Assembly (NCBI GenBank): GCA_017619835.1
Contig: JAFZRN010000025.1
Coordinates: forward strand, 62,001-126,000
Source: Eubacterium sp.
GTDB lineage: Bacteria > Bacillota > Clostridia > Lachnospirales > Lachnospiraceae
DNA: 64,000 nt
Direction of reading: 5' to 3'
Part shown: in pieces, positions 1 to 64,000 of the stretch
Layout of the letters: the number at the start of each line of letters is the position of its first letter
Numbering within the stretch: the stretch's first letter is position 1
Made by a program: the position numbers and the translations under genes
Notes under the pieces: model-generated
Told to the model about the DNA's origin: nothing
Database searches by the model: none
What the model saw: the letters and a program-made list of their open reading frames with translations, nothing else

Positions 1-513
1 CTTTCTGTGGTTTTTCAGGATTTCAAGCTGTTCAGTTATACAATTGATAAGAATATTAAAATCGGAACAAGTGAAAATGGTGGTAATATCGATGAAGCCT
101 ATCATCTGAGCGGTATAGATGATTGGGTTTCTTTACTGGAGAAGAAGGGTGAAACAAATCTGTATAAGAATTATGACAGTAATGGAGTAGAACCGTCAGG
201 CGGACAGGCACAGAAGATTGCTATCGCAAGAGCTGTTTATCATAATTCGCCGGTTATAATACTGGATGAACCTACAGCGGCACTTGATCCGGTTGCCGAA
301 TATGAGGTTTATAATCATTTTAACGGCCTTATTAAGAACAAAACAGCAATATACATATCTCACCGACTGTCATCGTGTAAGTTCTGCGACAAGATAGCGG
401 TCTTTGATAATAAGAGTATTGTTGAATATGGTAATCACGATGAATTGATAAATTCCGGTGGGCTATATTCAAAGATGTATAAAACGCAGGCAAAATGGTA
501 TACGGAAGAGTAA
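1..513 (+). CDS. ABC exporter, C-terminal ATPase part (5' end outside window)
   Basis: The reading frame is open from the first base. It encodes the last ~170 residues of an ABC ATPase: a Q-loop region (VVFQDFKLF), the signature PSGGQAQK, Walker B VIILDEPTA and the switch histidine in YISHRLSS. By eye it is about 85% identical to the end of the exporter encoded at 13920-15704, including the unusual PSGGQ signature and the QAKWYTE tail. The rest of the gene, presumably the membrane domain and Walker A, lies left of the window. The close copy suggests a second, paralogous export/biosynthesis cluster next door. The gene ends 3 bases before a strong hairpin terminator. ABC exporter identity is secure; the substrate is unknown. 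Confidence 0.93.
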   Translation, partial: LSVVFQDFKLFSYTIDKNIKIGTSENGGNIDEAYHLSGIDDWVSLLEKKGETNLYKNYDSNGVEPSGGQAQKIAIARAVYHNSPVIILDEPTAALDPVAEYEVYNHFNGLIKNKTAIYISHRLSSCKFCDKIAVFDNKSIVEYGNHDELINSGGLYSKMYKTQAKWYTEE

Positions 514-516
514 AAG

Positions 517-551
517 AACAGCACATAAGCATTTTGCTTATGTGCTGTTTT
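517..551. terminator. Bidirectional hairpin terminator
   Basis: A perfect 14 bp stem (517-530 with 536-549) containing GCACATAAGC closes a 5-base loop and is followed by a short T stretch. It sits between the ABC gene and the convergent DUF975 gene, so it can serve both strands. The stem core resembles hairpins at 4774-4812 and 39921-39953. Confidence 0.85.
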
Positions 552-572
552 GGTTATCATATTTTATTCATT

Positions 573-1712
573 TTACTGGTTATAATAACTGTTCGGGTCA
601 AAATCTGTCGGATCTGGAATTGATGGATCCTGAGGAGCTGTCGGTTCCTGAGAAATCGTAGGTTCCTGTGAAGTATAGCCTGCATTATACTGCTGGTCCG
701 GATTATACTGCTGACCAGCATCATACTGCTGAGTAGGCTGCTGCGGTGTGTATTGCTGACCTGCGTTATACTGCTGACCAGGACTATACTGTTGTCCTGG
801 GTTGTACTGCTGACCGGGATTATACTGCTGCTGAGGCTGCTGTGGTGTGAACTGCTGGCCCTGATTGAACTGAGGGTTTACATTTCCGTAAGCGCCTGCA
901 TAGCTTGGTGTATAGTAAGGTGTTGCACCTGGGAATCTCTTTTCTCTTATGAAAAGGAACAGCTCTGAGAATGTAGCATACATATACGGATTAACATAGA
1001 AGATACCTAAGATACCGCATGTAAGGATTGAGAGGATTCCCCATCCGATGAAGCTGAGCTCAAGTACGAAGGTGTCCATCTTATAGCCGTCCATCATGTT
1101 TTTACTCTGTTCAAGCGCATCCTTGTAGCTGAGTGTAGGATCCTCTGAAAGGATATAGTCAACAAGATAATACTCATATGCCTTAATGATTCCGGGGATA
1201 ATGAGAAGAAGCGTCCACAGGAAGATGAAAAGGTTCTTCATAAATTCCACCTTAACGATATTTAGATAGTTACCTTTCTTAAATCCAAAGCCAACCTCTG
1301 CAAAATCAGGCTTTTCATATGAGTTTATAGTAAAGTATCGTTTACACCCGACTATTAGCGGATTAGCTACAAATATACTGAAAGCGATACTGATTATCAT
1401 TACAACGATTATGATCAGAATCAGGATTCCGCCCATAACTCCAAGGAAAGCGAGGAGACCTGCTTTATCAGCAGCTGAAGAATCGCCGTGATTAAGATCG
1501 CCAAAATCAAAATCATCCATATCTAAGTTATAATTTGACGAAGTACTGTTGCTTGAATACTTCTTTGAAAAATTTTTGAAGCTGTTTGATCCACCGGTGC
1601 TGCCGGAACCGCCGGAGATAAGTCCGATGATAAGTGCTACAACAACACATGCCCAATAATTTCTTTTAAAGGCTGCCATGCCTTTCTCTTTAAGATTTGC
1701 TCTGCTAAACAT
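573..1712 (-). CDS. DUF975 family membrane protein with Gln/Tyr-rich repeat tail
   Basis: The 379-residue protein matches the DUF975 family in its N-terminal pattern (MFSRANLKEKG, then a hydrophobic helix at about residues 20-37). Several further membrane helices follow, around residues 85-115, 155-175 and 215-245, with family-like stretches such as VGCKRYF and SEDPTLSYKDALEQSK. Function of the family is unknown; some members sit near stress or envelope genes. The last ~110 residues are low-complexity, with a hexapeptide-like QQY(N/S/D)(P/A)G repeat, probably cytoplasmic and disordered. The start is supported by AGGAGG just upstream on the minus strand. It converges with the ABC gene at 1-513. 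Confidence 0.85.
   Translation of the reverse strand: MFSRANLKEKGMAAFKRNYWACVVVALIIGLISGGSGSTGGSNSFKNFSKKYSSNSTSSNYNLDMDDFDFGDLNHGDSSAADKAGLLAFLGVMGGILILIIIVVMIISIAFSIFVANPLIVGCKRYFTINSYEKPDFAEVGFGFKKGNYLNIVKVEFMKNLFIFLWTLLLIIPGIIKAYEYYLVDYILSEDPTLSYKDALEQSKNMMDGYKMDTFVLELSFIGWGILSILTCGILGIFYVNPYMYATFSELFLFIREKRFPGATPYYTPSYAGAYGNVNPQFNQGQQFTPQQPQQQYNPGQQYNPGQQYSPGQQYNAGQQYTPQQPTQQYDAGQQYNPDQQYNAGYTSQEPTISQEPTAPQDPSIPDPTDFDPNSYYNQ
676..836 (-). repeat. In-gene tandem repeat coding QQYxxG units
   Basis: About eight imperfect 18 bp units encode QQYNPG, QQYSPG, QQYNAG, QQYDAG and similar hexapeptides near the C-terminus of the DUF975 protein, with one interruption (TPQQPT). Such tracts often vary in copy number by slippage. 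Confidence 0.85.
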
Positions 1713-1899
1713 AAGTATCCTCCTTAAATGTCATATTACAAAACAACATAAATATATTACAATATATAAAGGATAAAGTAAATATTTATGATGTTATTTA
1801 GATTAAAAATATGGCATATTTTCGGTAAAAAACAGTTTACTTTTTTTTGCGTTTGCAATATCATAGAAGTGGTGTGAATTAAATATATGGAGGGGTAAA

Positions 1900-3351
1900 A
1901 TGAGTACTAAGAATTCAAATGAAACAAAGGTTCAAGAAGCGGTTTATGATGCTAAGCAGCTGGGAACCCCCAGAATGCTTGTTCTCGGACTTCAGCACAT
2001 GTTTGCTATGTTCGGCGCAACGGTTCTTGTTCCGGCACTCACAGGCTTAAGCGTTTCCGCAACACTCCTTTTTGCCGGTGTTGGAACGCTTCTTTTCCAT
2101 CTTATATCTAAAAGGAAGGTACCGGCATTTCTCGGTTCATCCTTTGCATTTCTTGCAGGATATGCGGCTATAGCTCCTAATGGCGAAAAAGAGCTTCTGC
2201 CTTATGCATGTCTCGGAGTTGCATGTGCAGGTCTTGTATATCTGATACTTGCAGCTTTAATCAAATCATTTGGCGTAAACAGGGTAATGAAATACTTCCC
2301 GCCAATAGTAACAGGCCCCATTATCATAGGTATAGGTCTTTCACTTTCACAGTCTGCTGTAGATAACTGCTCGACTAACTGGCTGGTTGCTCTTATTGCA
2401 ATCCTGATAGTTGTTATCTGTAATCTCTGCGGAAAAGGAATGATAAGGATAATCCCTATAATCCTCGGTGTGCTTGGATCATGCTTCGTAGCTATCATCC
2501 TTGCTCTGATCTTTGGTCAGACTATAACGGGAGCTGATGGAGCAGAGTATATCACAATTGGCGGAGTAGAGAACTTAAGACTCTTCAGTGTAGCATCTAT
2601 TGATGCCATTAAGGAAGCATCATGGATAGGTCTTCCTTTCAAGATGAGTGACACAGTTTTCTCAATCTTCAGTAACCCTGATACAAAGCTGATAATCACA
2701 GCGATCATAACAATAGTTCCGATATCAGTTGCTACTATAGTAGAACATATCGGTGATATATCAGCTATATCATCCACAGTTGACAGGAACTTCATTGAAG
2801 ATCCTGGTCTTCACAGAACACTTACAGGTGACGGACTTGCAACATTTGTTGCATCACTCTTCGGAGCACCTGCTAATACAACCTACGGCGAGAATACCGG
2901 AGTGCTTTCACTTTCTAAGGTTTATGATCCCGTGGTTATAAGAATAGCAGCTGTATTTGCTATGATCTTCTCATTTTCACCGAAGATCGCAGCTTGTATA
3001 TCAGCAATCCCCACACCTGTTATGGGCGGAATATCACTCGTACTTTACGGTATGATCTCTGCAGTCGGTGTTCGTAACATTGTTGAGAATAAGGTTGATT
3101 TCAGTGAGTCAAGAAATGTTATCATTGCTGCAATCATTCTCGTTCTTGCAATCGGTATTACCTACAGCTCAGCCGGAGCAATCAATATTCCTTGCGGAAG
3201 CATGGTTATCTCACTTTCAGGTCTTGCTGTTGGATCACTTGCAGGTATCATCCTTAATGCAGTGCTTCCCGGTAGAGATAAGACCGATAATATAGAAGCT
3301 GTACATAAAAAGACCGAAGAAATTAAAACAGACAAAGAAAAGACTGAGTAA
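1900..3351 (+). CDS. uraA: Uracil/xanthine permease (NCS2 family)
   Basis: A 483-residue polytopic membrane protein with NCS2 hallmarks: QHMFAMFGATVLVP near residue 30, the GSSFAF loop near residue 77, and the family signature around GENTGVLSLSKVYDP near residue 335. Length is slightly above the usual 420-460 because of a charged, Lys/Glu-rich C-terminal tail. It would import uracil or a related nucleobase with protons across the cytoplasmic membrane. The start follows a strong GGAGGGG site at a good distance. I see no PyrR attenuator or purine riboswitch in the 187-base upstream gap. The assignment to uracil rather than xanthine is by overall pattern only. Confidence 0.9.
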   Translation: MSTKNSNETKVQEAVYDAKQLGTPRMLVLGLQHMFAMFGATVLVPALTGLSVSATLLFAGVGTLLFHLISKRKVPAFLGSSFAFLAGYAAIAPNGEKELLPYACLGVACAGLVYLILAALIKSFGVNRVMKYFPPIVTGPIIIGIGLSLSQSAVDNCSTNWLVALIAILIVVICNLCGKGMIRIIPIILGVLGSCFVAIILALIFGQTITGADGAEYITIGGVENLRLFSVASIDAIKEASWIGLPFKMSDTVFSIFSNPDTKLIITAIITIVPISVATIVEHIGDISAISSTVDRNFIEDPGLHRTLTGDGLATFVASLFGAPANTTYGENTGVLSLSKVYDPVVIRIAAVFAMIFSFSPKIAACISAIPTPVMGGISLVLYGMISAVGVRNIVENKVDFSESRNVIIAAIILVLAIGITYSSAGAINIPCGSMVISLSGLAVGSLAGIILNAVLPGRDKTDNIEAVHKKTEEIKTDKEKTE

Positions 3352-3375
3352 TAAAGGACATAGGAGGATATTGAA

Positions 3376-3729
3376 ATGGCTAAAGTAGCTGAACTTTTTG
3401 ATCTGAATAAAGCCGTAGAGCAGTATTCGGAAAAGAAAGCTTATACAGAGGGAGTTTTATATTATCACAAGCTTATTAAAGGCAATAAGGCTATAAGACA
3501 TTCGGATTTCTATCCGGCAATTAAGAAATTCGATGCTGCTCTTAAGGATTTTATCAAGACGGATTCAACTACAGCTCTTGTAGATCTTACAAATATTATT
3601 CCGGAGTATTTCGTTGAAGGTGAAGTTCCTGATATCTTTGAAACTGAAGGTCTTAAGGTGGCTCTGGATAATCTGTCTGAATATCTGATGCATCTTCGTA
3701 AGCTCTGTAATCTGGATTTCTATAAGTAG
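3376..3729 (+). CDS. Small uncharacterised protein downstream of uracil permease
   Basis: A 117-residue, soluble-looking, probably helical protein with no signal peptide or membrane segment. The middle is rich in Lys and Asp (YPAIKKFDAALKDF). I do not recognise the family. It begins 24 bases after the permease stop with an AGGAGG ribosome site, so it is probably co-transcribed with the permease, and ends 41 bases before the lipid kinase. No catalytic motif is visible. Confidence 0.75.
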   Translation: MAKVAELFDLNKAVEQYSEKKAYTEGVLYYHKLIKGNKAIRHSDFYPAIKKFDAALKDFIKTDSTTALVDLTNIIPEYFVEGEVPDIFETEGLKVALDNLSEYLMHLRKLCNLDFYK

Positions 3730-3770
3730 GTTTAAATCCGGATACTATTATTATATAGCAGGAGTATTAT

Positions 3771-4727
3771 ATGTATTACTTCATAGTTAACTATACCGGT
3801 GGAAGCGGAAAAGCCCGCAAAACCTGGAATAGGGTGCATTTCCTTCTTAAGGAAAAGGGTATTGAATATAAAGCCTATGCTACAAAAAGAGCCGGTCATG
3901 CAGGAGAGCTTGCCAAGAATATCTCCGAAATAGACGATGATGATATCAGGCTTATTGTTGTAGGTGGCGATGGAACTATTAATGAAGTGCTGAACGGAAT
4001 CACTGACTTTTCTAAGGTCCGTCTCGGTCTTATTCCGACAGGTTCTGGAAATGATTTCTCAAGGGGACTCGGTATTACAAAGAATACTGATCAGGCTCTG
4101 GATATCATCCTTTCTTCTGTAGAAGGTAAGACTATTGATATCGGAGAAGTAACGACAGGCGACGGAAAGAAGAGATACTTTGGTATCAGTTCGGGAATCG
4201 GTCTTGATGCTATCGTCTGCAAGAAAAATGATTCATCAAAGGTTAAGAAGATACTTAATAAGCTGGGTATAGGAAGCCTTTCCTATATTGTGCTTACTAT
4301 TACGACACTTTTCAGCATGGAAACCTATGATGTTAAGGTTAAGCTTAAATATTCGGAGATGGAAGAGGACGGAGATAAGGCTGTTCTAGTTGAAGAAAAA
4401 CATTTCGATAAGCTTATCTTCCTTGTTGCAATGAATTTCTTTGCCGAAGGCGGCGGAGTTCCGATGAATCCGAATGCTACCGCAGATGACGGACTGCTTT
4501 CAATCTGTGCTGTTGCGGGAATTCCGAAATGGAAGACATTTTTTAAACTTCCGCTCCTTACAAAAGGAAAGCATGAAGGGAAAAAAGGATTTGTCCTGAA
4601 AGATGTAGAAGGGCTCGTATTCGATGCCGACCGTCCTATGGTATTACATGCAGACGGTGAATATATCGGAGATGAAACCCATATTGAGATGAATGTGATC
4701 AGAAATGCTATAAATGTAATGATCTAA
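3771..4727 (+). CDS. Diacylglycerol/lipid kinase family protein (YegS/DagK/BmrU type)
   Basis: The 318-residue protein has the DAGK catalytic fold motifs: the N-terminal NYTGGSGKA stretch, the nucleotide-binding VVGGDGTINEVLNG near residues 63-76, and IPTGSGNDFSRGLG near residues 87-100. The C-terminal half carries the family's DGLL and HADGE motifs. Members phosphorylate diacylglycerol, undecaprenol-like or other lipids at the inner face of the membrane; the substrate cannot be told from sequence. A CAGGAG ribosome site precedes the ATG. It is the last gene before the 4774 terminator and marks the left end of the backbone segment. Confidence 0.92.
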   Translation: MYYFIVNYTGGSGKARKTWNRVHFLLKEKGIEYKAYATKRAGHAGELAKNISEIDDDDIRLIVVGGDGTINEVLNGITDFSKVRLGLIPTGSGNDFSRGLGITKNTDQALDIILSSVEGKTIDIGEVTTGDGKKRYFGISSGIGLDAIVCKKNDSSKVKKILNKLGIGSLSYIVLTITTLFSMETYDVKVKLKYSEMEEDGDKAVLVEEKHFDKLIFLVAMNFFAEGGGVPMNPNATADDGLLSICAVAGIPKWKTFFKLPLLTKGKHEGKKGFVLKDVEGLVFDADRPMVLHADGEYIGDETHIEMNVIRNAINVMI

Positions 4728-4773
4728 TATAGTTTAGACGACAACCATACAAAATCGAAAAATAAGCAAATTA

Positions 4774-4812
4774 AAATGGCACATAAGGCCCCCCAGCCTA
4801 TGTGCCATTTTT
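4774..4812 (+). terminator. Rho-independent terminator after lipid kinase gene
   Basis: AAATGGCACATAAGG pairs with CCTATGTGCCATTT (one bulge) around a C-rich loop and runs into five Ts. It shares its stem core with the hairpin at 39921-39953. The ~30 bases after each hairpin (TAACC-TCAC... pattern) also look alike, so the two are probably copies of one segment. Confidence 0.88.
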
Positions 4813-4894
4813 GGTATAACCCTCACTTTATCCCTGTAAAATGATTTTACCTTATCTTTATATTAATACATAAATATTTTAAAAGATATACCCA

Positions 4895-4980
4895 TTGAGT
4901 GAACGACATATTTTTTGAGTGAACGACATTTTTTGTAAATGCGAAATGTCGTTCACTCATTTTTTGTGTTGTTCACTCAA
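4895..4980. promoter_or_regulatory. Fourfold operator array, probable LytTR regulator binding sites
   Basis: Two direct copies of TTGAGTGAACGACAT (4895-4909 and 4915-4929) are spaced 20 bp start to start. Two copies on the opposite strand (4946-4959, ATGTCGTTCACTCA, and 4967-4980) are also 20 bp apart, giving a mirror-symmetric array. The same 20-bp-spaced pair occurs at 40132-40165 upstream of a LytTR response regulator. LytTR proteins bind pairs of short direct repeats about two helical turns apart, so this is the likely activator site for the gene cluster starting at 5080. Binding is inferred. Confidence 0.75.
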
Positions 4981-4991
4981 CAATTATTGAA

Positions 4992-5057
4992 GAGAATATC
5001 TAAGAATGATATTCTCAAACTTGTGTGTGAATACTAATAGTACACATAAGATATAAT
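4992..5057 (+). promoter_or_regulatory. Inverted repeat and -10 box of the carrier-protein cluster promoter
   Basis: A perfect 9 bp inverted repeat GAGAATATC/GATATTCTC (4992-5016, 7-base loop) lies just after the operator array. A perfect TATAAT is at 5052-5057, 22 bases before the first start codon, but 17 bases upstream of it there is only a poor -35 (GAATAC). A good -10 with no -35 fits an activator-dependent promoter. Confidence 0.6.
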
Positions 5058-5079
5058 TTTAAAACTTTAGGAGTAACAT

Positions 5080-6504
5080 ATGAAGATAATTGATTGTTTA
5101 TATGAAAATAGGGGATTAGATAAAACAGCTGTCAGGTTTGGTTCAGATAGTATTAGTTATAAAGAATTATGGAATAAAAGTTTAGCTTATTCTGAAAAAA
5201 TCAAAAGATTAAATACCCAGAATGTTGCTATTTTATTACCAAACTCAATAGATTATTTTATTTCATATTATTCAATATTACTTGGGGGAAAGACTGTAGT
5301 ACCTATTGGTTATTATCTTGGACAAAATGAAGTTCAGGAAATACTTAATGAAACCGGAGCATGCTTAATAACTACTTCAGATAGGGATGTTTATGAATGC
5401 GAAGATGTTCTATATATCGATAAAAATGATGATTGGGAAGTTCCTGACTTTGATTATGATTCATATAAAACATCAGAGGTTGCAGTCGTTTTTCCGACTT
5501 CTGGAACAACAAGCAGATCAAAGTATGTACAACTGTCTGATTTGAATCTTATGCAGAATGTTCAGGATATTATGAAAATTCTGAGTATGAGTAGAGAAAA
5601 GAACAGAAATGATAATGAGCTTATTGTTTTGCCACTTACAGCATCTTTCTGTAATACAACACAGATGCTTGTCTGTTTATATTGTTCTATGACAATAACT
5701 ATTTTAGATGGTCGTATATCGCTTCCTAAGATTTTTCAGTTGATGAAAACAAACGATATAACGTATTGCGAGATGACTCCAACTTTATTGAAGATATTTG
5801 CTCAGCATTACAACATGTTAAAAGATGAAAAGTTTGAGTTAAAGAGAATATCCTGCGGTGGAGAAACCATAAGTGAAGATGAATTAAAAATAGTTCAAAA
5901 GCAGCTTACAGGAGTTGAAGTATACCTTGGCTATGGACTTACAGAAGCGGGACCGGTTGTGGCAACGCAGTGTTCAGAGGATTATCTATATGCTGGTAAT
6001 TCTGTTGGAAAATTACTTGATAGTTTTGAAATTAGATTTGGAGCATTAGATAATCAGGATGATTATCCTGATGGTGCAGGTGAAATTGAAATTAAAGGCC
6101 CTTGTATTATGAAGGGTTATCTAAATGAAGAAAAACCAAGTGTTGTGGAGGGCTGGTTTGCAACGGGTGATATCGGATATATGGATGAGAATAATTATCT
6201 TTATATCATCGGAAGGAAAAAGAACATCATAATTTCAGGTGGAAGAAACATCAATGCTGAAGAAGTTGAAAATGTAGTCCGTAAATACGATGCAGTTGAA
6301 GAGTGCAGAGTATATGGAGAAAAAAACAGTATTTATGGTGAAGTTGTAGTTATTGATGTTGTAAAAAAGAAGGATTGCAGTATAGATAATAAGGAACTTA
6401 TACATTTTTGCAAAGAATATCTGGCAGATTATAAGATTCCTCAGAAGTTTAATTATGTTGATTTTATAAAGAAGAATAGTTCGGGTAAGATTATCAGATA
6501 TTAG
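5080..6504 (+). CDS. AMP-dependent acyl ligase 1 (acyl-AMP/acyl-ACP ligase type)
   Basis: The 474-residue protein has the ANL adenylating-enzyme motifs: P-loop PTSGTTSRSKYV near residue 140, YGLTEAGP near residue 285, WFATGDIGYMDENNYLYIIGRKKNIIISGG around residues 363-395 (split here as ATGDIGYMD, then GRKKNIIISGG), and the C-terminal lysine in NSSGKI. It would activate a carboxylate as acyl-AMP and load it on a carrier protein. The 12-base gap to a carrier-protein gene (6517) supports a dedicated partner. The P-loop lacks the usual TGxPKG form, which is also seen in the second ligase at 9001. Substrate unknown. First gene of the cluster, with AGGAG upstream of the ATG. Confidence 0.88.
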   Translation: MKIIDCLYENRGLDKTAVRFGSDSISYKELWNKSLAYSEKIKRLNTQNVAILLPNSIDYFISYYSILLGGKTVVPIGYYLGQNEVQEILNETGACLITTSDRDVYECEDVLYIDKNDDWEVPDFDYDSYKTSEVAVVFPTSGTTSRSKYVQLSDLNLMQNVQDIMKILSMSREKNRNDNELIVLPLTASFCNTTQMLVCLYCSMTITILDGRISLPKIFQLMKTNDITYCEMTPTLLKIFAQHYNMLKDEKFELKRISCGGETISEDELKIVQKQLTGVEVYLGYGLTEAGPVVATQCSEDYLYAGNSVGKLLDSFEIRFGALDNQDDYPDGAGEIEIKGPCIMKGYLNEEKPSVVEGWFATGDIGYMDENNYLYIIGRKKNIIISGGRNINAEEVENVVRKYDAVEECRVYGEKNSIYGEVVVIDVVKKKDCSIDNKELIHFCKEYLADYKIPQKFNYVDFIKKNSSGKIIRY

Positions 6505-6516
6505 AAGGACGGTATT

Positions 6517-6774
6517 ATGAAGGAACAACTTATAGATATTATATGTGAAGTTCTTGAAATTGAAAAAGATATAGTGACGGATGAAAAAATGCTGGTAAGT
6601 GATCTTGGGGCCGGTTCACTAGCTGTTGCTAAAATTGCTGTCAAGGTCGAGGACTTTTATGATGTGCTTTTAGAAGATGAATCTATATATTCATTTGAAG
6701 ACATTTCTGTGAAAGATTTTTGTCATCGAATTTCAAATGCCCTGGTAGAACAGGGCGTTCAAGAGGATCAATAA
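6517..6774 (+). CDS. Acyl carrier protein 1
   Basis: The 85-residue acidic helical protein has a carrier-protein layout. The likely phosphopantetheine attachment serine is Ser34 in LGAGSLAVAKI, where the usual Asp before Ser is Gly. The remaining helices (KVEDFYDVLLED, then SVKDFCHRI) fit ACP helices II-IV. Placed between ligase 1 and a BtrH-like gene, it is probably the carrier loaded by ligase 1. The missing DSL aspartate might alter recognition by the phosphopantetheinyl transferase encoded at 21286. Confidence 0.85.
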   Translation: MKEQLIDIICEVLEIEKDIVTDEKMLVSDLGAGSLAVAKIAVKVEDFYDVLLEDESIYSFEDISVKDFCHRISNALVEQGVQEDQ

Positions 6775-7773
6775 GTGGAAAGCAATTATCAAGGAAAAAT
6801 ATGCATGTCGGGAGCTGTTTATAATGATTTATCAGAAGTCAGAGATGATATCTATGAATTTGATCTGATTCTTAATGATAAAGCTATATGCTCCTATAGC
6901 AGAAACCGAAGCAAATCATATGATGTGGATGTATTAAATGCAGTTACTTCAGTGCTTGAATACGGGAATATTCAGATGCCCACAGAGGTTTTTGATAGTT
7001 ATGATGAGGCGGTTCCATGGCTCAGAAAAATGCTAAAAAAGAAAAAAGTTTTTCTGTTTGTTAGAGCAAGACTATTGGATTATGATATTGCGTTTAGATA
7101 TTCAAGGAATGCAAAACATATTATGTGTATAAAAGAATATGATCCAGTAGAAAAGAAGTATAGAATTGCTGACTCATTCATATCTAATGCTCCACTTGCT
7201 TCATTTTATGGTTGGGTGAATAGCGAAACAATTGATAATTCATGGATAGACTTAAAATGTGATAATTTTTATCTGGATTATGATCCTAAAGATATAGATT
7301 TAATCATAAATAATAGGATTAATAATCTAATAGGATTTTTTGAACAGTATCTGAACACCGATCCTTCTGATGAAAATAATGAATTTTATTATGGGAAAGC
7401 AGCACTGAATACTCTTTTGAGTGATACATTAAAAAGTATTGAGGCAAGCGATATTCAGGATATAGAAGGACAGATAGTATCGCTTAATTATTATTTCAGA
7501 GCTGATTCAGTTATTGGATTAAGTCAGTTAATAAGAGATTCCTTTCAATGGCTCATATCTCAGGGAGATAACGTGTTTTGGGAAGAATGCGTAACAGAAA
7601 TGAATTCACTTATTGAAAGTCTTATTAAAGAACTGCTTGTATGTACAAAGATGAGCTTAAGAATGAAAAAAGATAAAGTTATTGCCTCATTGCAGACTAT
7701 GCAGAATATTATTGAACAAGAAAACAACATATATATGAAGGCATTAAATAAGCTGAATAAGTATTATATTTAA
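6775..7773 (+). CDS. BtrH-like protein 1 (cysteine-peptidase-fold acyltransferase family)
   Basis: A 332-residue protein starting with GTG directly after the carrier-protein stop codon. It resembles the other three BtrH-like proteins of the cluster in size and layout: an N-terminal half with a middle segment ending in IKEYDPVEKKYRIADSF, which matches the H..(V/I)xGYDxxxxxxxxxD region of the family, and a helical C-terminal half. BtrH transfers an acyl group from a carrier protein in butirosin synthesis. The N-terminal Cys-rich motif seen in paralogues is weak here (KICMSGAVYND), so catalysis is uncertain. Probable role is handling carrier-bound intermediates. Confidence 0.55.
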   Translation: MESNYQGKICMSGAVYNDLSEVRDDIYEFDLILNDKAICSYSRNRSKSYDVDVLNAVTSVLEYGNIQMPTEVFDSYDEAVPWLRKMLKKKKVFLFVRARLLDYDIAFRYSRNAKHIMCIKEYDPVEKKYRIADSFISNAPLASFYGWVNSETIDNSWIDLKCDNFYLDYDPKDIDLIINNRINNLIGFFEQYLNTDPSDENNEFYYGKAALNTLLSDTLKSIEASDIQDIEGQIVSLNYYFRADSVIGLSQLIRDSFQWLISQGDNVFWEECVTEMNSLIESLIKELLVCTKMSLRMKKDKVIASLQTMQNIIEQENNIYMKALNKLNKYYI

Positions 7774-7784
7774 GGAGATTAGCA

Positions 7785-8759
7785 TTGATTCTGGATAAGG
7801 GATACCAGACGCATACCAGTTATCATTGTTTGATTGGGTGTGTGGAAAATTATTGTATATATAAAAGTATTCCAGTAACTGGGGCGGATATATTTTTTTA
7901 TATCAAAGGATTTATGCTTAAGTATAAGAAAAGAGAAGATGATGGTTTTAATCTGTTTTCTTATCTGGATTATATAAATGGTCTCCCGGAATTAGGCATT
8001 GATTTTCCTCATGAGATTATTGGAGGCAATAATTCTGAAGTGAAAAATAAGCTTATATCTCTTGTGGAAAATGAGCAGATGATAATGCTAAAAATGGATA
8101 CTTCAAAGATTCAATACGATATCATTTTTTCTAGAAATGAACAGACTTTTCATAGTTTTAATGTAATAGCTTACGATTATGAAAATGATTCATTCTGCAT
8201 TAGCGACAGTTTCATACCTGCGTATGAGCCATTTTCCAAACAGCTATGGATTTCTTCAGAGGAGCTGCTTAATGCATGGGAAAATTGCAGAGAACTATGG
8301 ACTGTAAGATTTAACAATGAAATCAATTATATGGATTTATTTACTAAAGATAAGATAATTGAACAGCTCGAATGGTATCTCAAAGGAGGTATGAATGAAG
8401 AGTATTGTTTTGGTTTATCCTCTATAAGAAAATTAATATTGGATTTTGAAAAATCAATCCTAGATGGTTGGGATATTCAGAGAGTAATTGATTTGAATTT
8501 TCAGTTACGCGTAAATGGTTTTTATATGGGAAGAGAGTATCTTGCTTCATTTCTTAATCAGATTACTGAAGAAGAATTATTTAATGAGTTGATGGAGATA
8601 ATTAATCATTGGAAAAGGATAGGAATGTCTCTTACTAAATGTGTTATGAGAAAAAAAGAAGATAAGTTTATCCAAAGAATTCAGGAAATGAATTCTTTAT
8701 GTGATGCTGAAGAACAGGTGTTTAAAAAGATAATAAGAATACTTAAGGAAAATGTATAA
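7785..8759 (+). CDS. BtrH-like protein 2
   Basis: The 324-residue protein starts at TTG with a clear AAGGAG site 10 bases upstream. The N-terminus has the family pattern YHCLIGCVENYCIYK (residues ~13-27), with the first Cys a likely nucleophile. The middle has HSFNVIAYDYENDSFCISDSF, fitting the catalytic His and Asp region of BtrH N-terminal domains. The C-terminal ~150 residues are helical and unlike known domains. It sits between a BtrH-like gene and a carrier-protein gene, 2 bases before the latter, so a carrier-dependent transferase or hydrolase is likely. Confidence 0.65.
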   Translation: MILDKGYQTHTSYHCLIGCVENYCIYKSIPVTGADIFFYIKGFMLKYKKREDDGFNLFSYLDYINGLPELGIDFPHEIIGGNNSEVKNKLISLVENEQMIMLKMDTSKIQYDIIFSRNEQTFHSFNVIAYDYENDSFCISDSFIPAYEPFSKQLWISSEELLNAWENCRELWTVRFNNEINYMDLFTKDKIIEQLEWYLKGGMNEEYCFGLSSIRKLILDFEKSILDGWDIQRVIDLNFQLRVNGFYMGREYLASFLNQITEEELFNELMEIINHWKRIGMSLTKCVMRKKEDKFIQRIQEMNSLCDAEEQVFKKIIRILKENV

Positions 8760-8761
8760 AT

Positions 8762-9001
8762 ATGCAGGATGTAATTATAGATGTTATTAAGGAAATCTGT
8801 TTGATTGAATCAGATGAACCTATTTTTGATAAATACCTCAGAGCAGATCTGATGATTTCATCACTTGATTATGTGAAACTAGTAACATTGGTCGAAGATG
8901 AATTAGATGTTGAATTGCCTGACGATATATTAGTGGTAGAGGAAGATTTTAGGGTCAAAGACTTTATTGATCGTGTTAAAGCTGAATTGGGGGATTGTTA
9001 A
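8762..9001 (+). CDS. Acyl carrier protein 2
   Basis: A 79-residue acidic helical protein. Ser34 in LMISSLDYVKL is the likely phosphopantetheine site (SSL instead of DSL). Helix II (KLVTLVEDELDVELPDD) and the VKDFIDRV segment are typical of carrier proteins. Its stop codon overlaps the ATG of acyl ligase 2 by one base (TAATG), which couples the two and suggests that they are partners. Confidence 0.88.
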   Translation: MQDVIIDVIKEICLIESDEPIFDKYLRADLMISSLDYVKLVTLVEDELDVELPDDILVVEEDFRVKDFIDRVKAELGDC

Positions 9002-10440
9002 TGAATATTCTGGATATTTTATATATACGAAGAAATGAAAACCTATTAGCTATTAAACAGGGCCAGAGGGAAATTACATATAAAGACTTATGGAATAGAA
9101 TTGTAACATTGTCAAAAGTTGACGTAGGAAACAATGAAAATATTGGTATTTATATTGATAATTCTATTGAGTTCATTGTTGCATTATTCTCGATTCTTTA
9201 CACCGGTAAGGTAGCTACATTGATAGATGTATCAAGTAAGGCTGAAGATGTATTTGATGTTATCGAGAAATGTAATATTAGAACTGTCTGGTCAGTAAGT
9301 AAATTCGCTAAGGAATTAAACAAATTAGATAAAAAGAAAATAAATGTGCATTTTGCCGATGAGATTGAAAATTATGAATTAAAGGAAAATGAGTACTTCT
9401 CAGAAATGATCTTAGACAGAAGTGATGATGTAGCCGTTATAATCCCAACATCTGGAACCACATCAGAAAGAAAGTATGTTCAGTTAACTCATAAAAATAT
9501 ATATACGAATTTTATGGCTGTTAACAGATTATACAGACTAAAAGAAGGTGAAAGAAATCTTTTGTCACTTCCTCTTACTTCCATGTTTTGTTTGACTGTG
9601 GATCTTTTGGTTTCATTTTCAGCAGGAATGTGTGTGGTTATATATGAAGGGACATTTTCACCTAAAATCTTTTTAAGACAATTATATAGTGACAAAATTG
9701 ATTACTTTATAACTGTACCGGCTGTATTAAAAGCATTGTGTGCATTAAAAGACCGTGAATACTTCAAGGTGGATAAAATAAGGAGAGTGACTATAGGTGG
9801 TGAAAAGGCATCGCTATCAGAGTTAAATGAATTCTATGATGCTTTTAAAAATGCAGTAGTTATATATGGCTATGGTATGACGGAATGTTCACCGGTTCTT
9901 ACAACAACAACTTTGGATGATTATCGTGAAAAAAATGCTTCTGTGGGAAAAGCAATTGAGGATGTAAAAATAAAGATTGTTGATTCGGAAGGGAACATTA
10001 TAAAGAATAATGAAATTGGCGAAATAATAGCATCTGGCCCCAATATAATGAAAGGGTACTATGGGAAATCTGATTCCAATATTGTTGATGGATGGATAAA
10101 AACCGGTGATCTTGGGTATCTGGATGATGATGGTTATCTTTATGTTACAGGAAGAATAAAAAATTTAATAATCTCAGCAGGGAAAAATGTAAGTCCGGAA
10201 GAGGTTGAGACTACATTACTTAATTCCAGCCTTGTGTCAGATATAAGAGTCAGAGGAATTAAAAATGATGTTTTCGGTGAGATGGTAGTTGCAGATATAG
10301 TTTTATCGAATGGTGTAACTGTTGAGGCGGTAAAGAACTATTGTATAGATCACATAGCATCATATAAAATACCGAAAAAATTCTATGTATGTGAAAAGAT
10401 AGAAAAGAACAGCATGAATAAAATAGTGAGAAAAGTATGA
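9001..10440 (+). CDS. AMP-dependent acyl ligase 2
   Basis: A 479-residue ANL enzyme paralogous to the ligase at 5080. Motifs: IPTSGTTSERKYVQLTH (residues ~145-161), YGYGMTECSPV, TGDLGYLDDDGYLYVTGR and the late NSMNKIVR lysine region. The ATG at 9001 overlaps the preceding stop by one base and has GGGGG upstream, so it is preferred to a TTG six bases earlier. It probably adenylates an acyl acid and loads carrier protein 2. The two ligases share the non-standard P-loop TSGTTSxxKYVQL, pointing to gene duplication within the cluster. Substrate unknown. Confidence 0.88.
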   Translation: MNILDILYIRRNENLLAIKQGQREITYKDLWNRIVTLSKVDVGNNENIGIYIDNSIEFIVALFSILYTGKVATLIDVSSKAEDVFDVIEKCNIRTVWSVSKFAKELNKLDKKKINVHFADEIENYELKENEYFSEMILDRSDDVAVIIPTSGTTSERKYVQLTHKNIYTNFMAVNRLYRLKEGERNLLSLPLTSMFCLTVDLLVSFSAGMCVVIYEGTFSPKIFLRQLYSDKIDYFITVPAVLKALCALKDREYFKVDKIRRVTIGGEKASLSELNEFYDAFKNAVVIYGYGMTECSPVLTTTTLDDYREKNASVGKAIEDVKIKIVDSEGNIIKNNEIGEIIASGPNIMKGYYGKSDSNIVDGWIKTGDLGYLDDDGYLYVTGRIKNLIISAGKNVSPEEVETTLLNSSLVSDIRVRGIKNDVFGEMVVADIVLSNGVTVEAVKNYCIDHIASYKIPKKFYVCEKIEKNSMNKIVRKV

Positions 10441-12098
10441 GTGGACTGATCAGAAAATGGAATGAAAAGGTTTTCTTACATAAAGATCAGATGGCTATAT
10501 ACGGAGAAAGCGGAGGCTATTCATATAATGATTTGAATAGTTGGATTGATCAGGTGTCAGATAGAATAAAAAAAATGTCTGACCGTGAAGTAGTAGGCGT
10601 AATGATTGAAAACAGCATTGAATATGTTGTTTGTGTCATAGCGTCACTAAAAGCAGGCAAAGGCTTTGTTCCGATTGATATAGATTTTCCTGCTGATAGA
10701 AAAAAACATATTGTAGATGAATGTAAGCTGGATCTGATTTTATATAAAGAAGGTCAGGATATAAAAGAACAAAGGATTAATGGGATAGGTTGTACAAAAT
10801 TATATGATGATGAAATTGCGTACATTCTATACACATCGGGAACGACAGGTTCTCCCAAAGGGATAATAATCTCCCAAGACAATCTTGAAAATCTTATAGA
10901 ATGGTTTGGAAATCAATATAAGATTGATAAATCCAGTAAAATTGCTCAGCTCGCCAGATGTACATTTGACGTTTCTATTGAAGAGATATTTGGCTGCCTA
11001 TTTAATGGTGGAACATTATTTATTCCGCCACAATCAATAAAAACACATATTGAAGATATGAGAAATTATATTGAAAAAATGGGTATCAATATGATTCAGG
11101 GTGTTCCTATTATGATTAAGGAGCATTTCAGTGGTAAAGAGAAGATAGCGTGTCTTAAAACTATTATATCCGGAGGAGAAGCATTATCAGAAGAATTAAA
11201 GAATGACATTCTTGGTATTGGGTATGAACTATATAACAACTATGGACCTACAGAAACTACTGTTGATGCGTTAAGTAGTAGGTGTAATCTTAATGAACCA
11301 GTTAATCTTGGCAAAAGTATTCTTAATAGTGATTATGTTGTTTTGGATGATAACAACAATCCTGTTGAGAATGGTATGACAGGGGAACTCTGTATTCTTG
11401 GAAAAAATGTGGCAGTAGGATATATAAATGCTGAAGAAAATAATAATAGGTTTTGTTTGTATAACGGAGAAAGACTATATAAAACCGGTGATCTGGTAAA
11501 AATTGATAAAGACTTATTAATTTATATAGGTAGAAAAGACAGTCAGGTAAAAGTATTTGGCCATCGTATTGAATTAGAAGAGATAGAAAATGCTTTTTGC
11601 AAAGCTGCCGGTGTTAAATGCTGCGGTGCAACCGTCTTACAAGGGAATCGTATTACCATATTTTATGAACATGATCATGATGTGAATTCAGATTCCGTTA
11701 TGGATAGCCTTAAAGACATGCTTCCTCAATATATGCTTCCATACTCATTCATAAGATGTAAGGAACTGCCGGTTACAAATCATGGTAAATTAGATCGTTC
11801 AAAGCTGAAATCTCTTATATATGAGAATGATAATAAGAAACAAGAAAAGAGTTCATGCGATGAATTAAGTGAAATTGAAAGTGCGATCCTTTTGTTTGCT
11901 AAAGGGGCGCTGGAAGATGAAGCCATTGAGCTGGATCTGGATACTGAATTAATGAAGGTCGGAATGAACTCGATCAGTTTTGTAACCATGATCATTGATA
12001 TAGAAGATGAGTTTGATATTGAATTTGATGACGATTCTACTATTTCTGATTTTATTTCGTTCAGGGATATATCTGAATATGTTAGCAAAATGATATGA
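10437..12098 (+). CDS. NRPS-like adenylation-carrier didomain protein
   Basis: The 553-residue protein has a full amino-acid adenylation domain: LYTSGTTGSPKGI near residue 132, FDVSIEEIFG (A4, with the Asp usually contacting an alpha-amino group), NNYGPTETT, YKTGDLVKID, and GRKDSQVKVFGHRIE, ending with NHGKLDR (A10 lysine). A carrier domain follows, with Ser512 in GMNSISF. No condensation domain is present. It would activate and self-load an amino acid for transfer by another enzyme. It overlaps the previous gene by 4 bases (ATGA), so translation is coupled. Substrate specificity cannot be read with confidence; DltA-like D-alanine enzymes are also similar. Confidence 0.9.
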   Translation: MSGLIRKWNEKVFLHKDQMAIYGESGGYSYNDLNSWIDQVSDRIKKMSDREVVGVMIENSIEYVVCVIASLKAGKGFVPIDIDFPADRKKHIVDECKLDLILYKEGQDIKEQRINGIGCTKLYDDEIAYILYTSGTTGSPKGIIISQDNLENLIEWFGNQYKIDKSSKIAQLARCTFDVSIEEIFGCLFNGGTLFIPPQSIKTHIEDMRNYIEKMGINMIQGVPIMIKEHFSGKEKIACLKTIISGGEALSEELKNDILGIGYELYNNYGPTETTVDALSSRCNLNEPVNLGKSILNSDYVVLDDNNNPVENGMTGELCILGKNVAVGYINAEENNNRFCLYNGERLYKTGDLVKIDKDLLIYIGRKDSQVKVFGHRIELEEIENAFCKAAGVKCCGATVLQGNRITIFYEHDHDVNSDSVMDSLKDMLPQYMLPYSFIRCKELPVTNHGKLDRSKLKSLIYENDNKKQEKSSCDELSEIESAILLFAKGALEDEAIELDLDTELMKVGMNSISFVTMIIDIEDEFDIEFDDDSTISDFISFRDISEYVSKMI

Positions 12099-12118
12099 AA
12101 TAAAAAGGAAAAGTAATA

Positions 12119-13927
12119 ATGAAAGATTTTATTCAGAAAAAATATAATCTATTTCAAAATATTATATATGTTTTTAAAGGGGTAAAAGAACATAAACCCT
12201 ATATCATTGGTTTACTTTTCATATCGATGATATGTACGGTTGGATCACGCTTTGTTTGGCTTTTTCTTAGTAAATATATTATTGAATACATAATTGCAGG
12301 TATGCAGATTTCAGAATTGATTAAAACCGTTATAATACTTGTTCTTATTGGAATAGTTTGTAACATCGGTCTTAATGCTGTTAATTGCTGGCTGGATGCG
12401 GGTGCTTTTTATGTAAGACCTATGTTTATGCTCAGGCGTAATAAGAAGCATATGAATATGTCATATGAGAATCTTGAATTTAAAGAAGTACTGGATATGA
12501 TACAAAAATCCAGGAATGCAACCAGCTGGACGGAGAAGGGCGTTGAAGGAATCATTCGTTTTTCTGTAAGGTTTTTTTCTGATATATGCACATGTATCTT
12601 TGCCATGATTATCTTAGGTGTAGCATGTCCTGTAATGATAATAGTTGTTCTGGTAGTTGGAATAATATCATTTTTATTTACTGATTATGCTGCAAAAAAG
12701 GAAAAGTACCTGACATCCGATAGTGTTACTTATGAAAATAATAAAAACCAATACTTTAATGAGATAACACGTGACTTTGCCTATGGTAAAGATATTCGTT
12801 TATATAATTGTCAGAATGAACTTGTTGGTACTCAATATGAAATGAATTCTTTACTTCATAATAATGTTTGCAAAGCAAAAAAAATATGGATAATCAGCGA
12901 TCTGTTTAACTCATTTTTTGAAATGCTCCGTGAAGGAGTTATGTATCTGGTTCTGATCATTTCTTTTCTGCTTGAAAAGTTTGGTATGGATAGTTTTACG
13001 CTATATATAGGCTGTGTAAGAAATTTTGCTCAGGCGTTTCAGACTGTATTAACTGTATATTCACAGCTTCGTCAATGTAGTCGAGAAGTAAATGATTATA
13101 GAGCATTTGTTGATTTTTGTGATCAAGACACAGAGGTGGGAAGGGAAATTGAAGAAAATGATTCATATCTGATTGAATTTGAAAATGTTTCCTTTAAATA
13201 TCCTTCATCAGATAAGTATGCCTTAAAGAATCTGAATATTAAGATAGATCCATTCCAGAAACTGGCAGTTGTCGGTCTTAACGGAGCCGGAAAAACTACA
13301 TTTATAAAGCTGTTGCTTCGATTATATGAACCAACGGAAGGCCGCATTCTTTTGAATGGTGTCGATGTAAAGGAGTATAGCTTAAAAAGTTATTACAGTA
13401 TTTTTTCTCCTGTATTTCAGGATATGGAATGCTATGCTTTTTCTCTTGGTGAAAATGTTTCCATGCAGATTGATACCGATCGTGAATTGGCAGAAAAATG
13501 TCTTGCAGAAGTTGGGCTTGAAAACAAGCTTAATGAATGGAAAGAGGGTATAGATACTCCGATTCTAAAAATTTTAAATGAGGATGGAATTCTTCCTTCG
13601 GGTGGTGAAAAGCAGAAAATTGCTCTGGCTAGAGCTCTTTATAAGAATTCTCCAGTAGTTATACTTGATGAACCTACAGCAGCTTTAGATGCTTTGGCTG
13701 AAAATAAGTTATATGAGGAATTTGATAAGTTAGTAGATAAAAAAACTGCGATATATATATCTCACAGACTTGCGAGTACAAGATTTTGTGACGTTATAGC
13801 CATGTTCAAAGATGGTGAGATAATTGAATACGGTAATCACGATGTTCTTATGAAAAATCAAAAGGATTATTCGAAAATGTTTGAGATGCAGGCCCATTAT
13901 TACGTGGAGGACGTTGCTAATGGATAA
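12119..13927 (+). CDS. ABC exporter half-transporter A (permease-ATPase fusion)
   Basis: A 602-residue protein with an N-terminal membrane domain (hydrophobic helices near residues 23-45, 55-90, 150-185 and 270-295) and a C-terminal ATPase. Walker A GLNGAGKTT lies near residue 384, signature PSGGEKQK near 492, Walker B VVILDEPTA near 512, and the switch His in YISHRLAS. This is the lipid/peptide exporter type. An AAGGAAAAG site precedes the ATG. It overlaps the next ABC gene by 8 bases, and the two very likely form a heterodimer exporting the cluster product. The signature deviates from LSGGQ at Leu to Pro and Gln to Glu. Confidence 0.93.
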   Translation: MKDFIQKKYNLFQNIIYVFKGVKEHKPYIIGLLFISMICTVGSRFVWLFLSKYIIEYIIAGMQISELIKTVIILVLIGIVCNIGLNAVNCWLDAGAFYVRPMFMLRRNKKHMNMSYENLEFKEVLDMIQKSRNATSWTEKGVEGIIRFSVRFFSDICTCIFAMIILGVACPVMIIVVLVVGIISFLFTDYAAKKEKYLTSDSVTYENNKNQYFNEITRDFAYGKDIRLYNCQNELVGTQYEMNSLLHNNVCKAKKIWIISDLFNSFFEMLREGVMYLVLIISFLLEKFGMDSFTLYIGCVRNFAQAFQTVLTVYSQLRQCSREVNDYRAFVDFCDQDTEVGREIEENDSYLIEFENVSFKYPSSDKYALKNLNIKIDPFQKLAVVGLNGAGKTTFIKLLLRLYEPTEGRILLNGVDVKEYSLKSYYSIFSPVFQDMECYAFSLGENVSMQIDTDRELAEKCLAEVGLENKLNEWKEGIDTPILKILNEDGILPSGGEKQKIALARALYKNSPVVILDEPTAALDALAENKLYEEFDKLVDKKTAIYISHRLASTRFCDVIAMFKDGEIIEYGNHDVLMKNQKDYSKMFEMQAHYYVEDVANG

Positions 13928-15704
13928 GATTTTTTCATTAATTGGTTTCTTTTATAAGACAGCATTAAAAGAGCGTAAACATTATATTCATATCATAGTC
14001 AGCTACATTGTACTTTCTGCTATAGCTCCATTTATCAATATTGTGGTGCCAAAGTTCCTTATAGATGAACTGATGGGTACAAAAGATGCTAAAAAAATGA
14101 TGATATATGTATTTGTCATTATATTTGGCAATATGGTTTTTGCTATGTTAATGAGAGTATTAAACCAGACCAGATCTAAATATGAGGATTGGTTTGGACG
14201 CATCTTTGACATGAATTTATCTCATAAAGCTATGACTATGAAGTTTTGTCATACTGAAGAAGAGAAAACAATTGAAGCAGAAAGAAAGGCCGAGACTGGG
14301 ATGTCCTGGTACTCAGGTGGTATCAGAGGGCTATCGGATAGCATTATAGGAATTGCTGCTTCTTTAATTACTTTGGTAGGAGTTGTATTTATCGTAACTC
14401 GTGTTTCAGCATGGTTGATACTAATAGCTTCTGTATCAGTAGCACTAAATTCTATAGGTACATTCAAGATAAACAAAGAAAAGCAGTATGTATTCGAACT
14501 TACACCAAAGATCAATAAGTATTATTCATACATTTATCAAAAGGTAATAAATCGAGAATTTGCTAAAGAAATAAGACTTTTTGATGCTGAATCACTTATA
14601 GAGAAAAAGGCAATAGAGAATGCAAAACAACTGAATCAACTTGATAACAACTGTGCATCCAAATCTTTCAGATGGGGGATTCTCGGAACAGTCAGTCTGG
14701 CTCTGAATTATGGGATTTCTTATATATGGCTTGGCAGTAAAGCTATTAGAGGGGAAATTTCTGTGGCTGAGTTTGTAATGTGTATTACTGCACTTGAAAC
14801 TTTCAGTAATACTTGTCTTACGTCTATCATTCAGAATATTCAGGCACTTCTTGTTAAATGTTTCTTTATGGCAGCGTATGCTGGTTTCTTAATGATAGAT
14901 GATGATGTAAAGACAGGAACTGACAAAGTTGATTTTGATAAAAATCATGAGATTGAATTTAAAAATGTTTCCTTCTGTTATCCCGGTTCTGAGGATTATG
15001 TTTTAAAAGATATAAATATAAAGATCAGAGATGGAGAGAAGCTTTCTATAGTCGGAATGAACGGAGCAGGAAAGTCTACATTTGTTAAGCTGATTTGTCG
15101 TTTGTATGACGTTTCTGAAGGTGAAATACTCCTGGATGGGAAGAATATTCAGGATTATGACTATGATGAATACAAGAAGTTGCTATCAGTAGTATTTCAG
15201 GATTTTAAACTATTCAGTTATTCCATTGACAAGAATATTCAGATCGGGACTGAAGGATCAGGTGATTTGAATGAATCATATCGCTTGAGTGGTATTGATG
15301 ACTGGGTAAATTCTCTTGAGAATAAAGGAGATACTAAACTTTATAAGAATTATGACAGCAGTGGTGTAGAACCTTCCGGAGGACAGGCACAGAAGATTGC
15401 CATAGCAAGAGCGGTTTATCATGATTCTCCTGTGATCATACTTGATGAACCAACTGCAGCGCTTGATCCAGTAGCTGAATATGAAGTATATAACCATTTC
15501 AATAGTTTGATTAATAACAGAACAGCAATCTATATATCTCATCGTTTATCATCATGTAAATTTTGTGATAAGATAGCGGTTTTTGATAATAAAAGCATAG
15601 TTGAATATGGAAATCATGATGAATTAATAAATAATAATGGACTGTATTCAAAGATGTATATGACACAGGCAAAATGGTATACGGAAAAAGACATCATTAT
15701 TTAG
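13920..15704 (+). CDS. ABC exporter half-transporter B (permease-ATPase fusion)
   Basis: A 594-residue partner of the preceding gene. Membrane helices occupy roughly residues 15-300. Walker A GMNGAGKST lies near residue 378, signature PSGGQAQK near 484, Walker B VIILDEPTA just after, and switch His in YISHRLSS. The ATG at 13920 has GGAGG 8 bases upstream and is preferred over an upstream in-frame TTG. The C-terminal 170 residues are about 85% identical by eye to the fragment at 1-513. As one of two overlapping half-transporter genes it is likely to form a heterodimer with the product at 12119. Substrate inferred only from context. Confidence 0.93.
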   Translation: MDKIFSLIGFFYKTALKERKHYIHIIVSYIVLSAIAPFINIVVPKFLIDELMGTKDAKKMMIYVFVIIFGNMVFAMLMRVLNQTRSKYEDWFGRIFDMNLSHKAMTMKFCHTEEEKTIEAERKAETGMSWYSGGIRGLSDSIIGIAASLITLVGVVFIVTRVSAWLILIASVSVALNSIGTFKINKEKQYVFELTPKINKYYSYIYQKVINREFAKEIRLFDAESLIEKKAIENAKQLNQLDNNCASKSFRWGILGTVSLALNYGISYIWLGSKAIRGEISVAEFVMCITALETFSNTCLTSIIQNIQALLVKCFFMAAYAGFLMIDDDVKTGTDKVDFDKNHEIEFKNVSFCYPGSEDYVLKDINIKIRDGEKLSIVGMNGAGKSTFVKLICRLYDVSEGEILLDGKNIQDYDYDEYKKLLSVVFQDFKLFSYSIDKNIQIGTEGSGDLNESYRLSGIDDWVNSLENKGDTKLYKNYDSSGVEPSGGQAQKIAIARAVYHDSPVIILDEPTAALDPVAEYEVYNHFNSLINNRTAIYISHRLSSCKFCDKIAVFDNKSIVEYGNHDELINNNGLYSKMYMTQAKWYTEKDIII

Positions 15705-15718
15705 TGAGGAAATGAAAT

Positions 15719-16708
15719 ATGAAAAAGTTGGAAATTGTTCCTTTTAGAAAATTCTGGCAGGACTGCTTTAATTGTATAGTTTATTCAATTATAGATTATG
15801 CGTTTCATGTACCGGATCTGTATTACTACAATAACATGTATAAGTATTTAGTTATAGATCATACTTTATATGATCATGAGAAGGAACTACATTATAATTC
15901 GATTGTTCCATGGACAGATAATCAATCAATATTTAATAAAATTACAAAAAATAATGAGGTGCTTGATAAGGAAAATCAAAAAGATGTTATACAGTACATT
16001 AAAGATAATATAGATAAGAACAGAATCGTTTTACCCGGTGTGGATCTATATTACTGGATTAAAGCCGGACTCCATTATCATCATAATCATTTTGAACATT
16101 TTTCGCTTATTATTGGATATGATGATGATACAGAAGAGGTTATCGTTCTGGATACAGGTGATGATATGTTTGCTGAATTCAGAGTCGAATATTGTGATGT
16201 TATTGAAGCGATATCTCATGCTAAAGAAATACCAACAGTAACTGCTGATATAGATTATGAAGCGGATATTAAGCTGTTTACAAAAGAAGAACTGGTTGAA
16301 TGTGCAAAAGTTCTTGTTAAATCAATAGATAAGGTTATTAGATTGAAAGATGATATATGGAATTTAGACGGTCTTTCTGATGAAGCTTATTATGAGCTAA
16401 TGTCTATTCTTCAGACACATACATTCAGTATGCAAAACCGTGCAAAAATTGATGCATATATGTTTAAAAACACATTTGAAGATGATCGTATTAATGGTAT
16501 ATCTCTTGGTGATACATTAACAGAACTTGCTACTAAATTTGGCAATATAAAAATGAGATGTGTTAAGTCTCTATATAGAAAGGAAACAATAAATGAAGTC
16601 CCTGTTGTAAAAGAGGGTGTATTGGAATTGATGGAAGAAACAAGAAAACTGTGGAACTTGTTTATTGAAAATAATGATCAGCTTACGATGAAATGTATCG
16701 AAGAGTAA
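15719..16708 (+). CDS. BtrH-like protein 3
   Basis: A 329-residue protein. The N-terminus has WQDCFNCIVYSI (likely catalytic Cys near residues 15-18). The central segment has VDLYYWIKAGLHYHHNHF, then HFSLIIGYDDDTEEVIVLD, which fits the His/Asp part of the BtrH N-terminal domain. The remaining C-terminal half is helical. By family knowledge, such domains act as acyltransferases on carrier-bound acyl groups or as peptidase-like hydrolases. It begins 14 bases after the ABC pair with a GAGG site, so it belongs to the same transcript. Confidence 0.7.
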   Translation: MKKLEIVPFRKFWQDCFNCIVYSIIDYAFHVPDLYYYNNMYKYLVIDHTLYDHEKELHYNSIVPWTDNQSIFNKITKNNEVLDKENQKDVIQYIKDNIDKNRIVLPGVDLYYWIKAGLHYHHNHFEHFSLIIGYDDDTEEVIVLDTGDDMFAEFRVEYCDVIEAISHAKEIPTVTADIDYEADIKLFTKEELVECAKVLVKSIDKVIRLKDDIWNLDGLSDEAYYELMSILQTHTFSMQNRAKIDAYMFKNTFEDDRINGISLGDTLTELATKFGNIKMRCVKSLYRKETINEVPVVKEGVLELMEETRKLWNLFIENNDQLTMKCIEE

Positions 16709-16740
16709 TATATACAATTGATTTATGGTTGAGATAAATA

Positions 16741-17769
16741 ATGAATGAGTATTATCTAAATCTTAAGAAAGAATATAACAAAATATATAACACTTTTTGT
16801 TATCAGAACTGTTTAAATATTCTTTTAGGTGGTTTGAATATAGAAAATCCTGAATATTACATAAATAAATCTATGTCTTTGATAGTTCATAAAACAGATG
16901 GTTTTGATCTTGATATTGAGTTTGGAATATATGCCAGGAGTTTATTGCCTAAATATGATAGTAAGGTAATCAGGTTGTTTCCTGAGAGCGATTATTTAAC
17001 GGTATTTAACGAAAACATAGATTATATACAACAGCATGATCCTATCATAGTAGGTGTAGATTCATTTCATCTTTCATATCTACCATATTTTCACAAAAGT
17101 CATGGAAGACATACCATAATAATGACTGGTTATGACAAAGTTAAGTCTGAGGTTGAAATTGTGGACTGGATGGAGCCTTGGTTTTATAGGGGCTATATTC
17201 CAGTCGATGAGTTCTTAAATGCCAGAAATTCATTAAATGAGTCAGATGGCGGAATGTTTGCTGGAAATCCTGTTATGAATAATTGGGCAAAAGTTATTGA
17301 TAAAAATGGCTGGGATGCTTCGTTAGATGAGATTATAAAATACACGTTAGATTTGTCATTACAGCAGTATTACTTTGCAGAAAATCATAATGATGCATAT
17401 TACGGTATAAATGCACTCGAGTATATTAAAGATATGATTAATTATTTGGAAGATCAGCCTGTTGATATTCAATCGATGTATTTGGATAAGCTACATAAAG
17501 GTTTTTTCAGAATTAATAGAAGAAGAGAGTTCTGGAAATATTTTCTAAGTTCAATCCATATATGTGAAGGGTTTGAAAATCCGGATCTGGTTATTCAAAA
17601 GCTTGATGAATTGATCGACTATAGTGAGAAATATATATATCGCCTTATTAAAAGTATAATGCGAAGGAAACCAGGTTATTCAGAGGATTTGAGTTTAAGG
17701 TTAAATCAAATGATTGATATGGAAAAAGAATTAGGAGGATTGTTGTATAGCTATACATCACATGCTTAA
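16741..17769 (+). CDS. BtrH-like protein 4
   Basis: A 342-residue protein and the clearest BtrH relative of the four. It has TFCYQNCLNILL near residue 19 with the probable nucleophile Cys, DSFHLSYLPYFHKSHGRH near residues 116-133, then IIMTGYDKVKSEVEIVDW, the canonical His...GYD...D pattern. The segment YRGYIPVDEFLNAR also fits the family. C-terminal half helical. Last intact gene of the first cluster; an eroded metallo-hydrolase gene follows. Function likely acyl transfer or hydrolysis of a carrier-bound or peptide intermediate; not proven. Confidence 0.75.
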   Translation: MNEYYLNLKKEYNKIYNTFCYQNCLNILLGGLNIENPEYYINKSMSLIVHKTDGFDLDIEFGIYARSLLPKYDSKVIRLFPESDYLTVFNENIDYIQQHDPIIVGVDSFHLSYLPYFHKSHGRHTIIMTGYDKVKSEVEIVDWMEPWFYRGYIPVDEFLNARNSLNESDGGMFAGNPVMNNWAKVIDKNGWDASLDEIIKYTLDLSLQQYYFAENHNDAYYGINALEYIKDMINYLEDQPVDIQSMYLDKLHKGFFRINRRREFWKYFLSSIHICEGFENPDLVIQKLDELIDYSEKYIYRLIKSIMRRKPGYSEDLSLRLNQMIDMEKELGGLLYSYTSHA

Positions 17770-17894
17770 CTATAAATATATTGTAGATAGAACCGGAGAA
17801 GAATATCCATAAAGAAGAGATTTTTGAGATGCTTTGTTGAAGAATGATTCGATAGAGATTTATCTTTTTGAAGATGCCGATAAAGAAGAATCCT

Positions 17895-18195
17895 GATTCT
17901 TGAATTTGATAAGGATTATGTTTGTTCAGCAGATGAAGTTGGTTGAAGATAATTTAGAATTTCAATGGGGAGGACATCATATTTCACTTTTTGAACTGCC
18001 AGAGCATTCTTTAGAAAGCATTGGTATCTTGATAGATGTACATACATCTTTTTAGGGATAGCGTATTATTAGGAGCTGATTTTGAGAGTAATATACTTAT
18101 TGGCATTATAGAAAGTGGAAAAATATCTAAATCTAGATTGAATGATTAGCCAGATGGAGTAATGGTTCATCCGGACCATCTAGCCTTATACACTT
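17895..18195 (+). pseudogene. Decayed copy of metallo-beta-lactamase-fold hydrolase gene
   Basis: From about 17895 the DNA aligns clearly with the second half of the intact gene at 38642-39286: shared stretches include GATAAGGATTATGT, TTCAGCAGATGAAGT and TTTTGAACT. The copy has frameshifts and in-frame stops, and lacks the zinc-binding first half. It follows directly after the last BtrH-like gene, which suggests that an MBL gene once ended this operon. Bases 17770-17894 and 18196-18399 hold nothing I can identify. Confidence 0.8.
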
Positions 18196-18399
18196 AATTT
18201 AAATAAGTACTCTGGGATAAATGGTACATCTTGCGTATAAACAATTCAGATAAAAGCAATGGCAATACACTTTTATAAAGTAGTCATGGCTATAAGAAAC
18301 AATTAATAGTTTTCAGAATCTGAATGTATTATGGCGCTGTTATAAAAAAGAAAGGAACGTATGTGAATTTGCTTTTGAATTAATCATACAAGGAAAACT

Positions 18400-19479
18400 A
18401 TGAAAAAGGAAGTTGAGTTGATTCTTTTAGGATCTATAATTAAAAGAACGGAGGCAGAGCAAAAAAGGCTAAATGAGTTATTTCCTCAGAAAATGGACTG
18501 GGCATTTATTACAGGAGAACTTATAAGGCATAGGCTTAACGGAAATTTTTTATGTTCTATTTCTGAAGAGCAGAGCGACTATATTATTACGAAGGTAAAG
18601 AATACGTTTACGCTCCTATCAGATTGCTATGAAGCGGCCAATATTGAAAATATGAGGTTTTTGGAAGGATTTTTTAAAAAGACCGGGGACGCAGGGATTA
18701 GTATTGCTGGGTTAAAGGGGGTTGTTTTCAACACATCAATTTACAGCCTGAAAGCTAGGAAATCAAATGATATGGATTTGCTAGTAAAGGAGTCGGATTT
18801 GAAAACTTTTGATTCGATTATTCGTGACTTTGGATTCATACAAAGCTCAGATGGTGGAAAAACTGAAGCGAGTCGAAGAGATAAAATGATTCAACGAATG
18901 AATTATCATGATCTAGTGCCTTACTATAAGTATATTGGATTGCCTTATCAGCCATATTTAAAGGTTGATGTGAATTTTCATTTTGATTCAAAAGAACATG
19001 ACATTACCGAAGCAATTATCGAAGAGGGTTTGGTGAATTATCAAGGAAATGGTTTTTCGATTAAAGGACTGAATCCGTACACGCATATACTTCACTTATG
19101 CGTTCATTTTTGCCGAGAAGCGACAGATTCACTTTGGACATCAATAGCAAGAGATGTTGAATTATACAAAATAATAGATATTGAAAATACACTTCGAATG
19201 AGAAGCAGAGAAGAATTGTTTATATGGTGCAAATATGTAGATAAATTTGGCCTTAATAAGCAGTGCTATTTTACTTTGTTTTATTTGAACAAGTTTTTCC
19301 CAAAGAGTCTGTATGTGGAATTAATGGAAAAAATACAGCCTAGCGATATTGAATATCTTAACAAAGTCCATGTGGCTGGGGGGGGATTAAAGGAAAGAAA
19401 TGAGGATTTCTTTGATCGCACTTTTGATATGAACTATGGGAAGAGTTTTGCTCATAGAGACACTTCTCGTGTTGAGTAG
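18400..19479 (+). CDS. Nucleotidyltransferase family protein (NTP_transf_5 type)
   Basis: The 359-residue protein has the fold signature of the NTP_transf_5 family: GLKGVVFNTSIYSLKARKSNDMDLLV with metal-ligand candidates Asp124 and Asp126. Such proteins often occur beside RiPP and NRPS-like gene sets; their substrates are mostly unknown. A basic C-terminal half contains HILHLCVHFCREA, typical of the family. AAGGAAAA precedes the ATG. It starts the second carrier-protein group (18.4-21.9 kb), 124 bases before the aminoacyl ligase gene. Near the C-terminus there is a Gly-rich turn from a run of G bases (19378-19386), which could be a slippage site. Confidence 0.82.
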   Translation: MKKEVELILLGSIIKRTEAEQKRLNELFPQKMDWAFITGELIRHRLNGNFLCSISEEQSDYIITKVKNTFTLLSDCYEAANIENMRFLEGFFKKTGDAGISIAGLKGVVFNTSIYSLKARKSNDMDLLVKESDLKTFDSIIRDFGFIQSSDGGKTEASRRDKMIQRMNYHDLVPYYKYIGLPYQPYLKVDVNFHFDSKEHDITEAIIEEGLVNYQGNGFSIKGLNPYTHILHLCVHFCREATDSLWTSIARDVELYKIIDIENTLRMRSREELFIWCKYVDKFGLNKQCYFTLFYLNKFFPKSLYVELMEKIQPSDIEYLNKVHVAGGGLKERNEDFFDRTFDMNYGKSFAHRDTSRVE

Positions 19480-19602
19480 TTTGATGAATATTTTTATATA
19501 AAAAATACATTTTTAAGCGATATATGGGTATACTGGTTGAATTGTGTGAAAATTTGTTTGTAGAGAAAGAGTACGATATTATTGTATAGAGGTAATCAAT
19601 AT

Positions 19603-20739
19603 ATGAAAATGATAGAAATTATACCCGCGGAAAATATTGATATTGATGAGTACCGAAGAAGCATTTGTTTTGTTTCGGAAGACATTCTCTCCATAAATGA
19701 AAAAGATGGGAAAATTGTAATAGGTATTGCTGACGAAGGGGATGAACTTCAGATACGACAAGAGTTACTAGCTATTATGAAGAAATACCGACAAGATACC
19801 TCAATAAATGAATATTTCTTCAAGTCAAAAAATGAAAGTACATTCTATTATGATATTTTCAAGGATTGTGGATTAATTGATTTTGGAAATGGTCAGATTG
19901 GCTTCGATGAAAAAGGCAAATTTATAATGGAGTATTTTGATAGTGTTTTCTGTGGTTTTGCCAAAAGATATGGGGCTATGGAAAAAGTATACCCAGTCAT
20001 GCTTCCAATTGGTCCTTATTCTTTAACGGGATATTTAAAGAAATCGCCGCAATACTCGTTCTTCTGCAGTTCTATAAAGGATAATCTGAGTGCTTTGGAG
20101 GAGACAGATGAATCAGTAAAAAATAGTGAGGTTAGGGAGATAATAAAGGAACCAGAATTTGCCTTATCTCCATCTGCATGCTTTCATACATATATTGAAT
20201 ACAAAAACAAAGAATTGGAGAAAAACACATTAGTTACTTTTACGCAAAATGTATTTAGGAATGAAGGCCGTTTGAATTATTTTCAGAAAGGTCGTTTATG
20301 TGATTATCATGTTCGAGAAATAGTAATGATAGGTAGTCAGGAGTACTGCGTATCAGTACGTGACAAGATTATGGATGATACGGTTAATCTATTGGTTGAG
20401 CTGAACCTAAGAGGAGACATTTCTCTTGCTAGTGATTCTTTTGTTATTCCTAAAATGCAGATGTACAGAAGACTTCAACATATTGATAAATCAAAGTATG
20501 AGATGCATTTGTATACGGGAATTAATGAGAAAGTATCAACTGCATCATTTAACCTTCATGGGAAAGCGTTTACCGATCCGTTCAATATTTGTGTGAGAGG
20601 CGAGGATACTGTTACGGCTTGTATTGGCTTTGGATTACAGCGCTTTGTTATTTCATTTTTTAGTCAATTTGGATATAATGAAGATCATTGGCCGGAGAGG
20701 ATAAAGCTGGCATATTTGGAATATCAAGGAAAGAAGTGA
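19603..20739 (+). CDS. Amino acid:[carrier protein] ligase (SerRS-like class II fold)
   Basis: The 378-residue protein has a class II aminoacyl-tRNA-synthetase catalytic core without a tRNA-binding arm. Motif 2 is FRNEGR...HVRE (residues ~217-239) and motif 3 is CIGFGLQR (340-347). Cys193, Glu239 and Cys340 have the order and spacing of the zinc ligands of the amino acid:[carrier protein] ligase family. Those enzymes activate small amino acids such as Gly or Ala and load them on a dedicated carrier protein. Start chosen at ATG 19603, with AGAGGT upstream, rather than a TTG 21 bases earlier. A carrier-protein gene follows after an IS-derived insertion. Specificity not readable. Confidence 0.8.
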   Translation: MKMIEIIPAENIDIDEYRRSICFVSEDILSINEKDGKIVIGIADEGDELQIRQELLAIMKKYRQDTSINEYFFKSKNESTFYYDIFKDCGLIDFGNGQIGFDEKGKFIMEYFDSVFCGFAKRYGAMEKVYPVMLPIGPYSLTGYLKKSPQYSFFCSSIKDNLSALEETDESVKNSEVREIIKEPEFALSPSACFHTYIEYKNKELEKNTLVTFTQNVFRNEGRLNYFQKGRLCDYHVREIVMIGSQEYCVSVRDKIMDDTVNLLVELNLRGDISLASDSFVIPKMQMYRRLQHIDKSKYEMHLYTGINEKVSTASFNLHGKAFTDPFNICVRGEDTVTACIGFGLQRFVISFFSQFGYNEDHWPERIKLAYLEYQGKK

Positions 20740-20751
20740 TTATTTACTGAA

Positions 20752-21020
20752 AGGAGCATTCCTGTAATTCATAAATAATACAAATTGAAGAAAAAGTGAC
20801 CTAGCGTTAAGGCTTAGGTGGGGGGAAAGGAAGGCATTCATAAGACATACGAAGCAGCTTTGTTTTCAATATTCATAATCACCGGAAGTGGACGCATAGA
20901 AGTCGCTTCATATCCAGAAAACCCCTGTTTTGAATATTTATGGAACTCGATGATCGTTTAACAAATCTAGTAAAATCATGGTTTTTGTTAAACATGTATA
21001 AAGAAGAATAGAGAGGATAG
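20752..21020 (+). mobile_element. MITE-like element with both ends of the IS110-type element at 31.8-32.4 kb
   Basis: The left part (20752-20817) matches 31811-31876, and the right part (about 20923-21020) matches 32303-32396, including a hairpin at 20957-20993 (TTTAACAAA...TTTGTTAAA). The ~105 bases between have no transposase. This looks like an internally deleted, non-autonomous derivative of the same element. It separates the aminoacyl ligase gene from its carrier protein, and its right edge supplies the sequence just before the GTG start at 21025. Confidence 0.7.
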
Positions 21021-21024
21021 ATAA

Positions 21025-21279
21025 GTGAATGAGCGAATAACACAATGTGTTCTTGGGGCACATAATAGGATTTTAGCTGAAAAGCATATTGAGAAAGAGT
21101 CTTCAATAGATATGGAAATTAGGCCAAGAAATGGAATTACTTCAGAAAGTATAGTTACTTTGCTTTTGGACATTGAAGATGAATTGGATATTGATTTGGA
21201 TGAATACCTTCCTGAGATTAGGAAGTGCCGAACAATAGGTCAACTTATAGAAATAGTTGAAATGGCCTGCAAAAAATAG
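21025..21279 (+). CDS. Carrier protein 3, likely partner of the amino acid ligase
   Basis: An 84-residue acidic protein beginning at GTG with AGAGAGGAT upstream. It fits a carrier fold: LLLDIEDELDIDLDEYLPE and a C-terminal helix IGQLIEIVE. The likely phosphopantetheine serine is Ser42 in GITSESIVTL. The N-terminal ~35 residues are longer than usual and include a predicted amphipathic helix. It lies between the SerRS-like ligase and the phosphopantetheinyl transferase, 6 bases before the latter, so the three form a load-and-activate module. Confidence 0.8.
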   Translation: MNERITQCVLGAHNRILAEKHIEKESSIDMEIRPRNGITSESIVTLLLDIEDELDIDLDEYLPEIRKCRTIGQLIEIVEMACKK

Positions 21280-21285
21280 TACTAA

Positions 21286-21855
21286 ATGATAGAAAAAAGA
21301 TATAAAGACATTCATGTAATAATTGATGTTTTACAAGGAAAAGAAGATGAGGAGTTATCTATTTTAGCTAAAAGAATTGTTTCTTTCCTGTGCAAAAAAG
21401 ATTTTGGATTAACTGATCTGGAAATAGAGGTGGACAAGAACGGGAAGAAGCGTATTGTAAATCACCCTAATATTGATTTTAGTATTTCCCATACTTTTGG
21501 GTGTGTTGTTGTTGCGGTTCGTGAGAACGGCAAAATTGGAATTGATACTGAGAAGGTTCATAAAATTAGTGAAAAAGTAATAAATCGATTTTTTAGTGAA
21601 AATGAGAAAAGAAAGATTTCTAATTCGGTCAATTCTGAATTTGTTGAAACGCTTATCTGGACAAAAAAAGAGGCATATATTAAATGTGTCGGCGAAGGGA
21701 TAAGCAAAAAAAACTTAACTACCGATACAGAGATAATTGGAAGAGTAGTTCATGGAGAAGAACACTTGTGCAAAGGAAAGGTGCCGTCTTTTGCGTACTG
21801 GTCAATGCTAGTAGAATCATATATTGTTACAATATGTTTTGAAGACAATGTTTGA
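21286..21855 (+). CDS. Sfp-type 4'-phosphopantetheinyl transferase
   Basis: The 189-residue protein has the core motifs of the Sfp family: DFSISHTFG near residue 64, GIDTE with Asp87 and Glu89 (magnesium ligands), and WTKKEAYIK with Glu129 and Lys133. It would transfer phosphopantetheine from CoA to the carrier-protein serines of this locus, probably all four carrier domains. Slightly shorter than typical Sfp (~225). Directly downstream of carrier protein 3. Having its own transferase makes the locus independent of the fatty-acid AcpS. Confidence 0.92.
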   Translation: MIEKRYKDIHVIIDVLQGKEDEELSILAKRIVSFLCKKDFGLTDLEIEVDKNGKKRIVNHPNIDFSISHTFGCVVVAVRENGKIGIDTEKVHKISEKVINRFFSENEKRKISNSVNSEFVETLIWTKKEAYIKCVGEGISKKNLTTDTEIIGRVVHGEEHLCKGKVPSFAYWSMLVESYIVTICFEDNV

Positions 21856-21866
21856 TTTGGTTAAAT

Positions 21867-22260
21867 TCATGCGTTTATTGAAGAAGTCATGGTTTTAGTA
21901 ATGATAGCCATGATCCCTGAGTACTGCAGCTTCGTTATCAAGGGTGTTGCGAGTTTCTTAATCAAAGCATAGTTTGTTCGAACCAATGAAAGAATAATGA
22001 TTGTATCAAGGATGATATTAACTTTGACTCTTGTGCAGACCCTGTATGCGAGGGATTTATGAGTAAATGAATCGAGAATGGTTAACAGATAGCATTCAGC
22101 ATGTCTCTCACTGAGATAAAAAAAGCGATATCGGTCAATAGGACTTTGCATTCTGCATGCTGAAAATCACGGTTGACTATATTTCTGGCGATTTTGCTAG
22201 TTGAAAAGGGACATCCAGCGATACTGGGTTGTCTTGTGGAAAGGATATTTCAACGCGAAT
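21867..22260 (-). pseudogene. IS3-family (IS150-like) transposase remnant
   Basis: On the minus strand, broken frames read NIVNRDFQHAEC, KVLLTDIAFF and then, after a +1 shift, AECYLLTILDSFTHKSLAY...RVKVNIILDTI. This follows the order of the IS3-type integrase core (N..NRxF....VLLTDI.Y....YLStI.D..T..ilAY). Frameshifts and lost catalytic parts make it inactive. It marks the left edge of the 22.9-37.2 kb island. Confidence 0.72.
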
Positions 22261-22874
22261 CTGTAAATAAGGCATACGATTGATTATATTATAGATTTTG
22301 ATTCTTTCGTATTCGTTGCAGGAGACAAATAGACATTTTTAAAGTTCAGCGAATAGTTGTATTCTTAGCCATAGGATAATTCATTATTATCGATTATTCT
22401 TCTTTCAGAGATTTTGTCCATAATGTGTGGCTAAATGACTTAAATGACTATTCATGGATATGCCCCCCCTGTGCTGAGTTATACAATCTGATACGCACTT
22501 CGATATATGAGTGTTTTTTTAGCTACTATCTTTTCGGCGTCAGTTACTTCGATTGGATATTTGTGCTTATTAGCGCCATTATGTATGCTCTTTACTATTT
22601 GAGCCGACATCGGGGGGGAGTACTGGTTTCCTGACTAAGTGATTTGGCACAGACATGATATTATCTAGACTTTTCAGTTTTTTAAGGTCGCTGAAATCTA
22701 GCATCTTTTTCACCTTTCTTTGCAGTTTAGCGAAATATATGTGTGCTTGAACTCTCTGCATAAATGTGATGAAAGTGAAGATGGGATAGACATTGACCTG
22801 TAGCGCTATGCTCATCGGCTTTGGGACTGGCATGCTCAGACATGAAACAAAATTTACAGGGGGTAAATAACAAT
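22261..22874. other. Gene-free stretch with no recognisable content
   Basis: About 600 bases carry only short, unconvincing open frames on both strands. There are G and C runs (22459-22465 and 22613-22619) and no hairpin terminator or RNA gene that I can recognise. It may be further mobile-element debris, since it lies between the IS3 remnant and the start of the island. Confidence 0.5.
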
Positions 22875-23783
22875 ATGTTACTAATAACGGGAGCGGCAGG
22901 ATTTATAGGTGGATACTGCATGCAACATTTATCGAAAGAGTATAATATATTGGCTACTGATAGACAGGAACTTCCATGCCCAGTGGGTAGCGGGATTCAG
23001 TTTGTTCGGGGGGATATTGAGGACGGGGAGTTCTTACAGCACCTGTTTGCAAATAATAAAATAGACATCGTCCTGCATCTTGCGGCGGAAAAAAGCCTTG
23101 TCGTATGCGAAAACAATCCGGGTGCATATCGTACTAATGTGCTCGCAACGCTTGAATTGTACAAGCTTTCAAGGAGTAACGGTGCGCATTTTGTGTTTCT
23201 GTCCAGCGATCAGGTGTTTGACGGGAAGACGGGCGATTACAAAGAGGATTCCCTGCCATCACCGATAAATAACTATGGCAAATACAAGGCCGAGGTCGAA
23301 CGCAGGCTGATTGGCCAAGATGGTGTGACAATTTGCAGGACAGCGTTGGTGTTCGGCTACAAAATAAACCCTTTCAGTGTCAATTTTGACAAAAGTGAGG
23401 TAGTAAACCAGAGTGAATTTGTCGACCATGTAGTAGCTAGGCTTTCAGCGGGAAAGACTATTAAGCTATCATTTGACGAGATAATATCGCCGACGTATGT
23501 TGGAGCGTTGTACAGGCAACTCCGCATGGTATTACATAAACAGCCGCTAGGAATACTTCACTGTTGCGGCAATGAGGCTATCAGTAGGTTTGATTTTGGG
23601 CAGAAGATAGCAGACTTCCTTGGACTTAACGTTTCGGGTATCGTAGGTGTCAAAGGCAAAAGCTACCGACCCAAAAATGTATCGCTGAATGTATCCTGTT
23701 CCGAGAGGCTATTAGGCATAAAATATCCGTCGGTTGATGAAATGCTAAAGGAGATGATTGAAGATGAAGTTGATAATGACTGA
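22875..23783 (+). CDS. NAD(P)-dependent sugar-nucleotide epimerase/reductase (RmlD-like)
   Basis: The protein is 302 residues from the ATG at 22875, chosen because of the GGGGGT site and because TGAAGFIGGYC (residues 5-14) is then N-terminal, as in the family. It also has the extended-SDR pair Tyr134/Lys138 (YGKYK), FLSSDQVFDG, and a C-terminal GILHCCGNEAISRFDF resembling dTDP-4-dehydrorhamnose reductases. It would reduce or epimerise a nucleotide-linked sugar. First gene of the island. It overlaps the next small gene by 20 bases. Product unknown; a non-sugar substrate is possible. Confidence 0.85.
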   Translation: MLLITGAAGFIGGYCMQHLSKEYNILATDRQELPCPVGSGIQFVRGDIEDGEFLQHLFANNKIDIVLHLAAEKSLVVCENNPGAYRTNVLATLELYKLSRSNGAHFVFLSSDQVFDGKTGDYKEDSLPSPINNYGKYKAEVERRLIGQDGVTICRTALVFGYKINPFSVNFDKSEVVNQSEFVDHVVARLSAGKTIKLSFDEIISPTYVGALYRQLRMVLHKQPLGILHCCGNEAISRFDFGQKIADFLGLNVSGIVGVKGKSYRPKNVSLNVSCSERLLGIKYPSVDEMLKEMIEDEVDND

Positions 23784-23967
23784 AGGAGATTCCACAAATG
23801 GAAAATTCAGTGTCCAGATTTCTTATATGAACAGGGATTTCGTATGGATACTTGGTCGTGGTATTTTTGATAAAAGTATGTGCCTTGTTGACTATTCGAA
23901 AGCCGCTGAGATTAAGCGGTTTGTCGAAGCTCAGGGAATGATTATAGATGAAGGTGGTGAGCAGTAA
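23764..23967 (+). CDS. Small uncharacterised protein (67-69 aa)
   Basis: A 67-residue product from ATG 23764 (or 69 from a TTG six bases earlier), with GGAG 10 bases upstream. It contains one Trp-rich beta-like segment (NRDFVWILGRGIFDKSM) and a C-terminal helix (SKAAEIKRFVEAQG). It overlaps the reductase end by 20 bases and the thymidylate-kinase-like start by one base (TAATG), so it is translationally coupled and probably real. I do not recognise it. It could be a subunit, a binding protein or, less likely, a precursor peptide for the radical SAM enzymes. Confidence 0.65.
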   Translation: MKLIMTEGDSTNGKFSVQISYMNRDFVWILGRGIFDKSMCLVDYSKAAEIKRFVEAQGMIIDEGGEQ

Positions 23968-24707
23968 TGATTTTGATAGATGATGTCCCGGATTTTTCCC
24001 AAAATACCGTAAACTACCCTAAAAATAAGCCCTGTAGATCGATGGAGCACGAATTGGACGACCTGCCCGGAAAAATGATCGTTTTTGAAGGGATTGACGG
24101 GGCAGGCAAATCCACGCAGATAAAGCTACTAAAGGAGTATATGGACCGGCATAACATTAAGGTGGAAATGAATTCATACAAGCAATCTTCCATAGTGTAT
24201 CACGCTATATTGAAAGGAAAATGGGAGAATTTCGATCCTTATACAAGCACTTTACTCTTTCTGGCAGGCATAACCGATACCCTCGCTCGCAATATCATTC
24301 CGGCATTGCGGGACGGGAAAATAGTACTGATGGATCGATATGTATATACACTGATGGTTAGGGCACGGGCAAGAAATGTCAGAGAGAAGTTCCTACAGGT
24401 GCTGGATTCATTGAGGGACCCAGATTTGATAATTTATATGGACATCGATGAGCAGGATGCCACAAAACGCAAGGGCCTTGTGAGTGAGGAGCAGGTTTCC
24501 TATTGGGAGGCTGGCTGTGACCTTGAGCTGTCTGAGAGCAAGATTGAAAACTGGTCTATCTACCAAAGAATCATTAGGAAGGAATATTTGGAGCTGTTCA
24601 AGGATAAGACGAATTGTGTTCTTATCGATTCCTCGGGAGACAAAGACACGGTTCATGAAAGAATATGCACCGCCATCAGAGGAAGTATAGCAGGACTGTC
24701 TGATTGA
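23967..24707 (+). CDS. Thymidylate-kinase-family protein
   Basis: A 246-residue P-loop kinase: EGIDGAGKST at residues 41-50, DRY at 123-125, and a family-like C-terminal segment (IYMDIDEQDATKRKG). It has ~37 extra residues before the usual TMPK start and a shortened lid. TMPKs phosphorylate dTMP to dTDP; homologues in natural-product clusters handle modified nucleotides. Located in an island with a CTP-synthase-like gene, a modified nucleotide substrate is plausible. ATG overlaps the previous stop by one base. Confidence 0.85.
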   Translation: MILIDDVPDFSQNTVNYPKNKPCRSMEHELDDLPGKMIVFEGIDGAGKSTQIKLLKEYMDRHNIKVEMNSYKQSSIVYHAILKGKWENFDPYTSTLLFLAGITDTLARNIIPALRDGKIVLMDRYVYTLMVRARARNVREKFLQVLDSLRDPDLIIYMDIDEQDATKRKGLVSEEQVSYWEAGCDLELSESKIENWSIYQRIIRKEYLELFKDKTNCVLIDSSGDKDTVHERICTAIRGSIAGLSD

Positions 24708-25154
24708 TAGGCTTTTTATTATACATTCCGTATCTACCTTAAAGAGTAAAGATATTGTTTGTTTAAAAGAGAGCAATTGGTTCAGTACAGATGTTAACAA
24801 CGGAAACTTGCGGTGAAAGGAACAGGAGATGTATCTGAGGAATCATTCAGCATGAGATATATAAAGACAGACTACTACAAATAAGTCGGATATTTTCAGA
24901 ATATCTTTAGGCGTATTTTCTGGAAGGAACTGTAATGAAAAATGCAGCAAGCAGAAATCGACTGAGCGAGTTATGTGCGGTTGTCATTCTGAATCGAATG
25001 GGATATAATGAGCAGGTGTAAAAATCGGTGTGTTTTAAGAATACTTTTCTTTTGCTCTATTAACAAACAAGAGATTTCTCTATAATCGGCCTTGACAGCA
25101 TATTTTGCCCGTAGTAAATGATAATAAGGAGCCGTACAGAGGTACGGGATATAT
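24708..25154 (+). other. Intergenic stretch before the AroE-like gene
   Basis: This 447-base gap contains one short frame with a good ribosome site (24935-25021, listed separately) and no hairpin terminator that I can see. A GTACGG...TACGGG-rich stretch with an AAGGAGC site precedes the start at 25155. The length suggests a separate promoter for the 25155-31682 genes, but no clear -35/-10 pair was found. Confidence 0.5.
24935..25021 (+). CDS. Candidate 28-residue peptide gene
   Basis: An ATG with GGAAGGA eight bases upstream opens a 28-codon frame ending in TAA. The peptide starts MKNAASRNRLSELCAVV and ends NRMGYNEQV, with a single Cys and a hydrophobic middle. It lies in the island that encodes two radical SAM/SPASM enzymes and an exporter, so a RiPP precursor is one possibility. 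There is no family support, and chance is not excluded. Confidence 0.3.
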   Translation: MKNAASRNRLSELCAVVILNRMGYNEQV

Positions 25155-26627
25155 ATGATAAACGATAGAATAGGAATATTGTTCAATGACAATTCGGAGG
25201 AAAAGCATCGGTTCTTGATCGATAACCCGCTTTCAGGTGAGAGCGAAGGACTGACTCTGCATATTTCCACAACCGACAATAGTCTTTGTTGGAAAAAAGT
25301 GTTGGACAGTGGGAATATTTTCGAAATGTTTGCCACTGGAGAAATACAGTATAATTTTTTTATAGGCATCTATGAGCATGGCTGTTGCCAGAAAGTTTAC
25401 GGTCCTTTCAGCATTGAGTTTGTCGATAATATTAATACAATCATATTCGAGGAGCACATTTCCACACATTTTTCTGAATACTGTGGCATTTCATCTCAGA
25501 TTGAAAGCGTTGTCAATGAGGGAAAGGTTATTTGCTTTGTTAACGGTCGGTATACATTGAGCACGCTTTTCAAGGTTGATATAATGGACTGCGTTAAAGC
25601 GGAGCAATATGAAGGCGACTCAGATAATATAAAATGTGATGGAAGGGCTGATGTCCTTATCCTTCGTGCTCTGTCGGATAAATGCTTTGATTTGTGTGGA
25701 AGATACGACGATAACCGTTCTCTCTATGATAATTTGAAGGACAATGAGGTGTTTGAGTGGGGACTAATAGGGAACAGCTCGATAGATAAGTACAGCTTTG
25801 CTCCAGTTATGTGGACCGCGCTATTTAAGTATCTTAGGCTACCGGTAATCTACAAGGTTATTCATACCGACGACATAGCCCTCCTTCAGAAACAATACAA
25901 CGAGGAAATCGTTAAAATGGGGGCCATGGGATTTAATGTTGCAATGCCGTGGAAAAATTGGGCGTTTGCGCAATGTGACTGGACAAGCGTGGCGCTCAAA
26001 CGGAATAAGACAGTGAATACAATCTTCAAAAGACAGCGCGACATCTGCGGATCCAATACCGACGGCATTGGCCTTTTGAGGATAATTAAGCAGAATAGCG
26101 ACATCAGGGGTAAGTGCTTCCTTTTGCTTGGTGCAGGCGGCGTTATTCAGACGTTGCCAGTTCTGCTCAGCATGGAACATGCAGATGTGATTTATATTTA
26201 TGACATAGAGTGCGATAAGGCTGATACGCTAGTGGCAAGGGATAGCAAGACAGCGCACTATTATGGGACTAGTTTGGTTAGGATAACGTCGGATGAAATT
26301 ACGGAAATCGCTCCTGATGTCGAAGTAATCATCAACGGCACTCCATGTGGCATGTATGGCAGGGAGGATGAAATGGCCGTTACCGAAGCCCAGTTAGTTG
26401 AAATGGCCAATTGCAAACTTATTGTGGAATCCATTTATAACCCTTATGAAACGAAGCTGCTTGAGGCAGGCAGACTCCACGGCATAAAAACCGTGTCTGG
26501 TGTCGAGTTACTCGTCTCGCAGGCTATGTTCAGCTTTTCCGATGCATTTGATATTGAACTGAATGCTTCCCATGCCACTGTGATGAAGGATGCCGTTCTC
26601 GAATACTATTTTAAAAACAGGAGGTAG
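25155..26627 (+). CDS. Shikimate-dehydrogenase-like enzyme with unknown N-terminal domain
   Basis: A 490-residue protein. The last ~290 residues follow AroE order: LIGNSSIDKYSFAPVMW (substrate loop near residue 200), GFNVAMPWK with catalytic Lys267, CGSNTDGIGLL with Asp303, a Rossmann LLLGAGGV, then INGTPCGMYG and ESIYNPYETKLLEAG. Lys and Asp of the catalytic pair are kept, so a dehydrogenase is likely, but the substrate serine pair (SxS) is altered. Residues ~1-190 match nothing that I know. Such a fusion points to a shikimate-like or quinate-like substrate tied to another moiety. ATG chosen from in-frame context. Confidence 0.82.
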   Translation: MINDRIGILFNDNSEEKHRFLIDNPLSGESEGLTLHISTTDNSLCWKKVLDSGNIFEMFATGEIQYNFFIGIYEHGCCQKVYGPFSIEFVDNINTIIFEEHISTHFSEYCGISSQIESVVNEGKVICFVNGRYTLSTLFKVDIMDCVKAEQYEGDSDNIKCDGRADVLILRALSDKCFDLCGRYDDNRSLYDNLKDNEVFEWGLIGNSSIDKYSFAPVMWTALFKYLRLPVIYKVIHTDDIALLQKQYNEEIVKMGAMGFNVAMPWKNWAFAQCDWTSVALKRNKTVNTIFKRQRDICGSNTDGIGLLRIIKQNSDIRGKCFLLLGAGGVIQTLPVLLSMEHADVIYIYDIECDKADTLVARDSKTAHYYGTSLVRITSDEITEIAPDVEVIINGTPCGMYGREDEMAVTEAQLVEMANCKLIVESIYNPYETKLLEAGRLHGIKTVSGVELLVSQAMFSFSDAFDIELNASHATVMKDAVLEYYFKNRR

Positions 26628-26639
26628 CATACTATATCG

Positions 26640-27437
26640 ATGGGTAAACTGAATTGCCTGCTACATATAGCAAAACTCAATTACAAGACGAACGCCACTT
26701 ATAAACAGGCTAACTGCTTCGGAATAATTGTCAATTCTTTCTGGCTGATCATCCAGATGTATATACTTGTCGCCTTTATCAAACATGGCATTAGCTCATA
26801 TACCGTTCAGCAGGGCATCGGATATGTCGTTCTCACTGAGGCGTTGCTGACTATAACTGGTCTTAGTGGCAGCTTGGGAGAAATAGACATAGATGACCTG
26901 ATTAAATCAGGAAACATAGTTTTTTACCTTACCAATCCTATTGGCCTTATTGGATACCTTATTGGAATGGAGGCTGGGCGAGTGATGTATTATCTGCTCT
27001 GGCGCTTCCTGCCGCTTTTGCTTATTGGAATGGTTACGCTGAAATGGTATCCTTGTGTTACACCCATGATATTGCTTTTCTTTTTTTATTCGATTATTAT
27101 CGGACTTGTTATCGCCAATGAAATCCAGTTTATTATAGTAATGCTTGCAATAAAAAACAACACGTCGATGGGTGTAGTAGATTTGATAATGGCTATTGAG
27201 CTTTTCTTCTCGGGCGGGCTATTGCCTTTGAATATTTTTCCAGAATGGCTCTATAATATATCACTCTATTTACCGTTTTCTGCGCAGATTTATCTGCCTA
27301 TTTCAATCATCCTCGGTACAGAGAAAAGCATATCGAAGTTGCTTCTCCTAGAGACTTTATGGGCGATAGTACTGTTGCTAATATCACATTTCATTTATGC
27401 CAAGGAAAGGAAAAAAGTCTATGTTCAGGGAGGTTAA
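26640..27437 (+). CDS. ABC-2 type exporter permease subunit 1
   Basis: A 265-residue protein with about six membrane helices and no signal peptide. The pattern (GNIVFYLTNPIGLIGYLIG, GGLLPLNIFPEWLYNISLYLPF) resembles the ABC-2/DUF990 permeases that pair with a second permease and an ATPase. GGAGG lies 15 bases upstream of the ATG, which is long. It overlaps the next permease gene. The three genes to 29134 form one export system, probably for the island product. Confidence 0.82.
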   Translation: MGKLNCLLHIAKLNYKTNATYKQANCFGIIVNSFWLIIQMYILVAFIKHGISSYTVQQGIGYVVLTEALLTITGLSGSLGEIDIDDLIKSGNIVFYLTNPIGLIGYLIGMEAGRVMYYLLWRFLPLLLIGMVTLKWYPCVTPMILLFFFYSIIIGLVIANEIQFIIVMLAIKNNTSMGVVDLIMAIELFFSGGLLPLNIFPEWLYNISLYLPFSAQIYLPISIILGTEKSISKLLLLETLWAIVLLLISHFIYAKERKKVYVQGG

Positions 27438-28218
27438 TCATAAGTTTAGTGTTTGGATCATGTGCTTGATGATAAGCCTTAAATCACAGTTCCAATATAG
27501 GTCGTCCTTCATTTTGAAGTGCTTTGTGATGTTTATTACTTACTTTTGCGAATTCATATCTACTTATTTTTTGATAAGTAAAGTATCGGATATCAACAAA
27601 TGGTTAAAATATGAGATAATGTTAATTTATGGAATGGCTACCTTTGCGTATGCGATGTCTAGGTTGCTACTGTGTGGTATCAATAACATCCCGAAGCAAT
27701 TGAAAAATGGTAAGTTCCTTATAAAACTGATTCGCCCTGAAAGTGAACTTTTCTGTTCGATGATAGAAGAAATACCCGTTGATCGATTAGGACAGATACT
27801 GTTGGGGGTGGTGCTTATAATTTTCTCGTGTGTCAAGAATTTCAGTAGTATCTCTATACTTTGGCTTGTCGTATTCCTTGTCACGGGTACAGTGATATAC
27901 TGCTCGATATTCATCATTACAGCTAGTGTCTCCTTTTGGATAATTAATTCGCGAGAGCTGCTCGGAATCCTCACCCATGGTACGCTTCGGGCTATAGTTT
28001 ACCCGATAACTATCTATAGCCGGATCCTACAGGAAATATTTACATACTTAGTGCCTGTCGCATTTATAAGCTATTACCCTGCCATAGTTATTTTGAATAA
28101 AGAGGGCGACCACACCACCATAAAACTAGTGACATTCCTTGTAGCTGTTCTGATGTGGGGCATAGCAATGATTGTATGGAAGCTGGGAATCAAAAAGTAT
28201 GAAGGAGCGGGGGGGTAA
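27421..28218 (+). CDS. ABC-2 type exporter permease subunit 2
   Basis: A 265-residue protein from the ATG at 27421, chosen because GGAAAAAAG lies just upstream; an earlier in-frame ATG exists at 27397. About six membrane helices, including a basic N-terminus and FISYYPAIVILNKEG near the C-terminus, a hallmark of this permease type. It overlaps subunit 1 by 17 bases and ends one base before the ATPase start. Partner of 26640 and 28220. Confidence 0.82.
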   Translation: MFREVNHKFSVWIMCLMISLKSQFQYRSSFILKCFVMFITYFCEFISTYFLISKVSDINKWLKYEIMLIYGMATFAYAMSRLLLCGINNIPKQLKNGKFLIKLIRPESELFCSMIEEIPVDRLGQILLGVVLIIFSCVKNFSSISILWLVVFLVTGTVIYCSIFIITASVSFWIINSRELLGILTHGTLRAIVYPITIYSRILQEIFTYLVPVAFISYYPAIVILNKEGDHTTIKLVTFLVAVLMWGIAMIVWKLGIKKYEGAGG

Positions 28219-28219
28219 A

Positions 28220-29134
28220 ATGATTAAAATATGCGGATTAACTAAAATATACAATAATAACACAAAAAAAGCGGTAACGGCTATAGAAAACCTTAATCTT
28301 GAGATAATGGACGGCAGTATAGTAGGACTACTTGGACCCAACGGTGCTGGCAAATCTACGTTGATAAAAATGATATTGGGTGTCATGTATCCTACTAAAG
28401 GATTTGTCACAGTTAACGGGAAGAACGCGTTTGATTACCGCAAGCAGCTGATGAAAGACATAGGCATAGTTTTTGGACAGAGAGGTCAGTTGTGGTGGGA
28501 TTTGCCAGCTATGGATACCTACCGCCTTTTGCGTAGAATCTATGGAGTGGACAGAGAAGAATTCGACATATGGCTTGACGAAATTATAGATGAAATGGAC
28601 GCCCGTGAGATTGTGAACAAGCCTGTCAGGTTGCTTAGTCTTGGCCAAAGAATGCGTTGCGAGATAATTGCAGCGTTATGTTTCAAGCCCCGGATAATAG
28701 TCCTTGACGAACCGACCATCGGTTTGGATATTTCGGTAAAAGAAAAAATACGAAATTTTCTAGTCTATCTCAATAGGGAGAAAAATGTGACCATCCTTCT
28801 GACGACACATGATCTTGCTGATGTCGATGCAATCTGCGACAGGATAATTGTGCTCAACTATGGCAAGGTGCTGTACGACGCCTCGTCGCGGGAAATAAAA
28901 GAGAAAAACTCTGGGAAAAATTGTGAGATTGTTTATACTCCTCGCGATGTAGAAAAAGGCGACTTTCCTTTAGAGGTCGAGACCGTCGAAATCAACAGCA
29001 AGAAGATTATTACCTTCAAAGGAGATACATCAGACATTATGAAGGCTATCAGTTGGTGTAGCCAGCACGGTGACATAGAGGATGTCAATATTACAAAGCC
29101 CAAAATAGAAGATATCGTAAAGAGCTTTTATTGA
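28220..29134 (+). CDS. ABC exporter ATPase subunit
   Basis: A 304-residue soluble ATPase starting at the ATG 28220, right after a GGGGGGT ribosome site. Walker A GPNGAGKST lies near residue 40, signature LSLGQRMR near 145, Walker B IIVLDEPTIGLD near 165, switch His TTHDLAD. The LSLGQ signature fits the DUF990-type exporter group. A C-terminal domain of ~80 residues follows. With 26640 and 27421 it forms a complete ABC-2 exporter. Confidence 0.92.
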   Translation: MIKICGLTKIYNNNTKKAVTAIENLNLEIMDGSIVGLLGPNGAGKSTLIKMILGVMYPTKGFVTVNGKNAFDYRKQLMKDIGIVFGQRGQLWWDLPAMDTYRLLRRIYGVDREEFDIWLDEIIDEMDAREIVNKPVRLLSLGQRMRCEIIAALCFKPRIIVLDEPTIGLDISVKEKIRNFLVYLNREKNVTILLTTHDLADVDAICDRIIVLNYGKVLYDASSREIKEKNSGKNCEIVYTPRDVEKGDFPLEVETVEINSKKIITFKGDTSDIMKAISWCSQHGDIEDVNITKPKIEDIVKSFY

Positions 29135-29216
29135 TAGTTGAAAATTCATTGCCGAGGCGGGTTAATCAATATAAACGACTCGCATAGTGAAGCTTAGCCG
29201 AAAGGAATACCCAACC

Positions 29217-30230
29217 ATGATTAATTATATTTTCTGGGAAATAACCCATCGTTGCAACCAGCGCTGCAGAGTCTGCCATTTGTATGGCGAACAGAACCAT
29301 ACACAGCTACATAAGGAGCTATCCTATAAACAGAATATATGCATAATCGACAAACTTTACGATTATTTCGACGGCAAGGTACCGAGGGTCAAAATATCTG
29401 GTGGTGAGCCTTTCATGCGAAGTGATTTCTGTGATATATTGGAGTACTTTGAAAAACTGGATATCCCGTACGGTATTATGAGCAATTTTTCAGTTATAAG
29501 TGACGAGCAGATAGAAAGGTTTGCAACCATGCATCCGCTGTTCCTTAACATATCGTTGGATGGTACGGCGGGAATCCATGACTCTTTGAGAAAGTGCCCA
29601 GGGGCATGCAATAAATCACTCGCTGCCCTTGATAAATATCTTTCTGCTAAGCAAAGCGACGTAAGCATAGAGCTGAACTGCGTTATGCATCCGGAGAACC
29701 TTGAATGCTATAGATTTATTATCGATACTGCGGCCGAGTTCGGTGTGGCGGCAACGTTTCAGCATGTCAATTTCCTTTCCCAAAAGGAAGAAGCCACGCA
29801 GGCTGAATATGACAGCAAGGTTCTCGGCATCAAGGAATTTAAACATTATGTCAACAACAAAAACGTTTTTGATAACCGCAATGATATAGATTGGCTCTAT
29901 GATACGATAAGAGAAATACAGGATTATGCCAAGATTCGGAAGGTAAAGGTAAAAATAAAGCCCGAGATTACTGATAAGCAGGCATTGTACAGGTACTATC
30001 TGGATGAACCGGGGGTCATCCTCAAGCGGTGCCTTGAAGTCGGTAATATGTTTCTAATCCAGCCGGACGGAACCGTCTGTGCATGTTTCGAGTGCTACAG
30101 CATCGGTAATCTGACCCAATCGAATCTTAAAGAAATAATTGAAAATAGCCGTAGCACTGGGTTGATCGAAAAATTGCAGAATGTGGATTTAAATCCTGTC
30201 TGTAAGAGATGCTGCAAGGGGCAGTTCTGA
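29217..30230 (+). CDS. Radical SAM/SPASM enzyme 1
   Basis: A 337-residue protein from the ATG 29217 (AAAGGA upstream; a GTG start 30 bases earlier is possible). The cluster motif is Cys13-X3-Cys17-X2-Cys20 (THRCNQRCRVC), followed by KISGGEPFMRSDF. The C-terminal half has CLEVGNMFLIQPDGTVCACF and ends with NPVCKRCCKGQF, fitting a SPASM or twitch domain with extra iron-sulfur cluster. Such enzymes modify peptides or small molecules by radical chemistry. Located 83 bases after the exporter ATPase. Substrate unknown. Confidence 0.88.
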   Translation: MINYIFWEITHRCNQRCRVCHLYGEQNHTQLHKELSYKQNICIIDKLYDYFDGKVPRVKISGGEPFMRSDFCDILEYFEKLDIPYGIMSNFSVISDEQIERFATMHPLFLNISLDGTAGIHDSLRKCPGACNKSLAALDKYLSAKQSDVSIELNCVMHPENLECYRFIIDTAAEFGVAATFQHVNFLSQKEEATQAEYDSKVLGIKEFKHYVNNKNVFDNRNDIDWLYDTIREIQDYAKIRKVKVKIKPEITDKQALYRYYLDEPGVILKRCLEVGNMFLIQPDGTVCACFECYSIGNLTQSNLKEIIENSRSTGLIEKLQNVDLNPVCKRCCKGQF

Positions 30231-30288
30231 TCGAACTTTCCGCATCGCCTGGAGTTTGAGCGGCAACAAATATTTAGAAAGGGGAAAG

Positions 30289-30321
30289 ATGAATTTTTTC
30301 ATCACAGGAGACTATGAATAA
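30289..30321 (+). other. Tiny leader frame overlapping the radical SAM 2 start
   Basis: A 10-codon frame (MNFFITGDYE) has a strong GAAAGGGGAAAG site and terminates at 30321, past the ATG at 30314 in another frame. The ATG at 30314 itself has AGGAG only 3 bases away. This arrangement could couple translation to the tiny frame. It may also be chance. Confidence 0.3.
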
Positions 30322-31594
30322 TGTCAAGAAAATGTACACATTGAGCGTACCTTGTAAGACACAGTTTATAAAGGATAACAGCGTTATGGATATTTCTGAT
30401 CTTCCAGACAGGCTATGGATATCACCCTCGTGCGTGTGCAGGATATCAAAGGATTCGTTGCTTATTTTTAACGGGCTATACCAAGCCTTTTATACTGATG
30501 GTGATTTCAGCAATTACTTCAAGGATGGCTTCTGTTTTAATAAAAAAGACTTTGAGGCAGGTGAAATAAATCAGCTAATAAAAAAGAAAATCATTGACCT
30601 TACGGAAGATGGCACTCATCAGCCCAAGGTACACTATTATGATAGCTGTATATCTGCATATTATGCAACGTTGGAGATTACCCAGCGCTGTAATGCAAAT
30701 TGCGCGCATTGCTATAATGGTCTTGAGCGTTGCGATAAAGATCCTATGTTGGAGACCATCAAGCAAAGGATTATCAAGTTGAAGAGCATGGGTATTCAGT
30801 ATATTGAGGTCACCGGCGGTGAGCCATTGCTACGTGACGATATCGAGGAAATAATCAGTTTCATTAAGGAAAACGAGCTTAAATACTGTATCGCAACCAA
30901 CGGCAGCTTGATTTCACGGCACAAACATGTGATCCTCGGCGCTGAAAGCGTATCTATCAGCCTTGACGGTGACAGGGATTACCACAACATGATAAGAGGC
31001 TGCGATATCTATGACAAGGTTATTGAAGGACTAGAATTTTTGCAGAATAATAATGTACGAACACTTATCTCTATGACGGTCACAAACGAAAACGAGAAGT
31101 ATATAGACCATGTTGTTGGTATATCTGAAAAATATGGAGCCGAGCTGATTCTTGCCGCAGTAGTACCAGCTGGTAAGGCAGATGCGCTAAGGTACAGTTC
31201 GCATAAGGAGTCGGAATCGGCAGGCAAATCCTCTATGAAGGTATACGGGGATTCACTGAAGCGCCCCAAGGTCGAGGTTAACAAGGACACCTATTTTTTT
31301 GGATGTGATATGGGTAGGAAGGGATTTACCGTATCGATTGTTGGCAACATCCTGCCGTGCCTTTTCATGAGGGAGTTTTCAATAGGTCGGCTTGAGGACA
31401 TGACTATTGAGAAATACAACGATATCGTGGAAAAACTGTGTACTGCTAGAAGGAAAGCGGTAAAGATTTGTGAGGACTGCGACAACACCAAGTGTGGTGG
31501 TCTTTGTATATTTTCAAATTCACAAAGGGCGAGAAGAAAGAAACGATATGACAGGGATGTCGATTTCTGTCGGGATATTCATGAAATCATTTAA
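30314..31594 (+). CDS. Radical SAM/SPASM enzyme 2 with N-terminal extension
   Basis: A 426-residue protein. Residues ~1-110 form an N-terminal region of the sort that often binds peptide substrates in PqqE-like enzymes, though I do not see a sure RRE. The radical SAM motif is Cys126-X3-Cys130-X2-Cys133 (QRCNANCAHC), then EVTGGEPLLRDD. The C-terminus has GCDMGRKGFTVSIVGNILPC and CEDCDNTKCGGLC, a SPASM-type auxiliary cluster set. It is likely to act with the other radical SAM enzyme, 84 bases upstream. A peptide substrate is a hypothesis. Confidence 0.88.
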   Translation: MNNVKKMYTLSVPCKTQFIKDNSVMDISDLPDRLWISPSCVCRISKDSLLIFNGLYQAFYTDGDFSNYFKDGFCFNKKDFEAGEINQLIKKKIIDLTEDGTHQPKVHYYDSCISAYYATLEITQRCNANCAHCYNGLERCDKDPMLETIKQRIIKLKSMGIQYIEVTGGEPLLRDDIEEIISFIKENELKYCIATNGSLISRHKHVILGAESVSISLDGDRDYHNMIRGCDIYDKVIEGLEFLQNNNVRTLISMTVTNENEKYIDHVVGISEKYGAELILAAVVPAGKADALRYSSHKESESAGKSSMKVYGDSLKRPKVEVNKDTYFFGCDMGRKGFTVSIVGNILPCLFMREFSIGRLEDMTIEKYNDIVEKLCTARRKAVKICEDCDNTKCGGLCIFSNSQRARRKKRYDRDVDFCRDIHEII

Positions 31595-31682
31595 ACACAC
31601 ATTCAAATTCATGTTGTACGACGCCTTTTTTGCATATAAGGAGGATATTTCGACAAATGTCCTTCACGCACTAACGGAATAA
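31581..31682 (+). CDS. Candidate 33-residue peptide gene after radical SAM 2
   Basis: An ATG overlapping the end of the radical SAM gene by 14 bases opens a 33-codon frame: MKSFKHTFKFMLYDAFFAY and then KEDISTNVLHALTE. CGGGA lies about 6 bases upstream. It is the last frame before an insertion-sequence remnant. It could be a small partner or precursor peptide. There is no family support, and the position could be accidental. Confidence 0.3.
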   Translation: MKSFKHTFKFMLYDAFFAYKEDISTNVLHALTE

Positions 31683-31810
31683 TTGACTTGAGACTTTTAG
31701 TTTGCATTGATTAGAACATGCGATACTGGCGGTATTAAGGGAGGGGGTCTTAGTGCCCCCTGCCTCACGTTTTGAAATTGTTGCAATTTAGTAAATTAAT
31801 GAGAAGAGTT

Positions 31811-32396
31811 AAAAGCATTCCTGAAATTCAGAAATAATGCAAATTGAATAAAAAGTGATATAGTTTTAAGATTAGATGTTCATCTTGGCGGATGAAAAAG
31901 CATCAAATTAAACCAGAAGTCTTATGTGAATTAAATACATAATGAAAAGATAGAACAAGCCGTAGATACAACATCTGTAGTTGGTATTGATTTATGGAGT
32001 CGGTTACATTATGCCAGAGCATTTGACAAGAGAGGTTGGGAATTAACAAGAAGAGTTTTCTCTTTCAGGAACGATGTTGAAGGGTTTAATACATCAATTT
32101 TCGGGGTTGAAATCCCAAAATCTGAAAATAAAAAGCTTTTATAATGATAGGCTGTGAACTGACAGGACATTACTGTTTTGCTTTAGCAAAATATATGAAG
32201 GATTACAAGCATAAGATAGTGATGGTAAATCCATCTTCAACTAAGAAGAAAAAAGAGTTAAATGATAATGGTCCAAGAAAAAGGATTTGAAGGATCCTAA
32301 GCTCTGTTTTGAATATATATGGAACTCGATGACCGTTTAACAAATCAAGTAAAATCTTGATTTTTGTTAAATATGTATAAAGAAGAATAGAGAGAA
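31811..32396 (+). mobile_element. Degenerate IS110-family element with structured ends
   Basis: The coding remnant (about 31962-32292, frames broken) reads VVGIDLWSRLHYARAFDKRGW, then MIGCELTGHYCFALAKYMKDY and HKIVMVNPSST, in the order of the IS110 DEDD transposase N-terminal half. The second half is deleted. The left end (31811-31876) and right end (32303-32396) recur at 20752-21020. The right end holds a hairpin (32336-32371). IS110-group elements carry a non-coding RNA near one end, so a trace of it may be here. It interrupts the island between radical SAM 2 and the next gene. Bases 31683-31810 hold nothing recognisable. Confidence 0.8.
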
Positions 32397-32399
32397 GTT

Positions 32400-33194
32400 A
32401 TGATTGAATTATGTAAAATCAAAACGGATAACGTATATGCCCGAAAACTGTTGGAGACGAACAAACTGTTTCTTGAATCGATAAAGGATTATATCGAGGC
32501 TGAGATTCTAGTTGGATCGCTTGCGTGGGGCAGAAATAATGCGGTAGGTGCTAATTCTGATATCGATCTTGTAATAGTGTATTCAGCTGAAAAACAGGAT
32601 AGGCTGCTTTCTTCTAAATATCTGAAGGACAGCTTCACGTTAGAGGATGTAAACTATATACTCGGCAATAAAATGGCTGATTATCTTGTTGCAAAGATAA
32701 GTATTAATGGGGTGGAGTTCTCAATAGACTTGATAAAGGAGGAATTTTTTAGTTACATGTGTACCTATGACCTTGTCAGTGTGAGTAGAGGCGTAGATTC
32801 ATGGAAATTTGGAAGATACAAGCAGGACAATACTTACATCAGCAAAAGCTTTTTGGGTAAGACCAATCCAGTAACAAAAATATCCGTTCAGACTTTGTCG
32901 GGCTATAGAATCCAGCTTCCGCTGTTTTTTATCAACAGGGAAACGCAGGACGCTCCCTCGGAGTATTTTTATGGCATGCCGACAATAAAACTTCTGACAT
33001 CTGTCCCTTTATATAACTCGGAGCACTACGACGTTCGATTACTGCTTAACAAGCTGCAGGATAATATTATTTCGAGGATGAGGGCTGAAAGCATGGAGTG
33101 TAAGGATTGTGGAAGCCAATATAATATTTTGAACCTCTTTGTTTTTAGGGATAGGATGGACAGTGATATTCAGCGGATGTTTGATATCTCCTGA
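32400..33194 (+). CDS. Nucleotidyltransferase-fold protein
   Basis: The 264-residue protein has a Pol-beta-type nucleotidyltransferase motif: LVGSLAWGRNNAVGANSDIDLVIVY with metal-ligand candidates Asp54 and Asp56. Later a zinc-like pair (CKDCGSQYNILNLF) occurs near the C-terminus. Enzymes of this fold transfer a nucleotide to small molecules, proteins or RNA, including aminoglycosides; the target here is unknown. The start ATG at 32400 follows the right end of the IS110-type remnant, with AGAGAGAAG as its ribosome site, so the IS end may supply its translation signals. Confidence 0.8.
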   Translation: MIELCKIKTDNVYARKLLETNKLFLESIKDYIEAEILVGSLAWGRNNAVGANSDIDLVIVYSAEKQDRLLSSKYLKDSFTLEDVNYILGNKMADYLVAKISINGVEFSIDLIKEEFFSYMCTYDLVSVSRGVDSWKFGRYKQDNTYISKSFLGKTNPVTKISVQTLSGYRIQLPLFFINRETQDAPSEYFYGMPTIKLLTSVPLYNSEHYDVRLLLNKLQDNIISRMRAESMECKDCGSQYNILNLFVFRDRMDSDIQRMFDIS

Positions 33195-33244
33195 CGTAGT
33201 TGTCTAGAAGGCTACTTAAATGATGGTCGAAAGGCGTATTTATT

Positions 33245-34147
33245 ATGGATTATATGTTCTATATCACAGTTTATAATGTCTCGATACGGATTTGTACCAA
33301 CGAAATTAATGTACGCGAATATTTCAAGTCTAACTTGTTCTCACGTCATATGCTGCCAGTATATTCGTATTCGGAAGATATTTCCAACGGCGTCCCGGAC
33401 GTAGTGCTGACTATAACTAACGGTTGTAACCAGCCTATGATTAACTTCAAGGATGGACAATTTTTTGCAAATTATAAAGATATTTGTAAGGATATACGTC
33501 ATCTGAGTTATCTAGTATTATATGTTATTCAGACTTGCATACAGCGTAAGGGATTATATTACATTCATTCCGCTGCCGTTGAAATAGGGGGATCGTGTGT
33601 TTTATTATTAGGTGACAGCATGTCTGGAAAGACTACTGTCGCACTGGAAATATGTAGGGACTTCGGCGCTCGTATCATCGGCGACGACTCAGTTATAATC
33701 GGTGAAGTAAACAACAAGGCGGTCATACTCGCCGGAAATGACACTATTTTTTGTAATGAACGGTACAGCGAAGCTTTTTCTTATGATGATATGAATAAGA
33801 AATACTATATGACGATTTCGGGTAGCAAAGAAAGTAGTACTGTTAGGATGATAGTGTCTTTAATTCCTTATTGCGAGAACAGGACTACTAAAAATTCGAG
33901 GCAAGGGCTTAGAAAATTGTTGGACCTTATGTCGCTCCATATAGCAGGAATAGGATATTACTACCTGCCGGAACATCTAATATATCCGAATATGGACAAC
34001 AGTGCTTTGGCAAAGGATCGTTTTCTGTTTGCTGCTGGACTTGTCAACTCTGTGGACATGTACGAGCTCTGTGGCGATCGCGAGTATATTATGGATGGGT
34101 GTAAGGATATTTTTTCGAAGTTACAGACCATAGGGTCACAAACATAA
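33245..34147 (+). CDS. HPr kinase/phosphorylase-like P-loop protein
   Basis: A 300-residue protein with YIHSAAVEIGGSCVLLLG, then the P-loop GDSMSGKTT (residues 123-131) and GARIIGDDSVII, as in HprK-related proteins. Relatives encoded beside RiPP and PqqD-type genes are thought to phosphorylate peptides or small molecules. The N-terminal ~110 residues and C-terminal ~120 residues are not distinctive. Fifty bases after the nucleotidyltransferase; CTP-synthase-like gene follows. A kinase role is likely, target unknown. Confidence 0.78.
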   Translation: MDYMFYITVYNVSIRICTNEINVREYFKSNLFSRHMLPVYSYSEDISNGVPDVVLTITNGCNQPMINFKDGQFFANYKDICKDIRHLSYLVLYVIQTCIQRKGLYYIHSAAVEIGGSCVLLLGDSMSGKTTVALEICRDFGARIIGDDSVIIGEVNNKAVILAGNDTIFCNERYSEAFSYDDMNKKYYMTISGSKESSTVRMIVSLIPYCENRTTKNSRQGLRKLLDLMSLHIAGIGYYYLPEHLIYPNMDNSALAKDRFLFAAGLVNSVDMYELCGDREYIMDGCKDIFSKLQTIGSQT

Positions 34148-34220
34148 AATATTTGAGCCGAATGGTGAATGCGCCGACGGCTTTCGGGGCATCTTTTTAT
34201 GAAATGGAGGTATATTATTC

Positions 34221-35774
34221 TTGAAAAGCCTTATAGTGGTATTGGGGGGGGTCACCTCCGGAGTAGGTAAGGGTGTCGTCTGTGCGTCAATCGGCAATTT
34301 ACTGATAGAGAAGGGGATTAAAACTACCGTCATAAAATATGACGGTCTCATGAATTACAGCTTTGAACAGATGAACCCATACCATGTTATACCTGAGGTC
34401 AGATGGAGCGATGAAGAGGTCACCGTATTGGCCGATGGAGGCGTGGTGGATTCCGACCTAGGGGTGTACGAAAGGTTTACTGGGCTTGATCTTTCTACTG
34501 CCAATAATATAGTGAATGGTCAGTGCCTTAAAGAACTGATATCGTATCAAGATGGTAATCGTTGGAAGATAGGAGAAGTCATTTCAGTTTTCCCGCACTT
34601 GATAGAAATATACAAGGGAAAATTATTTGAGGCGATTGCGGATAATGACGTGGCAGTTCTTGAGGTCGGAGGCACTGTCGGGGATTTTGAAAGTGAGTTT
34701 TTTCTTAGAATGGTTAGCGACCTTTCGGCGGAGTTAAATTTATTTGTAGTACAGTTGTCATATCTTGCTCTCATGGATGGTAGCATAGGGACGGAAAAAG
34801 ATGTCATAAATCAGGATGTTATTTTAAAACCCATTAAGCAAAGTTTCCACACGGCCTGCTCTTTTTGCCTGAAGCCTGACGTATTGCTGATTCGTTCGAG
34901 AAAAATCGTTGGCAACGATATAAAGAGCAGGATATCCAAAGCAACCTGTTTGAGTGAAGAGTATATCCTTTTTGATTATGACGTGGAGAGTATATATGAC
35001 GTCCCCGAAATGCTCAGAAAACAGGGATTGCTTGAGTTGATCATGACTCGCTTTAGATTGAAATCAGATGTAGAAGTACGCTCCTCCTTATCAAATTACG
35101 CTAGGGGTATTGTAAAGCTAGCTGAAGCATTGCAATACCGTGTCGCCATCATCGGTGATTCTGAATCATGGGGAAGTTATACTAGCCTAAATGAGGCACT
35201 AGTCTCTCTTGGCGTAAGGTATAGTAGGAACATTTGCTTCGATTGGTTCAAAAGTGTCGAAGAATATGCTGAACTTCTCGAAAATAACGCTTCGTATAAG
35301 GCTTTTATAGTTACTGAAGGAATCGAGAATCCTATGGAAAAAGCTGAGATGCTCAGAAAGATTTTGGAATACGAAAAGCCGGTGATGTGCATTTCCTATG
35401 GTGCCTGTATCCTTGCTAATATCATTGGCTTGTCGACCGAAAGAACGGATAGGCTAGTGATTGGCAAAATCGATACATATTTGAAGGATTCTGCCGTTGG
35501 AACGGTGCGGGACAGACATAGGCGCGATTTTACTATACCAATATGTGAAAACAAGGGGGAAAACATCGAGATTATCGGATGTGACAGTCAGCACAGAGAG
35601 ATACACTTGTTTAGGCCGAAAAAATATCCTTATTGTATAGGCGTTGTTTCACAGCCCGAATATACTTCTCGTCCTAATTCACCTAATCTTTTATTTTCCC
35701 ATCTTCTAAACCTGAATATAGAAGAAGAATTACAGGATATCGCATATGAATCAGAAACATACTCCTCTTGCTGA
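34221..35774 (+). CDS. Divergent CTP-synthase-like protein with disabled glutaminase site
   Basis: A 517-residue PyrG homologue from TTG 34221 (GGAGG 11 bases upstream). The amidoligase half keeps LGGVTSGVGKGV (P-loop), the DSDLGVYERF metal region and EVGGTVGDFES. The region after strand two differs from PyrG: VIKYDGLMNYSFEQMNPYH replaces the usual LDPYIN...MSPxxHGEV. In the glutaminase half the nucleophile elbow reads CISYG, so the catalytic Cys is Ser392, and the catalytic His is Gln478 (SQPEY; Glu480 kept). Glutamine hydrolysis is therefore probably lost. Free ammonia or another amine may be used, or a different substrate than UTP. It overlaps the next gene by 29 bases. Confidence 0.88.
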   Translation: MKSLIVVLGGVTSGVGKGVVCASIGNLLIEKGIKTTVIKYDGLMNYSFEQMNPYHVIPEVRWSDEEVTVLADGGVVDSDLGVYERFTGLDLSTANNIVNGQCLKELISYQDGNRWKIGEVISVFPHLIEIYKGKLFEAIADNDVAVLEVGGTVGDFESEFFLRMVSDLSAELNLFVVQLSYLALMDGSIGTEKDVINQDVILKPIKQSFHTACSFCLKPDVLLIRSRKIVGNDIKSRISKATCLSEEYILFDYDVESIYDVPEMLRKQGLLELIMTRFRLKSDVEVRSSLSNYARGIVKLAEALQYRVAIIGDSESWGSYTSLNEALVSLGVRYSRNICFDWFKSVEEYAELLENNASYKAFIVTEGIENPMEKAEMLRKILEYEKPVMCISYGACILANIIGLSTERTDRLVIGKIDTYLKDSAVGTVRDRHRRDFTIPICENKGENIEIIGCDSQHREIHLFRPKKYPYCIGVVSQPEYTSRPNSPNLLFSHLLNLNIEEELQDIAYESETYSSC

Positions 35775-37185
35775 CGCCCTATTGGCAAATTCGCAGGAGC
35801 AATTCATTCCCTTCGACGTCCCAGGACATAAAAACAGTATAATAGAACTTCAGGATTATTTTGGCGAAAAGGCTGTTTTCCTTGATAAGAATTCGCGCCC
35901 AGGAATTGACTTCATCAATCAGCCCAAAGGAGTGATTAGCGAGGCGGAGGCATTATTTGCCGAAGCTTTCAGGGCTGAGGACAGCTTTTTTATGGTAGGC
36001 GGCGCGACTTCTTGCGTACATGCAATGATTATGAGTGTTTGTTCGCCGGGTGATAAACTCATAATTCCAAGAAATTCTCATGTAAGTTGCATTAACTCAA
36101 CAATCCTATCGGGGATTATTCCTGTTTATGCTGACCCGGGTATAGATGACAGGCTGGGAATTTCTCTTGGCACAAGCGTCGAGTCCTTTGAGAATTGCAT
36201 TAAACGGAATAGGGATGCCAAGGCCATATTTATCATCAATCCAACTTATTATGGTATCTGCCCTGATATCAAAACGATCGTAGAGCTTGCACATTCCTAC
36301 GGAATGTATGTCATTATAGACGAGTCGCATGGCACGCATTTTTATTTCAACGAGAATATGCCAGCCAATGCTATGGACAGTGGGGCCGATCTTTCTGCTG
36401 TAAGTATGCACAAGACGGGAGGAGCTCTGACGCAAGCTGCAGCTCTCTTGTCTAGAGGGACAATACCGTCCTCACATATTCGTAGTATTATATCTTTGTT
36501 GCAGACGACAAGTGCTTCATACCTGCTGATGGCTTCACTTGATATCGCTAGGAAAAACCTTTATTTCAATGGAAGGGAAGCCGTTGGGCGTAGCATGATG
36601 TATGTCTACAATGCAAGGACCGAGATAAACAAGATCGGCGGCTTTTACGCTTTTGATAATGATATTTTAAATGGAAACTCTATATATGATCTTGATCCGA
36701 CTAAACTTAGCATAAATACAGTTGGGATTGGACTAACAGGCAGCGATGTTTACACCATCCTCAACAAACGTTACAAAATCCAGCTTGAGTTCGGGGATAT
36801 CAGGAACATTCTAGCAATAGGATCAGTTGGTGATAAGGAAGAGTATTATCGCAGCTTGGTTTCTGCACTAAGAGAAATCAGCGAAAAATATAAAAACACC
36901 TCCAACACCAGTTTGCACGAATTTGATTACGAGTATTTCTCTCCGATTATAAAAATGTTGCCTCAAATGGCCTTTTATTCGAGAAAAAGGATCATAGGAA
37001 TTTGGGATAGCGTCAATAGCATTAGTGGTGGTTTTGTTATGTGTTATCCACCAGGTATTCCCCTGCTCGCCCCTGGTGAGCTGATCACACGTAGCATTGT
37101 TGAGCATATCATATATGCGCAGGCTGAACAATGCGATATAATAGGCCTTACTCCAGACGGTAATATCTTTATAGTTGACCAATAA
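35746..37185 (+). CDS. Orn/Lys/Arg-decarboxylase-family PLP enzyme
   Basis: The 479-residue fold-type-I PLP protein has the major-domain motifs of the family: FDVPGHK near residue 23, FMVGGATSCVHAMIM near residue 82, VIIDESHGTHFYF, and the Schiff-base lysine Lys223 in SMHKTGGALTQ. It is shorter than inducible lysine or ornithine decarboxylases (~700) and matches the compact SpeA/YaaO-like group. It would decarboxylate a basic amino acid or a derivative. Translation is coupled to the CTP-synthase-like gene by a 29-base overlap. This suggests that its amine product may meet that enzyme, a hypothesis only. Confidence 0.87.
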   Translation: MNQKHTPLADALLANSQEQFIPFDVPGHKNSIIELQDYFGEKAVFLDKNSRPGIDFINQPKGVISEAEALFAEAFRAEDSFFMVGGATSCVHAMIMSVCSPGDKLIIPRNSHVSCINSTILSGIIPVYADPGIDDRLGISLGTSVESFENCIKRNRDAKAIFIINPTYYGICPDIKTIVELAHSYGMYVIIDESHGTHFYFNENMPANAMDSGADLSAVSMHKTGGALTQAAALLSRGTIPSSHIRSIISLLQTTSASYLLMASLDIARKNLYFNGREAVGRSMMYVYNARTEINKIGGFYAFDNDILNGNSIYDLDPTKLSINTVGIGLTGSDVYTILNKRYKIQLEFGDIRNILAIGSVGDKEEYYRSLVSALREISEKYKNTSNTSLHEFDYEYFSPIIKMLPQMAFYSRKRIIGIWDSVNSISGGFVMCYPPGIPLLAPGELITRSIVEHIIYAQAEQCDIIGLTPDGNIFIVDQ

Positions 37186-37282
37186 GCATTTCAGATATTA
37201 GATGCCACGCTGAGGATGGTGATTTTCAACTGGTAATAACCCCAAATTGAGTGGTAAATTTTCCTGGAATCATCTGGATAGA

Positions 37283-37497
37283 TTATTCAATGCATGTTTT
37301 AGGCATACATTTGCCACAAGATGTATTGAGACTAGAATGAAACTGAAAACACTGCAGATAATTTAAGGCTTTATAATATTGATATGAACATGCACATTTA
37401 TATTACAGAGGATGAAGATTTAAAAGAGATTGATTTAGTGGTTGATGCATTAAAAGAGGAAGAAATATTAATACCCAAAACATCTCGTGGTACTTGA
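37283..37497 (+). pseudogene. Tn916-type tyrosine integrase C-terminal remnant
   Basis: Two frames separated by one shift read FRHTFATRCIETRMKLKTLQ and then NIDMNMHIYITEDEDLKEID, in the order of the integrase C-terminus. RHTF and the late Tyr (HIY) are visible; the LGHS-type box between them is destroyed. It ends at a TGA at 37497. It marks the right edge of the 22.9-37.2 kb island. The stretch 37498-37599 is unassigned. Confidence 0.8.
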
Positions 37498-37599
37498 TCA
37501 AATGGACATAGGGCAGAAAGTTTATAAATACGAGTTTTTTAAGGAAATTATGAAGTTATAAAATTAGGGATAGATGGTAGAGTTGTTTTTCATAAACAG

Positions 37600-38562
37600 T
37601 TGACTAATAAGGAAGACTTATTACGTATGGTAACATATGTATTGGATTCGCTTGTTGATGTTGATAATGGTAAAGCAGTTGCTGTTGTTATGAAGAGAAC
37701 ACCGCTAATGTTTGCTGCTTTATTTGAATTGTATACTAAATGCATTCCATTTACAGTTCAGGTGGGATGCAGAATAAGGTGTCATTATTGCCCTCAAGAT
37801 TTATTATTGACTAATTATTTTGAAGGTTTTTCTCGGCGGGAAAATATATTAAGTTTAGAGGCGTTTAAAAAGTGTATCGATAAGATTCCTAAGGACTGTA
37901 TTGTGACTTTTTCAGGATATTGTGAGCCGTTTCAACATCCTGATATAGTTGAAATGATTAAATATGCTGATAAAAAGGGGTTGGCGATACAGCTTTATAC
38001 AACGTTTGATGGATGTACAATTAAACAATTTGAAGCTATTAAAGAGGTAAATTTTTCAAAAGTTGTATTACATGAACCTGATGAGGATGGTCACGCGCAT
38101 ATAAATTGTAATGAAGAGTATTGGAGTGTGATAGATCGCGTACTTGACTGGAAACGAAGTGATGGAAGAATGATGTGTGATAGGGCAAATGGACAATCTG
38201 CTCCATCGAGGGAATTTGTTGAAAAGACAAATAGGAGGATAACAATAAAGACAAATTTGAATAATAGAGCTGGATATCTAAATAATGATGGCGATAAATT
38301 AAGATCAAAATGTTTACCCAACGGAAAAATCTATTGCAGTAAATCATTATTCCAAAACCAATGGGTTTTGTTGCCTGATGGAACGGTTACTCTATGTTGT
38401 AATGATTTTGGTTTAAGACATGTAATTGGTAATTTATTAGAGTCTTCTTATGATGAATTATTACAAAGTGATGAATATAAAAGAGTTAAAAGACAAATGC
38501 TTGAACTTGAAGATTCAAAAGATCTTTTGTGCAGAGAGTGTTATTATGCAAATCAACTATGA
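37600..38562 (+). CDS. Radical SAM/SPASM enzyme 3 with N-terminal adenylation-domain scrap
   Basis: The 320-residue frame has Cys57-X3-Cys61-X2-Cys64 (VQVGCRIRCHYC), then FSGYCEPFQHPDI, and the C-terminus NQWVLLPDGTVTLCCNDF with a late CRECY, a SPASM pattern. The first ~48 residues instead resemble the N-terminal part of an NRPS adenylation domain (GKAVAVVMKRTPLMFAALFEL). The frame is open back to 37543 and has no good ribosome site, so the start is uncertain: TTG 37600, ATG 37627 and ATG 37690 are candidates. It looks like a fusion left by a recombination event. Whether it is active cannot be told. Confidence 0.75.
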   Translation: MTNKEDLLRMVTYVLDSLVDVDNGKAVAVVMKRTPLMFAALFELYTKCIPFTVQVGCRIRCHYCPQDLLLTNYFEGFSRRENILSLEAFKKCIDKIPKDCIVTFSGYCEPFQHPDIVEMIKYADKKGLAIQLYTTFDGCTIKQFEAIKEVNFSKVVLHEPDEDGHAHINCNEEYWSVIDRVLDWKRSDGRMMCDRANGQSAPSREFVEKTNRRITIKTNLNNRAGYLNNDGDKLRSKCLPNGKIYCSKSLFQNQWVLLPDGTVTLCCNDFGLRHVIGNLLESSYDELLQSDEYKRVKRQMLELEDSKDLLCRECYYANQL

Positions 38563-38641
38563 TATATTTGGAAGATAGTTGTACAAGGGATTGAACGATA
38601 TGGAATCGATAACAACAATTAAGAAAGAATAAAAGAGTAGG

Positions 38642-39286
38642 ATGGAAATATATAAATACGAATCCAATTTGTTATCATCTAATATGTATATAATCCAACA
38701 AGATGGTCATGCGATTATAATTGATCCATTTGAAGACTTGAAGAACGATGGAAAAAAAATTATTGATAAAATTATTTTAACACATGAGCATTTTGATCAT
38801 ATTTCAGGTGTGAATTATTGGAAAACAATATCTGGTGCTCCTGTTTTATGCAGTAAAAAATGTGCTGAATTAATTATTGACTCGTCGAAAAATATGGCAA
38901 AGTATTTTAGATCGTTTTGCAAATATCAGACATGGATACAAATAGATGAGATTCCTGAATTTGATAAGGATTATGTATGTTCAGCAGATGAAGTGTTCGA
39001 AGATAATTTTGAGTTTCAATGGGAAGGACATAAGATTTCTCTTTTTGAACTTCCAGGACATTCTATTGGAAGTATTGGTATCTTAATAGATGATACACAT
39101 TTTTTTTCTGGTGACAGCTTAATTGAAGGAGTCGATCATGAGAGCAATATACCTGTTGGCAGTATAGAAAGTTGGATAAAAATATCTAAACCCAGGTTGC
39201 AATCTTTGCCTGATGGAATTATGGTTCATCCAGGACATTTTAGAGAGTTCTTATATAAAAGTGAATATATAAATATATTGACGTAG
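38642..39286 (+). CDS. Metallo-beta-lactamase-fold hydrolase
   Basis: The 214-residue protein has the metal motif THEHFDH (residues ~48-54), ELPGHSIGS, a metal Asp in FSGDSL and VHPGHF, the usual glyoxalase II-like set. It would hydrolyse a thioester, ester or lactone. In a carrier-protein locus a thioester substrate is reasonable. An eroded copy lies at 17895-18195, directly downstream of the first cluster. The ATG at 38642 has AGTAGG upstream. Confidence 0.9.
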   Translation: MEIYKYESNLLSSNMYIIQQDGHAIIIDPFEDLKNDGKKIIDKIILTHEHFDHISGVNYWKTISGAPVLCSKKCAELIIDSSKNMAKYFRSFCKYQTWIQIDEIPEFDKDYVCSADEVFEDNFEFQWEGHKISLFELPGHSIGSIGILIDDTHFFSGDSLIEGVDHESNIPVGSIESWIKISKPRLQSLPDGIMVHPGHFREFLYKSEYINILT

Positions 39287-39323
39287 AGGTATACATAGGA
39301 TCTAATAAACAGTAAATAAGGAT

Positions 39324-39896
39324 ATGAGTATTATAATGAATGAAGAAAAGGAGATAAAAATACTTCTTAATAAAGAAGAATATGAAAAAGTAAATGATTT
39401 ATTCGAATGGTCTAAGGATTATATTCAGATTACTCATTATTATGGTAGTGATATCAATATCAAATCAAAAAATAATACCTACAGGGTGAGAGAAAAGAAT
39501 GGGAAAATTAAAATCCAAGTTAAAATTCCCAAATCATATGATGGATCATTACATGTCAAAATGGAATATGAAAGAGAAATATCTGATATCCCTGAAGTAT
39601 TAACAAAAGAAGAACTTTCCAATATTACCGGAATAAGCATTTTAGAGGATAAAATGTATATCGGTAAATTGGTAACCAGACGTAAAGAATGTATTAAGTA
39701 TGAAAATGTAGAGATATGCCTAGATAAAAATGAATATCTAAATAAAACAGATTATGAGATAGAGATAGAATTTAAAGGTGGGTATCCCTGGTCGATTATT
39801 TCCATTCTTGAGAACAATGGTATTGTTACTTCTTCAGTGGTTGAAGGTAAGAATTCACGTTATTTGAGAGAATTAATGTCTACTTTGGATAATTAG
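39324..39896 (+). CDS. CYTH-domain protein (triphosphate tunnel fold)
   Basis: The 190-residue protein (or 186 from an ATG at 39336) has the CYTH signature EKEIKILL near the N-terminus, YRVREKNGKIKIQVK, and DYEIEIEFKGG, so it should form an eight-stranded tunnel binding triphosphates. Family members include thiamine triphosphatase, adenylyl cyclase and inorganic triphosphatases. It is the last gene before a terminator that resembles the one at 4774. Its link to the surrounding biosynthesis is unknown. Confidence 0.88.
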   Translation: MSIIMNEEKEIKILLNKEEYEKVNDLFEWSKDYIQITHYYGSDINIKSKNNTYRVREKNGKIKIQVKIPKSYDGSLHVKMEYEREISDIPEVLTKEELSNITGISILEDKMYIGKLVTRRKECIKYENVEICLDKNEYLNKTDYEIEIEFKGGYPWSIISILENNGIVTSSVVEGKNSRYLRELMSTLDN

Positions 39897-39920
39897 ATTT
39901 TCTTGATGGGTTCTAAGATA

Positions 39921-39957
39921 AATGGCACATAAGCCACTGACTTATGTGCCATTGATT
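39921..39957 (+). terminator. Hairpin terminator after CYTH gene
   Basis: AATGGCACATAAG (39921-39933) pairs perfectly with CTTATGTGCCATT (39941-39953) around a 7-base loop, followed by GATTT. It shares the stem with the 4774-4812 terminator, and downstream sequence (AATAACCTTCACC) resembles that after the left copy. Confidence 0.85.
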
Positions 39958-40131
39958 TAATAACCTTCACCCTATTTCTCATAAAAGATTATTAAAATAG
40001 TGATTTTAAAAAACTAAAAATACTATAATCAAAAAATGAATGATATCCGGTTCTATGCATTTTTATCCTCCCTCCCATATAAATACTCTCTGGTGAATGA
40101 TAATACTAAAAGTGTTTTTTGTATATATTGA

Positions 40132-40165
40132 TTGAGTGAACGACACTTTTTTTGTGTGAACGACA
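40132..40165 (+). promoter_or_regulatory. Direct-repeat operator pair upstream of LytTR regulator
   Basis: TTGAGTGAACGACA (40132-40145) and TTGTGTGAACGACA (40152-40165) are spaced 20 bp start to start, the same element as in the array at 4895-4980. The spacing suits LytTR dimers. They lie about 100 bases before the likely transcription start of the regulator gene, which suggests autoregulation. Confidence 0.72.
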
Positions 40166-40215
40166 CTTTTTTTATAAAAATCCAACCTATTATTTGAATT
40201 TTTGTTTGAATAATA

Positions 40216-40244
40216 TTGTTTAAAAAATATTAATATGATAGAAT
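40216..40244 (+). promoter_or_regulatory. Promoter of the LytTR two-component operon
   Basis: TTGTTT (40216-40221), a 17-base spacer and TAGAAT (40239-40244) form a good sigma-A type promoter about 45 bases before the ATG at 40289. The operator pair lies 50 bases further upstream. The rest of 39958-40288 shows nothing else. Confidence 0.6.
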
Positions 40245-40288
40245 CTCTGTCTAGGGTTTTAGTATTTATATGATGAAGAGGTTATATC

Positions 40289-41014
40289 ATGAATGACAGG
40301 TTTTCTTTTAATGTAGCGATCTGCGATGACGAGCAGCGATGGTGTAATGCTATTTTTGAGTCATGCAGAAGATTCGTTGAAAAAAATAATGTGGGTATGA
40401 ATATTTTTTCATATGATAATGGTGAGAAACTCATTTCCGATAAGGATAAAGAGATTGACCTGCTTTTTCTTGACGTTGAGATGGAATCAATGAATGGATT
40501 AGAGGTTATGAAAAAAGTTGAAGTATTACCTAACATACATACTATTATTTTTGTTTCCAGTCATTCTGAAGCAGTATGGGATTCTTTTGGATATAAAACA
40601 AAAGGTTTTGTTCCAAAACCTTTTTCTGATGAAGATCTTTGGAATAAAATTATTGATGTTTATTCCAAAAAGCTATCTGATGGAGTTTTAAAGTTTTCTG
40701 ATGCTTCGGGGATTGTTTTATTTAATAAGTCAGATATAATTCTTTTGAGAGCTGATTCCAATTATGTGAAGATAAATACAAAAAATAGCGAAAGAATTGT
40801 TACATGTACTTTAAAAGAATGTGAGAAAAAACTTGGTGGACTTCCTTTTGTAAGAATACATAAATCATATATAGTAAATCTTGATTATGTTTCGAATCTG
40901 TTCGGTGGAGAAGTTGTTTTAAAAAACAATGATTCATACAAAATAGGACGTAGTTTTAGAGAACAGGTCAAGAAAACCTATCATGAGTATTTGGTTAAGG
41001 AGTTGCATCTATGA
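40289..41014 (+). CDS. LytTR-family response regulator (AgrA-like)
   Basis: A 241-residue protein. The receiver domain has FNVAICDDEQ (acidic pocket), the phospho-acceptor Asp62 in LLFLDVEM, and KPF as the conserved lysine region. The C-terminal ~100 residues form a LytTR DNA-binding domain (ILLRADSNYVKI...VTCTLKECEKKL...FVRIHKSYIVNLDYV). AgrA-type regulators respond to a histidine kinase sensing a peptide. The gene overlaps the kinase gene by 4 bases and carries direct-repeat operators upstream that recur before the carrier-protein cluster. Confidence 0.93.
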   Translation: MNDRFSFNVAICDDEQRWCNAIFESCRRFVEKNNVGMNIFSYDNGEKLISDKDKEIDLLFLDVEMESMNGLEVMKKVEVLPNIHTIIFVSSHSEAVWDSFGYKTKGFVPKPFSDEDLWNKIIDVYSKKLSDGVLKFSDASGIVLFNKSDIILLRADSNYVKINTKNSERIVTCTLKECEKKLGGLPFVRIHKSYIVNLDYVSNLFGGEVVLKNNDSYKIGRSFREQVKKTYHEYLVKELHL

Positions 41015-42315
41015 GTGAATATATATGGGTATGTGTATTTTCGCTACTTGAATTAACTAAGTATTTATTATGTCTGATAATTGTATTTAATATTCCAATT
41101 TATAAGAAGAAACTTTTGATACCTGTTTGGATTATGGTATCATTTCTTCTTTGCATGTCATTCTATCTTATCTTTAATCTTCATAGTATATTCTATTTAT
41201 TTCCTAATGCGTGTACTCTGTTGCTTCTTTTTTCGTTTGAGAAAAAAACGAAACTTAGAGGATTGCTGTATATAATTCTTACCTGGATCATAATAGACAC
41301 CTTTTCTGAGATAATAAGCCAGTTTCTTGCATTTTTCAGTGGTAATATAGAATATATTGAGGTTTCTGCAAGTGTTATTCTTTTTGTTGAGAAATTCATA
41401 GTTATAGCGTGTCTGGTTTTATATCATTTGATTGTAAATGTACTTATTAGAAAGAAAGTATCATATTATTTCTATCCTTATCAATGGGTGATAATCTTTT
41501 TGTTCTTTTTTGGAATTGTTATGATAGTTCCTACATTAGAGAGTATTGCTATGGGTAAGGAGGTAAATACAAATGAGTACGTTGTTATGTGTATCTGTGC
41601 CATGCTTATGCTGTTTCTCTTCATTATAATAATGATCTGGCAAAGCTATGTCCTAAGAAAAAACATGTCTATGAAAGAGCGGGAGATCAGTTACCAGTAT
41701 ATGCTTAGATCCCAGTCGGAATACTTTGACAGTCTGATGAAAAATGATTCCGAGATGAGAAAACTTCGTCATGATATGAGGGCTCATATCACTGCGCTGA
41801 AGGAACTCATTTCCCAAAATGATAATGAAAAACTTTTAGAATATCTTTCACGTATGGAAGAAAAGACCAATCTGACCAAAACGATTAGATATACCGGAAA
41901 CAATGCGGTTGATGCAGTTATAAATGAACTTACCCGTCAGATGGATGAAAACGGAATTGAATTTAAATTTGATGGTATTATTAGTGTAAGAGAAGAGATC
42001 AAGGATTTTGATCTTTGCACAATCTTTTACAATATTCTTATGAATGCGATTGAAGGCTGTATGGCGGTTGAAGGCGCCGATAAGAAGACAATATCCGTAA
42101 AAGTTAAGAATATCGGTGATAAGCTGGGTATCTCGATTGAGAATGAGACCATACTGGAAAAGATTCCGGAGACCGGAATCCTTGTTACTACGAAAGAAGA
42201 TAAGGTTAATCATGGTTTTGGTACCATGAATGTTAAAGAAGTCGTAAGTAAGTACGACGGTATCTATGATAATTCAATCAAAGGCGGCAAGTTTATTGCT
42301 GATATTATCATATAG
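41011..42315 (+). CDS. GHKL sensor histidine kinase (AgrC-like)
   Basis: The 434-residue protein has six or seven membrane helices in the first ~210 residues, then the phospho-acceptor His254 in KLRHDMRAH and a GHKL ATPase with an N-box (FYNILMNAIEGC) and a G-box (HGFGTMNVKEV). The layout is that of peptide-pheromone sensors such as AgrC. No AgrD or AgrB gene is visible nearby, so the signal could be the product of the upstream cluster, or come from elsewhere. Translation is coupled to the regulator by a 4-base overlap. Confidence 0.92.
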   Translation: MSEYIWVCVFSLLELTKYLLCLIIVFNIPIYKKKLLIPVWIMVSFLLCMSFYLIFNLHSIFYLFPNACTLLLLFSFEKKTKLRGLLYIILTWIIIDTFSEIISQFLAFFSGNIEYIEVSASVILFVEKFIVIACLVLYHLIVNVLIRKKVSYYFYPYQWVIIFLFFFGIVMIVPTLESIAMGKEVNTNEYVVMCICAMLMLFLFIIIMIWQSYVLRKNMSMKEREISYQYMLRSQSEYFDSLMKNDSEMRKLRHDMRAHITALKELISQNDNEKLLEYLSRMEEKTNLTKTIRYTGNNAVDAVINELTRQMDENGIEFKFDGIISVREEIKDFDLCTIFYNILMNAIEGCMAVEGADKKTISVKVKNIGDKLGISIENETILEKIPETGILVTTKEDKVNHGFGTMNVKEVVSKYDGIYDNSIKGGKFIADIII

Positions 42316-42316
42316 T

Positions 42317-43159
42317 TTATTGAGTATGATGTAATTTTCGGTATTCACGCGGGGTACAGCCCGTCACTTCGTGGAAGACCTTATTGAAGGTCGTGGTGGA
42401 CTGGAAGCCCGACATGAAGGCGCAGTCGGTTATTGAGAGGCGTTCATCTGTAAGCAGATTGATCGCGCTCTGAACCCTGACTGAAGAAAGATATGCCGGA
42501 AATGACATCTCGGTATATTCATTAAAAAGCTTGGAGAAGTAGTAGGGGTTAAGCCCTATATTTGATGCTACTTCGGCCTGTGATATGTTATCTGTATGGC
42601 GCTCGGCGATAAGCTTAAGCGCTTGTTTTATATATTCCCATGAACGTGCGTTGAATTTATCATTACCGATCTGTTCTTTTTGCTCTCGGAGTACAAGGTC
42701 ACCCAGTTGGACCATGATATCGAAGATAAGTCTCTTGCATCTTGTTTCCGAGAAACTCGGACTTGTTCTGAAAATGTCCCGAATTTTGTATATTATCTCA
42801 GTGATGGCGCCGGCAAGTTCCGGCTCTTTTTTTGCAGAGATATGGTGATATCTCTTGAAGAATCTTGAGGCAGTGATGAGATCGATGTTATTCTCGATCA
42901 CACCTGAAGAAAACTGTATGAACATAGATCCGTTCTCGGGGACGTTTATGATCTCATGCAGCTCGCGGGGCCATACGATTACGATATCTCCCTTTTCGGG
43001 TTTTATCACTTCATCACCTACTTTATATTTGCACCCATCCTTAAGGATGATAGTTATCTCTCCGTCACTGTGCCAGTGGGATGGGAAGGAAGTAGGAGAC
43101 TCGTCATCAGTTATTGAAACGCCATTTATATTGTTATATTGGATTACTTCTTTATTCAT
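42317..43159 (-). CDS. AraC-family transcriptional regulator
   Basis: A 280-residue protein with a cupin-like N-terminal domain (HWHSDGEITIILKDG...GDIVIVWPRELHEI) and a C-terminal AraC double helix-turn-helix (ISQAEVASNIGLNPYYFSKLF... then ITDCAFMSGFQSTTTFNKVF). It probably senses a small sugar-like effector. The gene is divergent from the MATE pump gene at 43423, so that pump is a candidate target. It converges with the histidine kinase gene, two bases between. Confidence 0.9.
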   Translation of the reverse strand: MNKEVIQYNNINGVSITDDESPTSFPSHWHSDGEITIILKDGCKYKVGDEVIKPEKGDIVIVWPRELHEIINVPENGSMFIQFSSGVIENNIDLITASRFFKRYHHISAKKEPELAGAITEIIYKIRDIFRTSPSFSETRCKRLIFDIMVQLGDLVLREQKEQIGNDKFNARSWEYIKQALKLIAERHTDNISQAEVASNIGLNPYYFSKLFNEYTEMSFPAYLSSVRVQSAINLLTDERLSITDCAFMSGFQSTTTFNKVFHEVTGCTPREYRKLHHTQ

Positions 43160-43220
43160 ATGACTTCACCTTTTGGTTTTTATTCACAGTAACCGAAAAA
43201 GCATTCGGGACGTACGCACA

Positions 43221-43326
43221 CGCATACAGCTTGTTCTTAAGCAAGCTTAAACAAGCTTTGTATGCGGTGCTCTATTGTCTGCTTCGCAGACACCTCCCTC
43301 ATGTTTTTTGGTTCCTGCTTCGCAGG
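43221..43326. repeat. Cluster of three hairpins between divergent genes
   Basis: A long imperfect inverted repeat (43221-43235 with 43250-43266, stem CGCATACAGCTTGTT) is followed by two short hairpins with the same core: GTCTGCTTCGCAGAC (43277-43291) and CCTGCTTCGCAGG (43314-43326). They lie between the AraC gene and the MATE gene. They may be regulator sites, an RNA leader or a repeat element. Confidence 0.6.
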
Positions 43327-43422
43327 TACGATAAGAATAGATATACCTATCATAGCAAAAATTGGGCAAAATACAATAAATATTGACTGTTTTTTTATTT
43401 TTATTTGTTTTATTCTTGTGGC

Positions 43423-44793
43423 ATGAAAGTTACGGATTTTACAAAAGGAAGTCCTGCAAAGCACATAATGGCTTTTTACTGGCCGCTCATCATGACCAGT
43501 ATGTTACAGCAGGTTTATAATTTCGTTGATATGATGATAGTGGGAAAGGGCCTCGGAGATCATGCTCTTGCTTCAGTCGGAAACATGAGTTCCCTGTTCT
43601 TTCTGATAGTAGGTTTTTCATTTGGTCTGGCAAATGGCTTCGGTGTTCTTATAGCTCATTCATTTGGGGCAAAGAATATGTACGAGCTTCGTCACAGACT
43701 TGCATGTACCATCCAGCTTACAGTGATAATAGCTATCATACTTACAACCTTTAGTGTGGCGTTTCTGCCATACGCACTGAGGCTCATCAGAACAGACGAG
43801 CTTCTTATGGATAATTGCCTTAAATACGGTTATATCATATTCGGAGGTCTTACCGCTTCGATATGTTATAACGTTAGTGCCGCAACCCTAAGGGCACTGG
43901 GAGACAGCCGGACACCCCTGAAAGCGATCATAATTTCATCAATGGTTAATCTGTCGCTTGATTCATTTTTGATATTTGTGGTCCATACAGGGGTGGAGGG
44001 TGCCGCTATTGCGACTATCGTTTCCCAAATCATTTCCACCATTATCTGTGTGAGAAGGCTGTGTCAGATCCCGATGATCAGACTTAGAAAGGCTGATTTT
44101 GTTAATGACAGAAGCGTTTTTGTCGATCTTATCAGAAACGGACTTCCGATGGCTTTCATGAATTCCATCACAGCGATTGGAGTTATGGTGGTTCAGTATT
44201 TTATAAACGGACATGGCGTGAATTATACCACGGCATATTCGGCATGCAGCAAATACCTTAATCTCTTCATGAATCCCGCCAGCACCGCAGGCAACGCAAT
44301 GAGTGCTTTTACCAGTCAGAATTACGGCGCAAAGCAGTACGACAGGATAAAGCAGGGGTTGAAAGTTTGTCTTACCATCTCATTTGCAGCTTATATCCTT
44401 CTTGGTTCTTTAATGGCCATTATGCCTGAGATGCTGGTAAGGATTCTCATAAATGGCGACGAGCCTGTAAGACTTGCCTGCCAGTATCTGCCGATATGCG
44501 GTGTTTCGATCATCGCGGTTGACTGCCTCTTCGTTATAAGAAGCGGAGTACAAGGCATGGGAGACCCGGTTCTTCCGATGTGGTCCGGCGTTCTGGAAAT
44601 GGTTCTCAGGATCGCAGCTATATCGATACTTATGGATCATATAGGCTTCAGGGCAGCGGCAATAGCAGAGGTGTGCGCCTGGACAGGAGCTCTGATCATG
44701 AATATATATGCATTCTGCAGGATCCTGATCCCTAAACTTAAAGAAAAAAATAATTCAACGCACGTGTTACAAAAAAAGATAGCACTGCGTTAG
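43423..44793 (+). CDS. MATE-family efflux pump
   Basis: A 456-residue polytopic protein with twelve hydrophobic segments. The family pattern is visible at PLIMTSMLQQVYNFVDMMIVG near residue 19 (the stretch QVYNFVDMMIVG) and again in the second half (NGLPMAFMNSITAIG). MATE pumps expel drugs or metabolites using sodium or protons. Start chosen at ATG 43423 with an upstream TTG rejected; the ribosome site is weak. Divergent from the AraC regulator. Terminates at a GGAGACGGGGG hairpin. Confidence 0.92.
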   Translation: MKVTDFTKGSPAKHIMAFYWPLIMTSMLQQVYNFVDMMIVGKGLGDHALASVGNMSSLFFLIVGFSFGLANGFGVLIAHSFGAKNMYELRHRLACTIQLTVIIAIILTTFSVAFLPYALRLIRTDELLMDNCLKYGYIIFGGLTASICYNVSAATLRALGDSRTPLKAIIISSMVNLSLDSFLIFVVHTGVEGAAIATIVSQIISTIICVRRLCQIPMIRLRKADFVNDRSVFVDLIRNGLPMAFMNSITAIGVMVVQYFINGHGVNYTTAYSACSKYLNLFMNPASTAGNAMSAFTSQNYGAKQYDRIKQGLKVCLTISFAAYILLGSLMAIMPEMLVRILINGDEPVRLACQYLPICGVSIIAVDCLFVIRSGVQGMGDPVLPMWSGVLEMVLRIAAISILMDHIGFRAAAIAEVCAWTGALIMNIYAFCRILIPKLKEKNNSTHVLQKKIALR

Positions 44794-44813
44794 AGAGAGA
44801 GTAAAATAAATTT

Positions 44814-44879
44814 ATGCAACCCGGAGACGGGGGAGCAGTTGCAGATTTTTTGCAGATGTTCCCCCGTTTCCAATTTTGC
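44814..44879 (+). terminator. Hairpin terminator, dispersed GGAGACGGGG family, copy 1
   Basis: GGAGACGGGGG pairs with CCCCCGTTTCC across a ~25-base loop, with ATGCAAC and TTTTGC extensions outside. A closely related element is at 54859-54920. Both follow the 3' end of genes, so they act as terminators, and they look like members of a repeated hairpin family. Confidence 0.75.
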
Positions 44880-44932
44880 TTGACAAAAAAATACTTCGGG
44901 TGTAGAATTAAATTACTTCGAGTATAGAAGTA
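44880..44932 (+). promoter_or_regulatory. MarR gene promoter with two operator boxes
   Basis: TTGACA (44880-44885), 17 bases, TAGAAT (44903-44908) form a near-ideal promoter. Box 1 (TACTTCGGGTGTAGAATTA, 44892-44910) overlaps spacer and -10. Box 2 (TACTTCGAGTATAGAAGTA, 44914-44932, an almost perfect palindrome) covers the likely start site. A third box is at 45514-45532 before arsA-like genes. Position suggests autorepression by the MarR protein. Confidence 0.8.
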
Positions 44933-44975
44933 TTTATTTACAAGTAAAATTTTGTAGTTAAAAGGCAGGCTTGTT

Positions 44976-45473
44976 ATGGATTTAAAGCAGTATGGTATCA
45001 CTCAGGAATCATTTCAAATGGTTTGTGATTACATAGATGAGGTGAAGGAACTTCTTTCATCCGAGCTCTGGGGAAATATCTTCCTGGATTGTTCCAAGAA
45101 TGAGGTCCTCGTCCTATGGCTTCTGTTTCTAAAAGACGAAGTGAATATGTCCGAGATAGCTGAATATATCCACGTCCCTCTTAATACAGCAACCGGGATC
45201 GTGAGCAGGATGGAAAAGAGCGGACTAGTTGAGAGAACAAGATCTGATGAAGATAAGAGAGTAGTACTTATAAGATTCGGTGATAAAGGCCGGACACATT
45301 TTAACAGCCTTTTAAATGAGATGATGCGATACGGTACCAAGATATTCAGTTCCTTTACTAAAGAAGAAATCGAGCTTTTTGTAAAGATGACCGGTAAGGT
45401 AAAGGAAGTTCTTAAAGAAGAAAAACAGAAAGAAGCGGCACCAAAGAAGGTAAGAAAGATAACTATTGAATAA
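44976..45473 (+). CDS. MarR-family transcriptional regulator
   Basis: A 165-residue winged-helix protein. The DNA-binding part reads NMSEIAEYIHVPLNTATGIVSRMEKSGLVER, then the wing with TRSDEDKRVVLI, typical of MarR/SlyA. The first ~30 residues form a helix for dimerisation. Palindromic boxes in its own promoter and before the ArsA-like genes suggest that it represses both. The ligand is unknown; a metal or oxyanion effector is plausible given the ArsA and CopA genes downstream. It reads in the same direction as the following operon. Confidence 0.92.
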   Translation: MDLKQYGITQESFQMVCDYIDEVKELLSSELWGNIFLDCSKNEVLVLWLLFLKDEVNMSEIAEYIHVPLNTATGIVSRMEKSGLVERTRSDEDKRVVLIRFGDKGRTHFNSLLNEMMRYGTKIFSSFTKEEIELFVKMTGKVKEVLKEEKQKEAAPKKVRKITIE

Positions 45474-45478
45474 TTAAA

Positions 45479-45498
45479 GGGCAGCTTGTCGGCTGCCC
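45479..45498. terminator. Weak hairpin after MarR gene
   Basis: GGGCAGC pairs with GCTGCCC around a 6-base loop. There is no T run on the + strand (AAATT follows). It may be an attenuator or simply reduce readthrough into the ArsA genes. Confidence 0.5.
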
Positions 45499-45513
45499 AA
45501 ATTAAAACATAAA

Positions 45514-45532
45514 TACTTCGAGTGTGGAACTA
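45514..45532 (+). promoter_or_regulatory. Third MarR box, upstream of ArsA-like gene
   Basis: TACTTCGAGTGTGGAACTA matches the palindrome boxes at 44892 and 44914. It sits 34 bases before the ATG at 45566. No clear -35/-10 pair surrounds it, so it may block transcription from an upstream or weak promoter. Confidence 0.65.
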
Positions 45533-45565
45533 TTCGAACAAGGAAACAATAAAGAGGAAAATGAG

Positions 45566-46744
45566 ATGAAGAGAATTTATATTTTTACGGGAAAAGGCGG
45601 AGTCGGAAAAAGCAGTGTTGCTGCAGCTCATGCGATAAAGAGTGCCCAGGACGGAATGAAAACACTTCTTATAAGCACTGATATGGCACATAACCTTGGC
45701 GATATATTCGAGAAGAAGCTTGGAAAGAATATTGAAAACGTTCTCCCGAAACTTGATATATATGAAATCGACCCTGAATATGTTATGGAAAATGATTTCC
45801 TGGAATTCACGACCTATCTGAAAAACATGCTTGAAATGGGAATGCAGGATGATCAGTCCTTCGGTATGATCCCTGGAATGGAAGAGCTGTTTTCACTGCT
45901 TCGTATATCCGACATATATCAAAAAGGAGAGTACGACAGGATAATCGTTGATTGTGCTCCGACAGGTGAAACACTTTCGCTGCTTAAGTTTCCGGAGCTT
46001 CTTTCCTGGTACATGGAAAAGCTCTTCCCGATCGGTAAGGTCGGTATAAGACTTCTGGCTCCGGTATCTAAGAAGATGTTTCATGTAGAGATGCCAAATA
46101 AGCATGCGGTTAATGATATAGAGAAAATGTTCCTTAAGCTTGTTGAGCTTGAAGAGCTTCTTAAGAACCGTGAAGTCACAAGTGTCAGGATAGTCACGAC
46201 ACCCGAAAAGATGGTAGTCGAAGAGACCAAGAGAAACTATATGTATATGAACCTCTACAACTTTAATGTAGATGGTCTCTATATCAACAGGATCATCCCG
46301 ACGGATATAGGTAATGACTTCTTCAATGACTGGATAAAGATCCAGAAGGAATATATATCCCAGCTGAAGGAAAGCTTTGCGGCCCTTCCGATATATGAGA
46401 TTCCCTGGTATGACCGTGAACTGAAGGGCGCGGATAACATTCAAAGGATAGTGGATGATGTCCTTATGGATGGCGATGTCTTTGAGGCTAAGGTGATCAC
46501 CGAACGTGAAAGCTTCAGCCAGACCGAGACAGGATACAGCCTCAGTGTAAATATCCCGGGGGCGGATAAAGATGACATCGATCTATATCAGGCATCTAAC
46601 GATATCGTTATCAAGACCGGAAACTTTAAGAGAAATATACCGCTTCCGAATATCCTCAGGACCTATGAGGTGGCGGGAGCTAAGTTTGAAGATGGAACAC
46701 TTCGTATACAATTTGAGAAAGGAAGTGACGAAGATGATGAATAG
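45566..46744 (+). CDS. ArsA/Get3-type ATPase with C-terminal Hsp20-like domain, copy 1
   Basis: A 392-residue protein from ATG 45566 (GAGGAAA upstream; an earlier in-frame start at 45524 lies inside the MarR box region). P-loop FTGKGGVGKSS near residue 10, switch region DCAPTGETLSLL near residue 120. The C-terminal ~80 residues (TGYSLSVNIPGADKDDI...FEDGTLRIQF) are a small-heat-shock-like beta domain typical of ArsA_HSP20 proteins. Classic arsenite-binding Cys triad is not seen, so arsenic export is uncertain; a protein-targeting or chaperone role is possible. Preceded by a MarR box. Confidence 0.88.
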   Translation: MKRIYIFTGKGGVGKSSVAAAHAIKSAQDGMKTLLISTDMAHNLGDIFEKKLGKNIENVLPKLDIYEIDPEYVMENDFLEFTTYLKNMLEMGMQDDQSFGMIPGMEELFSLLRISDIYQKGEYDRIIVDCAPTGETLSLLKFPELLSWYMEKLFPIGKVGIRLLAPVSKKMFHVEMPNKHAVNDIEKMFLKLVELEELLKNREVTSVRIVTTPEKMVVEETKRNYMYMNLYNFNVDGLYINRIIPTDIGNDFFNDWIKIQKEYISQLKESFAALPIYEIPWYDRELKGADNIQRIVDDVLMDGDVFEAKVITERESFSQTETGYSLSVNIPGADKDDIDLYQASNDIVIKTGNFKRNIPLPNILRTYEVAGAKFEDGTLRIQFEKGSDEDDE

Positions 46745-47006
46745 CAGCATGAATATGATGAGCAGGAATATGGAAATGATTTCGAGGCTCAGAAAAGCAG
46801 CACATTATCAGAAGAAGGCTGTTGCAGCACTTCTTCCCGAATGTGCAGAAAGCCATATTGATGTAATCGGAAATGAATTAAAACTTATGTTGGTGGAGAT
46901 GCTTACGGCTTCGATGGTAAGTAATGATATGAAGAACGTAGAGAGTGGCGAAAACATTTCCAGGACTGAAAAGGAAGCTAAGAAGAAAAAGGTTGATATA
47001 TCTTAA
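46734..47006 (+). CDS. Small helical protein between the two ArsA-like genes
   Basis: A 90-residue product from ATG 46734, overlapping the preceding stop by 11 bases, with GGAAG 9 bases upstream. Met-rich N-terminus (MMNSSMNMMSRNMEMISRL), a helical middle (AAHYQKKAVAALLPECAESH) and a Lys-rich end. Met-rich segments can bind copper or other soft metals, which fits the CopA neighbour, but this is inference. I do not recognise the family. Likely translationally coupled and possibly a partner of the ArsA proteins. Confidence 0.75.
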   Translation: MMNSSMNMMSRNMEMISRLRKAAHYQKKAVAALLPECAESHIDVIGNELKLMLVEMLTASMVSNDMKNVESGENISRTEKEAKKKKVDIS

Positions 47007-47018
47007 GAGGAAATAGAG

Positions 47019-48176
47019 ATGAGAATTATTATTTATACAGGAAAAGGCGGAGTCGGAAAGACAAGCATGGCTGCAGCAACTGCATGCAGGATTGCCAAAG
47101 ACGGAAAGAAGGTTCTTGTGATGAGCACCGATCAGGCGCATAGCCTGGCCGACTCATTTGACATGAAGATAAGTAAGGAACCGACTGTGATAACCGATAA
47201 TCTCGATGCGATGGAGATTGATACGGTATATGAGAGTGAGAAAAGCTGGGGAAGTATGAAGGACTACTTCAAAAGCCTTCTTACGCTTAAAGGCGGAAGC
47301 GGGATCGAGGTTGAAGAGCTGCTTGTATTCCCAGGGCTGGAGGAGCTTTTCTCGATGTTCAAGATTCTGGAAATGTATGAGTGCGGAAAGTATGACACGA
47401 TAATCGTGGACTGTGCTCCGACAGGAGAAACGCTTTCGTTACTTAAATGTCCGGAGCTTCTCGGGGATGTTATGGAAAAGGTGCTCCCGGTTAAGAGAAA
47501 GGGAGTTAAGACTATCGGACCTATCGTTGAGAAGGTTGCAGGAGTTCCGATGCCGAAGGATAATCTGTTTGATGATCTTGAGGTGCTTATGGATAAGATG
47601 GACCGTCTTCAGAAGCTGATGCTGAATAAAGACATTGTTAGCCTTCGTGTTGTAACAACGCCCGAGAAGATAGTTATCAGCGAGGCTAAAAGAAACTTTA
47701 CCTGTCTCTATCTATATCACTACAATGTCGATGCGGTAATCGTTAATAATATCTTTCCCGAAAAGGCAATGGAAGGATATTTTAATGCATGGAATGTTCA
47801 CCAGAAGGAAGGACTGGATGAAATCCGGGAAAGCTTCAGTGAAGTACCCAAATTCTATGTTGGACTTCAGCCGCAGGAGCTTCGTACACTTCCAATACTC
47901 CATAAAATGGGAAATTCAATTTACGCTGAGACAGATCCGGATAATGTACTCTTTAAGAAAGAGATTTATATAGTAGATAAGGATGATTCGAGTCTTAGTA
48001 TATATCTTCCGTTTGCCGAGAAGGATGAAATGAGTCTTGAACAGGAAGGCCGCGAGATAATGATCGGTATCAGGAATGAGAGAAGAAGATTCCCTCTTCC
48101 CGATATATTTGAAGATCATGAGATCTCAGAAGCAAAGTTCGATGAAGGCTATCTCAAGATTTCTTTCTTGAAGTAA
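47019..48176 (+). CDS. ArsA/Get3-type ATPase with C-terminal Hsp20-like domain, copy 2
   Basis: A 385-residue paralogue of the preceding ATPase. P-loop YTGKGGVGKTS near residue 5, switch DCAPTGETLSLLKCPELL, and a C-terminal beta domain (DSSLSIYLPFAEKDEMSL...FDEGYLKISF). The two copies could form a heterodimer, as the two halves of classic ArsA do. GAGGAAATAGAG precedes the ATG. Ends 50 bases before the copper ATPase. Confidence 0.88.
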   Translation: MRIIIYTGKGGVGKTSMAAATACRIAKDGKKVLVMSTDQAHSLADSFDMKISKEPTVITDNLDAMEIDTVYESEKSWGSMKDYFKSLLTLKGGSGIEVEELLVFPGLEELFSMFKILEMYECGKYDTIIVDCAPTGETLSLLKCPELLGDVMEKVLPVKRKGVKTIGPIVEKVAGVPMPKDNLFDDLEVLMDKMDRLQKLMLNKDIVSLRVVTTPEKIVISEAKRNFTCLYLYHYNVDAVIVNNIFPEKAMEGYFNAWNVHQKEGLDEIRESFSEVPKFYVGLQPQELRTLPILHKMGNSIYAETDPDNVLFKKEIYIVDKDDSSLSIYLPFAEKDEMSLEQEGREIMIGIRNERRRFPLPDIFEDHEISEAKFDEGYLKISFLK

Positions 48177-48225
48177 AATACCTTATGTGCTAATATGGTT
48201 AAATAAAACTAACCGAGGCATATCA

Positions 48226-50676
48226 ATGAAAAAATATAAAGTCATCGGAATGAGCTGTGCCGCCTGTCAGGCCAGGGTCGAAAAGGCGGTTTCAGCTGTA
48301 GACGGTGTAGAAAGCTGTGCTGTAAGTCTCCTCACAAACTCAATGGGTGTAGAGGGGACAGCACAGGATGAAGAGATAATAGAAGCAGTTGTCAAGGCGG
48401 GCTACGGCGCGTCTCTTTTTCGTGAATCAGAACTTGCAGACACCGAGACTCCTGCCTTAAAGAAACGCCTGATTCTGTCAGTCATTTTCCTCATCATTCT
48501 TATGTATTATTCCATGGGACATATGATGCTCGGCTGGCCAGTGATCTTTCCTATATTAAATAACCATATGGCGCTCGCCATCCTTGAGATGATCCTCGCC
48601 ATCATCATAATGTTCATAAACCGGAAGTTCTTCACGAGCGGTTTCAGGTCGCTTTTTTCCGGTGCACCGAATATGGACACACTGGTCGCACTCGGAAGCA
48701 CTGCATCTTTCGGCTACAGCATGGTTGCGATGTTTAAGGGGATGGATCTATATTTCGAATCCGCTGCGATGATCCCGACACTTATTACAGTCGGCAAGCT
48801 TCTCGAAGCATTGTCCAAAGGCCGCACAACTGATGCTCTTAAAACACTTATGAAAATGTCGCCGAAGACGGCACATATCGAGACTCCCGACGGCGAACGG
48901 GAGGTTCCCGTAGAGAATATAAAGATAGGGGATGTGTTCATCCTCAAAGCCGGTTACACAGTGCCTGTTGACGGAGTAGTGATAGAAGGTAATTCCGCAG
49001 TCAATGAAGCAATGCTCTCAGGTGAAAGCATTCCTGTAGATAAGGAGACGGGTTCTATTGTTTCCGCAGGTACACAGAATGTAAATGGCTTCCTGAGATG
49101 TCGAGCGACTCATGTAGGAGAGGATACAACACTTGCAGGCATCATTAAGATAATGAGTGATGCGGCAGCCACCAAGGCGCCTCTTGCAAGGATTGCCGAC
49201 AGAGTTTCGGCAGTATTTGTACCGGCGGTCATCCTGATTTCGGTTCTTACCTTTACGGGCTGGATGATGGCAGGACGTGATGCTTCATTTTCGATAGCAA
49301 GAGCAATATCGGTTCTTGTGATCAGCTGTCCCTGCGCCCTAGGTCTTGCAACTCCTGTTGCCATTATGGTCGGAAACGGAATGGGTGCAAAGAACGGTAT
49401 CCTTTATAAAACCGCCGAATCACTTGAAACAGCAGGCAGAGTAAAGGCTGTGGTTCTTGATAAAACCGGAACCATCACAAAGGGAGAACCCGGAGTAACT
49501 GATGTGGTTCCGGAAGAAGGAGTAAGCGAGGAGGAACTTCTCAGCGTGGCTTACAGCCTCGAAAAGATGTCCGAGCATCCGCTTGCAAAAGCAGTCGTGG
49601 AATATGTAGATGGTTTACATAACGCCGAGCCAGATGATACCGACACAGACATTATGCCCGTGAAAACCATTGAGATCACCAGCTTCCAAACCCTCCCCGG
49701 CGCAGGCGTACAGGGTACCGATGCCTCGACCGGCGACATATTAAAGGGCGGAAACTCTACTTTTATATCTATAGAAGAAAAATATAAAACCTTCGCCTTA
49801 GAAGGCAAGACCCCCTTGCTTTTTATGCGTGGTGAGAGATATCTTGGCATGATCGCGGTAGCCGATCAGATCAAATCCGACAGCCCTCAGGCTATAAAAG
49901 AGCTTAAAGATATGGGCATTTTCACTGTCATGCTTACCGGTGATAACGGTGTTACCGCAAATGCGGTTGCCGAAAAGGCCGGCGTTGATAAGGTGATAGC
50001 CGGTGTTATGCCTGATGATAAGGAAAATATGGTTGCCGTTCTTCATAGTGATTACGGCAAGGTCGCAATGGTAGGCGACGGAATCAATGATGCTCCGGCT
50101 CTTATCAGATCCGATGCGGGCTTTGCCATAGGCTCTGGTACAGATGTCGCAGTCGATGCAGCTGATATCGTACTTATGAAGGACAGCCTTCTCGATGTTG
50201 CCGCCGCCATAAGAATGAGTAAAGCTACTATTAGAAATATCCATCAGAATCTTTTCTGGGCATTTTTCTATAATGCTCTCTGTATTCCGCTGGCTATGGG
50301 CCTTTACGGTATAGCGATGAAGCCGATGTACGGTGCCGCTGCGATGGCGCTTTCCAGCTTCTTCGTCTGCATGAATGCGCTCAGACTTAACAGAGTTAAA
50401 CTATATTTATCACCCGAAAAGATGCCTGTTGAAGATACAGAATCCGAAGAAGAAGGAGACGATACTATGAAGAAAACTATGATGGTCGAAGGTATGATGT
50501 GTGAACACTGCGAGGCTACTGTTCAGAAGGCTCTCGAGGCTATTGACGGAGTAAAATCCGCAAAGGCCAGCCATAAGAAGGGAACTGTGGTAGTTAAGCT
50601 TGACAATGAGGTTTCAGATGATATACTTAAGACTGCAGTTGAGGAAAAAGATTACAAGGTAACCGAGATAAAATAA
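48226..50676 (+). CDS. copA: Copper-translocating P-type ATPase with HMA domains at both ends
   Basis: An 816-residue P1B-ATPase from the ATG 48226 (ACCGAGG upstream; a TTG 39 bases earlier is rejected). The N-terminal HMA has GMSCAACQ. Membrane CPC motif is SCPCALGLATP, phosphorylation site VLDKTGTITKG, TGDNG and the hinge GDGINDAPAL. Unusually, a second HMA domain (VEGMMCEHCEATVQKAL) is fused at the C-terminus, after an acidic linker. It exports Cu(I) from the cytoplasm. Downstream of the ArsA pair and perhaps controlled by the MarR protein; no CsoR or CueR gene is nearby. Confidence 0.95.
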   Translation: MKKYKVIGMSCAACQARVEKAVSAVDGVESCAVSLLTNSMGVEGTAQDEEIIEAVVKAGYGASLFRESELADTETPALKKRLILSVIFLIILMYYSMGHMMLGWPVIFPILNNHMALAILEMILAIIIMFINRKFFTSGFRSLFSGAPNMDTLVALGSTASFGYSMVAMFKGMDLYFESAAMIPTLITVGKLLEALSKGRTTDALKTLMKMSPKTAHIETPDGEREVPVENIKIGDVFILKAGYTVPVDGVVIEGNSAVNEAMLSGESIPVDKETGSIVSAGTQNVNGFLRCRATHVGEDTTLAGIIKIMSDAAATKAPLARIADRVSAVFVPAVILISVLTFTGWMMAGRDASFSIARAISVLVISCPCALGLATPVAIMVGNGMGAKNGILYKTAESLETAGRVKAVVLDKTGTITKGEPGVTDVVPEEGVSEEELLSVAYSLEKMSEHPLAKAVVEYVDGLHNAEPDDTDTDIMPVKTIEITSFQTLPGAGVQGTDASTGDILKGGNSTFISIEEKYKTFALEGKTPLLFMRGERYLGMIAVADQIKSDSPQAIKELKDMGIFTVMLTGDNGVTANAVAEKAGVDKVIAGVMPDDKENMVAVLHSDYGKVAMVGDGINDAPALIRSDAGFAIGSGTDVAVDAADIVLMKDSLLDVAAAIRMSKATIRNIHQNLFWAFFYNALCIPLAMGLYGIAMKPMYGAAAMALSSFFVCMNALRLNRVKLYLSPEKMPVEDTESEEEGDDTMKKTMMVEGMMCEHCEATVQKALEAIDGVKSAKASHKKGTVVVKLDNEVSDDILKTAVEEKDYKVTEIK

Positions 50677-50688
50677 GGCATATATATA

Positions 50689-52098
50689 ATGAAAAGAAGC
50701 TTTAGACATATCAGTGTGATATTAATATTGGTTATGATAACGGGAGCTCTTGCCGCTTGTGGTGGCAAGAGCTCTAATTATGGTCTGAATCCGAAAAATC
50801 CCGTTACCGTAACACTCTGGTATGTTGCTAATGACAAGCGTTCAGAAGCCTATGAAAAGATGATAAAGGAATTCAACGAGACGGAGGGCGTTACCCGGGG
50901 AATCATCGTTGAAGCCGAGAGGTATGAATCCGAAAAGAAGCTTTCAGAAGCAGCTTTAGCCGAAAATGCTTCTCTCCCGGACATGATCGGAGTTAGTGCT
51001 GCGTCAGATGTTCTATATAATAAGAGCATTCAGTTTGCTGACATTAATAAGCTTGTTGCAGTTAATACAAAGGAAAACATTTTCGAAGAATATATAACTG
51101 CCGGTACTTACGGAGAAAATAGGGAGTGGAGACTCTTTCCGGTAGTGAAGGATACCTATGTCATGGGTGTTAATCCGGTACTCTGGAGCAGCTTTATGGA
51201 AGAAACCGAGCATTATACTTCTGAGCTTAATCTGTGGCAGAGCTGTTCCGTTGTCGGACAGGTTTATTTTGATTACAGAGCACAGAGCATGATGATCGTT
51301 TCAAATCCTGCGGATTATATCATCATGGGTAGTGCCCAGCTTGGGAATCCACTTATCAGTAATGAAGGCCCGAATATAGTTTTCAGAGTGGATGGAAATA
51401 CATTTCGCTCTTTATGGGAGAATTATTATGGATCTATTGTAGAGGGCGGTTTTACCACTCCAAAGGGTAAAAATCTTTCGGATATTAAGGATGGCATTGT
51501 TCCGGTGATGACAATGAAAACTTCTGAGGTTAGTGAAATCGGAATAAATACTGCAACTGAGGGAAATGCTTTAGCAGTAGGAGCTTATGAAATAATTCCT
51601 TATCCTCAGTTTAATGCCGATAAACCGGTATGTCCGGTTGATGATACTGGTATTGCGATTATTCATAAGGATGATACGCTTGATTTTGCATCTGAGCTTT
51701 TTCTTGAATGGCTTACAAGTGATGAAATCAATCTTAAGCTTGCATGCATTGCCGGAGGCCTTCCTGTAAATAAGAATCTTGTTTCAACAGAAGTTTTGGA
51801 AACATATATAAGCGAAAACTGGAAATCTATGTCTGAGCTTGAGACAAAGACGTTAAGAGTTGCTATGCAGCAATATGTTGATAGCCAGGTTTATATGCCT
51901 GCAATTAGTGAAAAATACGGCAGACTTATTGATTATTTGGATAATTGTATGACGGATGAAGCTGTTAGGGACAGGAATTCCGCTGATGATCAGGAAGCTG
52001 TCGGAATAAAAAGATCGGATTCTGTCGTAAAGTTCGTTTCAGATGACCATTTTGGGTTATGGATAGCAGATTTTAAGAGCGGGCTTCCGCAGGAATAA
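50689..52098 (+). CDS. Extracellular solute-binding lipoprotein (ABC importer type)
   Basis: The 469-residue protein begins with a signal peptide ending in the lipobox LAACGG (Cys near residue 24), then a mature family-1-like binding protein: NPVTVTLWYVANDKRSEAYEKM, and C-terminal LFLEWLTSDEINLKLA. No permease or ATPase gene is adjacent, so it may work with a transporter elsewhere or act in signalling. Thirteen bases after copA. Carbohydrate or peptide binding is typical of the family but not shown. Confidence 0.88.
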   Translation: MKRSFRHISVILILVMITGALAACGGKSSNYGLNPKNPVTVTLWYVANDKRSEAYEKMIKEFNETEGVTRGIIVEAERYESEKKLSEAALAENASLPDMIGVSAASDVLYNKSIQFADINKLVAVNTKENIFEEYITAGTYGENREWRLFPVVKDTYVMGVNPVLWSSFMEETEHYTSELNLWQSCSVVGQVYFDYRAQSMMIVSNPADYIIMGSAQLGNPLISNEGPNIVFRVDGNTFRSLWENYYGSIVEGGFTTPKGKNLSDIKDGIVPVMTMKTSEVSEIGINTATEGNALAVGAYEIIPYPQFNADKPVCPVDDTGIAIIHKDDTLDFASELFLEWLTSDEINLKLACIAGGLPVNKNLVSTEVLETYISENWKSMSELETKTLRVAMQQYVDSQVYMPAISEKYGRLIDYLDNCMTDEAVRDRNSADDQEAVGIKRSDSVVKFVSDDHFGLWIADFKSGLPQE

Positions 52099-52210
52099 AT
52101 TTGTGGAAAAATGCCATATTTTTTTTCACATTTGTGGTTGCGTTAAAGGTTCGTTTTATAGTAAAGTATAGGGGTCTTATTTAGGCACGAATTTTAAAGG
52201 AGAGACAGCT

Positions 52211-53395
52211 ATGATTAATAATGTTACAGATACTATCAAGTATATCGGTGTGGATGATCATGATATCGATCTTTTCGAAGGTCAGTATGATGTGCCGGAG
52301 GGAATGTCATATAATTCCTATCTTATAATGGATGAGAAGACAGCTGTCATTGATACTGTTGATGCACATAAGACAGAAGAGTTCCTTAGTAATATAAAGG
52401 AAGGACTTGAAGGAAGAAGCCTTGATTATATCGTGGTTCAGCATCTTGAGCCTGATCATTCCGGAAGTCTTAAGACTGTTCTTGAAACATATCCCGAGGC
52501 AAAGATCGTAAGTAATGCAAAGGTATTCTCAATGATACCTCAGTTTTTCGATATCTATCTCGAGGACAGAAAGGTTGTTGTTGCCGAAAATGATACACTT
52601 TCACTCGGACAGCATACGCTCACATTTGTCCTTGCGCCGATGATCCACTGGCCTGAGGTAATGATGACTTATGACTCATTTGACAAGGTGTTCTTCTCGG
52701 CTGACGGCTTCGGTAAATTCGGAGCTCTTGATTTTGATGATCCCGAAGGCTGGGCTTGCGAGGCAAGACGTTACTACTTCGGAATAGTAGGTAAATACGG
52801 AATGGCTGTTCAGACACTTCTTAAGAAGGCAGCCAACTTTGATATAGAAAAGATACTTCCGCTTCACGGACCCGTGCTCCCCATGCCGGGCGACGAGCTT
52901 AGCTATTACTTAGATACTTATAATACATGGAGCAGCTACCAGCCTGAGACTCACGGAGTTTTTGTGGCTTATGCTTCGATCCATGGCAATACCGCAAAGG
53001 CTGCAAAGAAGATCGCAGAGCTTCTTGAAGCTGCCGGCGAGAAGGTTGCCATATCAGACCTCTGTCGTGAGGATATGGCAGAATGTGTAGAGGATGCTTT
53101 CAGATATGACCGTATGGTTCTCTGTTCATCCAGTTATGATGCGGGAGTATTCCTTCCGATGCATGATTTCCTTACACATCTTACCTATAAGACTTATCAG
53201 AACAGGAAGATAGCTATACTTGAAAATGGCTCCTGGGCTCCATCTGCCGCAAGGACCATTAAAGGCATTGCCGAAGGCTGGAAGAATGTTACGGTACTTG
53301 ACCCCACAGTTACCATTCGTTCAACCATGAAGGATTCGGATATGCCAAGTATTGAGGCACTTGTTAGTGCAGTTGTAGAAGCAGGAAGAGAGTAA
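52211..53395 (+). CDS. FprA-family A-type flavoprotein (flavodiiron protein)
   Basis: The 394-residue protein has a beta-lactamase-like diiron domain with QHLEPDHSGS (HxExDH), HWPEVMMTY and LHGP, and a C-terminal flavodoxin domain from about residue 255 (VFVAYASIHGNTAKAAKKI). Flavodiiron proteins reduce O2 or NO to protect anaerobes. AGGAGAG precedes the ATG. It probably has its own promoter in the 112-base gap. It is followed 21 bases later by the PurF-like gene. Confidence 0.95.
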   Translation: MINNVTDTIKYIGVDDHDIDLFEGQYDVPEGMSYNSYLIMDEKTAVIDTVDAHKTEEFLSNIKEGLEGRSLDYIVVQHLEPDHSGSLKTVLETYPEAKIVSNAKVFSMIPQFFDIYLEDRKVVVAENDTLSLGQHTLTFVLAPMIHWPEVMMTYDSFDKVFFSADGFGKFGALDFDDPEGWACEARRYYFGIVGKYGMAVQTLLKKAANFDIEKILPLHGPVLPMPGDELSYYLDTYNTWSSYQPETHGVFVAYASIHGNTAKAAKKIAELLEAAGEKVAISDLCREDMAECVEDAFRYDRMVLCSSSYDAGVFLPMHDFLTHLTYKTYQNRKIAILENGSWAPSAARTIKGIAEGWKNVTVLDPTVTIRSTMKDSDMPSIEALVSAVVEAGRE

Positions 53396-53416
53396 AGAGC
53401 CTACAGGAGGAAAAAA

Positions 53417-54835
53417 ATGGGCGGATTTTTCGCAACAGCTTTAAAAGGTGATTCAGTATTCGATCTGTTCTACGGAACTGACTATCATTCTCATCTCGGT
53501 ACGAGAAGAGCAGGTATGGTAGTACACGGAAGGGACGGCTTCAACCGTGCCATCCACAATATCGAAAATGCGCCTTTCAGAAGTAAATTCGGTGGTGATG
53601 TTCATGAGATGGAGGGCAACCTTGGTATAGGCTGTATATCAGACTATGATCCCCAGCCCCTGCTTGTTAGATCACATCACGGTACCTATGCTATCGTATG
53701 CGTGGGTAAGATCAATAATTCAGATGAGCTTATTGCTGAGGTATTCAAAAACGGAGGAAGCCATTTCCAGATGATGAGTACCGGAGAGGTCAATAAGACC
53801 GAGCTTACAGCTGCGCTCATCAATCAGAAGGACAATATCATTGAAGGTATAAAGTATGCTCAGGATTCCATTGACGGATCCATGACCATAATCCTTCTTA
53901 CACAGGATGCCGTTTATCTCGCAAGAGATAAGTTCGGAAGGACACCGATTATGGTCGGCCGTAAGGAAGATGAAGGCTTCTGTGCGGCATTTGAGTCCTT
54001 TGCATATCTCAATCTCGGATATAAGGACTTTAAGGAACTCGGCCCCGGTGAGATCGATGTAATGACACCCGAGGCAGTTACTGTTATGGAGAAGCCGGGT
54101 GAAAAGATGAGGATATGTACATTCCTCTGGGTTTACTACGGTTATCCTTCTGCAAGATACGAGGGTGTTTCCGTTGAGGAAATGAGATATAGATGTGGTG
54201 AGGCTCTTGCTACAAGAGACGGATTCGGCCGTGAGACAATTGATTCCGTTGCCGGAGTTCCCGATTCGGGTACCGCTCATGCAATGGGTTATGCCAATAA
54301 ATCGGGAGTACCTTTCTCGAGACCTTTCGTTAAATATACTCCGACCTGGCCACGTTCATTTATGCCGACACATCAGAATAAGAGAAACCTTATCGCTAAG
54401 ATGAAGCTGATCCCGGTTCATGAACTGATCGATGGCAAGAAGCTTCTTCTGATAGACGATTCGATCGTCCGCGGAACACAGCTTCGTGAGACTACCGAAT
54501 TCTTATATGAGAGTGGTGCGAGTGAGGTTCATATCAGACCTGCGTGCCCGCCGCTTCTCTTTGGATGTAAATATATCAACTTCTCTCGTTCAAATTCCGA
54601 CATGGAGCTTATCGCAAGACAGATAATCTCAGAGGAAGAGGGAGATAAGGTCGACAGGACAATCCTTGAGGATTATGCTGATCCGGATTCGGACAGATAT
54701 CATATGATGCTCGAGAAGATCCGTCAGAAACTGAATTTTACTACACTTAAATACAACCGACTTGATGACATGATCAAAGCAACCGGTATAGATAAAGATA
54801 AGCTCTGTACTTATTGCTGGGATGGTAGAGAATAG
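53417..54835 (+). CDS. PurF-like amidophosphoribosyltransferase homologue without N-terminal Cys
   Basis: A 472-residue protein with the PurF domain order: an Ntn-type glutaminase domain followed by a phosphoribosyltransferase domain with the PRPP motif LLLIDDSIVRGTQLRE near residue 345. It begins MGGFFATALKG, so the catalytic Cys after Met (usually MCGI) is Gly. It therefore probably cannot use glutamine at that site. Similar proteins starting MGGFF are common in Clostridia, and many genomes also have a normal PurF. It may use ammonia or have another role. The start has AGGAGG close upstream. Confidence 0.85.
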   Translation: MGGFFATALKGDSVFDLFYGTDYHSHLGTRRAGMVVHGRDGFNRAIHNIENAPFRSKFGGDVHEMEGNLGIGCISDYDPQPLLVRSHHGTYAIVCVGKINNSDELIAEVFKNGGSHFQMMSTGEVNKTELTAALINQKDNIIEGIKYAQDSIDGSMTIILLTQDAVYLARDKFGRTPIMVGRKEDEGFCAAFESFAYLNLGYKDFKELGPGEIDVMTPEAVTVMEKPGEKMRICTFLWVYYGYPSARYEGVSVEEMRYRCGEALATRDGFGRETIDSVAGVPDSGTAHAMGYANKSGVPFSRPFVKYTPTWPRSFMPTHQNKRNLIAKMKLIPVHELIDGKKLLLIDDSIVRGTQLRETTEFLYESGASEVHIRPACPPLLFGCKYINFSRSNSDMELIARQIISEEEGDKVDRTILEDYADPDSDRYHMMLEKIRQKLNFTTLKYNRLDDMIKATGIDKDKLCTYCWDGRE

Positions 54836-54858
54836 AAAACGAGGATGCAACTCAAAAG

Positions 54859-54920
54859 ATGCAACTCGGAGACGGGGTTCAGTTGCATTTTGCGACCGAA
54901 CCCCCGTTTCCAAGTTGCAT
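54859..54920 (+). terminator. Hairpin terminator, dispersed GGAGACGGGG family, copy 2
   Basis: ATGCAACTCGGAGACGGGGTTC (54859-54880) pairs with GAACCCCCGTTTCCAAG and GTTGCAT (54898-54920), with a Watson-Crick outer stem as well. T-rich sequence follows. A short direct repeat GATGCAACTC precedes it (54844, 54858). It resembles the copy at 44814-44879. Confidence 0.8.
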
Positions 54921-54958
54921 TTGTTTTATTTAAAGGAATATTTTGTGAGGTTTTAAGT

Positions 54959-57900
54959 ATGAAATCTAAAGTAACACTCCGAACTATTGTCATAGCTTTT
55001 GCTTTTATCGTATCGGGCTTTCTTTTTGATATTGGACCGTCTGAAGTAAATGCAGCGGAAACTGTTGTAAGTACATGGGATGAACTTCATACTGCCATGG
55101 CTAATGGCGGCAATATCAAGCTTGGCGCAGATATAGACATTACCGATGCTGATCCGAATGCGGTGGAGGTACTTGTTGTGCCCGAAAAAAAGACAGTTAC
55201 TCTTGATCTTAATGGAAAGCATATCAACCGAGGCCGTGGAAAATCTTTTGAATATACACAATATAATTATCAAAATGGTTTTTATCATAGTCATGATAAT
55301 GGTGGTGTTATAAAGGTTTATGGAACCCTTACAATAAAGAACACCGGCGATGAAGAAAATGGGTATCTAGGTGACGGAAATGCAACGGAGGGATCCGGAG
55401 TAGCTGTATATGGCGGTACACTTAATCTGGTAAGCGGAAAGATTAAAGACAGTTACGCAAAATCCGGAAATGGAAGTGGCGTTTATATAGGTTCGAATGG
55501 AAATAAACATGGTGTCTTTAATATGTCCGGTGGAAGTATAGAAAATAACTGGACTGATTCAATTTCCGGACATATTCTTACTTACGGTGTTGGTGCCGGA
55601 GTCTATATTGGTGATGGGTGTACCTTTAATATTACAGCTGGAACCATAACTAGTAACAGAACTTATGGTAATTCAAAAGGTGCAGCGGTATTCTGTGATG
55701 TAGGCGGTAAGTTTAATGTATCGGGTAAACCTGTAATAAAAAGGAATTATAAAAGCAGCAGTTCATTTGAAGACATATATATTGCTGAAGAAAGAGCGAT
55801 CAATATTGTCGGAAAACTTGAAGAGGGAGCTGAGCTTCATGTAGTTAACAGATTGATAAACGAAAACAAAGGAGAGTATGTTTCAACAGTAATTACAAAT
55901 GGATATAGGAAATATAATTCCGAACCGATTGACACTTTTTTTAAATGTACGGAATATTGGACATATATTTTAAGAGAGACTCCGGATGGAGAAGTTGAAA
56001 TCTATGATCATAAACATTCATATAATGAGACTATGCTTTATGATGAGAATAATGATCCTTATGCGGTCGAAATAAAATGCAGCAATGAACATAATCCCTG
56101 CGGGGATCCGGGCTTTCTTGTTAAACTTCTGGTCAATGATTTTGAATATGGTTCTACACCTGAATATGTCGCTAAAGTAGAAGGTGAAGAACAATATGAA
56201 AATCTGGGTAGAACAGTTACGACTATAACATTTTATAAAGAAGATAATCAAGTTACTTATGATTATGTTATAAATCATGTAGGTGATTATACGGCCCAGG
56301 CTACACTTATTAATCTATCAGCTAAAAGATTCACATTGATTCAGCCATTTAAAGTCACTAAAAAGAAGCTTACGATCACAGTTCCCGCTAAATCTATTAC
56401 CTATGGTGACAAAGCCCCGACTCTTACTTTGGCCGACCTTAAGTATGATGGATTTGCCGAGGGTGATGATTATAGTGTCTTAAAGGGTAACCTTGTCATT
56501 TCCTGTGACTATAATCAGTATGATGACGCAGTAAAGCCCGAAGGCGGAAATTATTATATCAAGGCCAGCGGTCTTACTTCGGATAATTATGATATTACGT
56601 TCAAAAAGGGAAAGCTTACGGTCAAGCCCAGAGAACTTAATTTTAGCTGGCAGGACGAAAAAGAATTCATATATGACGGTACCGAGAAGAGTGTTGCTGC
56701 GTCTATCAGTAATGCTGTAAACGATGATGAGCTCGAAATCATTTACAATGATAATAAGAAGGTGACGGCAGGTCTTTATACTGCCATGGTTATAGGTGTT
56801 GAAGGCGCTAAGGCTCCTAATTACAAGCTTCCGTCCAAGACCCCTGCATGCAGATGGGCAATTGAAAAGAATATGAATGACAATATTGTTACCGTTAATG
56901 CTAAAGACATTACTTATGGTGACAAATGTCTTCCTCCGGAAGTTACTGCAGATTTTGGCGTCGAAACCGCAGAGATTTTCTATTCGGATAAAGAGGACGG
57001 TGATTTTACGGGTGATGTTCCGGTAAATGCCGGTACCTACTATGTGAAAGCAGTAGTGGCAGAGACCGAAAACTATAGACAAGGTGAGAGCCCGGCCGTG
57101 ACATTTTCAATAAATCCTGCAAAGCTTACTGTTAAAGCTAATGATAAGACTATATATAATGACGAGGACGCAACAAATGCCGGAGTGACATTTACAGGCT
57201 TTGTAAATGATGAGTCCGAGGATACGAGCGACCTTACAGGTACGTTAGAATATACTTATGGCGGATACGAGAAGGGTAAGGAGCCCGGAACCTATCCGAT
57301 AACTGTTTCGGGACTTACTTCGAATAATTATGCGATCGAATACATGACCGGAAATCTTATCGTTAAAGCGGCTGCCGAAAAACCGGAAGAAAAGCCGGAA
57401 GATAAACCGGACATAATTGACGGCAGTGATGATAAGACTGATCCGACGGATAAGAAGGATGGGGCTGAGACCAAGGATCCGGTTTCTCAGTCAGATACCA
57501 TGATAAGCGAGCTTACGACAGATGACGATACCGAAGATTCTGTATTCTTCCTGCTTCAGGCTAAGGCTAAGCCGCTTTCAAAAACTTCTTTAAAGCTTAG
57601 CTGGAAGAAAGTAAAGGGCGCAAAACAGTACATTATCTATGGAAACAAATGTGGCCGCAAGAACAGATATAATAAGATCACGACTGTTTCAGCCAAGAAA
57701 ACAAGCTACGTTGCAAAGAAGCTTAAGAAGGGCACATATTACAAGTTTATTGTTGTTGCCGTGGGAGAGGATAAGATCCTTTCAACATCGAAGACCATTC
57801 ACTGTGTTACAAATGGCGGAAAGAAGGGCAATAACACAAAGATTGTTCTGAATAAAAAGAAACTTACCCTTAAGGTTGGCAAATCAAAGAAGATAAAGGC

Positions 57901-58081
57901 CAAGCTGAAGAGTAAGAAGAAGGTCAGCATACATCGTAAAGTTGCATGGGAGTCGGATAATCCGGATGTGGCAAAGGTAAATTCGAAAGGCAAGATCACC
58001 GCAATCGGTAAAGGAACTTGTTATGTATATGCCTATGCCCAGAACGGAGTAGCGGCAAAGATAAAAGTTAAAGTCAAGTAA
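54959..58081 (+). CDS. Large secreted surface protein: right-handed repeat region, MBG repeats, Fn3 and Ig-like domains
   Basis: The product is 1040 residues from ATG 54959 (GTGAGG upstream). The N-terminus is a signal peptide (KSKVTLRTIVIAFAFIVSG, cut near VNAAE). Residues ~80-280 are Gly/Asn-rich repeats of the parallel beta-helix type. Later come two or more MBG-type repeats (KLTVKANDKTIYNDEDATN, SGLTSNNYAI), a PEEKPEDKP linker, an Fn3-like domain (TSLKLSWKKVKGAKQYIIY) and a C-terminal bacterial Ig-like Big_2 domain ending SKGKITAIGKGTCYVYAYA. It is likely exported and attached or secreted, perhaps an adhesin. No LPXTG or SLH motif seen. Confidence 0.85.
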   Translation: MKSKVTLRTIVIAFAFIVSGFLFDIGPSEVNAAETVVSTWDELHTAMANGGNIKLGADIDITDADPNAVEVLVVPEKKTVTLDLNGKHINRGRGKSFEYTQYNYQNGFYHSHDNGGVIKVYGTLTIKNTGDEENGYLGDGNATEGSGVAVYGGTLNLVSGKIKDSYAKSGNGSGVYIGSNGNKHGVFNMSGGSIENNWTDSISGHILTYGVGAGVYIGDGCTFNITAGTITSNRTYGNSKGAAVFCDVGGKFNVSGKPVIKRNYKSSSSFEDIYIAEERAINIVGKLEEGAELHVVNRLINENKGEYVSTVITNGYRKYNSEPIDTFFKCTEYWTYILRETPDGEVEIYDHKHSYNETMLYDENNDPYAVEIKCSNEHNPCGDPGFLVKLLVNDFEYGSTPEYVAKVEGEEQYENLGRTVTTITFYKEDNQVTYDYVINHVGDYTAQATLINLSAKRFTLIQPFKVTKKKLTITVPAKSITYGDKAPTLTLADLKYDGFAEGDDYSVLKGNLVISCDYNQYDDAVKPEGGNYYIKASGLTSDNYDITFKKGKLTVKPRELNFSWQDEKEFIYDGTEKSVAASISNAVNDDELEIIYNDNKKVTAGLYTAMVIGVEGAKAPNYKLPSKTPACRWAIEKNMNDNIVTVNAKDITYGDKCLPPEVTADFGVETAEIFYSDKEDGDFTGDVPVNAGTYYVKAVVAETENYRQGESPAVTFSINPAKLTVKANDKTIYNDEDATNAGVTFTGFVNDESEDTSDLTGTLEYTYGGYEKGKEPGTYPITVSGLTSNNYAIEYMTGNLIVKAAAEKPEEKPEDKPDIIDGSDDKTDPTDKKDGAETKDPVSQSDTMISELTTDDDTEDSVFFLLQAKAKPLSKTSLKLSWKKVKGAKQYIIYGNKCGRKNRYNKITTVSAKKTSYVAKKLKKGTYYKFIVVAVGEDKILSTSKTIHCVTNGGKKGNNTKIVLNKKKLTLKVGKSKKIKAKLKSKKKVSIHRKVAWESDNPDVAKVNSKGKITAIGKGTCYVYAYAQNGVAAKIKVKVK

Positions 58082-58090
58082 CAGATGAAT

Positions 58091-58111
58091 ATCAGTTAAA
58101 TTTAAACTGAT
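58091..58111. terminator. Weak bidirectional hairpin
   Basis: ATCAGTT and AACTGAT pair around a 7-base AT-rich loop between two converging genes. Short and without a long T run, so of uncertain strength. Confidence 0.45.
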
Positions 58112-58602
58112 TACTTATGATATGGCTCATTATTTATTATCCTGTAGCTGCGGTATATCTGCTCCAGCAGAATAACCCTCATCAGCTGATGAGGAAATGT
58201 CATATCAGAAAAACTGAGTTTAAAATCACTTCTCTGACTTATAGAGTTATGTAAACCAAGAGAGCCACCGATGATAAATACAAGGTGGCTCTTTCCATTT
58301 ACGGAAAGGTCCTTTATCTTATCAGCAAGCTTCTCGCTGGAAAGCTTCTTGCCATTAATCTCCAGCGTTATCACATATGCATCCGGAGTTCCTGCTTCGG
58401 GGATATATTTCATAAGCCTTTCGGCTTCCTTCTGAAGTATCTTATCCTTCTCAACATCGGAACAGTTATCCGGCGTCTTCTCATCCGTAACCTCAACAAT
58501 ATTAAGAGAGCAGTACCTCCCGAGCCTCTTCGAATATTCTGCAATCGCATCCCTGTAGAACGCTTCCTTTATCTTCCCAACTGTTAGAATATCAATCTTC
58601 AT
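58111..58602 (-). CDS. rlmH: 23S rRNA pseudouridine-1915 N3-methyltransferase
   Basis: A 163-residue SPOUT-family protein. It begins MKIDILTVGKIKEAFYRDA and has the conserved SAM-binding knot at VFIIGGSLGLHNSISQ, then the ending MTFPHQLMRVILLEQIYRSYRI. RlmH methylates pseudouridine 1915 of 23S rRNA in the decoding-centre helix 69. Length and motifs are normal. It is a single gene on the minus strand, converging with the surface-protein gene. Confidence 0.96.
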   Translation of the reverse strand: MKIDILTVGKIKEAFYRDAIAEYSKRLGRYCSLNIVEVTDEKTPDNCSDVEKDKILQKEAERLMKYIPEAGTPDAYVITLEINGKKLSSEKLADKIKDLSVNGKSHLVFIIGGSLGLHNSISQRSDFKLSFSDMTFPHQLMRVILLEQIYRSYRIINNEPYHK

Positions 58603-58624
58603 CTTAATCTCCTGGTTTACATAA

Positions 58625-58641
58625 AAGGGGTCTGACCCCTT
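58625..58641. repeat. Short perfect palindrome upstream of rlmH
   Basis: AAGGGGT pairs with ACCCCTT around CTG. It sits 23 bases upstream of the rlmH start on the minus strand, with no T run on either side. Possibly a regulator site. Confidence 0.4.
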
Positions 58642-58720
58642 ATCGGTTTTGTTACTTAATTATCGCTTTCATTACTTATGTGACAAAATGATCTGATCTG
58701 TTTGTCACATTTTATCTTTC

Positions 58721-58749
58721 TTGACGCGATAGTATATATACCGTATAGT
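58721..58749 (+). promoter_or_regulatory. Strong promoter upstream of VanZ-like gene
   Basis: TTGACG (58721-58726), a 17-base spacer and TATAGT (58744-58749). The expected start site is near 58756, only a few bases before the ATG at 58759, so the transcript would be nearly leaderless. Confidence 0.65.
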
Positions 58750-58758
58750 ATCATTGTT

Positions 58759-59289
58759 ATGCAAAAAAGAAATAGTAAAAAAACTGAAAATACAACAACA
58801 GAAAAATCTACCACCGGCAAAGTGAGGAAGATCTTCTTTACAATCCTCTCGATCATCTGTATGGTCGTGATCTTCTTATATTCTTCTCGTGATGCCGCGC
58901 TTTCGACACAGGACAGCTATGCCGTAGGCCTCACGATCGGCAATCTCACCATCGAGGATTTTGATACCTGGACCGAGCTCGAGCAGTATCAGTACGCCGG
59001 CTCCATCGACCATCCCGTCCGCAAGACGGCTCATTTTATTGAGTATTTTACCCTTGGCGCTTTACTTTTCGGCGCCTGGTACGATAAGAAGCATAAGAAT
59101 CTGTCAAATGTCTTCCTCCCGCTACTTATCGGGACCCTCTATGCCATCACGGATGAGATCCATCAGCTCCTGGTATCAGGCCGGGCCGGTATGGTAAGTG
59201 ACGTAATTCTTGACGCCTGCGGAGTCCTTGCCGGAGTGCTTCTGATATTTCTGATCGTCAAATTAGTTCTAAAAATCAATAAAAGATAG
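58759..59289 (+). CDS. VanZ-family membrane protein
   Basis: A 176-residue protein from ATG 58759 (a TTG at 58702 gives extra residues but has no ribosome site and lies upstream of the promoter). Helices lie near residues 25-45, 95-115, 120-140 and 150-172. The family core reads HPVRKTAHFIEYFTLGALLF and ITDEIHQLLVSGRAGMVSDVILD. VanZ proteins confer low-level teicoplanin tolerance in some enterococci; the normal role is unknown. Followed 79 bases later by dacF-like gene. Confidence 0.88.
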   Translation: MQKRNSKKTENTTTEKSTTGKVRKIFFTILSIICMVVIFLYSSRDAALSTQDSYAVGLTIGNLTIEDFDTWTELEQYQYAGSIDHPVRKTAHFIEYFTLGALLFGAWYDKKHKNLSNVFLPLLIGTLYAITDEIHQLLVSGRAGMVSDVILDACGVLAGVLLIFLIVKLVLKINKR

Positions 59290-59368
59290 CAAAATATAGT
59301 ATTATCATTTATAATATACTCAAAATATTGTATAATAACAAGAAGATATTAAAACTGAGGTATAATAA

Positions 59369-60652
59369 ATGGAACCAAATGAAAACGGAACCGAGAACAA
59401 GGGACTGATCATATTCTTAAGATTAATACTTGTCCTGGTCGTACTGGCTGTTCTCGGAATATTCGCAATCATTTTCGTAAATCTGATGAAGAAGAGGATG
59501 GAACCCGCGGAAGTTGAGGACTACGGTACCGAGATGGATGCGGAGTATGAGACGACTCCACTTGATGCACATACAGTAGCCGACGCCCTTGAGGAGAATC
59601 CGGACGTTGTCGCTAACGGTGATGCTGCAGATATCCCGCCTGACAGCTGGATGTCCGGTAAGATCGTTCATGATTTCTATGATTCAGATAACACGATCCA
59701 TCTTCCGAAGGCTGATCTCAGTCTTTTCCAGAAGGCTGCCGAAGAAGAGGAAGAGGGGGAGAAGACCAAGGCAGAGGATGCTGTTGCAAAGGGTCCATGG
59801 GACGAGGTTTCCCTCAGACTGGACTCAGTTGAGGGCTCGATCAATTACAGCACTCCCGGAGATGCTTCCAAGACAAAGCAGCTTACAAGTACATATATGA
59901 TCCTCGTTGATCTTGACACTGATGAGATAGTTGCCGAAAGAGACGGCGACAAGGTTGTCAGCCCTGCATCTATGACTAAGGTCCTGACGGTGCTTACCGC
60001 CAGAGAATTCATAAATGCCGATACTCTGGATGACACATTTACCATCACCACGGAGATTACCGATTATGTTGATCAGAAGGGTGCAAGTGCCGTTGGCTTC
60101 AAGCCCGGCGACGAGGTGACTGTAAGAGATCTTCTATACGGAACGATCCTTCCTTCCGGTGCCGATGCGGCTCTGGGCCTTGCCGAATATTGCTGCGGCT
60201 CTCAGGAAGCCTTTGTCGATATGATGAATCAGAAGGTGGATGAGCTCGGCCTCTCCGAGACAGCCCATTTTACAAATGTCGTCGGCATGTACGACAAGGA
60301 CCTTCACTGTACCATGAAGGATATGGCTCTCATTATGAGCATGGCTATCCAGGATGACCTTCTGCTCGATGTCCTTTCAAAGAGGAAATATAACACGGAT
60401 ATCACCTATGAGGAGGATTTCCCCGACGGAATCGAGATCTCTAACTGGTTTTTACGTCGTATCGAGGATAAGCCCATGGATGGCGACGTGATCGCTGCCA
60501 AGACAGGCTTCGTAAATGAGTCCGGCTGCTGCGCAGTCAGCTACTACGAATCCGACACCGGCAAGCATTATATCTGCGTCACCGGCAACTCCTTCAGCTC
60601 CTGGAGAACAATCTATGACCACCTTTCAGTCTACAGATCACTGACATATTAA
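59369..60652 (+). CDS. dacF: D-alanyl-D-alanine carboxypeptidase (DacF-like, serine type)
   Basis: The 427-residue protein has one N-terminal membrane anchor (residues ~12-37), then a ~120-residue acidic low-complexity linker and a PBP-type catalytic domain. SxxK is SMTK in SPASMTKV, the second motif reads SGAD (usual SGN), and KTG is in AAKTGFVNES. It would trim the last D-Ala of peptidoglycan stem peptides outside the membrane. The SGA variant could reduce activity. A terminator follows at 60669. Confidence 0.9.
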   Translation: MEPNENGTENKGLIIFLRLILVLVVLAVLGIFAIIFVNLMKKRMEPAEVEDYGTEMDAEYETTPLDAHTVADALEENPDVVANGDAADIPPDSWMSGKIVHDFYDSDNTIHLPKADLSLFQKAAEEEEEGEKTKAEDAVAKGPWDEVSLRLDSVEGSINYSTPGDASKTKQLTSTYMILVDLDTDEIVAERDGDKVVSPASMTKVLTVLTAREFINADTLDDTFTITTEITDYVDQKGASAVGFKPGDEVTVRDLLYGTILPSGADAALGLAEYCCGSQEAFVDMMNQKVDELGLSETAHFTNVVGMYDKDLHCTMKDMALIMSMAIQDDLLLDVLSKRKYNTDITYEEDFPDGIEISNWFLRRIEDKPMDGDVIAAKTGFVNESGCCAVSYYESDTGKHYICVTGNSFSSWRTIYDHLSVYRSLTY

Positions 60653-60668
60653 TAATGGAAATGATTTG

Positions 60669-60701
60669 GCGCCTGACCGTTTTCGGCCGGGCGTCTTTTT
60701 T
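60669..60701 (+). terminator. Rho-independent terminator after dacF-like gene
   Basis: GCGCCTGACCG pairs imperfectly (wobble pairs and one mismatch) with CGGCCGGGCGT around TTTT, followed by TCTTTTTT. Confidence 0.88.
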
Positions 60702-60811
60702 GCTTATATTTTACACTTTGCGCCGAGTGTAAATTGTTTTTGACTATATGAAAAATTATAATTTAATGATAAGGGGGATATAACAAATTAAGGAGAGGGA
60801 GATATATAAAA

Positions 60812-63800
60812 ATGAAAAGAATAAGAAGGACACTGGCACTTATATTGTCAGTATTTCTGGTGTTCGGACTTATCAATATTCCGAACTCCGGCAGCGTAGT
60901 TTACGCTGATGATGAAGTAAGAACATATGATGTAACGCTGCATGTTACATATCCTGATGGAACTGTAGCTGATGATCAGGTTCTTACTTATGAATATGAT
61001 GAGTATGTAGATGTTACTGATTTTGGCTATGAGTATGAAGGGTATCGCATTTCCGGATGGGATGAAGATGATGATTCAACGGATTGGGGCCGTTATATAG
61101 TCGATGAAGATAGACTAAATATTTGGCGTGATTTAGATTTATATGCGGTCTGGGTTAAAGATCCGGTTACGATCACATATCATTCTAATTATCCTGATGG
61201 AAGCGATGATGAAATCATTACAGAACAATATCACCCGGGAAAAGATGCGGATGATTATGTTTTTAATGGAAAACTATTCAGTTTTGAAGGATATACTTTT
61301 GAAGCATATACAGAGAGTCCTACAGATATTTATACTTCGGGCTGGTATAGAGATGGTGATACATATGCATTAACAGAAGACGTAGAGGTATATGCTCATT
61401 GGGAAAGAAGCATCAAGATCACATTTGATGCTAGTGGCGGAAAATTCAGTGATGACAGTACCTCAAAAGAAATAAATACTCATGTTGGGTATTATTATGA
61501 TGATATTGAAGATCCCATCTGTGAAGGTAAATACTTTATAGGCTGGTATGTTCCAAATCATTATGATTTATATAGTTCAGGTGAAATCGAAAGCATATAT
61601 TTTGAAGATGATGTTACTATTGAAGCAAGATATGCTGATCCAATAACTGTTACCATTGACGCAGGTGATGCTGTTTTTGATAATGGACAGTCGGTTCTTA
61701 CATTTGAAATACCAAGTGGGACAAGCCTTAATGATAGTGGATATTCTTTTACTGATCCGCAGCTTGAGAATAAATATCTTAAAGGCTGGTATTGGGAAAA
61801 TGGTCCTTATGGAATAAATTACAGAAACTGGAACGTTTCTAATATTTCTTATACTGAAGACGTGACATTTACAGCTGTATGGGCTGATGCCTGTACGGTC
61901 TATTTTGATGCCAACGGTGGTGTTATCACAGGTAATAGTGATTCATATTCTGTATACATGCCTGTGAATGAAACAATGGAAGAAAATAATATAGAGCTTA
62001 ATCTTTATCCTGAGTGGAAGGCTGAAGGAAGAAAGAAGGTATTTGATTACTGGAAGTGGGATGAAGATCCATACGAAGGACAATATTACCTTTACGATAT
62101 TCAGTATTATATGACATTTGAAGAGGATGCTCATTTCACTGCTCAGTGGCTGAATAAGTATAATGTTACATTTGATGCCAATGGTGGGTATTTTGGTGAT
62201 CCTGAAACTACGCAGATAGAAGAAGAATACGTTGAAAATTATCCTATTAATAATCACAGTTATTCATTGCCAAAATATCCTGATGACAGCAAAGCATTTG
62301 TAGGCTGGAAAAACCTTAGTGATGGTGAAATATATAAGGATGTGGATCTTTGCTGGTTAACTGTTGAAGATGATATGACTTTTGAAGCTGTATGGGACAC
62401 TGTCTGTACTGTTACCGTTTATGCAAATGGCGGACACTTTGATGAAACAAATGAGAATGGTGACTATCTTACAGAGATCTCATATAAGGTGGCAAAAGGA
62501 GCAAGTATTTACAGTACATATAATTATGTTCCGAACTGTTATTGGGAAGGCGCCGAATATGAAAAGATATTTTCAGGCTGGACCATGGATGGTGATGATG
62601 AAAATACATATGGCTATATCAGCGATCAAACAATTACCGAAGATACTGTTTTCAGGGCTAAGTGGTTAAATAATTATGTAGTTACGTTTGATGCTAATGG
62701 TGGCTATTTTGATTATGGTTATTATAACAGCAATACTTATACTAATTCTATTAAAGAGGGTTATCATATAGATTATTGTCAGACTCCATCAATAGATAAT
62801 GGAAAGGTATTCTATGGATGGAAGATAAAAGATTCTGATGATGAAACTATATATCGCAGCTCTGAATTACCTGATATAGATATTACAGATAATATAACTC
62901 TCCTTGCAGTGTGGGGTGAAGATTGCTATACAATAACCCTGGATGCTAACGGAGGAAGCTTCTATGATGATACTACTACGAAGACATTTTCAGTTGCTCC
63001 GGGCACCTCGCTTAATGACAATAATTATAGTTATAATTTTAATTATAACAGTAATGATGATCTTATATTTGTCGGCTGGAAGCTGGGAGCTGATGGAGTA
63101 GAGCTTTTTAGTGATTATGATATTTATAGTTTCACTGTAAATGAAGAAGTAACATTCTATGCCGTATGGGTAGAGAATATAAATATCAAGTTTTACTCAG
63201 AAGATGGATATTATTGTGGTGAAGAAGATAATCATGAGTATTCATTTACAGCTTCTTCAGGTGCAAAATTAGATGAATCATATGGGCTATACAATTTATA
63301 TTTTGATAGAGAAGGCTTTTATGTTGAAGGATATAAGATTGATGGAGATGATTCCGAAACATTATATGTGACTGATAGCTATAATGTTCCGGAAGGAGCG
63401 GTATATATCGGTGATTATGCTCCTGTAGAGGATACAACCTTTATTGTTCAATGGAAGAAGTACCTGAATTATACTTTTACCAGTGAATATGGTTATATCC
63501 AGGGCCTTGAAGAATCAACTTCGTACGTGGCTTATTGTGTAGAAAACAGTGAGTATGGTAATTCAGTTTACATAACACAAGAAATAAACGGAAAGGTATT
63601 TGCAGGCTGGAAAGATACTGAGACAGGTATAATCTATCAGTCATATAGTAACTATGTTGATGGAATAGAAAATTATCTGGAAGAGCTTCCTGTTGATAAA
63701 GATTATTCGTTCGAAGCTGTATGGGAAGATGCATATATTGTTACATTCTATTCAGAGGATGGATATTTAAATAGCTCACCTGATGATAGATATATGACAT

Positions 63801-64000
63801 TTAATGTAAGAGACGGTTATTCGATTGGAACATATCCAAGTGTTAAGTCTCGTGAGGGCTATATTCTGACAGGCTGGAAGATTGATGGTGATGATGAGAT
63901 ATATTATCAGGGTTATGATAGTACCGATGATCAGAAGCTGATTAAGGATTATTGTCCTGATTCTAATGTTACTTTGATCGCAGTCTGGGAAGAAGCATAT
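60812..64000 (+). CDS. Large InlB-repeat surface protein (3' end outside window)
   Basis: The frame is open from ATG 60812 to the window end (1063 codons), with AGGAGAGGGAG upstream. A signal peptide (RRTLALILSVFLVFGLINI, cut near VYADD) is followed by tandem ~75-residue InlB/Listeria-Bacteroides-type beta repeats, each starting near VTFDANGG and ending with a GW motif and a (V/A)W residue pair (e.g. TFEAVW, LLAVWGED). About twelve repeats are visible. Such proteins are secreted and often wall-anchored adhesins. The C-terminal anchor lies outside. Same direction as dacF-like gene, own promoter likely in the 160-base gap. Confidence 0.9.
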   Translation, partial: MKRIRRTLALILSVFLVFGLINIPNSGSVVYADDEVRTYDVTLHVTYPDGTVADDQVLTYEYDEYVDVTDFGYEYEGYRISGWDEDDDSTDWGRYIVDEDRLNIWRDLDLYAVWVKDPVTITYHSNYPDGSDDEIITEQYHPGKDADDYVFNGKLFSFEGYTFEAYTESPTDIYTSGWYRDGDTYALTEDVEVYAHWERSIKITFDASGGKFSDDSTSKEINTHVGYYYDDIEDPICEGKYFIGWYVPNHYDLYSSGEIESIYFEDDVTIEARYADPITVTIDAGDAVFDNGQSVLTFEIPSGTSLNDSGYSFTDPQLENKYLKGWYWENGPYGINYRNWNVSNISYTEDVTFTAVWADACTVYFDANGGVITGNSDSYSVYMPVNETMEENNIELNLYPEWKAEGRKKVFDYWKWDEDPYEGQYYLYDIQYYMTFEEDAHFTAQWLNKYNVTFDANGGYFGDPETTQIEEEYVENYPINNHSYSLPKYPDDSKAFVGWKNLSDGEIYKDVDLCWLTVEDDMTFEAVWDTVCTVTVYANGGHFDETNENGDYLTEISYKVAKGASIYSTYNYVPNCYWEGAEYEKIFSGWTMDGDDENTYGYISDQTITEDTVFRAKWLNNYVVTFDANGGYFDYGYYNSNTYTNSIKEGYHIDYCQTPSIDNGKVFYGWKIKDSDDETIYRSSELPDIDITDNITLLAVWGEDCYTITLDANGGSFYDDTTTKTFSVAPGTSLNDNNYSYNFNYNSNDDLIFVGWKLGADGVELFSDYDIYSFTVNEEVTFYAVWVENINIKFYSEDGYYCGEEDNHEYSFTASSGAKLDESYGLYNLYFDREGFYVEGYKIDGDDSETLYVTDSYNVPEGAVYIGDYAPVEDTTFIVQWKKYLNYTFTSEYGYIQGLEESTSYVAYCVENSEYGNSVYITQEINGKVFAGWKDTETGIIYQSYSNYVDGIENYLEELPVDKDYSFEAVWEDAYIVTFYSEDGYLNSSPDDRYMTFNVRDGYSIGTYPSVKSREGYILTGWKIDGDDEIYYQGYDSTDDQKLIKDYCPDSNVTLIAVWEEAY

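Follow-up and report, generated by a model that had tools for sequence, protein, structure and literature searches.

The cluster for blasticidin S is a nucleoside antibiotic cluster with a radical SAM enzyme. We know of no nucleoside antibiotic cluster with a CTP-synthase-like gene, and a narrow open-access search of the literature found none. Clusters for ribosomal peptides (RiPPs) with radical SAM/SPASM enzymes include those for sactipeptides and the SynChlorMet cassette. In Firmicutes, including rumen Lachnospiraceae, an HPr-kinase homologue and a nucleotidyltransferase are known from phosphorylated or phosphoglycosylated lasso peptides (PMC8498205, PMC7533575, PMC4289311). Prokaryotic CTP synthase with a blocked glutaminase can use ammonium (PMC11211670).

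We analysed a 64,000-nucleotide stretch of Eubacterium sp. DNA (the window), which contains 13 neighbouring intact genes, all on the + strand and tightly packed, at positions 22875–37185. This island resembles the nucleoside antibiotic clusters in bringing radical SAM and nucleotide-handling enzymes together; the Firmicutes lasso clusters of paeninodin and pseudomycoidin in combining an HPr-kinase homologue, a nucleotidyltransferase and an ABC exporter; and the sactipeptide and SynChlorMet clusters in having two SPASM-type enzymes and an HPrK-like protein. An earlier, sequence-only reading of the DNA knew of no described cluster with the whole set, and the same composition did not appear in our own search, a narrow and limited open-access one that covers little of the literature.

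Extent and conservation of the island

The genes and the features that border or interrupt them are listed below by position in the window.

22459..22800, + strand: remnant of a protease gene of the CPBP/CAAX type, whose counterpart in the second copy described below is intact; upstream edge of detectable DNA homology (from 22459)
22875..23783, + strand: RmlD-like extended SDR, a relative of NAD(P)-dependent reductases or epimerases (PF04321, RmlD_sub_bind, 2.7e-40)
23764..23967, + strand: 67-aa protein without a family match (84% identity to the second copy; dN/dS 0.081)
23967..24707, + strand: thymidylate-kinase-like (TMPK-like) NMP kinase with an N-terminal extension of ~34 aa (Thymidylate_kin 1.5e-25; TIGR00041)
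25155..26627, + strand: AroE-like dehydrogenase (residues ~200–470), preceded by an N-terminal domain of 200 aa that belongs to no known family
26640..27437, + strand: ABC-2-type permease 1 (weak DrrB-type NCBIfam match; 90% identical to the second copy)
27397..28218, + strand: ABC-2 permease 2 (ABC2_membrane_6 3.7e-38)
28220..29134, + strand: DrrA-like ABC ATPase (ABC_tran 8.5e-27; drrA 3.3e-55, below cutoff)
29187..30230, + strand: radical SAM/SPASM enzyme 1, rSAM1 (Radical_SAM; CxxxCxxC at residue 23)
30314..31594, + strand: radical SAM enzyme 2, rSAM2, with a SPASM-like C-terminus and an N-terminal region of ~115 aa (CxxxCxxC at residue 126)
31852..32390, + strand: stretch without counterpart in the second copy (DNA alignment gap), with IS110-type transposase debris (within 31851–32391); splits the island after rSAM2
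32400..33194, + strand: Pol-beta-type nucleotidyltransferase (PF18765 0.0039, sub-threshold at 17.8 vs 26.9 bits; motif GSLAWG...SDIDL)
33245..34147, + strand: HPr-kinase-like (HPrK-like) kinase (PF07475, Hpr_kinase_C, 1.7e-06, sub-threshold at 28.1 vs 33.3 bits)
34221..35774, + strand: CTP-synthase-like (CTPS-like) amidoligase, glutaminase half without catalytic residues (CTP_synth_N 3.1e-53)
35746..37185, + strand: PLP decarboxylase of the Orn/Lys/Arg family (PF01276, OKR_DC_1, 1.2e-61), overlapping the CTPS-like gene by 29 nt
37186..37221, no strand: 3′ limit of detectable homology with the second copy; the DNA alignment ends at 37221, 36 bp past the last gene

The nine gene types named in the sequence-only reading are all intact + strand ORFs of this island; with both radical SAM enzymes and the three ABC components they amount to 12 proteins, whose family support by Pfam and NCBIfam profile scores is uneven in strength. 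The 67-aa ORF, the broken CAAX-protease gene and the transposase debris within the island were absent from that reading. The start codon of the ABC ATPase was picked by eye inside an ORF listed from 28172.

A MAG of the Oscillospiraceae (L022/L025) carries a second copy, in which the 13 genes are complete and in identical order; its proteins are 79–90% and its DNA 83–86% identical to those of the window. The dN/dS values of all 13 genes were 0.07–0.17, in a pairwise comparison that does not show which lineage experienced selection, and internal stops were present in neither copy. Since the 13 genes recur in order in another family and all show purifying selection between the copies, the island is more than chance proximity. 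The overlaps of the SDR gene with the 67-aa ORF, of the two permease genes and of the CTPS-like and decarboxylase genes suggest coupled expression. We consider it very probable that the island is one unit for biosynthesis and export. The earlier view of an island of unrecognised type stood as regards a single unit of unusual composition; the pyrimidine-nucleotide product proposed with it is supported only in part.

It appears very improbable that these are unrelated gene groups lying together, or a decaying island that is functionless in this strain. DNA with transposase debris does split the block after rSAM2, and upstream genes have been lost or broken, but the other family carries the same ordered genes without these insertions, and all 13 are open and constrained between the copies; the second copy largely refutes the unrelated-groups half of this explanation. 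Partial decay may have set in in the window copy: the upstream protease gene is broken, the genome that holds the window yielded no counterpart of a second nucleotidyltransferase seen in the MAG, and foreign DNA lies inside the copy at two places. The protease relic was detected by tblastn with the intact protein of the MAG, which has an Rce1-like Pfam match, as two pieces (22479–22604 and 22705–22800, E 1.9e-12). One of the two pieces of transposase debris matched DEDD_Tnp_IS110 below threshold (0.0014; 18.8 vs 29 bits) and the other had no match; a 126-nt repeat of the inserted stretch has a copy at 20920.

Outside 22459–37221, the window DNA had no match in the compared 40 kb of the relative, and the GC content of the island was 0.41, as against 0.33 (5–22 kb) and 0.31 (37.6–42 kb) in the adjoining low-GC gene groups, which were therefore excluded from the island. 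Proteins of the right-hand group gave only weak response-regulator and histidine-kinase matches to the relative.

Only the two copies were found. The single relative carries the genes together rather than scattered. Distribution was judged by one marker domain, which was not found in any of 60 further genomes from the host genus or, the MAG excepted, in the remaining sampled genomes. With an intact copy in another family and the marker not seen elsewhere in this sample, the island is a rare unit that has probably moved horizontally. A viral or plasmid origin was considered and rejected. Island DNA had no match in plasmids or phages, and DNA of the CTPS-like gene had none in E. coli genomes. 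Three scans of viral_contigs gave no relative of the CTPS-like or the AroE-like protein; a radical SAM enzyme was matched once and weakly (26% over residues 119–255, 3e-5). Part of the AroE-like protein was matched by 114 plasmid records, none over 80% of the protein. Consensus promoters were not enriched (40 vs a shuffle mean of 44.0, sd 7.2). The number of terminator-like sites was slightly above that in shuffles (15 vs 9.9, sd 2.9), with none clearly at a gene boundary needed for our reading, and no Rfam families were found at 18000–42500; the reading of the island does not depend on these scans.

Relatives of nucleotide and small-molecule enzymes

Motifs of the SDR, the TMPK-like and AroE-like proteins, both radical SAM enzymes, the nucleotidyltransferase, the HPrK-like protein and the decarboxylase are kept in both copies. 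The SDR has GxxGFxG and YxxxK, passes the Pfam RmlD cutoff (138.7 vs 27) and misses the rmlD equivalog cutoff (122.5 vs 224.05). The TMPK-like protein, with its P-loop and DRY motif in both copies, exceeds the NCBIfam dTMP-kinase cutoff TIGR00041 (91.8 vs 83.25 bits). The AroE-like protein retains NVAMPWK, NTDG and GAGG (Lys and Asp kept) and matches Shikimate_dh_N (2e-09); its matches to shikimate-dehydrogenase models, the lowest E-value being 1.2e-38, stay below the NCBIfam equivalog cutoffs (best 132.7 vs 252 bits). The AroE-like, RmlD-like, CTPS-like and HPrK-like proteins all fall under the cutoffs for their named functions. The TMPK-like protein is the only one that clears a nucleotide-enzyme cutoff.

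An RmlD-family SDR, a TMPK above the dTMP-kinase cutoff and an ABC-2 exporter would also suit a nucleotide-sugar or surface-glycan pathway, in which the RmlD-like, TMPK-like and CTPS-like proteins and the nucleotidyltransferase would make an unusual NDP-sugar or cyclitol for ABC-2 export. We judge this improbable: scans of all 13 island proteins gave no glycosyltransferase family, and two radical SAM enzymes with an Orn/Lys/Arg decarboxylase do not, to our knowledge, fit standard glycan loci.

The CTPS-like protein scores below the NCBIfam PyrG cutoffs (233.2 bits against 308, and 209.7 against 462.75), and the host genome encodes elsewhere a separate, normal PyrG that is 28% identical to it. 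Like CTP synthase, it has the amidoligase domain and several ATP/Mg residues: E. coli PyrG K18, K40, D42, D70, D72, E140, D147, E149 and K189 are retained, with K18, K40, D72 and E140 conserved in both copies. Unlike PyrG, it is without the glutaminase Cys and His. In both copies C379 falls in an alignment gap (a reading by hand places the Ser of CISYGAC there), H515 is replaced by Q and the GGFG loop is missing. The UTP-phosphate loop is altered (K187 to I, Q192 to K, H193 to Q), and both copies have a Gly opposite D303. By sequence, the island protein is distinct from the housekeeping CTP synthase; because of the altered phosphate loop and the Gly at D303, its substrate could be something other than UTP, or not a nucleotide. 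Among five island proteins compared with PHROGs, three had no match; the TMPK-like protein matched thymidylate-kinase PHROGs, and the CTPS-like protein matched phrog_28378 (function not annotated; 3e-50), which, as a guess, probably represents phage CTP synthases.

The decarboxylase has HKT and (I/V)DE(S/A)HG in both copies, with IDESHG and YPPGIP in the window and VDEAHG and YTPGIP in the MAG.

Radical SAM enzymes, kinase and small ORFs

The SPASM score of rSAM1 is above the gathering score (31.2 vs 21.5), and that of rSAM2 is 18.6 vs 21.5, with conserved C-terminal cysteines and, over the whole protein, 19 cysteines at matching positions in both copies. The HPrK-like protein has a Walker A motif (GDSxSGKTT) and an Asp pair (GDD) and matches HPrK structures at 1.6e-04; the nucleotidyltransferase had no PDB match. 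Permease 1 had no Pfam match at E 1, and its DrrB-type NCBIfam match was 1.9e-05 (24.4 vs 146.9 bits).

These proteins bear on a RiPP-type reading, in which the radical SAM enzymes would crosslink or epimerise a ribosomal peptide, the HPrK-like protein would phosphorylate it, the nucleotidyltransferase would decorate it and a membrane protease would cut it before export, the other enzymes supplying an attached group. We regard this as less likely than not. It gains from the lasso peptide precedent for the kinase and nucleotidyltransferase pair, from the CAAX-type protease of the MAG (a relic in the window) and from the matches of rSAM2 to the sactipeptide maturases StsB (3.1e-19, residues 87–415) and AlbA (5.2e-17, residues 76–395), which start before its radical SAM domain and are far under the cutoffs. 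Island proteins also gave weak matches, far under cutoffs, to ScmE (3.1e-17), ScmF (1.1e-21) and ScmC (0.0012). However, none of the 13 proteins matched the lasso B (transglutaminase-like) or C (asparagine-synthetase-like) families, or, as a difference from the sactipeptide and SynChlorMet clusters, the PqqD family. The island also differs from the lasso clusters in its radical SAM, CTPS-like, TMPK-like, AroE-like and decarboxylase genes and from the radical SAM/SPASM RiPP clusters in its numerous additional small-molecule enzymes; five small-molecule-type enzymes exceed what a RiPP would need.

No clear precursor was found in the island, and one might be encoded elsewhere. When small ORFs of 15–90 codons with a ribosome-like site were compared between the copies, the only stand-alone one common to both was the 67-aa ORF, a slowly evolving protein without a match in Pfam, NCBIfam or other profile sets. 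In the MAG, an ORF of 23 aa, preceded by a favourable ribosome site, adjoins the second nucleotidyltransferase-like protein (Polbeta 0.058 only) and speaks for the RiPP-type reading; a pattern scan did not find this ORF in the window. The peptide precedent for the kinase and nucleotidyltransferase pair keeps the earlier alternative of a phosphorylated peptide plausible, although no precursor-like peptide is conserved.

The gap between the rSAM2 and nucleotidyltransferase genes was considered as the site of a precursor, since the MAG has a 46-codon frame there behind a conserved ribosome-like site; this candidate was rejected because the window frame, in a hand reading of the alignment, stops after five codons. 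A stem was seen by eye in this gap before the stretch ends, and the terminator scan did not list it.

Proposed product and pathway

Our tentative preference, held with slightly less than even confidence, is that the island makes and exports a phosphorylated or nucleotide-like product, that is, a nucleotide-like or phosphate-tagged small molecule. In the predicted chemistry, the SDR and the AroE-like dehydrogenase would reshape a sugar or ring, and the TMPK-like kinase would phosphorylate a nucleotide-like intermediate. Like PyrG, which activates O4 of uracil, the CTPS-like enzyme would activate a carbonyl oxygen at the expense of ATP, and free ammonia, or an amine from the decarboxylase of the overlapping gene, would then displace the phosphate; an outside donor is proposed because the enzyme's own glutaminase looks dead. 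The use of an amine rather than ammonia is doubtful. The two radical SAM enzymes would carry out C–H or C–C chemistry, the HPrK-like protein and the nucleotidyltransferase may add a phosphate and either a nucleotidyl or a phospho-sugar group for tailoring or self-protection, and the DrrAB-type ABC-2 exporter would send the product out.

A more specific and unlikely version envisages a new natural-product class. In it, the glutaminase-freed CTPS relative would couple the decarboxylase amine with a pyrimidine-like carbonyl. The radical SAM enzymes and the peptide-type kinase and nucleotidyltransferase would then elaborate the resulting N-substituted cytidine-like moiety, or attach it to a peptide, and the product would be exported. 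If our preferred reading holds, Clostridia would carry a mobile pathway of repurposed nucleotide enzymes, which in our judgement present cluster-finding rules would probably leave unclassed. A CTPS relative whose glutaminase looks dead raises the question of what this amidoligase fold aminates and with which nitrogen donor, and the copy in the second family offers a ready comparison.

Anti-phage defence was also considered. Three of the ten island proteins submitted matched PADLOC models, namely the TMPK-like protein (PDC-M51B, 9e-16, and VakA) and both radical SAM enzymes (viperin models, best 2.8e-17); we took these matches as generic likeness and rejected the candidate.

A second copy of the island in another family

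ORFs and profile searches bear out every gene that the sequence-only reading had listed; all lie at 22875–37185 on the + strand. The block of 13 genes is a real, conserved and rare biosynthesis-and-export unit with an unusual gene set. Each gene type in it is already known, and a narrow search of open-access journal papers returned no described equivalent of the set.

Using the CTP-synthase-like (CTPS-like) protein as the query, we scanned genome contigs with exact short peptide patterns, which detect close relatives only, and found one relative, contig CALWXR010000001.1 of an uncultured Oscillospiraceae bacterium (MAG). This contig carries 13 of the 13 island genes in unchanged order, and the encoded proteins are 79–90% identical to those of the window (the ATPase compared over 304 residues). 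At the DNA level, homology spans window positions 22459 to 37221 with 83–86% identity, from within the broken CAAX-protease gene of the window to 36 bp past the decarboxylase gene. It is broken at 24740–25085 and 31851–32391, where the window has additional DNA; the second insert contains IS110-type debris, one of its two pieces giving a sub-threshold match to DEDD_Tnp_IS110 (0.0014).

Neither copy has an internal stop in any of the 13 genes, and pairwise dN/dS between them is 0.07–0.17 throughout (dS, 0.48–0.89). The GC content of the block is close to that of nearby DNA in each genome (0.41 and 0.42 in the window, 0.50 and 0.49 in the relative), consistent with each copy having long resided in a host of its own.

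The AroE-like protein is extended at its N-terminus by about 200 residues, for which neither Pfam nor NCBIfam gave a match. Used as a marker, this domain matched the own genome alone among 61 genomes of its genus (30 of the 60 others reaching 90% completeness with no more than 5% contamination) and among 391 genomes of its class, and the relative alone among 380 genomes of the relative's family. The whole protein matched 43 of 299 own-family genomes at 1e-20, the 42 besides the own genome only from residue 192 onward, which is the ordinary dehydrogenase part; with 298 genera in this sample, the own family would suit Lachnospiraceae. Only the own genome was matched by the CTPS-like protein (E 1e-60; 392 genomes of the order) and by the HPrK-like profile (1e-15; 398 genomes of the phylum). 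The genome samples of all these searches overlap partly and include incomplete genomes. The second copy, the selection and the marker searches, taken together, fit a rare, horizontally moving unit.

Island proteins and the CTP synthase relative

In profile searches, the TMPK-like protein scored above the dTMP-kinase cutoff; the AroE-like, RmlD-like (SDR), CTPS-like and HPrK-like proteins scored below the cutoffs of their namesakes. Catalytic motifs are kept in both copies of the SDR, TMPK-like, AroE-like, radical SAM (both), nucleotidyltransferase, HPrK-like and decarboxylase proteins. A PDB comparison of the CTPS-like, AroE-like, TMPK-like, decarboxylase, SDR, HPrK-like and nucleotidyltransferase proteins agreed with the family calls (CTP synthases, shikimate dehydrogenases, thymidylate kinases, an Orn/Lys/Arg decarboxylase family protein and MAT2B/RmlD, respectively, for the first five); the likeness of the HPrK-like protein to HPr kinases was weak (1.6e-04), and no PDB entry matched the nucleotidyltransferase. 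The own genome has a separate AroE relative (29% identity); in its 93% complete assembly, the TMPK-like query revealed no clear second thymidylate kinase, the second match being 8.7e-4 over 82 residues, so the island copy need not be surplus.

A 67-aa ORF, matching nothing in the profile libraries searched, sits between the SDR and TMPK-like genes. The gene overlaps (SDR/67-aa ORF, permease/permease and, by 29 nt, CTPS-like/decarboxylase) suggest coupled expression.

Both CTPS-like copies were aligned with E. coli PyrG and the host's own PyrG. K18, K40, D42, D70, D72, E140, D147, E149 and K189 are kept in both copies, which also share the changes H57D, K187I, T188L, T191I, Q192K, H193Q, K223R and D303G. 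Of the glutaminase residues, E517, R468 and R470 are retained, H515 is Gln, and C379 lies opposite a gap, in sequence too divergent to place the Cys position exactly (by eye, a Ser stands there). Because of the gap at C379 and the Gln at H515, the protein probably no longer makes ammonia from glutamine, and we read it as a putative ATP-dependent amidoligase without glutamine-derived ammonia. An excerpt of PMC11211670 describes C379 as critical in E. coli CTP synthase, and the enzyme with blocked glutaminase as still using ammonium.

Nature of the product

A nucleotide-like or phosphate-tagged product is plausible, though somewhat short of probable; the earlier guess had been an exported pyrimidine nucleotide or nucleoside, with a phosphorylated peptide as the alternative. 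We regard a peptide product as rather unlikely. Its best link is the pairing of HPrK-like protein and nucleotidyltransferase: according to excerpts of PMC8498205, PMC7533575 and PMC4289311, lasso peptides are tailored by HPr-kinase homologues with nucleotidyltransferases, the C-terminal Ser being phosphorylated and then, in pseudomycoidin, receiving one or two hexoses. The island shares this pair, but the profile search found no lasso families among its proteins, and the two copies have no clear conserved precursor. Among small ORFs with a ribosome-like site (37 in the window, 55 in the relative), the 67-aa ORF forms the sole stand-alone pair conserved; other pairs common to both lie within larger genes.

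Upstream of the protease, the relative has a second nucleotidyltransferase-like protein (Polbeta at 0.058 only), for which no counterpart was found in the window genome, a 23-aa ORF and AgrB. The copy in the window would be crippled if these elements were required.

Surroundings of the island

A second, low-GC biosynthesis-type cluster lies at 5080–21855, and low-GC genes follow the island at 37600–42315.

5080–21855: three AMP-binding enzymes, one with a carrier domain
5080–21855: three BtrH_N-like proteins (one above the Pfam threshold, two below)
5080–21855: two ABC transporters
5080–21855: PF14907 nucleotidyltransferase
5080–21855: phosphopantetheinyl transferase
5080–21855: carrier-like ORF
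5080–21855: putative aminoacyl-carrier ligase (by eye)
37600–42315: third radical SAM/SPASM protein
38642–39286: metallo-beta-lactamase-fold gene
37600–42315: CYTH domain
37600–42315, after the CYTH domain: response regulator and histidine kinase, putative Agr-like (by eye)

The metallo-beta-lactamase-fold gene has a partial degraded copy 21 kb upstream (18000–18179 versus 39054–39238), a possible sign that the low-GC stretches flanking the island have a common origin. A 126-nt repeat (20920–21045 and 32299–32424; 83% identical) extends into the starts of the carrier-like ORF and the island nucleotidyltransferase gene, respectively, and is perhaps the end of the same IS110-type element. Beside the related island (reverse complement 560–3125 of L025, the relative's locus, and L026) are AgrB, an AgrD-like ORF (by eye), a histidine kinase and response regulator (weak matches) and several recombinase, transposase and sortase/pilin-like ORFs (by eye), neighbours that hint at quorum control and mobility.
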